The position numbers were made by a program, and so were the translations under genes. A stretch of 29,244 nucleotides of DNA from a virus: the IMG/VR virus record IMGVR_UViG_3300025131_000287, positions 1 through 29,244 of that record. One strand, 5' to 3'. Below the pieces are notes generated by a model, which was not told the DNA's origin, did not search any database, and was given only the letters and a program-made list of their open reading frames with translations. Below are positions 1 to 29,244 of this stretch, one piece after another. Each line of letters opens with the position of its first letter. The first letter of the stretch is position 1.

Positions 1-45
1 ACGACAGTCTGACCTCTTGTCCTTCACCAAGTCACCGACTTTCAC
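1..45 (-). CDS. VGDLV-family small protein, N-terminal fragment (cut by window edge)
   Basis: Fifteen codons are visible, from a GTG start at 45, reading MKVGDLVKDKRSDCR and running off the left edge. The start overlaps the TGA of the upstream family gene by 14 nt, and the Shine-Dalgarno GGAGGT lies inside the last codons of that gene. This is the same junction that links the array genes at 5.5-7.9 kb, so the array family continues beyond the window. The function is unknown; the family looks like a small SH3-like beta barrel (inference). Confidence 0.8.
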   Translation of the reverse strand, partial: MKVGDLVKDKRSDCR

Positions 46-57
46 TGATAACCTCCA
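32..57 (-). repeat. Array junction repeat J1
   Basis: A 26-bp word that encodes, on the minus strand, the end EVISESR-stop of the 32..199 gene, a GGAGGT Shine-Dalgarno and, one frame shifted, the GTG start and MKVG of the next gene. It is identical to the copy at 5845-5870 and differs by one base from that at 5694-5719, more than 5 kb away. Confidence 0.9.
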
Positions 58-199
58 AGTCATAATCACGAACACGATAGCCCATCATCCCGTCTGCCCA
101 CAAAATATTAAACATACCCGCCGATTCCCACACTCGTTTAACCAGTATTCCTCGACGGTAAAACCCAGACTTTGTTTTTACCAAATCACCGACTTTCAC
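32..199 (-). CDS. VGDLV-family small protein (55 aa)
   Basis: Reads MKVGDLVKTKSGFYRRG at the N-terminus and DYDLEVISESR at the C-terminus. The pattern (charged N-terminal strand, Gly-Ile-Val strand, central strand with Trp-Ala-Asp-Gly, conserved tail) matches the tandem array at 5.5-7.9 kb. The start is GTG, overlapping the TGA of the upstream lipoprotein gene by 4 nt, so it is the second gene of a short unit driven by the promoter at 609-637. Its function is not known. Related short proteins are common in phage genomes and are probably SH3-like barrels (inference). Confidence 0.85.
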   Translation of the reverse strand: MKVGDLVKTKSGFYRRGILVKRVWESAGMFNILWADGMMGYRVRDYDLEVISESR

Positions 200-552
200 T
201 GTATCCACAAATCAGGATGATGACTCAGCATGTGAGCTAACTTGTTAAACTTCTCTGTATCGTGAGAAAATCTCTTCTCTAATAGATACTGTACCACATC
301 TGGCTTGTTAACTGTGGCAGCACTCCACAACAATGCCACCTCCCTACCATCGTTGCCCACTATCGCAGTATCAAGTAAGCTATAGTATCTCTCGCTTCTT
401 GCGAGAAACTCTGCGGGGCATTCCTCGAAAGAGATAGACTGCCGTTGCTCGTCTGAGTTATTCAGTGCCACTGCAAATTGTGATTGCATCGTTGCTCCGC
501 ACCCTGTCCCCAACAAAGACAGGGTGATTATTGTTTTGTTCAATGTATTCAT
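196..552 (-). CDS. Putative lipoprotein (118 aa)
   Basis: The N-terminus has two Lys-containing residues runs, a hydrophobic stretch (residues about 8-17) and Cys18 in the context LLGTGC, a plausible though imperfect lipobox. The mature part is polar; the segment NKPDVVQYLLEKRFS resembles an ankyrin-type helix pair, but one repeat is too little to call a domain. Start ATG at 552 has AAGGAA upstream. It is the first gene after a sigma70-like promoter (609-637) and has an inverted repeat in its leader (573-590). It may be an envelope protein made early in infection, for example an exclusion factor (inference only). Confidence 0.65.
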   Translation of the reverse strand: MNTLNKTIITLSLLGTGCGATMQSQFAVALNNSDEQRQSISFEECPAEFLARSERYYSLLDTAIVGNDGREVALLWSAATVNKPDVVQYLLEKRFSHDTEKFNKLAHMLSHHPDLWIQ

Positions 553-572
553 GTTTTCTCACGTTCCTTTTT

Positions 573-590
573 AGACTAGATATATAGTCT
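573..590. promoter_or_regulatory. Inverted repeat in 5' leader
   Basis: AGACTA and TAGTCT arms (6 bp) flank a 6-bp AT-rich centre, between the predicted transcription start (about 602) and the ribosome-binding site of the lipoprotein gene at 552. It could be a repressor site or a small RNA hairpin. There is no U tract, so it is not a terminator. Confidence 0.4.
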
Positions 591-608
591 CTTCTCAAAC
601 TTGACTAC

Positions 609-637
609 ATTAAATCATATTATTTGTCGGTTGTCAA
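609..637 (-). promoter_or_regulatory. Sigma70-like promoter for the 552 gene
   Basis: On the minus strand TTGACA (637-632), 17-bp spacer, TTTAAT (614-609). It lies in a 205-bp AT-rich gap and points at the lipoprotein gene. The predicted start of transcription is near 602. Confidence 0.65.
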
Positions 638-757
638 GTAAAAAAACATAATTCAATAATATCAAGGTTTTAAGGCGAGTTAATATGTTTTCCTCCCAAT
701 GTATCCAGTTAGTGGTGATAGTGCTGTTAGAGTCGCATCCTCGCGCTCCTAAGCACC

Positions 758-991
758 TTATCTATCAATTACCCTTATCCACTCGTGGCGAGGCTCACAA
801 TAAAAGTCGATTTCCTCTATGTAAACCAAGTGTTTCACTACTCTCTTCTCCCTCCCGTATGTTCCCTCCATCCGATTGACACTGTAAGGCTTAAGCACCA
901 CGGCTATCATTCCCTTGGCGTTGTTCTCGAAGACATCATAGTCATGAATTATCTCGACGAACATGCCTTTGCCTATCTCAGCATCAGTCAT
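758..991 (-). CDS. Hypothetical protein, possible SH3-like (77 aa)
   Basis: Reads MTDAEIGKGMFVEIIHDYDV at the start. The IGKGMFVEI segment followed by a strand ending in IAVVLKP recalls the IGDLV opening of the array proteins, so it may be a distant member of the same barrel fold (weak). I chose ATG 991, which overlaps the previous stop by 8 nt; an in-frame ATG at 1027 would add 12 residues. It is the last gene of the unit that begins with the VWA gene. Function unknown. Confidence 0.6.
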   Translation of the reverse strand: MTDAEIGKGMFVEIIHDYDVFENNAKGMIAVVLKPYSVNRMEGTYGREKRVVKHLVYIEEIDFYCEPRHEWIRVIDR

Positions 992-1178
992 CCGCTGCGA
1001 ACCTGTCAGGCCTGAACCCTGCGACATGGCGATCTTCTGCCGTTGGCTCGTAGGTTAAACTGCCACCTGCCAAGAAGGATCCACCAAACTGAATCAATGG
1101 CAAGGCAACCACCCTATGCAATAGCAATCGGTGGCTATCTGGGAGCATGCTTACTAGATTTCTCACTGTATTGAACAT
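984..1178 (-). CDS. Hypothetical protein (64 aa)
   Basis: Start ATG 1178 comes 2 nt after the stop of the VWA gene and has GGAG seven bases upstream, inside the last codons of that gene, so translation is probably coupled. The protein has a basic amphipathic N-terminus (MFNTVRNLVS), a moderately hydrophobic middle (VVALPLIQFGGSFLAGGSL) that could be a short membrane segment, and a charged tail. No family was recognised. A longer form starting at 1250 would overlap the VWA gene by 71 nt and lacks a ribosome-binding site. Confidence 0.55.
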   Translation of the reverse strand: MFNTVRNLVSMLPDSHRLLLHRVVALPLIQFGGSFLAGGSLTYEPTAEDRHVAGFRPDRFAADD

Positions 1179-1179
1179 G

Positions 1180-2421
1180 TTAGGACTCCATATCTTTTTT
1201 TGGTATCGCGATGATTCTCTCATTAGTCGCGAAGTAAGGACGATTAGCATAATATTCAGTGGTTATCCACATCCTCTGAGACTTTGAAACCACAGGTTTT
1301 GGAGCACACATATCTGTCAAGATGATGTGGCCATCAAACTTGTGCTCGTTGACCCACTTTGTTGGAGCATCGAAGCATGTGCCACCACACGAGACTCGCT
1401 CCCACTTGCGGCGTTCACCTTTTTTCCAGACAAACACCTTGTCTTCTACCACTGCGGTATCGAAAGGCACCACGGTGAATTCAGCTATCGAGGATAGCTT
1501 GTTCAACTCAGAGAAGAAAGTGGCTAACATATCGGCAGATACAGAACCAGATTGATCAATTGATATAGCCACTCTTGCCACCCTATCCGACTTTTTTCCA
1601 GAATGGATGTATGGGTATCTCTTGTTAATACGACGGATGCTGGACTTTCTGCTAGACTTTTGAGAAGTTTTGATGAAGTATCTCAAAACCTTTTTCCAGT
1701 CTATTGTGCTTCTAATGCCCCTCAGTATGTCCTCTCTACAGGAAGCTGAGACAGAGCCCCAACTGTTTGACTTCGCAGCTTCCTCTGCTGCTTTCTCGAT
1801 GATGCCCTTGAGTCTTTCACTGGCAATGTTACGCGATGCTTCTGATGCCTTGCCCCAACCGCCATGATCATCAAAGCTATCTATAGCCAATTCGCCTTCG
1901 CCTTCGCCCTGACTGCCTTCCTCGCCCTGTCCCTTGCCGGACTCCCCGTCTGGTGAGCCCTCTGGCAAAGATGGCATGTTTTTCATATACCACTCGGCAG
2001 ACTTGCCAGGTGGCGTATCTTCAAATGGGGTGCCGACTACACCTGGCTTTAGGCAACCTTCTGGCAGGTTTGACAAGTGTGAATTGATGGATAAATCAGT
2101 GGCAATATTCCACAGCTGTCTTTCCCGCTTGCCTCCACTAAGCACTTCTGGCGGGAGTCTATCAGTAACATGCAGAAAGACAATGTGATAAAGCTCGTGC
2201 TTGAGCACATCTTTCCTCTCTTCGTCAGTCAGTCCCGCAAAGAAAGAAGGGTTATACAGCATTTCAAACTGTGCTGAGTCGGGATTGACGCAGACACCTG
2301 CTGTGGGAATTCCAGTATGAGATCTTTTATCCACCCTCCTAGAGATTGCAGCGAAGAATGGCTCGTCCATCAGAAGACGAGCCATGTGCAAATTTAAATC
2401 AAACTGTTTTTCAATGTCCAT
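1180..2421 (-). CDS. VWA-like / DUF2201-type putative metallopeptidase, partner of MoxR
   Basis: A 413-aa protein with two recognisable parts. The N-terminal half has an HExxH zinc-peptidase-like motif (HELYH, residues 75-79) in the context of DUF2201 metallopeptidase-like proteins. A low-complexity Gly/Glu/Ser linker (about 150-180) follows. The C-terminal half is a von Willebrand A-like domain with a MIDAS start DQSGS (289-293), a Thr-containing second loop (GGTCFDAP) and DGHIILTD. Such proteins pair with MoxR-type AAA+ ATPases, and the next gene upstream is exactly that. The pair may act as a metal-dependent chaperone or insertase; the phage role is unknown. First gene after the promoter at 2452-2480. 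Confidence 0.85.
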   Translation of the reverse strand: MDIEKQFDLNLHMARLLMDEPFFAAISRRVDKRSHTGIPTAGVCVNPDSAQFEMLYNPSFFAGLTDEERKDVLKHELYHIVFLHVTDRLPPEVLSGGKRERQLWNIATDLSINSHLSNLPEGCLKPGVVGTPFEDTPPGKSAEWYMKNMPSLPEGSPDGESGKGQGEEGSQGEGEGELAIDSFDDHGGWGKASEASRNIASERLKGIIEKAAEEAAKSNSWGSVSASCREDILRGIRSTIDWKKVLRYFIKTSQKSSRKSSIRRINKRYPYIHSGKKSDRVARVAISIDQSGSVSADMLATFFSELNKLSSIAEFTVVPFDTAVVEDKVFVWKKGERRKWERVSCGGTCFDAPTKWVNEHKFDGHIILTDMCAPKPVVSKSQRMWITTEYYANRPYFATNERIIAIPKKDMES

Positions 2422-2451
2422 AATCTCACTCTCTTTTCAAAATGTGATAAC

Positions 2452-2480
2452 ATCTTATCAAACAAAAATCAGAAAGTCAA
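2452..2480 (-). promoter_or_regulatory. Sigma70-like promoter for the VWA gene
   Basis: Minus strand TTGACT (2480-2475), 17-bp spacer, TAAGAT (2457-2452). It begins just after the stop of the MoxR gene, so ATPase and VWA gene have separate promoters although adjacent. Confidence 0.7.
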
Positions 2481-2484
2481 GAAA

Positions 2485-3573
2485 TTATTTGCCTTCCTCT
2501 GATATATCCATATCCTCACCAGTGAGAATAGAGACGATGAAAGAACTCACTGACTTACCGTCAACCACTGCCTCGTGCATACCAATCGTATTGGCTAATT
2601 CATTGCCAACGCCACCTAACACTGTCCACAGCTTCATGGCGGCCTCAGATGGGAGTGATATAAAATATCGTGCCAAGTTGTTAATTTGTTCCTCTGGCAG
2701 CTTTTCTGCAAAAGATTTTACAGAATCGAACTTTTCAATGATAGCTGAGTGATCATTGATGCCGAAGTCTTTTGTCTTTTCAATCTTGCCCTTCACGAGA
2801 ATGTCTTCTACTGATACCTGCCTCTCATAGTTGGCAATGAAGTCATTAAAAGAAACAGCAGCTTCAAACCCAACAAAGGCACTAGTCAGGGAATACAGAG
2901 CAGGTGGCACCTCTTCAACATCTAGCATACCCGCCTTCGTAAGACAGTCGCTTAAACGCTCCCAAGAGCGGCGAGAAGGATAAACCTTGTTTGGCTCATA
3001 ATCATCCAGATGCTCCAAGTGGTTACGGTTGTGATTAACGAAGTCCCAGACAATGCTGTGAACCTTGCCCGTTGCCCAGGATAGCCAATCTTCGACAGAT
3101 GGCTCCACATCAAACACTGTCCAACGATCTAGCTCGGCAGGATCCATCTCACCTACCTGATATTGTTCGCCATGCTCGCCACCGTTGACGGCGGCAAACA
3201 CTAGCGTATCAGGGTGAAGGGTGTGGCCATTAAGCTTTCTGCTATCAGTAAGCTCAAAGATGCCTTGACGGACTTCCAAGGTAGCCCTATCGACTTCATC
3301 AAGAAACAGGATGACAGGCTCGTCACATGCGTTCTTGAACCAGTCAGGCGGGTTAAAGCATGTGCTATTGTCCTCGATAGAAGGAAGGCCAACTAGATCG
3401 CCCTCAGTCATTTGAGACGCACGACGTTCAACAATCGCGATTCCCATCTTTTCAGCATACTGGTACACAACCGTGGACTTGCCAATGCCATGCCTGCCCC
3501 TCAAAAGGACTGGCTTTCGCACGTCGGTTACGAATTTAACAATTTCCGAAAAGGTTTTAAAGTCAACTGCCAT
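2485..3573 (-). CDS. MoxR-family AAA+ ATPase (CobS-like)
   Basis: 362 aa. Walker A GRHGIGKST (26-34), Walker B VILFLDEVDRA (about 87-97), sensor Asn130 in FAAVN, and an Arg-finger candidate in ELDRW (Arg150). The order and the GEMDPAELDR stretch are typical of MoxR/CobS-type ATPases, which work as hexamers with a VWA-domain partner. The downstream gene encodes such a partner. Related ATPases are reported from T4-like marine phages, where their substrate is unknown. It has its own promoter at 3626-3654. Confidence 0.85.
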   Translation of the reverse strand: MAVDFKTFSEIVKFVTDVRKPVLLRGRHGIGKSTVVYQYAEKMGIAIVERRASQMTEGDLVGLPSIEDNSTCFNPPDWFKNACDEPVILFLDEVDRATLEVRQGIFELTDSRKLNGHTLHPDTLVFAAVNGGEHGEQYQVGEMDPAELDRWTVFDVEPSVEDWLSWATGKVHSIVWDFVNHNRNHLEHLDDYEPNKVYPSRRSWERLSDCLTKAGMLDVEEVPPALYSLTSAFVGFEAAVSFNDFIANYERQVSVEDILVKGKIEKTKDFGINDHSAIIEKFDSVKSFAEKLPEEQINNLARYFISLPSEAAMKLWTVLGGVGNELANTIGMHEAVVDGKSVSSFIVSILTGEDMDISEEGK

Positions 3574-3625
3574 GATGTATCTCCTATTAGTAATTAGCAG
3601 TTAATGTTTCGTTCGATGTGTTTAT

Positions 3626-3654
3626 ATCTTCCCATAAAAAAATAAATTTGTCAA
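3626..3654 (-). promoter_or_regulatory. Sigma70-like promoter for the MoxR gene
   Basis: Minus strand TTGACA (3654-3649), 17-bp spacer, GAAGAT (3631-3626). The -35 is perfect and the -10 weak. Predicted transcription start near 3619. Confidence 0.55.
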
Positions 3655-3708
3655 GAGAAAAATGAACATTTAAATGAATTCAAGCACTTAGCCCAAAATC
3701 ATTATTTT

Positions 3709-4293
3709 TCAACCAGTGCGAGCCATTCCCTCTTTTGATATTCGGACTAATGCTTGCTGGCCAGCTAACTTTGCTCTAGGGTTGCTCTCCTGGCTAATCA
3801 TGATTGACAGCTTCAAGGTGCAATTTCTATGGGTAGCAATATCACTCGCAAGATATGCCGAATATCCCAGACTGCCGTCGCGGAAGCTTCTATATATGTC
3901 TTCGAGCACATCACCAGGAGTATCACTATTTTTCCTCACTGTCATACCGTCTGAATATGTCCACCATTCATTTTTAACAAAAGAACACCTGATAACCCAT
4001 GCCGACACTTTTCCCTTGCACCTGTGATACAACTTCCTGATTTCCTCTTCATCATTAATGCGGCCTGTTTGAATCATGGACAGTTTTGCAATATTAGACT
4101 TGCCTTTTTTCAATATCTCGACGGCACGATCACATAAATTCGCATTTTCTGCCAAATAGTACCGAGCTTGTAGGTGGCCATAATTAGCCAGCCAAACTTG
4201 TATGGCCTCGTCGCAATACTGATTCCTTGCAAGGTTGTTCAAGTCTGTATTGCACATCCTGTGCAGGTTTTCGAGCAATCCATTAGCTTTCAT
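3709..4293 (-). CDS. Hypothetical protein (194 aa), alpha-helical
   Basis: Mostly helical by composition. The N-terminal half holds pieces such as CDEAIQVWLANYGHLQARYY and CDRAVEILKKGKSNIAKL, which look like short helical hairpins of the HEAT or TPR kind (weak). The C-terminal half has DIATHRNCTLKLSIMIS. No signal peptide or membrane segment. The start ATG 4293 overlaps the previous gene by 11 nt, so the two are co-expressed from the promoter at 4547-4575. Function not recognised. Confidence 0.65.
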   Translation of the reverse strand: MKANGLLENLHRMCNTDLNNLARNQYCDEAIQVWLANYGHLQARYYLAENANLCDRAVEILKKGKSNIAKLSMIQTGRINDEEEIRKLYHRCKGKVSAWVIRCSFVKNEWWTYSDGMTVRKNSDTPGDVLEDIYRSFRDGSLGYSAYLASDIATHRNCTLKLSIMISQESNPRAKLAGQQALVRISKEGMARTG

Positions 4294-4492
4294 AAATCTT
4301 CTCTTTCATTTCTTCTAAAACTTCAAGAATATCATTTCTCTCATATCCCCATATCTTAGGGGCAGAGCACTCTATCTTTTCCACCATTTCATTTATGATA
4401 GCAAGCACGTCATCTTTTGTCAAGATTTCGCTTCTTGCTTTCTTTTCCCCCTTCTCAGTTTCAGGGTGTAACTCAAATGGATCAATTGTCAT
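4283..4492 (-). CDS. Hypothetical acidic protein (69 aa)
   Basis: A charged, helical protein (ILTKDDVLAIINEMVEKIE, then ILEVLEEMKEKIYES), probably a coiled-coil or helical hairpin. It starts with ATG 4492 about 48 nt after the predicted transcription start of the promoter at 4547-4575 and overlaps the next gene by 11 nt. No family recognised. Confidence 0.6.
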   Translation of the reverse strand: MTIDPFELHPETEKGEKKARSEILTKDDVLAIINEMVEKIECSAPKIWGYERNDILEVLEEMKEKIYES

Positions 4493-4546
4493 TTTGTCTC
4501 CGCAATTGGCTTGTCATTGTTAGTGGCAATCGCCATCAACAAATAC

Positions 4547-4575
4547 ATTATCTCACTTTAAATTAAGAAAGTCAA
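4547..4575 (-). promoter_or_regulatory. Sigma70-like promoter for the 4492 gene
   Basis: Minus strand TTGACT (4575-4570), 17-bp spacer, GATAAT (4552-4547). Lies in the 116-bp gap between the lipoprotein and the 69-aa gene. Confidence 0.7.
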
Positions 4576-4608
4576 GAAAAAAATGAATTCCTGAACAATT
4601 TCAAATGT

Positions 4609-4941
4609 TTATCTTGTTCTTGCTGACGGGCAATAATAGCACATCCGTCGTGGGTGATAAGCACAAAAATATCCGTATTCCTCGTAATCTGCGCCGTACC
4701 AGACTCCTGGTTGTGGATAGCAGTCCAGCCACTCACCGTCGATAACTATATGTTCAGTCGGCTGTCTAGACATATATCTAGGACTCCAACTACAGACATG
4801 AAGACTTCGGCACTCACCCTGACTGTCGCATACCCACTCAGTGTGGTGATAATCATGATGTTTCGGATCGCAATCATCACTATCCTCGAAGTAGCACCCA
4901 CTAGTGCATAACACGATAGCTAACAAAATTAACCTCAACAT
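4609..4941 (-). CDS. Cys-rich putative lipoprotein (110 aa)
   Basis: Hydrophobic N-terminus MLRLILLAIVLCTSGC with a lipobox-like Cys16, followed by an acidic linker and a Cys-, Tyr- and His-rich body (CDPKHHDYHH, CYPQPGVWYGADYEEYG, MCYYCPS) that suggests disulfides in the periplasm. Start ATG 4941 overlaps the upstream VGDLV-family gene by 7 nt. It resembles in style, not in clear sequence, the lipoprotein at 15126-15425. Function unknown. Confidence 0.65.
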   Translation of the reverse strand: MLRLILLAIVLCTSGCYFEDSDDCDPKHHDYHHTEWVCDSQGECRSLHVCSWSPRYMSRQPTEHIVIDGEWLDCYPQPGVWYGADYEEYGYFCAYHPRRMCYYCPSARTR

Positions 4942-5135
4942 CGCGGGTTAACCCGCTTATATGTCATCTTGTCAACCATGCAAAGTGATGGGGAAGATGT
5001 ACCGCTCCACAATACCCGCATAGGGATTGATGGGGAATAACCCGTCTCATTGAAAATCGGAGCCTCCTTTGACACGACAATACCATGGTGTTTGTCGCTC
5101 AGTCTCATTATTAAATCGCCGATTCTGATGTCCAC
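4935..5135 (-). CDS. VGDLV-family small protein (66 aa)
   Basis: Reads MDIRIGDLIMRLSDKHHGIVV, the same N-terminal plan as the array genes. I chose GTG 5135 because GGAGGT lies seven bases upstream; a TTG at 5150 in the same frame would place the ribosome-binding site inside the gene. The start region overlaps the end of the 5111..5305 gene by 25 nt. It lacks the EVISESR tail (ends YKRVNPRC), so its 3' junction is not the array type. Confidence 0.75.
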   Translation of the reverse strand: MDIRIGDLIMRLSDKHHGIVVSKEAPIFNETGYSPSIPMRVLWSGTSSPSLCMVDKMTYKRVNPRC

Positions 5136-5305
5136 TTCTCTAACCTCCAATGTGGCTCACTAAAATTAAATTCTTGGCCCTTATGCAGTACCCTGAACAC
5201 TCTAGCATTATCTTTTTTCTCTATTTTCAAAATCACTGCCACTCCATAGCAGCAATCCGTATGTGGATTGTTGTCATATATCCTGACTTTGTCGCCTACT
5301 TTCAT
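5111..5305 (-). CDS. VGDLV-family small protein (64 aa)
   Basis: Reads MKVGDKVRIYDNNPHT and then GVAVILKIEKKDNARVFRVL, the barrel-like pattern of the family. A longer frame up to 5377 exists, but the promoter at 5336-5364 falls inside that extension and AGGAA precedes ATG 5305, so the short form is right. It is the first gene of a new unit; the end of the gene holds the GGAGGT of the next one. Confidence 0.8.
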   Translation of the reverse strand: MKVGDKVRIYDNNPHTDCCYGVAVILKIEKKDNARVFRVLHKGQEFNFSEPHWRLEKWTSESAI

Positions 5306-5335
5306 TAATGTTCCTGTTTTCTTGATTGTGTCTAT

Positions 5336-5364
5336 ATCATAACAAATGAATTTTAAAAAGTCAA
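5336..5364 (-). promoter_or_regulatory. Sigma70-like promoter for the 5305 gene
   Basis: Minus strand TTGACT (5364-5359), 17-bp spacer, TATGAT (5341-5336). Predicted transcription start near 5329, 24 nt before the ATG. It marks the end of the large array unit. Confidence 0.75.
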
Positions 5365-5373
5365 GTGTTTTTT

Positions 5374-5541
5374 TCAAGCTATTGTTTTTTTTGAGAATTT
5401 GATGTTTTCACCGTACTCTTGCTGCAATTCCTTCTTTTTTTTCTCACATACATGATCAAGTGCATAGATGTGCTGCTTTGCGCCACTGCCGATACGGTAT
5501 GATAAATGATATATCGTTGTAGTATTAGTCTTGTTTGCCAC
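5374..5541 (-). CDS. Small basic hypothetical protein (55 aa) at an array junction
   Basis: GTG start at 5541, reading MANKTNTTTIYHLSYRIGSG and ending in a Lys-rich helix (CEKKKKELQQ). It is not related to its neighbours, yet its GTG sits where the junction start of the array sits: GGAGGTGCTGA-GTG, within the LEVLS tail codons of the upstream gene. So the upstream half of the junction word is kept and the downstream half replaced. A competing 80-aa frame over the same DNA has no ribosome-binding site. Stop TGA at 5374-5376. Confidence 0.65.
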   Translation of the reverse strand: MANKTNTTTIYHLSYRIGSGAKQHIYALDHVCEKKKKELQQEYGENIKFSKKTIA

Positions 5542-5707
5542 TCAGCACCTCCAATTGATGAAGTCCCCACTCGTTCCGATCTCCCGAGAACCAGTGTACT
5601 ATCGCTGCCTCCATTGGCCAATGAAGGCGTTCAACCACAATACCCATAGATTTCCTGTATTTCTTCCAGCCTTTGTCTTTTGGTATTACTAAGCTACCGA
5701 CTTTCAC
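5525..5707 (-). CDS. VGDLV-family small protein (60 aa)
   Basis: From GTG 5707: MKVGSLVIPKDKGWKKYRKS, GIVVERLHWP, tail LHQLEVLSGKQD. The start lies in the conserved junction, overlapping the TAG of the upstream gene by 14 nt, with GGAGGT in the upstream coding sequence. A longer frame from 5752 would read through the upstream gene and is not used. The tail keeps LEVLS but then diverges (GKQD), because the next gene at this junction is not a family member. Confidence 0.8.
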   Translation of the reverse strand: MKVGSLVIPKDKGWKKYRKSMGIVVERLHWPMEAAIVHWFSGDRNEWGLHQLEVLSGKQD

Positions 5708-5719
5708 TGATAACCTCCA
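5694..5719 (-). repeat. Array junction repeat J2
   Basis: Same 26-bp word as J1 with one change, giving TAG instead of TGA as the upstream stop and MKVGS instead of MKVGD downstream. It links the 5694..5858 and 5525..5707 genes. Confidence 0.9.
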
Positions 5720-5858
5720 CGCACTGTTCATTCCACCACTCTTTGTTTCCAAGATTCGTTAACACCCAAATGTCAGGGCACCCAACCGAAAGGATAACGC
5801 CAATGGAAGCAACCAGCGTGTATTCAGATTTGTATTTCACCATATCACCGACTTTCAC
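5694..5858 (-). CDS. VGDLV-family small protein (54 aa)
   Basis: MKVGDMVKYKSEYT at the start, CPDIWVLTNLGNKEWWNE in the middle and CVEVISESR at the end. It is clearly the sister of the 6860..7066 gene (MKVGDLVKYKSEYI, HPDIWVWTNLGAQERWNE, YVEVISESR), with a shorter loop after the first strand. Two or more other family genes lie between them, so one was copied and moved within the array. GTG start, 14-nt overlap with the gene upstream. Confidence 0.85.
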   Translation of the reverse strand: MKVGDMVKYKSEYTLVASIGVILSVGCPDIWVLTNLGNKEWWNEQCVEVISESR

Positions 5859-5870
5859 TGATAACCTCCA
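5845..5870 (-). repeat. Array junction repeat J3
   Basis: Identical over 26 bp to J1 (32-57). Encodes EVISESR-stop, GGAGGT and the GTG start of the 5858 gene. Confidence 0.9.
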
Positions 5871-6018
5871 ACGCTTCCAGATCTCCCAAGAGATGCTTTT
5901 GTATTCTGGGTTTTTCTCCAGTCCAGCAAACTTCTATCATAGAAGGCATCGGAGGTACACAGACTACTATGCCCAACTCTCCCCATAGTTTACCCTTCAC
6001 CAAGTCACCTACTTTCAC
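5845..6018 (-). CDS. VGDLV-family small protein (57 aa)
   Basis: MKVGDLVKGKLWGELGIVV, then IEVCWTGEKPRIQKHL and tail LEALEVISESR. It has the family order of strands: opening VGDLV, a GIVV strand, a strand with Trp-x-Gly, and the conserved tail. GTG start at 6018 in the junction word, with a 14-nt overlap. Below the 60-codon limit that many gene finders use, so it is easily missed. Function unknown. Confidence 0.85.
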   Translation of the reverse strand: MKVGDLVKGKLWGELGIVVCVPPMPSMIEVCWTGEKPRIQKHLLGDLEALEVISESR

Positions 6019-6030
6019 TGATTAACTCCA
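6005..6030 (-). repeat. Array junction repeat J4
   Basis: Junction word with a few changes: the upstream tail is ELISESR and the Shine-Dalgarno is weakened to GGAGTT. Still TGA/GTG in the 14-nt overlap. Confidence 0.85.
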
Positions 6031-6193
6031 GGGCATGATAGCTCCATACACAGTGGCCACTCGTAGTCATAACATGGATGTCTGGGTTCTCAAAGGGGCA
6101 TTTCTCGTAACTCGGACTCCCGCCGTGGTAGCCGATTCCCGTTACAATACCTACAACCCCACGACCGGACAGCACTAAATCACCGACTTTCAC
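6005..6193 (-). CDS. VGDLV-family small protein (62 aa)
   Basis: MKVGDLVLSGRGVVGIVTGI, CPFENPDIHVMTTSGHCVW, tail YHALELISESR. The NPDIHV/W segment followed by T-x-x-G is shared with the 5858 and 7066 genes (DIWV-x-TNLG), so the three form a subfamily. GTG start 6193, 14-nt overlap with the previous gene. Confidence 0.85.
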   Translation of the reverse strand: MKVGDLVLSGRGVVGIVTGIGYHGGSPSYEKCPFENPDIHVMTTSGHCVWSYHALELISESR

Positions 6194-6205
6194 TGATTAC
6201 CTCAC
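6180..6205 (-). repeat. Array junction repeat J5
   Basis: Junction word with GAGGTAATC in place of GAGGTTATC; the peptide EVISESR and the GTG start are unchanged. Confidence 0.85.
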
Positions 6206-6359
6206 ATTGGCTAGTCACCACACAGCGAGTAATACCGTCTTCTGTATCGTAAATCACCAATGTCCCACCTTCCAGATTATTAGATAACACGACACCATGA
6301 CTGTCGTCGAAGCGATACATGATATAATCGCCAGGTTTAATATAGTCACTGTATTTCAT
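6180..6359 (-). CDS. VGDLV-like small protein (59 aa), PGD subtype
   Basis: Starts MKYSDYIKPGDYIMYRFDDS, so the opening is PGDYI rather than VGDLV, then GVVLSNNLEGGTLVIYDTE and tail CEVISESR. The middle and tail align with the 7138..7359 gene (GIVLYDNAEGGTYKIYDME, CEVLSEAR), a second duplicated pair in the array. Its ATG overlaps the upstream stop by 4 nt (ATGA), unlike the 14-nt overlap of most members. Missed by a 60-codon cutoff. Confidence 0.8.
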   Translation of the reverse strand: MKYSDYIKPGDYIMYRFDDSHGVVLSNNLEGGTLVIYDTEDGITRCVVTSQCEVISESR

Positions 6360-6520
6360 AAAGGCACCACGACTTCCTTGTTATACCATAGAAACATGCT
6401 ATGATTATGCGAGTAAATTCGCCAGTATGGGCGATTCTGTGGGCACTCACCCGTAATGATTCCCCACACTTGCCTGCCTAGGAATGTCCTATCAGTCTTT
6501 ACTAGGTCGCCGATTTTCAT
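6356..6520 (-). CDS. VGDLV-family small protein (54 aa)
   Basis: MKIGDLVKTDRTFLGRQVWG, IITGECPQNRPYWRIYSHN, ends EVVVPL. The first seven codons use GGC for Gly, and this removes the stop that the junction normally gives the upstream gene. It lacks the EVISESR tail; its stop overlaps the next ATG as ATGA. ATG start at 6520. Confidence 0.8.
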   Translation of the reverse strand: MKIGDLVKTDRTFLGRQVWGIITGECPQNRPYWRIYSHNHSMFLWYNKEVVVPL

Positions 6521-6677
6521 TTGTTAACACTTTCAAGGCACTAGGCCTGACACTAAGTAACCTGTAAACTGGGGATTGAATATCTACTCTGATTCCACCG
6601 TATTCGTTACGATACATTTTTGTCACAACATAAATCGCTTGATCAAGTTTCCTTCTTACCAGACTACCGACTTTCAT
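6492..6677 (-). CDS. VGDLV-family small protein (61 aa) with extended tail
   Basis: From ATG 6677: MKVGSLVRRKLDQAIYVVTK, tail KVLTNENRRPSKD. The tail NEN-R corresponds to the usual SESR, but the stop is gone (CGG CGA instead of CGG TGA) and translation continues for five residues inside the next gene, a 29-nt overlap. Longer frames from 6704 run through the upstream gene and were not used. Confidence 0.8.
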   Translation of the reverse strand: MKVGSLVRRKLDQAIYVVTKMYRNEYGGIRVDIQSPVYRLLSVRPSALKVLTNENRRPSKD

Positions 6678-6689
6678 TGACAATCTCGC
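6664..6689 (-). repeat. Array junction repeat J6
   Basis: Divergent junction word: upstream tail EIVNESR with TAG, downstream ATG start with MKVGS. The Shine-Dalgarno is poor (CGAGAT). Confidence 0.75.
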
Positions 6690-6873
6690 AACAAATTGTG
6701 ACAAACCACCTAATCCCCTTATCGGCTGTCAATATTTTTAATGTACCACATGGCTCGTTGACAGCCAGAACAACACCAACTTGATCAACTGGCCTTCCTA
6801 ACTTGACACGGTGGATGTAGTTGGTGTGGCCACGAGGGGCATGATTGTACATCACTAGGTCACCGACTTTCAC
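6664..6873 (-). CDS. VGDLV-family small protein (69 aa)
   Basis: MKVGDLVMYNHAPRGHTNYI, then VGVVLAVNEPCGTLKILTAD and tail CCEIVNESR. The GVVLAV strand, a turn and a strand ending in KILTAD follow the family plan, with a longer first loop. GTG start 6873 in junction J7. Confidence 0.85.
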   Translation of the reverse strand: MKVGDLVMYNHAPRGHTNYIHRVKLGRPVDQVGVVLAVNEPCGTLKILTADKGIRWFVTICCEIVNESR

Positions 6874-6885
6874 TTATCACCTCCA
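6860..6885 (-). repeat. Array junction repeat J7
   Basis: Junction word of a second subtype: GAGGTGATAAGT instead of GAGGTTATCAGT. Both spell E-V-I-S. Identical to J8 over 26 bp. Confidence 0.9.
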
Positions 6886-7066
6886 CGTACTGCTCATTCC
6901 ACCGCTCTTGCGCTCCAAGGTTCGTCCACACCCAAATATCAGGATGCAAAGCACAGCTTTGATCAATGTGTGTAAGCTCGCCGCTGTATCCAACACCAAC
7001 AATCACGCCAGTGGAATTAAAACCTATATATTCAGACTTATATTTTACCAGGTCACCGACTTTCAC
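6860..7066 (-). CDS. VGDLV-family small protein (68 aa)
   Basis: MKVGDLVKYKSEYIGFNSTG, VIVGVGYSGELTHIDQ, HPDIWVWTNLGAQERWNE, tail YVEVISESR. It is the longer sister of the 5694..5858 gene, differing mainly by an insertion after the second strand. GTG start 7066, 14-nt overlap. Confidence 0.85.
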   Translation of the reverse strand: MKVGDLVKYKSEYIGFNSTGVIVGVGYSGELTHIDQSCALHPDIWVWTNLGAQERWNEQYVEVISESR

Positions 7067-7078
7067 TTATCACCTCCA
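7053..7078 (-). repeat. Array junction repeat J8
   Basis: Identical to J7 over 26 bp, in the GAGGTGATAAGT subtype. It links the 7053..7205 and 6860..7066 genes. Confidence 0.9.
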
Positions 7079-7205
7079 CGAAATCCAGGTGTTCCCAATA
7101 CCACCTTCCCTTATCGGCATAAAAAATGCGACAATTGTCAAATATTACTTCGATAACAATGCCGGTTCCGAACTGATGAGTTCGCACCAAGTCGCCGAGC
7201 CTCAC
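7053..7205 (-). CDS. VGDLV-family small protein (50 aa)
   Basis: MRLGDLVRTHQFGTGIVIEV, IFDNCRIFYADKGRWYWE, tail FVEVISESR. The shortest complete member, close to a minimal barrel. GTG start 7205. Its Gly codon at position 4 is GGC, which turns the TGA of the upstream gene into CGA. Too short for a 60-codon cutoff. Confidence 0.85.
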   Translation of the reverse strand: MRLGDLVRTHQFGTGIVIEVIFDNCRIFYADKGRWYWEHLDFVEVISESR

Positions 7206-7359
7206 TTAGCACCTCGCATTCTTTTCTGAGTACCCAACATGTCTCTCCTCTTTCCATATCGTAAATCTTGTATGTGCCACCTTCAGCATTATCATAGAGC
7301 ACAATGCCTATCGTAGTGGTGTAGGTGCCACGGAATAATGCTAAATCACCGACTTTCAT
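7138..7359 (-). CDS. VGDLV-family small protein with read-through tail (73 aa)
   Basis: MKVGDLALFRGTYTTTIGIV, then YDNAEGGTYKIYDMERGETC and CEVLSEAR, after which the usual stop is missing. The frame continues for 18 more residues (RLGANSSVRNRHCYRSNI) inside the next gene, a 68-nt overlap. I used ATG 7359, which overlaps the upstream stop as ATGA; ATG 7365 would add two residues. The tail is best seen as an accident of the synonymous change in the next gene. Confidence 0.8.
   Translation of the reverse strand: MKVGDLALFRGTYTTTIGIVLYDNAEGGTYKIYDMERGETCWVLRKECEVLSEARRLGANSSVRNRHCYRSNI
7192..7217 (-). repeat. Array junction repeat J9 (stop lost)
   Basis: Junction word with CGGCGA in place of CGGTGA. 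The downstream frame keeps L-G-D because GGC and GGT both encode Gly; the upstream frame loses its stop. Confidence 0.85.
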
Positions 7360-7586
7360 TTCCATATTGTCACGATATGTCCGAACTCTCTGTCAAACAA
7401 CTCAACCAAACCTTTATAACCACCCATCATCATCACCTTTCTAATTGCCGTGATTCTTTGTTGTGAATAACCGAGCTTGCGGCCCAGAACATCGACTTGC
7501 TTCATTAAAAAGAAGACATTGCCTTCTGGGCCATTAAGATCTATTTCCATTCCTCTGATTGGTTTCTCTTCTCTTGAACGAATCAT
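7356..7586 (-). CDS. Hypothetical protein (76 aa), not of the VGDLV family
   Basis: A helical protein (VFFLMKQVDVLGRKLGYSQQ, ITAIRKVMMMGGYKGLVEL, FDREFGHIVTIWK) inserted in the array. The pattern of an LGYS-like turn, a basic helix, a GGYK turn and a final aromatic strand recalls short conserved phage proteins of unknown role. Its ATG 7586 overlaps the stop of a vestigial MKVGDT mini-ORF (7583-7603), and its own stop overlaps the next ATG. So it sits cleanly between two array junctions. Confidence 0.7.
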   Translation of the reverse strand: MIRSREEKPIRGMEIDLNGPEGNVFFLMKQVDVLGRKLGYSQQRITAIRKVMMMGGYKGLVELFDREFGHIVTIWK

Positions 7587-7603
7587 GTATCACCCACCTT
7601 CAC
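7583..7603 (-). pseudogene. Vestigial array start, mini-ORF MKVGDT-stop
   Basis: A complete junction word (7590-7615) gives a GTG start and MKVGDT, then TGA, which overlaps the ATG of the unrelated 7356..7586 gene (ATGA). It looks like the beginning of a family gene whose body was replaced by another gene. It may still help ribosomes reach the next start. Confidence 0.65.
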
Positions 7604-7615
7604 TGAGAACTTCCA
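7590..7615 (-). repeat. Array junction repeat J10
   Basis: Divergent copy: upstream tail EVLSEGG, downstream MKVGD followed at once by a stop. Shine-Dalgarno GGAAGT. Confidence 0.8.
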
Positions 7616-7760
7616 AGTTGGTTCTATGACAAAACTCAATCTTGCCTTCGACTAGCACATCATAGTAACCATCTTGTGCACAATTGAGAACCGCAGCTAT
7701 TAACCCAAGACGCTTGATTTTCCAAGGATCCAACCACCTTACCAAGTCACCTACCTTCAC
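7590..7760 (-). CDS. VGDLV-family small protein (56 aa)
   Basis: MKVGDLVRWLDPWKIKRLGL, IAAVLNCAQDGYYDVLVEGK, tail TNLEVLSEGG. It follows the family plan with a Leu-Gly-Leu-Ile strand in place of GIV. GTG start 7760, 14-nt overlap with the first array gene. Absent from lists with a 60-codon cutoff. Confidence 0.85.
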   Translation of the reverse strand: MKVGDLVRWLDPWKIKRLGLIAAVLNCAQDGYYDVLVEGKIEFCHRTNLEVLSEGG

Positions 7761-7772
7761 TTAGCACCTCCA
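7747..7772 (-). repeat. Array junction repeat J11
   Basis: Junction word between the first two array genes; tail EVLSEGR, GGAGGT and GTG start kept, several third-position changes. Confidence 0.85.
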
Positions 7773-7944
7773 ACTCCATGTGGCTTAGACATTCGTGAGT
7801 GTACGGTATTGTTCTACTCATCTCTGCATAATAAATATGCACTGAGAGAGCACCCTCGTAGGTTACTATTCCGGTGTAGACATCGTGTCCAAAGTCCACA
7901 TCCACCAAGTCTCCAACCTTCACCACCAAGTCTCCAACTTTCAT
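7747..7944 (-). CDS. VGDLV-family protein with doubled start word (65 aa)
   Basis: Starts MKVGDLVVKVGDLVDVDFG: the first seven codons are present twice, as near-perfect 21-bp direct repeats. The first copy has ATG with GGGAAAG upstream, the second begins with GTG 7923. The rest is ordinary (VYTGIVTYEG, LEVLSEGR). It is the promoter-proximal gene of the array unit, so the doubling is what joining a promoter-bearing start to an internal start would leave. Its ATG overlaps the upstream stop by 4 nt. Confidence 0.85.
   Translation of the reverse strand: MKVGDLVVKVGDLVDVDFGHDVYTGIVTYEGALSVHIYYAEMSRTIPYTHECLSHMELEVLSEGR
7903..7944 (-). repeat. Tandem 21-bp duplication of the start word
   Basis: Two consecutive copies of the seven codons for (M/V)KVGDLV, the first opened by ATG and the second by GTG, differing at two positions. 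Confidence 0.9.
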
Positions 7945-8180
7945 GTTGTCTTTCCCTTTTCTTTTTTGTCGATTGGATAATATAATACCATATTTTTTTT
8001 GATATTGTCAAGGATTATTTTTTCAGTAACAGTGTAAATATGGCTTATCATAACCGAAGTGTCTGCACAACTAGGACTAGTCAGATTAAACCTCCATGTT
8101 TTGTCCTCCAACCTTTCCAGCAGGACTCCCGTTGCTGAATTCTTGAGGTTGAAAAACATATCCCCTGGCGATAACTCCAT
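7941..8180 (-). CDS. Hypothetical SH3-like protein (79 aa)
   Basis: Reads MELSPGDMFFNLKNSATGVL, then LEDKTWRFNLTS. SPGDMFF in place of VGDLV and the following GVLLERL strand suggest a distant member of the array family. ATG 8180 has AAGGAAGAAC upstream. The 3' part also holds the promoter of the array (7982-8011), so the last 20 residues (Lys- and Tyr-rich) double as promoter DNA. Confidence 0.65.
   Translation of the reverse strand: MELSPGDMFFNLKNSATGVLLERLEDKTWRFNLTSPSCADTSVMISHIYTVTEKIILDNIKKNMVLYYPIDKKEKGKTT
7982..8011 (-). promoter_or_regulatory. Sigma70-like promoter of the VGDLV array
   Basis: Minus strand TTGACA (8011-8006), 18-bp spacer, TATTAT (7987-7982), inside the 3' end of the 7941..8180 gene. 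Predicted start near 7975, 31 nt before the first array gene. The only clear promoter found for the 2.6-kb array. Confidence 0.7.
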
Positions 8181-8189
8181 GTTCTTCCT

Positions 8190-8408
8190 TCAAACCTTTC
8201 TTGATAGAAGCTTGAGCCACTTTGCTCGGATTGCACGAATCTTGTCACCGATTATAGCTACCTCGCAATTATACTCGTCTGGATGGTTGCCGCACCGCAC
8301 GTCATAATGTATGCGAGCGACGACGATTCCACGCTTTCGATACCAGGCTGATCCTGTCATCGTTATCTCAACTAAATCTCCAATGTTAAGCGGTTCTTCT
8401 TTTGACAT
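8190..8408 (-). CDS. VGDLV-family protein (72 aa)
   Basis: MSKEEPLNIGDLVEITMTGS, then KRGIVVARIHYDVRCGN, ending KWLKLLSRKV. IGDLV is preceded by seven extra residues, and the GIVV strand is in place. It lacks the EVISESR tail. ATG 8408 lies 23 nt inside the upstream gene, with GAGGAAAG upstream. Confidence 0.75.
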   Translation of the reverse strand: MSKEEPLNIGDLVEITMTGSAWYRKRGIVVARIHYDVRCGNHPDEYNCEVAIIGDKIRAIRAKWLKLLSRKV

Positions 8409-8592
8409 ATTTGATGTCTTTCCTCAAAACTCTCTTGTTTACGCTGGCACGGTTGCTTGTCCGTTGCCAAAAGATAGTGTAGAATCCATTACGAAAGGCA
8501 GTGATTAAACCAACATCTCCCGACACCACACCCTCATACATCGCAAGCTTACGTGCATACGCTGATAGTTCTACCAGTGTTCCTATCTTCAT
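8386..8592 (-). CDS. VGDLV-family protein (68 aa)
   Basis: MKIGTLVELSAYARKLAMYE, GVVSGDVGLITAF, then a strand YTIFWQRTS. ATG 8592 overlaps the stop of the mini-ORF MKVGEQK (8589-8612) as ATGA. It ends without the conserved tail (VKRRTA). Confidence 0.75.
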   Translation of the reverse strand: MKIGTLVELSAYARKLAMYEGVVSGDVGLITAFRNGFYTIFWQRTSNRASVNKRVLRKDIKYVKRRTA

Positions 8593-8612
8593 TTTTGCTC
8601 ACCAACTTTCAT
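8589..8612 (-). pseudogene. Vestigial array start, mini-ORF MKVGEQK-stop
   Basis: ATG 8612 lies in the last codons of the upstream gene, whose end DDESW-TGA copies the SESR-TGA layout in a decayed form. The mini-ORF reads MKVGEQK and its TGA overlaps the ATG of the 8386..8592 gene. The layout is the same as at 7583-7603. Confidence 0.55.
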
Positions 8613-8985
8613 CGTCTGGATAGTCTAAAAAGTTACGGTAATCTGTGATTATCGCCTTTTGTGTTTTTTCTTTCAAAGCTTTTTCTTTCTTTTTCTTTTC
8701 GCGGATAACCTCTATGTCGTGCGACTCTACGAGACAAAAGATTTCAACAACTTCGGAGGTTGCATCGCCGCCGCGAAAGACTCTAAACTTTTCGCCCGTC
8801 TTCATTGTGATGAAGGGATCCCTCTCCTTCACCACTTCTATCAACTCTTTTGCTGTGAGAGATCTGATTATCTCTCTAGTTCTCAAAAGTCCATGCTTTT
8901 TCCTTCTCAATTGAAACTTCCCACTGACACACTGAACATGCACTCTTTCGCTTTCAGAAATCAAAAACGATATTGACACTATCAT
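8599..8985 (-). CDS. Hypothetical protein (128 aa)
   Basis: N-terminal half beta-like (MIVSISFLISESERVHVQCV), middle with EIIRSLTAKELIEVVKERDP, C-terminal half a Lys-rich helix (EKKKKEKALKEKTQK) then YRNFLDYPDDESW. ATG 8985 overlaps the previous stop as ATGA. Its last codons carry a decayed array junction. No family recognised. Confidence 0.65.
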   Translation of the reverse strand: MIVSISFLISESERVHVQCVSGKFQLRRKKHGLLRTREIIRSLTAKELIEVVKERDPFITMKTGEKFRVFRGGDATSEVVEIFCLVESHDIEVIREKKKKEKALKEKTQKAIITDYRNFLDYPDDESW

Positions 8986-9614
8986 TTCTTCAGCCCTCTA
9001 GCCTTTTTGATGTCTGACTCATGGACATAATATTTCCTTGGAGCACCAAAAGGGAGAATCGAATATATCTTGGATCCCTTTGCGGCGCGAAGTACCGGCA
9101 GTGCATCTGACTCGACAACCGTTGCATATTTGACTTGGTTGGTTCTCAACATCGCACCATTGGCACCTACAAAGTATTTGTTGTGGCTCGTAGTGCTCCG
9201 AAACTGAATGATGTCCCCTACTTTGTATTTTGGTGTCGCGAAATGTGATTCGAGTACCCTCTCTGTGTATTTGTTTTCGCACACCTTCTTATATACTTGC
9301 TCGGTTGGGATAAAACTATCATCAAATCGCCAGCTGGACACCACACTAGAGAAATATCCAATCCTGTCATAGTATTTCATGCAAATATCAAATTTCTGTC
9401 TTGTTTCTGCGCCATAAGCAGACTGCCACTCTCTTATCGTCTCTACCCTTTCTTCAGAATTATCAAATTCACACTCTTCTAAAATCTGTATTTGACGATG
9501 GGACAAGACAACTTGCCGTTCAGCTTGTTCCAATATGCTTTCCAGAAAGCCACGCTGCCATGGACTAATATTTGAAACTTTCATTTCCAACAAACTCTTT
9601 ATTCGTTCTATCAC
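8982..9614 (-). CDS. Hypothetical protein with C-terminal VGDLV-like domain (210 aa)
   Basis: Residues 1-120 are helical (SPWQRGFLESILEQAERQVV, ETIREWQSAYGAETRQKFD). From about residue 128 a domain begins with PKYKVGDIIQFRSTTSHNKY, followed by VKYATVVES, which matches the opening of the small array proteins. So the array domain also occurs fused to a larger protein, suggesting a binding module. GTG start 9614, about 29 nt after the predicted transcription start of the promoter at 9650-9678. Confidence 0.7.
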   Translation of the reverse strand: MIERIKSLLEMKVSNISPWQRGFLESILEQAERQVVLSHRQIQILEECEFDNSEERVETIREWQSAYGAETRQKFDICMKYYDRIGYFSSVVSSWRFDDSFIPTEQVYKKVCENKYTERVLESHFATPKYKVGDIIQFRSTTSHNKYFVGANGAMLRTNQVKYATVVESDALPVLRAAKGSKIYSILPFGAPRKYYVHESDIKKARGLKK

Positions 9615-9649
9615 TTTAATTCCCGCATCTTCTTAATTTAATGTTGTTA

Positions 9650-9678
9650 ATCTTAACATCCTAACCAACAAATGTCAA
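9650..9678 (-). promoter_or_regulatory. Sigma70-like promoter for the 9614 gene
   Basis: Minus strand TTGACA (9678-9673), 17-bp spacer, TAAGAT (9655-9650), in the 89-bp gap downstream of the 9704..9913 gene. Confidence 0.7.
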
Positions 9679-9703
9679 GAAAAATCTAAATTCTTCAACA
9701 AAT

Positions 9704-9913
9704 TCAAACATTTAATCCTTTTTTTGCTTTCTGAATTATTTTCCATCTCATTGTGGACCACCAGCGAGTATATCCCTCGTTATCCAATACTAAAATACTT
9801 TGGACTTCTTCATTTACTCTCAGTACTATCCCATATTGCAACATTTCTGGCTCGTATAAGGAAGAGTTAATCAGGTATGTCGCCACCATGTCTCCAACCT
9901 CGTACTCTTCCAT
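9704..9913 (-). CDS. VGDLV-family protein (69 aa)
   Basis: MEEYEVGDMVATYLINSSLY, then YGIVLRVNEEVQSILVLDNE and W-rich RWWSTMRWKII. VGDMV, a GIVLRV strand and a Leu-Asp-Asn-Glu turn match the family. ATG 9913 follows the stop of the hemolysin III family gene by 3 nt, across a perfect 14-bp palindrome. Last gene of the unit. Confidence 0.75.
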   Translation of the reverse strand: MEEYEVGDMVATYLINSSLYEPEMLQYGIVLRVNEEVQSILVLDNEGYTRWWSTMRWKIIQKAKKGLNV

Positions 9914-9927
9914 GCACTATATAGTGC
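9914..9927. other. Perfect 14-bp palindrome between two genes
   Basis: GCACTATATAGTGC, spanning the stop of the hemolysin III family gene and ending next to the ATG of the 9913 gene. It could be an operator or a hairpin that hides the next start; it has no U tract. Confidence 0.4.
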
Positions 9928-10492
9928 CGACAATATGGATTGAGGACCCAATCAAAACAAATATATGCCAAATCGTGTGATACCATTCCTTCTCGTTGTC
10001 CTTCACATAAAATGCCAGGCCTACGAGATATGCAGCACAGCCAACTAAAAAATAATACAACAGTGTGCAAGTGTTTTTTTCGACAAGCGACAGAATCACC
10101 GTCAAACACGCGGCACCAGAGAGAACGCACAGCGGCACCAGATATTTCTCAAAAGACTCTTTGCCATAACTTGCCACAATGTACTGAACACTGACAGTGC
10201 CCAGGAATGCCAGCAAAAGGCAACTCCAAAAACCCCCACCCATAAGGATAGCATACAATATTGATGTTCCGTATATCGACAACTGGATAGAAATAATATC
10301 CAGCATCCTCATAACATCTTTTATTGACTCTTTTTCTGCTGCATGATACAACACTGAAAAGGAGTATGTTAGCAACAGCACTGCACTCAACGCTCTGGTT
10401 ATTATTGATCCATCCCAAAGCATTGCTAGGCAGACGCCAATGCCGATGGCATGAGTTATCGAATTCCACTTCTCTTCTGAGGAATTACGCAT
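9917..10492 (-). CDS. Hemolysin III / PAQR family membrane protein
   Basis: 191 aa with about seven hydrophobic segments. Family marks are visible: N-terminal EKWNSITHAIG, the first metal ligand in YSFSVLYH (His50), LDIISI with Asp65 where the family has LDH, and HTIWH (His172 and His176) before the last helix. The family (YqfA/HlyIII, related to adiponectin receptors) consists of integral membrane proteins, some thought to be zinc-dependent hydrolases; direct hemolytic action is doubtful in most. In a phage it may alter the host membrane. It follows the methyltransferase gene by an 85-bp gap. Confidence 0.85.
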   Translation of the reverse strand: MRNSSEEKWNSITHAIGIGVCLAMLWDGSIITRALSAVLLLTYSFSVLYHAAEKESIKDVMRMLDIISIQLSIYGTSILYAILMGGGFWSCLLLAFLGTVSVQYIVASYGKESFEKYLVPLCVLSGAACLTVILSLVEKNTCTLLYYFLVGCAAYLVGLAFYVKDNEKEWYHTIWHIFVLIGSSIHIVGTI

Positions 10493-10495
10493 GTT

Positions 10496-10582
10496 CTACA
10501 TATCCGCAATCACTAGTGCCAAAAACATTCCGAAAAACACAGCTATAAGTGCAACAGATATGTTTCCATTCCAAACATTATC
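10496..10582 (-). pseudogene. Hydrophobic 28-codon frame without a normal start codon
   Basis: Between the methyltransferase and the hemolysin III gene one frame reads DNVWNGNISVALIAVFFGM and ends FLALVIADM-TAG, a near-ideal single membrane helix. It has no ATG/GTG/TTG before the helix. AAAAAAGGGATA precedes an ATG in another frame that gives only 11 codons. Either a one-base frameshift has broken a TM microprotein, or it uses a rare start, or the resemblance is chance. Confidence 0.35.
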
Positions 10583-11852
10583 CCTTTTTTCTCTTTTTCA
10601 AGTCCACCAATTCATTCTGCCACTTGAGCATCGTTTCAAGCATTTCTTTTTTCCCCATACTGCTAATCTCCTTGTGAGACAGCTTGCCATCACTAGTGAT
10701 AGTCTTCTGACTGCTTGAAACAATCTCTCTCTTGTATCCGCTCTTCTTCAGAGCTTCAGCAATGTCCATCCTTTCCAAAGCAAGGTTGGCGTACTCTTCC
10801 GAGATATCAATGCCTATCCAGTTTCGGTTATTGATGTGAGCCATCTTTGTCGCAGTGCCAGAACCCACAAAGGGATCCAAGACAACGTCGCCTTCGTTTG
10901 TCCATGTCAGGATATGATCTTCTGCCAAGGTTTCTGGAAAAATAGCAGGATGCTCGAAGGCGATGTCGTCTTTCGACGAAAACTTCTTTCCTGTATTATA
11001 CTTCCAAATGTTATTTCTAGGAGAGAATTCAGGAACAGGCTTTTGAATCCTGGACTTCAGCTCTCCGTCCTTCCCCCTCATTGAGGAAATGCCGATGCCA
11101 AGCTTGGAATAATCAACCTTCTCGAAATCAAAACCAGGATCATCAATCGTCAACCCATCTTGGGTTTCAGAGTATCCCATGGACTTGAGTGTCTTGCCAA
11201 TACTCTGAAACAAATCCTCCTTCTCTGCTTCCGTATAATCACTTGTCAATGTTTCAAAGTTGAAATTATCATTGAAGCTTCCCCAACCAGTCCACTTGTT
11301 TGGCTTGTCGCAAATGAGGTTATGAGTTTTTGGCTTTCCTTTCGAAAATACAAACATATATTCAAAAATCTGAGAATACCTGTTGCCGTCCCTTCTTGCT
11401 GGAAACGCAGTGCCGTTCTTCTCGTATATCATTGTGTCATGGAGGTTTAGCTTCAGTGACTTGAAGAAAAGTGCCTGTCTGAACGAGCTACCAGACTCAC
11501 TGCCTCCGACTACAGCGTCGCCAACCACCCAAGTTATCGTGCCACCAGGCTTCAGAACCCTGTTGAGTTCAGTCGCAATCTGTTCAAACGGAAACGAATA
11601 TCCGTTATTCTCTTCAAGCTTTTGTCTTACCCCTTCTTTCCTAAAATTGTTAAGTGCCTTGCTGAATTGTTTTTCATCGTTCTCGAAATCTTCCAGCGTC
11701 TTGTCAAACGCTGCTGTGAATTCATCAGAGTAAAATCTGATGTCATCGTAGGGGGGTGATGTCACCACCATGTCAATTGACTCGGCAGGCATTTCTTTGA
11801 GCTTCGCTACTGAGTCTCCACACAATATTTGATTAAGCGGCAATACGGACAT
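10578..11852 (-). CDS. DNA methyltransferase, beta class, N4-cytosine/N6-adenine type
   Basis: 424 aa. Catalytic motif IV SPPY (32-35, TSPPYDD) comes before the AdoMet-binding motif I DPFVGSG (326-332), the beta-class order. SPPY rather than DPPY favours N4-cytosine methylation (not certain). A region of about 90 residues rich in Asp/Glu (190-280) separates the halves and may hold the target-recognition part. ATG 11852 has a strong GGAGGAAACA before it and lies 20 nt inside the endonuclease-like gene. The pair looks like a type II restriction-modification system. Confidence 0.85.
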   Translation of the reverse strand: MSVLPLNQILCGDSVAKLKEMPAESIDMVVTSPPYDDIRFYSDEFTAAFDKTLEDFENDEKQFSKALNNFRKEGVRQKLEENNGYSFPFEQIATELNRVLKPGGTITWVVGDAVVGGSESGSSFRQALFFKSLKLNLHDTMIYEKNGTAFPARRDGNRYSQIFEYMFVFSKGKPKTHNLICDKPNKWTGWGSFNDNFNFETLTSDYTEAEKEDLFQSIGKTLKSMGYSETQDGLTIDDPGFDFEKVDYSKLGIGISSMRGKDGELKSRIQKPVPEFSPRNNIWKYNTGKKFSSKDDIAFEHPAIFPETLAEDHILTWTNEGDVVLDPFVGSGTATKMAHINNRNWIGIDISEEYANLALERMDIAEALKKSGYKREIVSSSQKTITSDGKLSHKEISSMGKKEMLETMLKWQNELVDLKKRKKG

Positions 11853-12573
11853 TGTTTCCTCCTGTAATTAACTTTCCATTCTTGTCCCTCATTTCTTCGA
11901 GACTTTCTCTAGCAATCTTGCACCAAACTTTTTTTGGTACCACGGAGCCAAGAACGATCTGTTTTGAATATTCACGCTCTTTCTCGACTGGCACTCTTGC
12001 ATGAGTAAAGCTACTCTTATCCGTAGCTTCGCCGCTCCACGCAACCTCAAGCCCGTCAATCACAGAAAAATGCACTGACTTAAAGAGTCCATGTATCGCT
12101 GAAGTATCCAAAGACGGAAGCTCCATCTCTCTATCCAAATTATAGCTGACGAGGACATAATTGTCGACTTTTCCGCTACCTTCCGAGTGTGAAGATCCTG
12201 TCCACCCATTGTCGCTTTGAGTCGTCTTCACTTCAAAGTATATCGGATCCACTCTACCTGCGATGCAGACACCGAAATCGTTTTTTTGTTCTTCGTTATT
12301 GTGTGTCTTTGCCACCGTGTCAAATCCAGCATCGCTCAACACCCTCTTGATAGCATACTCGAATTCGTATGCTGCTCGGACAGTGAGATACACAGTTTGC
12401 TGACCCTTGTCCTTTTCGACATGCTGCACATAGTCATTAATCGTTTTAATTGATGGCTCAAGCCTTCGCAGAGACTTAAAGTTGTCGCCCACAACACTTT
12501 CCACTAGTGCCAGAACCTCCACTGCGAATTGTCTTGTCCTCATGAACATCATTAATTCTTCATGTGTCTTCAT
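11833..12573 (-). CDS. Putative type II restriction endonuclease (PD-(D/E)XK-like)
   Basis: 246 aa from ATG 12573, chosen because AAGGAAAACAA precedes it (an upstream TTG at 12591 would be in the Shine-Dalgarno). The core NDFGVCIAGRVDPIYFEVK gives Asp99 and Glu114-x-Lys116 followed by TTQ, a PD-(D/E)XK nuclease layout. Its placement directly before, and overlapping, a methyltransferase supports a restriction enzyme. Overlap at both ends means coupled translation. It could also be an endonuclease against host or rival phage DNA with the methylase protecting the phage. The specificity cannot be read. Confidence 0.7.
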   Translation of the reverse strand: MKTHEELMMFMRTRQFAVEVLALVESVVGDNFKSLRRLEPSIKTINDYVQHVEKDKGQQTVYLTVRAAYEFEYAIKRVLSDAGFDTVAKTHNNEEQKNDFGVCIAGRVDPIYFEVKTTQSDNGWTGSSHSEGSGKVDNYVLVSYNLDREMELPSLDTSAIHGLFKSVHFSVIDGLEVAWSGEATDKSSFTHARVPVEKEREYSKQIVLGSVVPKKVWCKIARESLEEMRDKNGKLITGGNNVRIAA

Positions 12574-12778
12574 TTGTTTTCCTTTTGTCAAATATTTTTG
12601 AAATCTGGTGAGCTAGCACCAGTCTGTCCGACTCTTTCGTTAAGTTTAAATTTTGGCTTTCTTCCAAAACTCTCCGAATTGCCACGAATACATCTTCTTC
12701 ATTCGTGTCTTCTCGCTTTTCTGGCCATGATATTTCCCGTTTCGTTCCTTTCGGGCCCGAAACAACCATTTTGGGCAT
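12560..12778 (-). CDS. Hypothetical protein (72 aa)
   Basis: MPKMVVSGPKGTKREISWPE, then helical (VFVAIRRVLEESQNLNLTK, LVLAHQISKIFDKR). Strong GGGGGAG before ATG 12778. Overlaps the endonuclease gene by 14 nt. It could be a small helper or control protein of the restriction-modification pair, though it has no clear helix-turn-helix, so this is a guess from position. Confidence 0.65.
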   Translation of the reverse strand: MPKMVVSGPKGTKREISWPEKREDTNEEDVFVAIRRVLEESQNLNLTKESDRLVLAHQISKIFDKRKTNEDT

Positions 12779-12795
12779 AAGTCACTCCCCCGCTT

Positions 12796-12984
12796 TCATT
12801 TGCTGATGCCTTCCAGCACCATCGTTAAGGCGTCAATGATGTCATATACACCGTCGGCATCTATGGACAATTTAAAATCTTTTCCCACCTCGAACATCAA
12901 TGTATCGTGGTGCTCGTAAATTCGGATCAGTCTCATATCGCCTTGGGCATCTGAAACGTAAAACGACTCTTCATTCTTAAACAC
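12796..12984 (-). CDS. Hypothetical protein (62 aa)
   Basis: Short beta-rich protein: MFKNEESFYVSDAQGDMRLI, IYEHHDTLMFEVGKDFKLS, then a helix DIIDALTMVLEGISK. GTG 12984 with AGGAAAAG upstream. It lies between the secreted protein and the 72-aa gene in one unit. No family recognised. Confidence 0.6.
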   Translation of the reverse strand: MFKNEESFYVSDAQGDMRLIRIYEHHDTLMFEVGKDFKLSIDADGVYDIIDALTMVLEGISK

Positions 12985-12999
12985 TTTTCTTTTCCTGAC

Positions 13000-13560
13000 T
13001 TAAAGATACTTGAACAATTCACCTTTCTTTCTTTCTTTGACGAGCGGAAGATATATATACTCTACCTCGATAAGAACGTCACGCTGGTAGCCATAGATAG
13101 AAGCAGTGATCACGAAGTTCCCAAACCTCCACTTTGTCTCCATTTCAGCAACGCCGACGGCTATGGCATAACACTCCGAAACAAACAAAAGCTCATCCAT
13201 AATGGACTCTTTTATCACCTTAGAATATTTATGCCTGCCGTACTTGGCATCAAGGGCTCTCAGCACCTCCTTGTATCTCAAAACACAATTCGATTCTGTC
13301 ACGCCTGTAGGCCCCAGTATCAAACTAGCCTCCCGTATTCTGTGATCAGTAGTGAATATTAATGCTAATTCAGTTTCAAGGGCATCCTGCATTCGTCCTG
13401 TAAAGTAAATTCTTCCCCAGGTAACATCGCCGTATTCGTACCGATACCCCTCAAGAACCTGGAAATGGGGGTTAACCTTTTCGCCCCATGGCAATCCCAA
13501 AGGTGCTGGTGTCGCCATGGCTGCTTGTACGAACAAAAAAAATAATATTACTGTTCTCAT
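13000..13560 (-). CDS. Secreted hypothetical protein with signal peptide (186 aa)
   Basis: From ATG 13560: MRTVILFFLFVQAAMA, a typical signal peptide with a cleavage site after AMA. The mature protein begins TPAPLGLPWGEKVNP and has a repeated beta-type pattern (YRYEYGDVTWGRIYFTGRM, KWRFGNFVITASIYGYQ). GLPWG near the mature start recalls small periplasmic proteins of unknown role. A longer frame to 13608 is excluded because the promoter at 13597-13625 overlaps it. No good Shine-Dalgarno before 13560. Confidence 0.7.
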   Translation of the reverse strand: MRTVILFFLFVQAAMATPAPLGLPWGEKVNPHFQVLEGYRYEYGDVTWGRIYFTGRMQDALETELALIFTTDHRIREASLILGPTGVTESNCVLRYKEVLRALDAKYGRHKYSKVIKESIMDELLFVSECYAIAVGVAEMETKWRFGNFVITASIYGYQRDVLIEVEYIYLPLVKERKKGELFKYL

Positions 13561-13596
13561 AGTCTTATAAGTAACTATAACTCGAAACCATAATTT

Positions 13597-13625
13597 ATGA
13601 TACCACAAATTTATTTTTTATTCAA
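13597..13625 (-). promoter_or_regulatory. Sigma70-like promoter for the 13560 gene
   Basis: Minus strand TTGAAT (13625-13620), 17-bp spacer, TATCAT (13602-13597). It overlaps the 3' end of the 13611..13829 gene and would drive the unit through the restriction-modification genes to 9704. Confidence 0.6.
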
Positions 13626-13829
13626 GTCTTTTTTTAATATTTTCAGTAATTTTAAAACGCTTTTTTTATTGGCAGGGGACAAAGACTTCAACACCTCTGC
13701 CACAGTCTTATCAGAACACTTGGATAAGTTCTCGGCTAGTGTCGCGATATATTCTTCTAGCTCTTTCCCTTTTTTGTCAGTCAATGTCAGCACCCTCTCG
13801 ACTCTCCTAACTAGATGTCGTGGAGGCAT
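13611..13829 (-). CDS. Small basic helical protein (72 aa)
   Basis: MPPRHLVRRVERVLTLTDKK, EEYIATLAENLSKCSDKT, VLKLLKILKKDLNKK. Rich in Lys, fully helical, nucleic-acid binding possible. A start at 13856 lies on the -10 box of the promoter at 13855-13883, so it cannot be on that transcript; ATG 13829 would leave a leader of about 19 nt. Its 3' end contains the next promoter. Confidence 0.6.
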   Translation of the reverse strand: MPPRHLVRRVERVLTLTDKKGKELEEYIATLAENLSKCSDKTVAEVLKSLSPANKKSVLKLLKILKKDLNKK

Positions 13830-13854
13830 TGAACAAATCTTATTTATTAACAAC

Positions 13855-13883
13855 ATTATATATCATTTTTCTTCATTTGTCAA
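13855..13883 (-). promoter_or_regulatory. Consensus sigma70 promoter for the 13829 gene
   Basis: Minus strand TTGACA (13883-13878), 17-bp spacer, TATAAT (13860-13855), both boxes perfect. The -35 lies in the last codons (VVDK-stop) of the 13873..14109 gene. Confidence 0.8.
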
Positions 13884-14109
13884 CAACTTTTTGCAACATG
13901 CTGCAAAATTCTATTTGGGAATAGGGAGTTTCTCGTAGGCGATGAGGACCAACTGTCCGGAACCACCAAACTCGCACACAGGGATCTTCGCCGCAGATTT
14001 CCATAATTTCATTGGCGAAGACTATCCCGTATGCAACAGTGTCACTATGATAAACATATTTTTTGACAAGGGTGCCTATGGTGATTAAGTCCCGTTCACT
14101 CGTTATCAT
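13873..14109 (-). CDS. VGDLV-like protein (78 aa)
   Basis: MITSERDLITIGTLVKKYVY, YGIVFANEIMEICGEDPCVR, then VWWFRTVG. IGTLVKK, a GIVF strand and a V-x-VWW strand fit the array family, with an eight-residue extension. ATG 14109 overlaps the upstream stop by 14 nt (ATG inside YDNE-TGA), the same overlap length as the array junctions though with different sequence. Confidence 0.7.
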   Translation of the reverse strand: MITSERDLITIGTLVKKYVYHSDTVAYGIVFANEIMEICGEDPCVRVWWFRTVGPHRLRETPYSQIEFCSMLQKVVDK

Positions 14110-14338
14110 AACTCTTCTGATATGTCTTGAGTGCCATCACCAGGCGTGAGTGCAGATCTGCGACGTGTCTCTCTGAACATTCTAATATTTCCGTTAAGTC
14201 AATAAAAGACTGCAGCACGCTTTCAATCCCGTATCTGTGGATTATCCTGTTCAGCTCTTTTTTTGGACCCGTTTCGGGGACTGCATCAGGAGCCTCACTT
14301 TCCTCTCCTTCGTTAGTCTCGGTATTTTCGTCTGTCAT
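14096..14338 (-). CDS. Hypothetical acidic/helical protein (80 aa)
   Basis: Acidic disordered start MTDENTETNEGEESEAPDAV, then a helical body (NRIIHRYGIESVLQSFIDLT, ECSERHVADLHSRLVMALK). ATG 14338 with GCGAGG upstream. Sits between the FKBP gene and the 78-aa gene. No family recognised. Confidence 0.65.
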   Translation of the reverse strand: MTDENTETNEGEESEAPDAVPETGPKKELNRIIHRYGIESVLQSFIDLTEILECSERHVADLHSRLVMALKTYQKSYDNE

Positions 14339-14385
14339 AATGTAATCCTCGCTTTAAATAGGCATACACAAACAAAAACCAGGAG

Positions 14386-14835
14386 CTACTCTTGAATCGA
14401 GACAACCTCGATTTCGAAGTTGAGATCCTTTCCTGCCATCGGGTGATTAAAGTCGATAACGACAACATCATCCTTGACTTCGTTAATGGTGCCGACAACA
14501 GGTTGGCCAGCCTCATTCGATCCCTGTACGACTTGCCCAGTGATAAATTCAAAATCATTTGGGAAATTCAACTTTGGAACTTCCGAAATCGCGTCAGGGT
14601 TTGTTGAGCCGTATGCCTCATCTGGCGTCAAGCTCACCTTCTTCTTTTCTCCCACTGCCATGCCGACGACGGCATTGTTGAATCCAGGAATCATCATTCC
14701 AGAACCAACCTGAAAGTCGATAGGCTCGTCTCTGGTATACGAACTGTCAAAGACAGTCCCATCGTTCAAGGTTCCCGTATAGTGCACCTGTACCGTGCTA
14801 CCATCCTCAACTGTATTTGTGTTGTTTGTGCTCAC
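14386..14835 (-). CDS. FKBP-type peptidyl-prolyl isomerase (SlyD-like)
   Basis: 149 aa. FKBP marks: VQVHYTGTLNDGTVFDSSY at the start, IPGFNNAVVGMAVGEKKK, PDEAYGSTNP, then an inserted flap (about 65-125) and FNHPMAGKDLNFEIEVVSI, typical of SlyD/FkpB-type isomerases with an insert-in-flap chaperone domain. The His-rich metal-binding tail of E. coli SlyD is absent. It catalyses proline cis-trans isomerisation and may assist folding in the cytoplasm (no signal peptide). GTG 14835 follows AGGAGAAAAA. Confidence 0.9.
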   Translation of the reverse strand: MSTNNTNTVEDGSTVQVHYTGTLNDGTVFDSSYTRDEPIDFQVGSGMMIPGFNNAVVGMAVGEKKKVSLTPDEAYGSTNPDAISEVPKLNFPNDFEFITGQVVQGSNEAGQPVVGTINEVKDDVVVIDFNHPMAGKDLNFEIEVVSIQE

Positions 14836-14880
14836 TTTTTCTCCTTTTGATTAATTCGTTTAAGCATCTCTATATATATG

Positions 14881-15129
14881 TCACTCAACACTTTTCAGTG
14901 CTGAAGCTTTTTGCAATTGCAATCTTTTTTTGATTTCCAACATATCGCGGTGTAACGAATCTATCTGAGATGCCATGGCTCTCAGATCTGCGTTTCCAGC
15001 TCGACTATACGCTGCCTTTTCCACTTTCTTTAGCTCTGCGGATCTGTACATCGAAACAAAGAACACACCAACCAGCGAAAGCAGCAGTACGACTGCTGCC
15101 GTGTTGACAATTCTTTCCAATTTACTCAT
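14881..15129 (-). CDS. Small TM plus coiled-coil protein (82 aa), possible inner spanin
   Basis: MSKLERIVNTAAVVLLLSLV begins a short cytoplasmic part and a TM helix (about 9-27), followed by a charged helix (SAELKKVEKAAYSRAGNADL, RAMASQIDSLHRDMLEIKKR). This is the layout of inner-membrane spanins, and the gene just upstream encodes a lipoprotein, with an endolysin 1.2 kb away. ATG 15129 overlaps the lipoprotein stop (ATGA). The lipoprotein is Cys-rich rather than Pro-rich, so the spanin call is only a possibility. Confidence 0.55.
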   Translation of the reverse strand: MSKLERIVNTAAVVLLLSLVGVFFVSMYRSAELKKVEKAAYSRAGNADLRAMASQIDSLHRDMLEIKKRLQLQKASALKSVE

Positions 15130-15425
15130 TTTTTGTTTTCTCCTATTTCGCACTGTGACTCACGGAGCCAACAGTATGTGCTGTTATCACCATGCACCAT
15201 ACAATCGTCAGTGCATGCTTGGTTGTGAAGTTTAGAGCCTGGATTGTGACACACCCAGACAGCAGGCTGACAATAGCCTCCGTCGGGCGGGACAGTCATA
15301 AAGTCCGTGTCACCTTCTAAGACACATGAAACATCAGCCTCCGACACTGTCGATTCTACTTGTGTGCTATCGCATGACAACAAAACCAGCCAAGCCAACA
15401 ATACCAATATTCTTTTATTTCTCAT
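15126..15425 (-). CDS. Cys-rich putative lipoprotein (99 aa)
   Basis: MRNKRILVLLAWLVLLSC: basic N-terminus, hydrophobic core and Cys18 as the lipidation site. The mature part carries eight further Cys (for example CVLEGDTDF, GGYCQPAVWVC, CTDDCMVHG), suggesting disulfides outside the cytoplasm. I chose ATG 15425, five bases after GAGGG; GTG 15437 would sit on the upstream stop. It pairs with the TM/coiled-coil gene downstream. Role unknown; outer spanin or envelope exclusion are options. Confidence 0.65.
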   Translation of the reverse strand: MRNKRILVLLAWLVLLSCDSTQVESTVSEADVSCVLEGDTDFMTVPPDGGYCQPAVWVCHNPGSKLHNQACTDDCMVHGDNSTYCWLRESQCEIGENKK

Positions 15426-15433
15426 AGTTACCC

Positions 15434-15670
15434 TCACTCAAAATCACTAACAAAGCCCTCAACGACTATGAGGCTTCCATGATTGTACGCGCTTTCACTA
15501 TAACATATAAATCCATATTCTTTAATCTTTTTCTTAGCAATTTTTCTCATTTCTTCTGAATTTCCTGTTATGATGCGGCAAGGGGGTGATGTCCAGTTCA
15601 GAAACTTGCATATCACCTCTTCCACGTCACGGTGCTTCACCTCATGAAGATCAAGTGTCTTGAATTTCAT
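15434..15670 (-). CDS. Smr-domain-like small protein (78 aa)
   Basis: MKFKTLDLHEVKHRDVEEVI has the LDLH motif that opens Smr domains, and CRIITGNSEEMRKIAKKKIK has the IITG segment of the second strand and its helix; a last strand GSLIVVEG follows. Smr domains bind or cut nucleic acids, for example branched DNA or RNA at stalled ribosomes. Length is about a single domain. Short proteins with DLHxxRH and IITGNS are seen in other phages. It overlaps the upstream gene by 20 nt. Confidence 0.65.
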   Translation of the reverse strand: MKFKTLDLHEVKHRDVEEVICKFLNWTSPPCRIITGNSEEMRKIAKKKIKEYGFICYSESAYNHGSLIVVEGFVSDFE

Positions 15671-15881
15671 TTTTCAATATTATTATCGGAAACCCGAAAC
15701 CCTGTTCACCGTCTGAATAAAAAATATGCACAGTTGGGGCAGAACTCATCTGCCACCTCACAGACAAAACACACCCTGCCCACTCAGGAAAATCGTCCTC
15801 CATGCCTTCGTTGAAAGGCGTCACCTTGAAGACAACTCCAACATCGTCAAGCCATCGAACCGTTGTGCCTAGGCTTATCAT
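15651..15881 (-). CDS. VGDLV-like small protein (76 aa)
   Basis: MISLGTTVRWLDDVGVVFKV, then an acidic loop, CVLSVRW and VHIFYSDGEQGFGFPIIIL. LGTTVRW with a GVVFKV strand and a V-x-IFYSDG turn follows the family plan (compare VHIYYAEM in the first array gene). ATG 15881 overlaps the upstream stop as ATGA. Unknown function. Confidence 0.7.
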   Translation of the reverse strand: MISLGTTVRWLDDVGVVFKVTPFNEGMEDDFPEWAGCVLSVRWQMSSAPTVHIFYSDGEQGFGFPIIILKNEIQDT

Positions 15882-16213
15882 ACATCAATCTCTATTTTCT
15901 GTATCAATCGAACGCCAATTCCGTGGAATTTCCCAAAATGTTCAATGTCATCGGTATCTTCACCTATCCGGATATATTTAAACTCTTCCTCTCCGAAGCC
16001 CGACAAGAAATTCATGAAGTCGTCAATGGGTGAAAAGCCCTGATACCACCTGACTCGCTCCCACCTTATCAGAAGCCCTTCTTTGCTCGGCTCATATATG
16101 CTGGCACTGTTGCATAGATTCTCCATAGTCTCATGGTGTTCTATTAGTGCCTCGAATATGTTCGTGAGCCTAGGTGACATAGTCACAACAATTTCGCTGT
16201 AGTAGTCTAACAT
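15878..16213 (-). CDS. Hypothetical protein (111 aa)
   Basis: MLDYYSEIVVTMSPRLTNIF, ALIEHHETMENLCN, then RWERVRWYQGFSPIDDFMNF and GEDTDDIEHFGKFHGIGVRL. No family recognised; no membrane segment. I prefer ATG 16213 because GCGGGG lies six bases upstream, but ATG 16219 (two more residues) is possible. First gene after the ACTATTTAT motif at 16234-16242. Confidence 0.6.
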   Translation of the reverse strand: MLDYYSEIVVTMSPRLTNIFEALIEHHETMENLCNSASIYEPSKEGLLIRWERVRWYQGFSPIDDFMNFLSGFGEEEFKYIRIGEDTDDIEHFGKFHGIGVRLIQKIEIDV

Positions 16214-16233
16214 TTTCATCCCCGCTTGTCAAG

Positions 16234-16242
16234 ATAAATAGT
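16234..16242 (-). promoter_or_regulatory. Candidate late promoter motif ACTATTTAT (copy 3)
   Basis: Minus strand ACTATTTATCTTG, about 20-30 bp before the 16213 gene and after the stop of the endolysin gene. Same nine bases as at 20624-20632 and 28433-28441. No sigma70 promoter is seen in this gap. Confidence 0.4.
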
Positions 16243-16283
16243 GGCTAAGCAACACTATTCTCCAAGCTTTCGAATGTCGACAT

Positions 16284-17111
16284 TCACTTGACTAAGATAT
16301 TTTCAAAGCCTGACTTTCCACCGACAAGCCAATCCCTATCGACATTGCCGCGTATACCATCAACCTCTGCGGAACCAGTCCACTGCCACACTGTCCACTC
16401 TTTCCAAGTACCAAGCCTGTCTTTCTTGATTCCTTTTTTGTGAGCGGATCTTGCATATGCCGCATGCCACAATGTGTATGTATCGAGTATGCTAGTGTTA
16501 TTATACAGCCCATACTTCACCATGTTCCCACCAGTGTAGATGATTGGACGGACACCGAACAAGGTTTCTGATTCCCTGAGAAACTCCACCACCCAATTGT
16601 GGATAGAGTCTGCACTGTGATCACCAGCAGTTTCAAAGTCCAAGACTGGACGCAAGTCGCCACACTCGACATTGTTGTGCTTTGCGAAATTCTTGACTTC
16701 CTTGTAAGGATCCTTGTGCAAGTCAGGACGAGCAAAATGATAACCGCCAACAGGGATACCAGCTGCACGGCAATCTAGAATATTCTGGGTGGCACGTGGA
16801 TCTTGATAGTTGTTGCCCTCCGTCATCTTGATCCAGCAAAACTCTGCCTTTCCAGACTCCCTGACTGTGTCCCAGTCAATGTCTCCTTGGTGGTGGCTGA
16901 TGTCTATACCTGGGTATATTTCAATTCCCAAGCTAGCCCTAGTCGCAGGGCCGCTCCTACCGTCCACTGCTAGTTTATTATCGGATTGATAATCCTTGAG
17001 CCTTTCCTCTGTTCTCTTACCGAATTTTCCGTCAGGGTATGCTCCCAAAGACTTCTGCAAACGCTTAACCTCTTGGCCGCGGCACCCAACTTCATGAATC
17101 CAACTACTCAT
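16284..17111 (-). CDS. Endolysin: peptidoglycan-binding domain plus GH25 lysozyme
   Basis: 275 aa. Residues 1-62 form a PG-binding_1 domain ([32 protein letters not shown]). Residues 65-270 are a GH25 muramidase: [13 protein letters not shown] with Asp70, [16 protein letters not shown] with the catalytic Asp158/Glu160 pair, and [20 protein letters not shown]. It cuts the MurNAc-GlcNAc bond of the cell wall at lysis. No signal peptide, so a holin is needed. ATG 17111 overlaps the dnaK stop by 8 nt, with GGAG in the last dnaK codons. A frame to 17150 runs into dnaK and is not used. Confidence 0.93.
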
Positions 17112-19005
17112 TTGCACACTCCTCGAAATCGGCGTCGATGATATCATCATCGTCCGGCTTAGCAGGACCCTCTTGGGCTGCCGTCTCTGGCTTGCTTGCT
17201 GCTGCCGTGGCGGCGTACATCTCTTTCGAGACGCCCTGCACTAGCTCAGTCAAGCTGGCCAGCTCCTTCGCTATAATATCCGGTGTGGAGTTCATTGACA
17301 ACTTTGCACGGACAGAAGCCACAGCTTCCTCTATGAGCTTTTTAGATTCAGCTGATATTTTATCTTCATTTTCCTTAATCAGCTTTTCTGCCTGGAAAGC
17401 TAGTGACTCAAGCTTGTTCTTGTTCTCCACTTCCTCTCGACGTTTCTTGTCGTCTACTTCGTTCGACTTCGCCTCCTGAACCATCCTTTCAATATCAGCT
17501 GACGAAAGTGTCCCGCTGCCTTGAATTGTGATGTGCTGCTCTTTCCCTGTTGCTTTGTCCTTTGCAGAAACACTAACGATCCCGTTCGCGTCAATATCAA
17601 ACTTTACTTCAACCTGTGGAACGCCTCTAGGTGCCGGTGGGATTCCGTCCAGCTTGAACACACCAATCTGTTTGTTGTCATTCGCGAACTCTCGCTCGCC
17701 CTGCAGGACACGGACATCTACCGCTGGCTGCATATCTGCGGCAGTGGTGAATACCTGTGACTTAGAGCAAGGAATGGTTGTGTTCCTCTCTATCAGGCGT
17801 GTCATAACACCACCCATAGTTTCAAGCCCCAGAGACAGCGGCGTTACATCAAGCAACAAGACATCATTCACCTCCCCGCTGAACACGCCGCCTTGGACGG
17901 CAGCACCTAGGGCGACAACCTCGTCAGGATTAACGGCAGAACTCGCGCTCTTTCCAAAGAATCCTTCGACGGCGGCACGAACAACTGGAATCCTGGTGGA
18001 TCCGCCAACCAACAAGATTTCGTTAATCTCCACCTTGTCGACTCCAGCATCAGATAACGCTCTCTCTACTGGGCCCATCGTCCTCGCAACGACACCATCT
18101 ATCATCTGCTCGAAGTTAGCACGAGTCAATAACATCTGCAAGTGCTTCGGGCCAGAAGCGTCAGCGGTGATGAACGGCAAATTAATATCTGTCTGTTGTG
18201 TGCTTGATAACTCTATTTTTGCTTTCTCGGCAGCTTCCTTGAGTCGCTGAGCAACCATGGCATCTTTCGACAAGTCTATGCTGCTCTCTTTCTTGAATGT
18301 TTCAACTATCCAGTCTATGACTATTTTGTCGATGTCATCACCGCCTAAATGGGTATCACCGTTAGTGCTTAGCACCTCTACAACATCATCTGCAATTTCA
18401 AGAACAGAGACATCAAAGGTGCCACCTCCCAGATCATATACCAATATCTTTCTTTCGCCTCCCTTATCCATTCCATATGCTAAGGCAGCTGCCGTTGGCT
18501 CGTTAATTATCCTCTTGACTTCCAGCCCTGCAATCTTTCCAGCATCTCTGGTTGCCTGTCTCTGAGCATCATTGAAATAGGCAGGTACCGTTATAACAGC
18601 CTCCTTGACATCCTCCCCCAGATACGACTCGGCGGCAGCTTTCAACTTAAGCAGCACCTGAGCACTGATTTCTTGTGGAGCATGTGCCTTGCCTCCCGCG
18701 ATTATTTCACACATTCCAGATTTTGATTTCTGAACCTTGTAAGGCATGCTCTGTGCCTCTTTCGACACTTCGTCGTACATCATCCCCACGAACCTTTTAG
18801 CAGAATACACTGTGTTCTGGGGGTTTGTGACTGCCTGCCTTCTAGCTGGGTTACCTACCAGCCTTTCGCCGTCATCGGCAAAGCCAATCACGGAAGGTGT
18901 TGTTCTAGATCCCTCTTCGTTCGTGATTATCCTAGGCTCGCCGCCTTCCATAACAGAAACAACTGAATTCGTTGTCCCCAAATCAATTCCAATTACTATA
19001 GTCAT
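17104..19005 (-). CDS. dnaK: Hsp70 chaperone DnaK
   Basis: A full-length DnaK of 633 aa. Nucleotide-binding marks: [33 protein letters not shown] and [20 protein letters not shown]; interdomain linker [12 protein letters not shown]; then the substrate-binding domain and a tail [12 protein letters not shown] like that of bacterial DnaK. All expected elements are present, so it should be an active ATP-driven chaperone. No dnaJ or grpE is in the window, so it would use the host's. It has its own sigma70 promoter and is coupled to the endolysin gene. Probably acquired from a bacterium. Confidence 0.97.
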
Positions 19006-19078
19006 CTCTTCTCTCCTTCAAAGTAAGATTAGTGTATATAATATAATCACGCTTCATGCGAGCGCAACCTTATTTCTA

Positions 19079-19107
19079 ATAATAACAGATATTTTATCTT
19101 TTGTCAA
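19079..19107 (-). promoter_or_regulatory. Sigma70-like promoter for dnaK
   Basis: Minus strand TTGACA (19107-19102), 17-bp spacer, TATTAT (19084-19079). It lies between the 19111 gene and dnaK, with AAGGAGAGAAG before ATG 19005. There is no heat-shock sigma32-type sequence, so expression should not need host stress. Confidence 0.8.
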
Positions 19108-19110
19108 CAA

Positions 19111-19383
19111 TTATTTTTCATCAGGCTTATATTTTACAAGCCAATTAGTCGTCACCCAACCTCTGCGTTGGCCAACCTTTCTGGAAAAGGCTTTGTCAAA
19201 GTAGAACTCATACTCAGTACCAGGCACCATGTAAACCAGTGCCCTAATTCTATTTTTGAGAAAGTTTCCAGTTATCTTTTCCACTTCCAGTACTATTCCG
19301 AGCCATTCGCGCCCATATAAAACATGATAAACCGTATCGCCAGGTACTAGAGTTGTGTTGTTTTTCTTCCATGTTGTTGGCAT
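19111..19383 (-). CDS. SH3-like conserved phage protein (90 aa)
   Basis: MPTTWKKNNTTLVPGDTVYH, VLYGREWLGIVLEVEK, then RALVYMVPGTEYEFYF and GWVTTNWLVKY. PGDTVYHVLYGREWLGIVLEV is a longer version of the VGDLV...GIV plan, and similar proteins occur in T4-like marine phages as conserved hypotheticals. It may represent a fixed, single-copy relative of the array genes. ATG 19383 lies inside the end of the 19347..19487 microprotein gene. Confidence 0.7.
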   Translation of the reverse strand: MPTTWKKNNTTLVPGDTVYHVLYGREWLGIVLEVEKITGNFLKNRIRALVYMVPGTEYEFYFDKAFSRKVGQRRGWVTTNWLVKYKPDEK

Positions 19384-19487
19384 TCTTCAGTTGCAACCAT
19401 TTTGTTCTTTGATTCAACATCGCTAACCTTTATCAACACACCAAAACATATCCAACTCAATATCCAAAGCACCAAAACAACATTCAT
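19347..19487 (-). CDS. Single-TM microprotein (46 aa)
   Basis: ATG 19487 reads MNVVLVLWILSWICFGVLIK, one TM helix, followed by a polar tail (VSDVESKNKMVATEECQQHG). It overlaps the next gene by 37 nt. It is too short for most gene finders, but it fills, together with the microprotein upstream, what would otherwise be an empty 238-bp stretch. No clear Shine-Dalgarno, which lowers confidence. Confidence 0.45.
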   Translation of the reverse strand: MNVVLVLWILSWICFGVLIKVSDVESKNKMVATEECQQHGRKTTQL

Positions 19488-19494
19488 AAATCTA

Positions 19495-19629
19495 TTATTC
19501 ACTTTTCTTAATGTGCTCCATGGAGGGCTTGCTTTCTCCTTTAACTATCGCGCTTCTAACGTAAAATACCACTGCCGTTATAATAACCGCCATGGCATGC
19601 ACATGGATATTTTTCCTGATGCTATTCAC
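19495..19629 (-). CDS. Single-TM microprotein (44 aa)
   Basis: GTG 19629 reads MNSIRKNIHVHAMAVIITAV and VFYVRSAIVKGES, a basic N-terminus, one TM helix and a polar tail ending in IKKSE. The GTG overlaps the stop of the 198-aa gene by 8 nt (GTGAATAG), as expected for coupled translation. Unknown function; membrane location by inference. Confidence 0.5.
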   Translation of the reverse strand: MNSIRKNIHVHAMAVIITAVVFYVRSAIVKGESKPSMEHIKKSE

Positions 19630-20218
19630 ACTCTTCACATGATGCTATATTGACTATATCCACCAACTTGCTGGTGTACACTGCAGCAGTATCGTTTCTG
19701 CCCCTCTTCTTTGCATCTAGGATAGCCGCCTTAAGCTTTTTAAATGCCCTCTCACAATTTATGTAAAACTGAATTGCATCAAAAACAACCTGAGCGGCTG
19801 CCGCATTTATTGACTTTGCCGTTCTTCGAAACGCCATTACCCTGTCTCCGCGATTCGATGTTTCCAAAAGCACCGTTGCCTCTGAGTCTGAGCCTGCTAG
19901 GCTGGAACCAGACTCCAACTGGGCACGCAAACCGAAACTGGTGAAACAGACATTCTTCAACGATCTAAACGTTTTAACATATACTTCAAGGATGCCCTTG
20001 AACAGAGCGTCGACGAATCCGAAACCTTTGGAATTGAACTTTCTTTTTTTCTGCCCTTCCATGAAAGAGCAGGACACTTCTGATGTGCCTTCTTCTAGAT
20101 TTTCTTTTATTGTGAAATGTCTCGGAGTTATCTGATGTGCCTTTTCTCCCAAGACTTCTTCAAGCAGTGCATCAATGTCACCCCTTTTAAACTCTTCCGG
20201 CCTGGAATATAGGCTCAT
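19622..20218 (-). CDS. Phage protein with LeuA-dimerisation-like region (198 aa)
   Basis: Residues about 60-160 (KGFGFVDALFKGILEVYVK, FTSFGLRA, GSDSEATVLLETSN, RTAKSINAAAAQVV) resemble the C-terminal allosteric domain of 2-isopropylmalate synthase (LeuA): a G-F-VDALFKG opening, a strand with Ala-x-x-Glu-Ser-Gly, and a SINAA helix start. There is no catalytic TIM barrel. Then VVFDAIQFYINCERAFKKLK and a Lys/Arg-rich end. It may bind a small ligand or simply share the fold. It overlaps neither neighbour but lies 3 nt from the 125-aa gene. Confidence 0.5.
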   Translation of the reverse strand: MSLYSRPEEFKRGDIDALLEEVLGEKAHQITPRHFTIKENLEEGTSEVSCSFMEGQKKRKFNSKGFGFVDALFKGILEVYVKTFRSLKNVCFTSFGLRAQLESGSSLAGSDSEATVLLETSNRGDRVMAFRRTAKSINAAAAQVVFDAIQFYINCERAFKKLKAAILDAKKRGRNDTAAVYTSKLVDIVNIASCEECE

Positions 20219-20221
20219 CTT

Positions 20222-20599
20222 TTATTCTATCCTTTCTAGAGATGTCGAAACTTTGAAAATTCTTTCCAGGTTCTTCAATTTCTTCATTCCCCTCACGATA
20301 TTTGCCTTCGCCTCCTCTGGTGCTCGAAACTCTCCAGCGATGCTCGGTATAAACTTCACACTTAACCCTGCGACGTACCTCTTCTCAGCTATTGGCTGGT
20401 TTCTCACCACGACTGTGACTATCGTAACATTCGGCAGGGCACGAATATCTGCCAATATGTCATCCAAGCCTCTCTGATTGTCTCCAACTATTATTGAATA
20501 CCCTATCATGCAATAAAACTTGTAAATCCCGCGTTGGCGTGATCTGTTCTTCTCTTCAGAAAACTGATTGAAATACTTGTCAATTTCTTCTTTTATCAT
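20222..20599 (-). CDS. Conserved phage protein (125 aa)
   Basis: MIKEEIDKYFNQFSEEKNRS, RQRGIYKFYCMIGYSI, DDILADIRALPNVTIVTVVV, RNQPIAEKRYVAGLSVKFIP, then a basic helix. It has an alternating strand-helix-strand pattern like a ferredoxin-type fold (DIRALP...VTVV...LSVKFIP). I think similar proteins occur in T4-like marine phages, possibly linked to the virion, but I cannot name a function. First gene after the ACTATTTAT motif at 20624-20632. Confidence 0.65.
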   Translation of the reverse strand: MIKEEIDKYFNQFSEEKNRSRQRGIYKFYCMIGYSIIVGDNQRGLDDILADIRALPNVTIVTVVVRNQPIAEKRYVAGLSVKFIPSIAGEFRAPEEAKANIVRGMKKLKNLERIFKVSTSLERIE

Positions 20600-20623
20600 T
20601 GTGTGAGTTGCTCCGACTTTACA

Positions 20624-20632
20624 ATAAATAGT
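20624..20632 (-). promoter_or_regulatory. Candidate late promoter motif ACTATTTAT (copy 2)
   Basis: Minus strand ACTATTTATTGTAA, 25-33 bp before ATG 20599. Identical over 12 bases (ACTATTTATTGT) to the copy before the acidic protein gene (28430-28441). No sigma70-like promoter in this gap. Confidence 0.5.
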
Positions 20633-20647
20633 TATTTCCGGACTCTA

Positions 20648-21001
20648 TTAGGAATATATTTGCACAAAAATGATTAATGTCGATAGAAATACACAAATGA
20701 GAGTTTTAGACGTCAGCATGCTCTCCCCCAGGAAATAATGGGTCAACACTGGGAAAGTCAAATAAGATAACCCAAAGCTCAAAAACCTGGCTGCCCACAC
20801 AGACTTTCCCAGGCTATCCGTTGTCATCCTCCAGCCGTACCAAAAAAAAAGCCCACAAGGGATCCCGAACACAAGAACCGATAATAACCCCCTGTCTTTC
20901 CACCAGTCATTGATAAATTGGATGTTCAGCTGAAACCAGCTCAGTATGTGTGCTGCCACGAACAGCATGGCACCTATGAGCAAACCTGATTTGATGCCCA
21001 T
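20648..21001 (-). CDS. Multi-pass membrane protein (117 aa)
   Basis: Four likely TM segments: GLLIGAMLFVAAHILSWF, LLSVLVFGIPCGLFFWYGW, AARFLSFGLSYLTFPVL and TLICVFLSTLIIFVQIY. The loop NIQFINDWWKDRG and the segment GWRMTTDSLGKSVWAARF are polar. No holin family was recognised, though a holin-like role is possible. It starts with ATG 21001 on the last base of the previous gene. End of the unit from the promoter at 23138. Confidence 0.7.
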   Translation of the reverse strand: MGIKSGLLIGAMLFVAAHILSWFQLNIQFINDWWKDRGLLSVLVFGIPCGLFFWYGWRMTTDSLGKSVWAARFLSFGLSYLTFPVLTHYFLGESMLTSKTLICVFLSTLIIFVQIYS

Positions 21002-21345
21002 TACTGTAAATCCAGAATTATGCTGGCGTGCCTCAAATCGTTTCTTATTTCCTGCATTATCGCTGCCACCTTTGTAAGCTTAAGCAGATCTGCTGCGGGG
21101 ACTTCGTATTCACCCTTAGACATGTCTGGAAACAATATTTCAAGATATTCCCGCAGGGCATGTGCGTTAACAAGTAACTCACACAGATGTTTCACAGAAT
21201 TATCAGAAAATCGTTTTGCTCTAGTAAAATGACACTCTAACAGAGCGTCTGATTTATAAATTGTCGTTGTGACATCGTTGGTGAAAGCAGAAACGTCGCT
21301 CTTTGACAAAAAGATAACTGAATTATTCTTTCCAGAGTCAGACAT
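21001..21345 (-). CDS. Hypothetical protein (114 aa)
   Basis: MSDSGKNNSVIFLSKSDVSA, then helical (LVNAHALREYLEILFPDMSK, AADLLKLTKVAAIMQEIRND). No membrane segment, no recognised family. Starts 1 nt after the stop of the gene upstream and touches the membrane protein gene downstream. Confidence 0.65.
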   Translation of the reverse strand: MSDSGKNNSVIFLSKSDVSAFTNDVTTTIYKSDALLECHFTRAKRFSDNSVKHLCELLVNAHALREYLEILFPDMSKGEYEVPAADLLKLTKVAAIMQEIRNDLRHASIILDLQ

Positions 21346-21346
21346 T

Positions 21347-21760
21347 TTAGATTAATTTTCCTTTCCCCCAAAACTGAGGACTCTTCCTCTTCTTCACTAT
21401 CAACAATACGCTGACAAACTTTCCATATTTTCCGTCGACGACTCTAGCACTGTGAAGCTCAAGCTTTCCGTATTTCGGAGACGGTTGACGCTTGGCGTAC
21501 TTCTTCCTGGGCGGAGGCTTGTTGAGATAGTTGAGGCATGCCTGGGCAACCTCGGTATCACTTATCTCCACTCCATCAATTTCAGCAAAATTCATTTTTA
21601 TCCTGGCTGCGACAACCCATCGCTTGGATCCGAACTGCGGAATCTCCCAAAAATTTGAGCCGTGATATTTTCCCTTTCTCGTTTTTACGTTAACCGAGTG
21701 ATGTGAGTACTCAGGCAGCTCCATTAACTCACATTCTATCTCTTCCAAAAAATCACTCAT
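21347..21760 (-). CDS. Hypothetical protein (137 aa)
   Basis: Acidic start MSDFLEEIECELMELPEYSH, beta-rich middle (YHGSNFWEIPQFGSKRWVVA, KMNFAEIDGVEISDTEVAQA), basic linker PPPRKKYAKRQPSPKYGKL and end VSVLLIVKKRKSPQFWGKGK. The two halves may bind nucleic acid, but no family was recognised. Overlaps the glutaredoxin gene by 8 nt. Confidence 0.65.
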   Translation of the reverse strand: MSDFLEEIECELMELPEYSHHSVNVKTRKGKYHGSNFWEIPQFGSKRWVVAARIKMNFAEIDGVEISDTEVAQACLNYLNKPPPRKKYAKRQPSPKYGKLELHSARVVDGKYGKFVSVLLIVKKRKSPQFWGKGKLI

Positions 21761-22001
21761 GCTCCATACTCTCCACTAAATCATCATAGCCCCCAATGAA
21801 CTTGACGTATCCAGTCTTTAAATTATTTTTGAGAATGATGGGCACGGTATTGTGGCCATAAAACTCTTTCGCTTCTCTAATCCCAACTGGATCTTCATCC
21901 ATGTTCATGAACACATATTCAATGTTGCGAGAATCCAAATATTCACGAGTCAACACACAGTACTGACACAAGGACAGCCCGTAAACGAGATACCTACCCA
22001 T
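21753..22001 (-). CDS. Glutaredoxin
   Basis: 82 aa, a normal glutaredoxin length. Active site CQYC (Cys12, Cys15) after a first strand YLVYGLS, the cis-proline in TVPII (Pro52), and GGYDDL near the end, which binds glutathione in the family. It reduces protein or glutathione disulfides in the cytoplasm, and in phages commonly supplies electrons to ribonucleotide reductase (not in this window). It overlaps the genes on both sides by 8 nt. Confidence 0.88.
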   Translation of the reverse strand: MGRYLVYGLSLCQYCVLTREYLDSRNIEYVFMNMDEDPVGIREAKEFYGHNTVPIILKNNLKTGYVKFIGGYDDLVESMEHE

Positions 22002-22293
22002 GGAGTAGCTCTGCCTTGCCTCTCAGCCTCTCATTAAGCTCGTCGATGTTCCCAACAACAACAATGTCCGTGCCAGCTTGCCCTCTCGATAGGGATATTG
22101 TGCAGAACTCAGACGTTGGCAATGTGTCATCCACCAGCCCTTCCTCCAGGCGTCTCAGCATAGACGGATTCTGCCTGATGTAAATGATGTGTTCTGGATT
22201 GATGAAGATATCCCTCAAGTGGTATCTCATCTTTGCCATTGGCGATGCTGTCGATGAATTGTTCCTGTATACTTCCTTAAGTTTGATTATCAT
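21994..22293 (-). CDS. Conserved phage protein (99 aa)
   Basis: MIIKLKEVYRNNSSTASPMA, LRDIFINPEHIIYIRQNPS, LVDDTLPTSEFCTISLSRGQ, GTDIVVVGNIDELNERL. The combination of an IKLKEVYRN start, INPEHI-x-x-IR and SLSRGQ-x-GTDIVVVG recalls proteins seen in marine T4-like phages; they are of unknown function. ATG 22293 overlaps the gene upstream as ATGA. Confidence 0.7.
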   Translation of the reverse strand: MIIKLKEVYRNNSSTASPMAKMRYHLRDIFINPEHIIYIRQNPSMLRRLEEGLVDDTLPTSEFCTISLSRGQAGTDIVVVGNIDELNERLRGKAELLHG

Positions 22294-22496
22294 AATTCAA
22301 AATCCTCCCGTACTTGAAATGAACCCCCCTTGTTAACTAGCCATTGAGAGCCCTCATAGATAATATTGTAGCACTTTTCTGTGTCTGAAACCACCAGGAA
22401 AACACCTGGGCGACTCAGCTTCCTCAAAGATGTCGGGCTCTCACCGTTCACCAGTACCGATTCAGACGGCAGATATATTAAAATCCCTCTACTCAA
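22290..22496 (-). CDS. Hypothetical protein (68 aa)
   Basis: From TTG 22496: MSRGILIYLPSESVLVNGES, KLSRPGVFLVVSDTEKCYN, YEGSQWLVNKGG. Beta-rich. The same frame is open to 22607, but that part overlaps the 99-aa gene by 119 nt and has no ribosome-binding site. The TTG overlaps the upstream stop by 8 nt with GTGGAG ten bases before. Start uncertain, function unknown. Confidence 0.55.
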   Translation of the reverse strand: MSRGILIYLPSESVLVNGESPTSLRKLSRPGVFLVVSDTEKCYNIIYEGSQWLVNKGGSFQVREDFEL

Positions 22497-22788
22497 GATC
22501 TTGGCACTCCACGCTATCAACAGGCTTTGCAGCTTGTTCCTGAGAATGTTTGGCAGAAGCATAACCAGACAGTATTGCTGCACAATCAGACAACACCAAG
22601 TCAGCATTGAGCATATGTGCTCGAGCGGCCGCGTTCATCTCTTCATATTCAGCGATGCTCCCATGGGCATTCATATTGCTAACCATATCAGAAGCAGCTG
22701 AAATTTCAGAAAGTGCCATTCCTGTCAACCTCTCCACCTCTTCCGGTATTGCGTCGATATCGACTGTGTATTGGATCTTAACCTTCAT
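22489..22788 (-). CDS. Hypothetical protein (99 aa)
   Basis: MKVKIQYTVDIDAIPEEVER gives a beta strand with acidic turns, then helices (LTGMALSEISAASDMVSNMN, EYEEMNAAARAHMLNADLVL). The end is Gln/Glu-rich. ATG 22788 overlaps the gene upstream by 11 nt. In style it resembles other small phage proteins of a strand plus two helices; no family was recognised. Confidence 0.65.
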   Translation of the reverse strand: MKVKIQYTVDIDAIPEEVERLTGMALSEISAASDMVSNMNAHGSIAEYEEMNAAARAHMLNADLVLSDCAAILSGYASAKHSQEQAAKPVDSVECQDLE

Positions 22789-23131
22789 GCATCTTCTCCT
22801 GAAGTTTGTTGCTTGAGTAGCTTTGAATTGATTCTCTCTTTAGTCTGAGGAAGTTTTCTGTTAAGCTGCACAGGTTCAGATTTTCAACAACCTTCTCTGC
22901 AAAAAGCCAAGCGTGTTCCTCGCTAGTGTCTGGATGTAGGATGACATGGGATGCCTCATGAAGCAGTGTGTGATATTGTTCTTCCAGTGCCATCGAAGAG
23001 TCTATCTCTACTACTGCTATGGATGGAAAGTAGGCATTATCGGCAGACTCTTCGAGCCGAACTTCAACATCATATTCATTGTGTAAGAAGCTACTCAATA
23101 TATTAATACTCTCTTCAATCGACGTCATCAT
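22778..23131 (-). CDS. Putative zinc metallopeptidase, ImmA/IrrE-like (117 aa)
   Basis: HEASH (His58, Glu59, His62) in the context YHTLLHEASHVILHP, with EEHAWLFAEK 10-20 residues on, matches the minimal zincin of ImmA/IrrE-type (DUF955) proteases, in which a downstream Glu is the third ligand. Such proteins cleave repressors or other regulators. There is no helix-turn-helix. ATG 23131 (followed by a second ATG) coincides with the predicted first base of the transcript from the promoter at 23138-23166, so the mRNA may be leaderless. Confidence 0.65.
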   Translation of the reverse strand: MMTSIEESINILSSFLHNEYDVEVRLEESADNAYFPSIAVVEIDSSMALEEQYHTLLHEASHVILHPDTSEEHAWLFAEKVVENLNLCSLTENFLRLKRESIQSYSSNKLQEKMHEG

Positions 23132-23137
23132 ATTAAC

Positions 23138-23166
23138 ATTATATCATTTAACTAACTGGATGTCAA
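23138..23166 (-). promoter_or_regulatory. Consensus sigma70 promoter with start codon at +1
   Basis: Minus strand TTGACA (23166-23161), 17-bp spacer, TATAAT (23143-23138), then six bases and ATG. The -10 is followed by GTTAAT-ATG, so transcription should begin on the A of the ATG. Confidence 0.8.
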
Positions 23167-23170
23167 GCTT

Positions 23171-23446
23171 TTAATGCAATTTGCTTAACACCATCGCACC
23201 AATAGTTCCCGCAAAACTCGTGAACAATATCCACATCATCTTTGTCGATGTTGATTTCCATGTCTCCAATGCTCGGATTCTCGCATAGAGCCCTTCATCG
23301 GGATGGTATACTGCCGACTTTATCTCGGAGATATCCTTAGCCATCTCTTCTTGTTTCTCACCAACAACCGCAAGGCTAGAAACCATCTGACTCATCTTCA
23401 AGTCTATCTTCATCATACATTGTTCGAAACCTTCTTTTTCTGACAT
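23171..23446 (-). CDS. Coiled-coil protein with C-terminal TM helix (91 aa), holin-like (XhlA type?)
   Basis: Helical charged N-terminus (MSEKEGFEQCMMKIDLKMSQ, VVGEKQEEMAKDISEIKSAV), YHPDEGLYARIRALETWKST, then a TM helix (MMWILFTSFAGTIGAMVLSK, about 69-88). The layout of a coiled coil followed by one TM at the end is that of XhlA-type hemolysin-like proteins and other phage membrane proteins. Role open: holin partner or membrane anchor. ATG 23446 has AGGGAGA upstream; second gene of the groEL unit. Confidence 0.6.
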   Translation of the reverse strand: MSEKEGFEQCMMKIDLKMSQMVSSLAVVGEKQEEMAKDISEIKSAVYHPDEGLYARIRALETWKSTSTKMMWILFTSFAGTIGAMVLSKLH

Positions 23447-23481
23447 ACTCTGTCTCCCTTGCTAGCAGTGATATTCTACAC

Positions 23482-25071
23482 CTAATTAGTTTCAGTGTTT
23501 TTATTAGACCCAATAATAGCATGATTAGTTGTCAAAAGAATGCCAGCAACAGAAGCTGCATTACGAAGAGCACATCTGGTAACTTTGACTGGGTCAATGA
23601 TGCCAGTCTTGAACAAATCCACAAGTTCGCCCGTTGCAAAGTTGACACCGAACCCCGCAGGAGCATCGTTCATTCTTTCAAGAACCTCGTCTTCTGGCAT
23701 ACCGCAATTGATTGCCATCTGTCTCACTGGAGACTCCAAGGCGAGCTTGACGATTTCAACACCGATGTTCTGCGCATCGTTTGATGTATCCACCTGCAGA
23801 TCCCTTGCCACGGAAAGCAGGGCAGAGCCGCCGCCAGGGACAACACCTTCAAGCTGTGCTGCTCGAACAGCTTCCAATGCATCTTCAATGCGATGCTTCT
23901 TTTCTATCATCTCTATCTCGGTTGCTGCACCTACTCGAATGACGGCGACACCAGATGCCAACCTGGTGACTCTCTCCTGCAGCCTTTCAGCCTCGTGAAG
24001 AGAATCAGTTTGTTCAATCTCACTCTTGAGGGCATCAATCCTTTTCTCAACTTCATCGAAGTCGCCATTGCCACCGACGATAGTTGTCAACCCCTTGTTG
24101 ATATCAACAGTCTTGGCGGAACCAAAGTCAGTCAACTGAACCTCTTTCAAGTTGTGGCCAGCTGATTTGCAGAAGTGCTTCGCTCCAAGGGATTGTGCCA
24201 AGTCGCTCATGATTCCTCTACGTTCTTCCCCATACCTGGGGGCTTTGACAGCGGCGACTTTCATTGTGCCTCTCATCGAGTTCATGATGAGTGCAGCCAA
24301 GGCTTGCCCTTCGATATCATCCGCGACAATAACAAAAGGGCGATTCTCCCTCGCTGCTATCTCGAGAGACGGAAGAATCTGCTCAACAGTTTCAAGCTTC
24401 TCGTCAGTGATCAAGAAAAGCGGATCCTCGTACCTCACTGTCCCCTTTCGTTCGTTCGTTATGAATGCCGTTGCGGCATATCCAGAGTCGAAGCGGAAAC
24501 CCTCCATCAAATCCAAACTTGTGTCGACTGAGCGAGCCTCTTCTATCGTTATCGAACCGTCCTTGCCGACTCTATCGACTGCCAGTGCCACAAGATTGCC
24601 AATATCAATATCCCCATTGGCAGAAATAGTCGCGATATGTGCAACATCAGACTCGCTCTGAATTGGACTAGCCATTGCCACCAACTTATCGTTGACGACT
24701 GCAACAGCCTTGTCTATCCCCCTCTTTATCTCCACTGCAGAAGTGTGATCTTCAATGTTCTCAACTGCTGCTGCGAATATTGCACGTGCTAGAACTGTTG
24801 ATGTGGTTGTGCCATCTCCAGCGTCGGCGTTCGTCTTTGCCGATGCCTGCTTCACAATCTGTGCCCCGACATTTGCAAACTCATCCTCAAGATGAACAAA
24901 CTTCGCAACGGTGACACCATCTTTGGTTATCATTGGACGCTTGCCCTGTTCATGAATGATAACATTCCTCCCCTTTGGACCCAGGGTTGAAGCAACGTTG
25001 TCTGCCAAGACATTGATGCCATGCATTAGACTTTCCCTCAGTGAGGATTTCGAATCATATTTTTTGGACAT
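23482..25071 (-). CDS. groL: GroEL chaperonin, Hsp60 (lacking GGM tail)
   Basis: 529 aa, compared with about 548 in E. coli. Nucleotide-site marks TLGPKGRNVI, ITKDGVTVAK, AGDGTTTSTVLARA and VVPGGGSALL are intact, including the Asp of RIEDAL. The apical domain is present but diverged (ENRPFVIVADDIEGQALAAL, then VKAPRYGEERRGIMSDLA). The usual Gly-Gly-Met tail is replaced by HAIIGSNKNTETN. No co-chaperonin groES is seen; in T4 the phage gp31 replaces it, so a partner may be elsewhere or the host's. Some phage GroELs fold capsid proteins. Own consensus promoter. Confidence 0.97.
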   Translation of the reverse strand: MSKKYDSKSSLRESLMHGINVLADNVASTLGPKGRNVIIHEQGKRPMITKDGVTVAKFVHLEDEFANVGAQIVKQASAKTNADAGDGTTTSTVLARAIFAAAVENIEDHTSAVEIKRGIDKAVAVVNDKLVAMASPIQSESDVAHIATISANGDIDIGNLVALAVDRVGKDGSITIEEARSVDTSLDLMEGFRFDSGYAATAFITNERKGTVRYEDPLFLITDEKLETVEQILPSLEIAARENRPFVIVADDIEGQALAALIMNSMRGTMKVAAVKAPRYGEERRGIMSDLAQSLGAKHFCKSAGHNLKEVQLTDFGSAKTVDINKGLTTIVGGNGDFDEVEKRIDALKSEIEQTDSLHEAERLQERVTRLASGVAVIRVGAATEIEMIEKKHRIEDALEAVRAAQLEGVVPGGGSALLSVARDLQVDTSNDAQNIGVEIVKLALESPVRQMAINCGMPEDEVLERMNDAPAGFGVNFATGELVDLFKTGIIDPVKVTRCALRNAASVAGILLTTNHAIIGSNKNTETN

Positions 25072-25101
25072 TTTTCCCTCTTATGTAAAGTTATATTATA
25101 T

Positions 25102-25130
25102 ATTATAACCGCATTTTGTGCGATTGTCAA
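25102..25130 (-). promoter_or_regulatory. Consensus sigma70 promoter for groEL
   Basis: Minus strand TTGACA (25130-25125), 17-bp spacer, TATAAT (25107-25102). The spacer contains CGCA and TGCG arms, a small inverted repeat, possible operator. No CIRCE element (the 9-bp HrcA repeats) is seen. Confidence 0.82.
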
Positions 25131-25159
25131 GTATTATTTTGCTTTTGTGTTGATTTATT

Positions 25160-26302
25160 TCAATCTGGTGCGCATGTCTCGTCGCCGCGAACAGTCGTCG
25201 ACACCGCAGACTCAAACTGATCAGCTGCCAGCTTGAATGAATCGGCAGCGGTGTTCGTCATTGATGCAAAATAGTCGTTCATCCCAAGAACAAGGGTATT
25301 GAACAGGCTCTGCATTGTTTTGAATTCCTCAACCATGTCGCCTAGTGCATCGTTGGCAGCCTTGTACAGGAAGCTAGTATCCGTGTTCAGAACGGCAACC
25401 TCCTCCACATATCTCTCTATTTTAGACTTATCAAGAGAGAATGCTATTCCAATCTTCCGTCCACCGGACATCATTGAGGCGGCGGCCCTCATGACAGCAT
25501 CAATTCTTGTCTTGCCCTTGAGTTCCTCGCCTGAAAATGTTGCCTTCCTCATCAGCTGTTGGAAATTCTGCGGTGTGATGACAAACTTTTCAACCTTCAC
25601 ACTAGTGACTCCAGCTTTTCCTGATGTCTTTTCAAATGCAAGATAAGTCATGCTCTTCTCTAAAGTGCCAGTGGTTGGATCAAACTTCATATCAGTCAGA
25701 AGCTTCAAAAGGCTCCCGTTCACCATGGATCCTGATGCCTTTGTCTTCAACGAATAGTTTTCCTCTCCAACCTTGAAGTCTGCTATCCCGCTGTTTCCAT
25801 CAACCTCTATGGTGTTGCCGCCAAACAATGCTGCAAGGAACCCTTCGTTCAAAAAACCCCCGACACGAGGATCGAAACTGTTCAATATTGTCGATAGTGT
25901 GTTCAGCAATTGAATTTTCGCCAAGGTTCTGGACACAGAGCAGTTGGGAGCCTCGCCTTCTGGAGCAGGTTCTTTCGAACTCTCCACGAGACTCCACAGA
26001 GATGCCAGAATTTTTTCAGGAGTCGAGACACCTAGAGCCTTCACATAATTTTGAATGACTGTCCTCTCATCAGACTCTTTCATCGTGCCCCACTTCTTTG
26101 AATTAATCCTCAGAGAGCCCAGAATGTCCTCAACCGTTTTAGGCTTAGAAGGAGTAACCTCCTCTTCCAAAACGATATTTGATTCCACGATTTCCGAAAC
26201 AACAGAATCTCCCATCACCTCTTCCACCAAAGAAACAAGCGATGAAAAGTCAAACCCTGAAGTCTTTGTCGCTTCCCTGATTATCTCGTCAAGTCTAAAC
26301 AC
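25160..26302 (-). CDS. Phage protein (380 aa), possible nuclease-like core
   Basis: A polar protein with an acidic Pro-rich linker (residues about 110-130). The centre holds DPRVGGFLNEGFLAALFGGN, then GIADFKVGEENYSLKTKASG, an arrangement (Glu, Asp-x-Lys, then S-L-K) like a PD-(D/E)XK fold with Ser in place of the second acid; this is a weak pattern match. The C-terminal part is helical. Start GTG 26302 lies eight bases after GGGAGG; a GTG at 26311 would overlap that ribosome-binding site. It follows ClpP in one unit; a structural role is equally possible. Confidence 0.6.
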   Translation of the reverse strand: MFRLDEIIREATKTSGFDFSSLVSLVEEVMGDSVVSEIVESNIVLEEEVTPSKPKTVEDILGSLRINSKKWGTMKESDERTVIQNYVKALGVSTPEKILASLWSLVESSKEPAPEGEAPNCSVSRTLAKIQLLNTLSTILNSFDPRVGGFLNEGFLAALFGGNTIEVDGNSGIADFKVGEENYSLKTKASGSMVNGSLLKLLTDMKFDPTTGTLEKSMTYLAFEKTSGKAGVTSVKVEKFVITPQNFQQLMRKATFSGEELKGKTRIDAVMRAAASMMSGGRKIGIAFSLDKSKIERYVEEVAVLNTDTSFLYKAANDALGDMVEEFKTMQSLFNTLVLGMNDYFASMTNTAADSFKLAADQFESAVSTTVRGDETCAPD

Positions 26303-26330
26303 AGCATACACCTCCCACTAATTAGTCTTC

Positions 26331-27044
26331 TCACACAATAATGTCAGCAATTCCAAGCTCCACAGCCTCTTCAGCAGACAGGTACACATCGACGTGCTTC
26401 TTGAGATATTTTTTGATTTCTCGTTCTGTCATGTTTGTTTCAGCTGCAAGGCACTCGACATACCTATCCTGTATCCATCGCACTTCGGCAATCTCGTTCT
26501 CCATGTTAGAGAGGCTGCCATGGTAGCCTCCATTAACACTGTGTACCATAACACGGCAATTCGCTCCAATTCTTCTCTGCCCCTTAGTACCGGCAGCCAA
26601 CAGAACGACACCAGCTGACATGACTTTGCCCATACCAACAGTTGCGACGACACATGTGTTCTGAACCATCCTCATCGTGTCGTATATCGCAAACATCTCA
26701 GCTGCAACTCCTCCACAAGTTGAAATCAGAAATTCAATCGGCTTGCATTCCTCCTCCTCGCCTGTAGTGACTTGATACTCGCCAAGCTCTTTCAAAAACA
26801 TGAAAGACTGCACAATGTCAGAAGCTGTGCTCTCCGTCAAGTCTCCGTACAGTGCGATGTTGCGCAGAATGCCGGATCCTGACGATGGCTGCTCAATGTT
26901 ATTGATGATGAGGATTCTATCATCGTCCTCTTCGAGGATGATGGAATTTTCTTCCTCGTATACCTCCGACTCATTCGGAATTGATGGCTCTTTTTTCTCT
27001 GCTTTCTTCTTCTTTTTCTCTTTACCTTTTGTGTCTTTTGACAT
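26331..27044 (-). CDS. clpP: ClpP-like serine protease
   Basis: 237 aa. A Lys/Glu-rich N-terminal extension of about 45 residues precedes a ClpP core. Catalytic triad Ser143 (GKVMSAGVVLLAAG), His168 (RVMVHSVNGG) and Asp219 (DVYLSAEEAVELGIAD), with 25 and 51 residues between them as in ClpP. The oxyanion segment reads STCGGVAAEMFAIYDTM. No ClpX/ClpA ATPase is near, so it might use host ATPases or act as a prohead protease. SD AAGGG before ATG 27044; 23-nt overlap with the gene upstream. Confidence 0.9.
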   Translation of the reverse strand: MSKDTKGKEKKKKKAEKKEPSIPNESEVYEEENSIILEEDDDRILIINNIEQPSSGSGILRNIALYGDLTESTASDIVQSFMFLKELGEYQVTTGEEEECKPIEFLISTCGGVAAEMFAIYDTMRMVQNTCVVATVGMGKVMSAGVVLLAAGTKGQRRIGANCRVMVHSVNGGYHGSLSNMENEIAEVRWIQDRYVECLAAETNMTEREIKKYLKKHVDVYLSAEEAVELGIADIIV

Positions 27045-27318
27045 TGATAACCCTTTCTTTTCCTGTCCTTAATGAAACTTCTATCAAACTAAACGACAAC
27101 CCCTTGGCGAATTCCAAGAGTGATTGTTTGTCTTTAAATTCTCTTTGCAAGATGGCAATAATATTATCGTTCTTGGGATCGTAACCCCTGCCAGCGGGTG
27201 TGCCTCCCAGCTCTTTCAGTGCCCTATTCAGTGTTCTCTTGCTGGACGTTGTAACTTGGAACATGTATATATCACATTCCTTGCTCAGCTTCCATGTCAC
27301 TGCTCTCATGTCATCCAC
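27022..27318 (-). CDS. Hypothetical protein (98 aa)
   Basis: MDDMRAVTWKLSKECDIYMF, then QVTTSSKRTLNRALKELGGT and KDKQSLLEFAKGLSFSLIEV. Alternating strands and helices, basic C-terminus (VINVKRHKR). No family recognised. GTG 27318 overlaps the stop of the gene upstream by 8 nt; ATG 27309 is an alternative. It overlaps clpP by 23 nt. Confidence 0.6.
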   Translation of the reverse strand: MDDMRAVTWKLSKECDIYMFQVTTSSKRTLNRALKELGGTPAGRGYDPKNDNIIAILQREFKDKQSLLEFAKGLSFSLIEVSLRTGKERVINVKRHKR

Positions 27319-27694
27319 TTTTCTTGTCTCTCCTTTTTTGTGCTACCTTTTTTGCTTCTTCCCAGTTCTCGTATTTAACATACTTGTAAAACGATGGAGG
27401 AATGGATAAGATAACTTTCTTTATTGCGAGGTTCCTCCACTCTGCAATTGTCTTTTCATCAATGCGTCTTATCCTGCCAACAGCTCCGGGGGGAATATCC
27501 GAAGCGTTGAGTGCTTTGTATTTGATGTCTAATGCTCGAGTAACATCCTTGTCGATGGCTATCAACAAAGTCAACATCGCCTTGTCAAGCTCGTTGAATG
27601 CTATTGAGGCATGCGAGACATCAACAATGCGAGACACAAACCTGCTAAGAAGTGCACCTGCAAAAAAAAATGATATTGCTAACCAAAAATCCAT
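27311..27694 (-). CDS. Membrane-anchored protein (127 aa), probably leaderless
   Basis: MDFWLAISFFFAGALLSRFV is a TM anchor (residues 3-18), followed by a helical cytoplasmic or periplasmic part (FNELDKAMLTLLIAIDKDV, EKTIAEWRNLAIKKVILSIP, YENWEEAKKVAQKRR). A frame to 27769 would run through the terminator and promoter and is excluded. The promoter at 27701-27729 places the transcription start on the A of ATG 27694. No family recognised. Confidence 0.65.
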   Translation of the reverse strand: MDFWLAISFFFAGALLSRFVSRIVDVSHASIAFNELDKAMLTLLIAIDKDVTRALDIKYKALNASDIPPGAVGRIRRIDEKTIAEWRNLAIKKVILSIPPSFYKYVKYENWEEAKKVAQKRRDKKSG

Positions 27695-27700
27695 AATATA

Positions 27701-27729
27701 ATTATATCCTTTTATTTCAAGTTTGTCAA
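27701..27729 (-). promoter_or_regulatory. Consensus sigma70 promoter with start codon at +1
   Basis: Minus strand TTGACA (27729-27724), 17-bp spacer, TATAAT (27706-27701), then TATATT and ATG. Both boxes perfect. It directly follows the terminator at 27733-27759. Confidence 0.82.
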
Positions 27730-27732
27730 GAT

Positions 27733-27759
27733 AAAAAAAACCCCCTTCAAAAAAGGGGG
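27733..27759 (-). terminator. Rho-independent terminator after the acidic protein gene
   Basis: Minus strand hairpin CCCCCTT-TTTTG-AAGGGGG with a 7-bp stem, followed by eight T. It stops transcription from the acidic-protein gene; the next promoter begins four bases later. Confidence 0.92.
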
Positions 27760-27802
27760 CTCTTAGCAAGAAACTGTCACAGTTACAGTGAATATTTACT
27801 CG

Positions 27803-28375
27803 TTATTTTTTAATTTTTTCTCGTAAAATTCTCTTGGTGACTCGTTTCATAATCTCATTAACTAAGTTGTCAAACTCTGTCTCGGTGACGACGGTAGCGT
27901 TCTCGAGATCTTCGTCTTCCATTAGTTCATCTTCGGGTGCTTCCTCTTCAGGGGCAGCATCCATGTCCATCTCAGGCTCTAGCTCCTCTTCAGGTGCATC
28001 GTCCATGTCCATCTCAGGCTCTAGCTCTTCCTCTGCCTCACCAGCGCCTGCGGCAGCTAGCCTTTCTCCCAGGCTAACCAACAAGGCTGCCTCTTCGTCA
28101 GAGAGAGACATCTCGCCTTCAGCTGCAGGCTCCTCTTCCATCTCAGGTACAGGCTCCTCTTCCATCTCGGGGGCAGGCTCTTCGAGATCTGCCTCCCCAG
28201 GCATGGCAGGCTCTTCCGGCTCAAGCTCTTCTTCGTCTCGGGCGTATGCCGCCTCCATTTCATTGATCTCTTCATCCTCCAGATTCTCGGTAATGAACCT
28301 ATCAGAAATGGCACCTATCGAAGCCAATTTCATGAATCTGCGGACTGTTGATTCTGCGAGTAGTTTCTTGCTCAT
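27803..28375 (-). CDS. Very acidic repeat protein, virion or scaffold type (190 aa)
   Basis: N-terminus MSKKLLAESTVRRFMKLASI and a final basic helix (NEIMKRVTKRILREKIKK) flank a Glu/Asp/Pro/Met-rich middle with repeated units such as EPAPEMEEEP, EPVPEMEEEP and ELEPEMDMDDAPEE. Similar N-termini with acidic repeats occur in marine T4-like phages, where I recall them as virion structural proteins; an internal core or scaffold role is plausible. It stands alone between a candidate late promoter and a strong terminator. The codon repeats make length variation likely. SD AAGGAG. Confidence 0.7.
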   Translation of the reverse strand: MSKKLLAESTVRRFMKLASIGAISDRFITENLEDEEINEMEAAYARDEEELEPEEPAMPGEADLEEPAPEMEEEPVPEMEEEPAAEGEMSLSDEEAALLVSLGERLAAAGAGEAEEELEPEMDMDDAPEEELEPEMDMDAAPEEEAPEDELMEDEDLENATVVTETEFDNLVNEIMKRVTKRILREKIKK

Positions 28376-28398
28376 GATAACTTTTTCTCCTTTTTATT

Positions 28399-28412
28399 TT
28401 GTCACGTGACAA
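28399..28412. promoter_or_regulatory. Perfect 14-bp palindrome in a 5' leader
   Basis: TTGTCACGTGACAA, between the ACTATTTAT motif and the ribosome-binding site of the acidic protein gene. Its position fits an operator or an mRNA hairpin. Confidence 0.45.
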
Positions 28413-28432
28413 CAAAAATAAGTTTTCTTACA

Positions 28433-28441
28433 ATAAATAGT
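28433..28441 (-). promoter_or_regulatory. Candidate late promoter motif ACTATTTAT (copy 1)
   Basis: Minus strand ACTATTTATTGTAA, upstream of the acidic protein gene. The gap of 93 bp has no TTGACA/TATAAT pair. The opposite strand reads ATAAATA, the core of the T4-type late promoter, but in the wrong direction for the gene, so the identity of the site is open. Confidence 0.5.
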
Positions 28442-28468
28442 AAACACAATGACAAAAGTCAGGTTTTT

Positions 28469-28705
28469 TTAAACGTGCTTTCTTGTTCGCTTTTTAACCT
28501 TTTCCATTGCCAATTGTTCTATCTGCCGGACCCGCACAAAACTAACACCTATCCTCTCACCAACCTGTTCCAAAGTTAGTGCCCCGTGCTTGTAAATTGA
28601 AATTAAAGAACAATTACAATCATCTTCAAAGTCAATCCACATTCGACATTCCGTGCGATCGCAGTTATAATTCTTCTCCAAACACTCATGAGAACAATCC
28701 TTCAT
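28469..28705 (-). CDS. Cys-rich protein with sigma70 region 4-like HTH (78 aa)
   Basis: Six Cys at 4, 8, 15, 20, 30 and 32 could bind one or two zinc ions. Residues 42-72 (GALTLEQVGERIGVSFVRVR, QIEQLAMEKVKKR) closely match the helix-turn-helix of sigma70 region 4, which binds the -35 box. With no region 2, it may be a transcription regulator or co-factor, like the small proteins that phages use to redirect RNA polymerase. ATG 28705 overlaps the upstream stop as ATGA. Confidence 0.7.
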   Translation of the reverse strand: MKDCSHECLEKNYNCDRTECRMWIDFEDDCNCSLISIYKHGALTLEQVGERIGVSFVRVRQIEQLAMEKVKKRTRKHV

Positions 28706-29052
28706 CCTAGTCTCTCCTCTGATATCATATCAAATATTTGATTCTTCTCATCTTCAGATAGGGAGAAGTCTTCCAGCATCTGACGGCCAGCATCAATAAG
28801 CTTCCTCGTCTTTGCTATTCTCTTCTTGCCCTGCTTTGCCAAAGAAGACTTGACATCGGTGATATATTCAATAACGTGCTCATCGTTGTTTAAATATCCC
28901 GTTATGAGATTCTGAAAAAACTCTGTCTGTGTCAAGCCGTCATGCCTTAGCCTGATTCTTAAATCAGCATATCTCTTGTCGTCGTCCAGAAAGACAACCT
29001 TCTTCGTGTTTGAACCATACTGGCTATATCTTTTTCCTTTATTATCTGACAA
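28702..29052 (-). CDS. Hypothetical protein, possible ribbon-helix-helix (116 aa)
   Basis: Residues 15-55 (NTKKVVFLDDDKRYADLRIR, LRHDGLTQTEFFQNLITGYL) look like a strand followed by two helices, as in ribbon-helix-helix DNA-binding proteins; the remainder is a charged helical tail (KSSLAKQGKKRIAKTRKLID). Start TTG 29052, overlapping the upstream gene by 11 nt; no ATG in a useful place. Weak Shine-Dalgarno. It lies before the sigma-like gene, so both may be regulators. Confidence 0.55.
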   Translation of the reverse strand: MSDNKGKRYSQYGSNTKKVVFLDDDKRYADLRIRLRHDGLTQTEFFQNLITGYLNNDEHVIEYITDVKSSLAKQGKKRIAKTRKLIDAGRQMLEDFSLSEDEKNQIFDMISEERLG

Positions 29053-29244
29053 TTAAAATATGTGTCCCACTTTCGTTCTGTGAGCTGGATGTCTGTAGCA
29101 CAAAGTTGCACTTCTCTCTCAGCTCTTGTTTGTTTCTTGCTCCGCTATATGAGAACCCACTCCGGATGTTCTGCGACATGTCCTCAAGGATATGCTTCGC
29201 AGAGCCCTTGTACGGGATTGTTGTTGAAACACCCTCTAGCGAGT
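29042..29244 (-). CDS. IMP dehydrogenase / GMP reductase family protein, C-terminal end
   Basis: The last 66 codons are visible: SLEGVSTTIPYKGSAKHI, then MSQNIRSGFSYSGARNKQEL and FVLQTSSSQNESGTHIL. The EGV-x4-PYKG motif, the IRSGFSYSGA loop and the following EL helix are those of the C-terminus of the IMPDH/GMPR family; the ES-x-TH pattern resembles IMPDH more. The enzyme acts in guanine nucleotide supply. The rest lies beyond the window. Stop TAA at 29042-29044. Confidence 0.85.
   Translation of the reverse strand, partial: SLEGVSTTIPYKGSAKHILEDMSQNIRSGFSYSGARNKQELREKCNFVLQTSSSQNESGTHILIVR

Follow-up and report, generated by a model that had tools for sequence, protein, structure and literature searches.

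A coding gene-start segment as the probable exchange site of a small-gene cassette array in a T4-related phage lineage

The window (the whole stretch of DNA analysed here, 29,244 nucleotides of the IMG/VR virus record IMGVR_UViG_3300025131_000287) contains an array of 13 small VGDLV family genes and one unrelated gene between positions 7944 and 5525, all on the minus strand. With a probability of about 0.8, and judging from sequence comparison, we consider this array to be an exchangeable gene-cassette system of a T4-related phage lineage, which would work by homologous recombination at a gene-start segment shared by the family. At this level, comparison with relatives bears the reading out by a common word, shuffled gene order, gain and loss of whole genes, a switch of homology within the word, transfer between diverged phages and purifying selection. 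All comparison sequences are metagenomic assemblies, from IMG/VR loci. A preliminary description of the same DNA had recognised the array itself correctly, but counted twelve complete family genes. The genes and the promoter-like site upstream of them are as follows:

7982..8011, minus strand: sigma-70-like promoter with extended -10 (TTGACA-18-TATTAT, TG before the -10), just upstream of the array; a consensus match only
7747-7923, open from 7944 (7747..7944), minus strand: family gene 1, open reading frame
7590..7760, minus strand: family gene 2, group 18
7356..7586, minus strand: unrelated 76-aa gene inside the array
7138..7365, minus strand: family gene 3, begins MEMKVGDLA
7053..7205, minus strand: family gene 4
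6860..7066, minus strand: family gene 5, predicted five-strand SH3-like barrel
6664..6873, minus strand: family gene 6, tail NESR
6492..6677, minus strand: family gene 7
6356..6520, minus strand: family gene 8
6180..6359, minus strand: family gene 9, variant N-terminus MKYSDYIKPGDYI
6005..6193, minus strand: family gene 10, group 3, predicted five-strand SH3-like barrel
5845..6018, minus strand: family gene 11
5694..5858, minus strand: family gene 12
5525..5707, minus strand: family gene 13, end of the run, C-terminus LEVLSGKQD, without SESR tail
5111-5305 and 4935-5135 (4935..5305), minus strand: two more family genes downstream of the array, 25-nt overlap
32..199, minus strand: far-end family gene, MKVGDLVKTKSGFYRR...EVISESR, ending in an exact word copy at 32-57; the gene downstream of it is cut off by the contig end

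The word that joins these genes fuses the last barrel strand, a GGAGG ribosome site, the stop and the start, and then the first strand of the next barrel. Its copies in the array, each with an exact 14-nt overlap of two genes, are:

7747..7772, minus strand: word copy, gene 1 / gene 2, overlap 7747/7760
7053..7078, minus strand: word copy, gene 4 / gene 5, overlap 7053/7066
6860..6885, minus strand: word copy, gene 5 / gene 6, overlap 6860/6873
6664..6689, minus strand: word copy with ATG start, gene 6 / gene 7, overlap 6664/6677
6180..6205, minus strand: word copy, gene 9 / gene 10, overlap 6180/6193
6005..6030, minus strand: word copy, gene 10 / gene 11, overlap 6005/6018
5845..5870, minus strand: word copy, gene 11 / gene 12, overlap 5845/5858, identical to 32-57
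5694..5719, minus strand: word copy, gene 12 / gene 13, overlap 5694/5707

The dual-frame joints first described for this array are thus real at eight of the 12 family-to-family steps; the other joints overlap by 4, 29 or 68 nt (the last instead of 14 between gene 3 and the next gene) or run via the unrelated gene, so that twelve nearly identical junctions were an overstatement. The word, taken as GGAGGTTATCAGTGAAAGTCGGTGA, occurs seven times in the window at up to three mismatches, always on the minus strand, and never in 100 dinucleotide shuffles; 32-56 and 5845-5869 are both exact matches to it, which confirms the reported identity of these distant copies. The bodies do differ as strongly as had been stated, with a mean column identity of 20% in the family alignment.

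In about 155 IMG/VR loci the word forms 434 distinct 14-nt joints. It is conserved from -12 to +13, with a wobble position, -5, that is nearly free. Tails read SESR ahead of GTG and NESR ahead of ATG, as in gene 6, which ends in NESR because the next gene begins with ATG, and of 423 genes that no VGD start follows, only 34 have an SESR-type tail. SESR was therefore rejected as a functional C-terminal tag, since the tail depends on the start of the next gene; strict homogenisation of the whole word was likewise rejected for -12 to -1, given the nearly free position -5. In MKVGD starts GGT is retained at a rate of 71-75%, also where it is not required by a 14-nt overlap, as against 29% in the bodies. 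Most of the word's conservation is explained by stacked function, i.e. barrel strands, ribosome site, stop and start.

Gene content and order were compared across relatives, a test set beforehand: order is not conserved, and the pattern that would contradict exchange is absent. Orthologous bodies 70-98% identical are followed by the same gene in six of 78 pairs, as against 116 of 160 for large genes. At word joints the next gene is the same in 3/48 pairs at 70-85% body identity and 3/30 at 85-98%, and it is kept in 45/46 at 98-100%; the control genes of at least 120 aa gave 91/126 (70-85%) and 25/34 (85-98%), a control that is imperfectly matched, as family and large genes have no common molecular clock. 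At joints other than the word the neighbours of family genes also change readily (3/16 the same at 85-98%), and in most pairs orthologous bodies adjoin different genes on both sides. For the window itself no single exchange event was pinned, and only orthologues with other neighbours were found: relatives of gene 2 (55-65% body identity) adjoin other genes, the body of gene 7 is 89% identical to L126 7771, where the upstream gene differs, and gene 10 has eight homologues (the best four 61-74% identical) that have different next genes. Gene 1 contains a 21-bp in-frame duplication, MKVGDLV-VKVGDLV, at 7902-7943, possibly a recombination scar.

Where contigs are nearly identical, they are set apart by whole cassettes, and the change of homology lies inside the word, which is where the preliminary description had proposed to look for breakpoints. 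The differences amount to one gene in L015/L016 (shared end 20 nt), three genes in L158/L159 (shared end 17 nt), one gene, twice, in L051/L116, and one unit each in L132/L134 and L133/L134. The word lies at the edges of clean indels by rule in 17 of 22 cases, and a variant of it was recognised by eye in two more; the joined ends of clean family indels share 17-36 nt of the word in eight of 11, with the word carried by both parents. Clean indels elsewhere have shared ends of 6-35 nt, some of which are word variants, and two indels in relatives break at promoter-like sequence. Group-weighted mapping of the switch gave an agreement at the start codon of 0.81 for same-upstream and 0.37 for same-downstream pairs (background 0.56), and at +17 of 0.48 and 0.78, respectively (background 0.45). 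Switches thus fall mostly in the first 17 nt of a gene, past the start codon (0 to +17, the MKVGDL codons), and the cassette therefore carries the ribosome site and start codon of the next gene, not its own. Whole genes do move in frame, as had been claimed, but not with their own translation signals; gain, loss and swapping of small genes find support in order, indels and switches alike. Transfer between diverged phages is indicated by a gene of L159/L178 that is identical at 136 of 156 nt (87% at the DNA level), with homology from word to word, in phages whose AAA ATPases are 58% identical.

The mechanism that we propose rests on RTGAAAGTCGGTGATTTGGT, which encodes the start and first strand (MKVGDLV) and is nearly identical in every gene. 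One cassette would correspond to one small SH3-like (KOW/Tudor-type) barrel, and homologous recombination between two copies, either in one genome or in co-infecting phages, would remove, add or replace whole genes in register. The exchanged unit would begin at the MKVGDL codons of a gene and extend as far as the ribosome site, start and first codons of the gene that follows; with both boundaries in these codons, every product would retain an intact barrel, stop and start. RTGAAAGTCGGTGATTTGGT also has TGA in both other frames (RTGA, GGTGA), which would let it dock behind unrelated genes at an overlap of 4 or 14 nt. Recombination may proceed by UvsX-type strand exchange or by annealing, the promoter at 8011-7982 may drive early expression, and the overlapping genes are probably translationally coupled.

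The lineage is, by its sequence markers, one of large, uncultured T4-related phages: RecA/UvsX was found in 16/16 large relatives and the T4 gp23 major capsid protein above cut-off in 15/16, whereas a tyrosine integrase (PF00589) was found in 0/16 by a search positive in 14/14 control genomes. The window is a fragment with the gp23 region beyond its reach, and the integrase result likewise comes from the relatives. Presence of RecA/UvsX and absence of a tyrosine integrase make homologous recombination likely. Searches against isolate phages gave no match, either by blastn of the array or by tblastn of three family members. Flavobacterium phage immuto, Microcystis phage Mel-JY01, Rhodothermus phage RM378 and Synechococcus phage S-SSM7 gave no hit to the family profile, and an uncultured huge phage gave a single weak one; none of these five contains the start word. 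MAG contigs with the word belong to unrelated taxa and resemble phage contigs in bins, and we therefore claim no host.

Several other processes could produce such a pattern. General illegitimate recombination followed by selection for intact genes, with the word as a bystander, is rather unlikely, but it accounts for part of the data: in these phages non-family genes, too, have an excess of breakpoints close to their starts (18/39 and 20/42, vs 7.4% expected), so that a preference for boundaries does not by itself single out the word, and selection against broken genes contributes, and the short shared ends of clean indels elsewhere fit it too. Selection alone, however, requires no sequence identity between the partners, whereas family joins usually share a stretch of the word present in both parents. 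Tandem duplication by unequal crossing over with divergence in place, the word being kept only by overlapping coding and translation functions, would agree with the functional stacking of most conserved columns and the free position -5, with diverged paralogues in the window (5694-5858 and 6860-7066, i.e. genes 12 and 5) and with the constant neighbours of pairs at 98-100%. The neighbour test, with orthologous bodies beside different genes, largely refutes it, and homology that stops in the word, near-identical contigs that gain or lose whole genes and one gene common to phages with distant backbones also make it improbable as the main process; duplication is surely one of the sources of cassettes.

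Site-specific recombination, in which, as in integrons, a phage or host integrase or invertase would attach at the word, is suggested by a short conserved site at each border and by the movement of whole cassettes. We consider it very improbable, as the position of the switch varies over about 0 to +17 instead of being fixed, and as a search of the 16 large relatives for tyrosine integrases (PF00589) found none. Least credible is an assembly artefact joining unrelated pieces at short repeats: all data are metagenome contigs and the word is repeated, but the pattern recurs across many independent samples, purifying selection has acted on the bodies as they diverged in their separate contexts, and the usual assembly k-mers are longer than the 26-bp repeat.

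AlphaFold2 models of two members (6005-6193 and 6860-7066), a check that had been proposed from the outset, gave five strands each (pLDDT 83.7 and 84.8), and in the former the word encodes the end strands, 6-9 and 55-59. Top matches of Foldseek and VIA were Tudor, KOW, CAP-Gly and PsaE (Z a middling 6.8-7.7 for one model), with no significant specific relative in the fold search (none at E <=0.001). The predicted family fold is an SH3-like barrel of the KOW/Tudor class. Profiles gave a weak match to Spt5 KOW (E 4e-4) and Pfam KOW (PF00467) in one of 69 members (best E 0.002); Pfam assigned no member convincingly to any family, matches in PHROGs, NCBIfam and Pfam were scattered and weak, and a Pfam search with the unrelated 76-aa gene had no match. 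One regular expression gathered 1,077 distinct family sequences. No in-frame fusion of two barrels was found. The median dN/dS of 0.16 points to purifying selection on the family proteins. Tentatively, these variable proteins may bind host proteins or host nucleic acids and so serve takeover or counter-defence.

The promoter-like site at 8011-7982 (11/12 matches) is one of the two best among 26 such sites, a total modestly above shuffles (mean 19.5), and a second one, at 5364-5336, precedes the two downstream family genes. Within 7944-5525 the coding strand has no strong promoter, its one match, at 6873-6844, scoring 9/12, and neither of two terminator-like hairpins lies at a joint. In this the array differs from the promoter early stem-loops (PeSLs) of T4-type phages (Arbiol et al. 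2010; Comeau et al. 2014; both as cited in PMC4503421). These are likewise repeated short signals between small genes of T4-related phages that offer homology for modular shuffling, but they are non-coding promoter and stem-loop units between transcription units, whereas the array repeat lies in coding sequence and carries translation signals. Given the two indels at promoter-like sequence, the two kinds of exchange may occur side by side. The conserved boundary sequences known from lambdoid phages (Susskind and Botstein 1978; Clark et al. 2001; as cited in PMC3029335) are similar in that homologous recombination at short borders shared by both parental ends makes mosaics; as described there, they separate single-copy functional modules, while the array border is reused many times per genome within one protein family. 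Integron gene cassettes also form rows of exchangeable small genes behind a promoter, but in the array no tyrosine integrase was found in relatives, no crossover base is fixed, and start signals travel with the cassettes. The early protein MotB of phage T4 has a predicted N-terminal KOW / SH3-like domain; it is a DNA-binding protein that changes how H-NS binds (PMC7827196) and is a two-domain single gene, in contrast to single barrels in arrays, and the likeness is one of fold. The predicted fold is also like the KOW, Tudor and CAP-Gly SH3-like folds (NusG/Spt5, the UvrD Tudor domain), although fold does not reveal function. We found no paper with MKVGDLV or on such arrays among the open-access papers searched, which is weak evidence.

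To our knowledge, borders of shuffled small phage genes are mostly unrecognisable. Here an explicit dual-coding border, present in many copies per genome, makes modular evolution testable at base level, and the word would explain how small proteins are swapped without loss of reading frame or expression. More speculatively, and with some doubt on our part, this could be a recombinase-free system that exchanges genes at the coding seam of a barrel fold, in which barrels of any surface are traded, stacked and docked, so that the phage population has in common a rapidly changing library of binders against host defences or machinery. The small SH3-like proteins that the arrays encode form a large family, as yet without a name, and probably act on hosts; if they are counter-defence or takeover proteins, the arrays would be a natural, ready-made screening library.

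The tandem array of small VGDLV genes on this 29,244-nt virus record and the signal in front of it are laid out as follows:

7944-5525, minus strand: array with 13 members of one small-protein family plus an unrelated gene
8011-7982, minus strand: sigma-70-like promoter upstream of the array, a good match with extended -10

The preliminary description of an array joined by a 26-bp word read in two frames holds for the array itself, although it contains 13 family genes and not 12, and exact 14-nt overlaps form eight of its gene-to-gene steps. In such an overlap the upstream gene ends in GAG-GTT-ATC-AGT-GAA-AGT-CGG-TGA (EVISESR-stop), the downstream gene starts with GTG-AAA-GTC-GGT-GA (MKVGD), and the ribosome site GGAGG lies within the LEV codons. 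Seven copies of the word occur in the window at three or fewer mismatches, and none in 100 shuffles. A 21-bp in-frame duplication at 7902-7943 may be a recombination scar. Five more sites of the form TTGAC-17-TAnnAT, each having TG ahead of the -10 (2452-2480, 4395-4423, 4547-4575, 5336-5364 and 9650-9678, minus strand), all lie on the coding strand and resemble an early promoter set.

A degenerate form of the word matched at least 118 stretches in IMG/VR, and 60 related loci were recruited via the AAA ATPase (window 2485-3573); in the roughly 155 loci left after contained copies were dropped there were 1,077 different proteins of the family, with 434 distinct joints of 14 nt. Information content of the word rises at -12 and falls past +13 relative to the start codon. 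The upstream protein tail follows the downstream start, SESR going with GTG (229) and NESR with ATG (84), and a tail of this type is found in 34 of 423 genes without a following VGD start. Non-family genes with a VGDLV gene docked behind them also end in ESR or EDR, and would, on reading their sequences, include MazG-like, GIY-YIG-like and Clp-protease-like genes. Because the start sequence RTGAAAGTCGGTGA contains TGA in both other frames, two main overlap classes exist, 14 nt (527) and 4 nt (116) over all upstream frames scanned; among family joints the 4-nt class is second commonest (59). The glycine codon GGT, source of the second stop, persists in 75% of 4-nt starts and 71% of solo starts, against 29% in bodies. 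Since nothing requires it at these starts, its retention suggests descent from word joints or a retained ability to dock.

The proposal that whole family genes are gained and lost as cassettes is borne out by the relatives, all of them assemblies, in which the next gene at word joints is seldom kept below 98% body identity and near-identical loci differ by whole genes. At word joints the same gene followed in 3/48 cases at 70-85% body identity, 3/30 at 85-98% and 45/46 at 98-100%, compared with 91/126, 25/34 and 57/57 for control genes of at least 120 aa, which differ from the small genes in molecular clock. Neighbours at non-word family joints were unstable too. Loci L015 and L016, at 99.5-100% identity, are set apart by a single gene, and ATGAAAGTCGGTGATTTGGT is common to both ends; three genes of L159 are missing from L158 (17 nt common), L051 and L116 show a single-gene difference twice, and L132/L134 and L133/L134 differ by one unit each. 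For the window's own genes no close relative showing an exchange event was found, only orthologues with different neighbours; for example, 6492-6677 is 89% identical to a gene at 7771 of L126, and 6005-6193 is 74% identical to one at 4843.

Where the breaks fall was also part of the preliminary description, which placed them in the word and had each gene travel with its translation signals. The word indeed stands at an edge of 17 of 22 clean indels, as scored by rule, but a cassette would move together with the ribosome site and start of the next gene. Homology edges within arrays lie at -15 to +25 of a start in 28/37 and 25/39 cases (20% expected). In a fine mapping of the homology switch, weighted by gene group, agreement in upstream-sharing pairs exceeds background up to +8 and not at +17 or past, and in downstream-sharing pairs it does so from +8 (0.37 at the start codon, background 0.56); these profiles point to crossovers mostly in the first six codons. 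Breakpoints near starts are enriched in non-family genes as well (18/39 and 20/42 against 7.4%), so selection for intact genes is also at work, and what is peculiar to family joints is that the word is common to both joined ends. Two whole-unit indels in relatives (L066 2162-2378 versus L106; L169 5228-5243 versus L170) break at a promoter-like TTGAC region and not at the word; genes of these phages may thus be shuffled by another route as well, like that of the promoter early stem-loops (PeSLs) of T4-type phages.

T4-type replication is rich in recombination. Given this, the 17-36 nt shared by joined ends and the spread of the switch zone, movement of cassettes is best explained by homologous strand exchange or annealing, for which we infer both enzyme and rate. 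All 16 large relatives carry a RecA/UvsX gene, and a tyrosine integrase was found in none of the 16. A gene of the three-gene insert in L159 has 87% DNA identity to one in L178, with homology running from word to word, while the AAA ATPases of these phages share 58% identity; in 13 of 64 pairs the identity of the small protein exceeded that of the AAA ATPase by more than 10 points.

The proteins of 6005-6193 and 6860-7066 are predicted five-strand SH3-like barrels (pLDDT 83.7 and 84.8). In these models the first strand (6-9) and the last (55-59 or 61-65) are exactly the word-encoded ends, so that the word would span the seam of the predicted barrel and everything between would be the exchanged part. 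The family profile matches Spt5 KOW weakly (E 4e-4), and structure comparison returned Tudor, KOW, CAP-Gly and PsaE with middling scores, which support the predicted fold class and nothing beyond. Two narrow BFVD accession blocks (A0A516M778, A0A516MBH7, A0A516LC12 and neighbours) account for many of the top viral structure matches and may represent other viruses rich in SH3-like paralogues. Purifying selection acts on the orthologue bodies (median dN/dS 0.16, 174 pairs).

Family matches occur in 16/16 large relatives (158-293 kb), 7-25 in each and mostly in one or few clusters, and 15/16 have a T4-type gp23 capsid gene. The nearest cultured capsids, of Flavobacterium, Microcystis and Rhodothermus phages, are only distantly related, and the family was not found in the four cultured phages tested; arrays of this kind therefore characterise a T4-related, uncultured lineage. 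The AAA ATPase and a DUF2201 metallopeptidase/VWA protein adjoin at 1180-3573 (minus strand), a pair that accompanies arrays in related loci; cultured-phage ATPases are distant from that of the window (<30% identity among the matches listed). The word is also present in MAG records of unrelated taxa (L191-L197), one labelled a WOR-3 chromosome, and in L197 (7302-7862 in CP070664.1) it joins family genes; these records are probably phage DNA within genome bins. Elsewhere in the window, genes for Hsp70/DnaK (17104-19005), a chaperonin (Cpn60, 23482-25071), a Clp protease (26331-27044) and an FKBP-type isomerase (14386-14835), all on the minus strand, form a chaperone set unusual for a phage, and 9917-10492 (minus strand) encodes an HlyIII-family membrane protein.

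Location behind a host-type promoter, small size, fold and variability would suit an early role in binding host proteins or nucleic acids, which we infer tentatively and at somewhat less than even odds. A precedent in kind is the early protein MotB of T4, which has a predicted KOW domain and changes how H-NS binds to DNA (PMC7827196). Recombination at conserved borders is itself known, from lambdoid phages (PMC3029335) and, as PeSLs, from T4-type phages (PMC4503421). The open-access literature searched yielded no border that is read in two frames, forms the seam of a fold, provides stop, start and ribosome site, and recurs along an array of one family.
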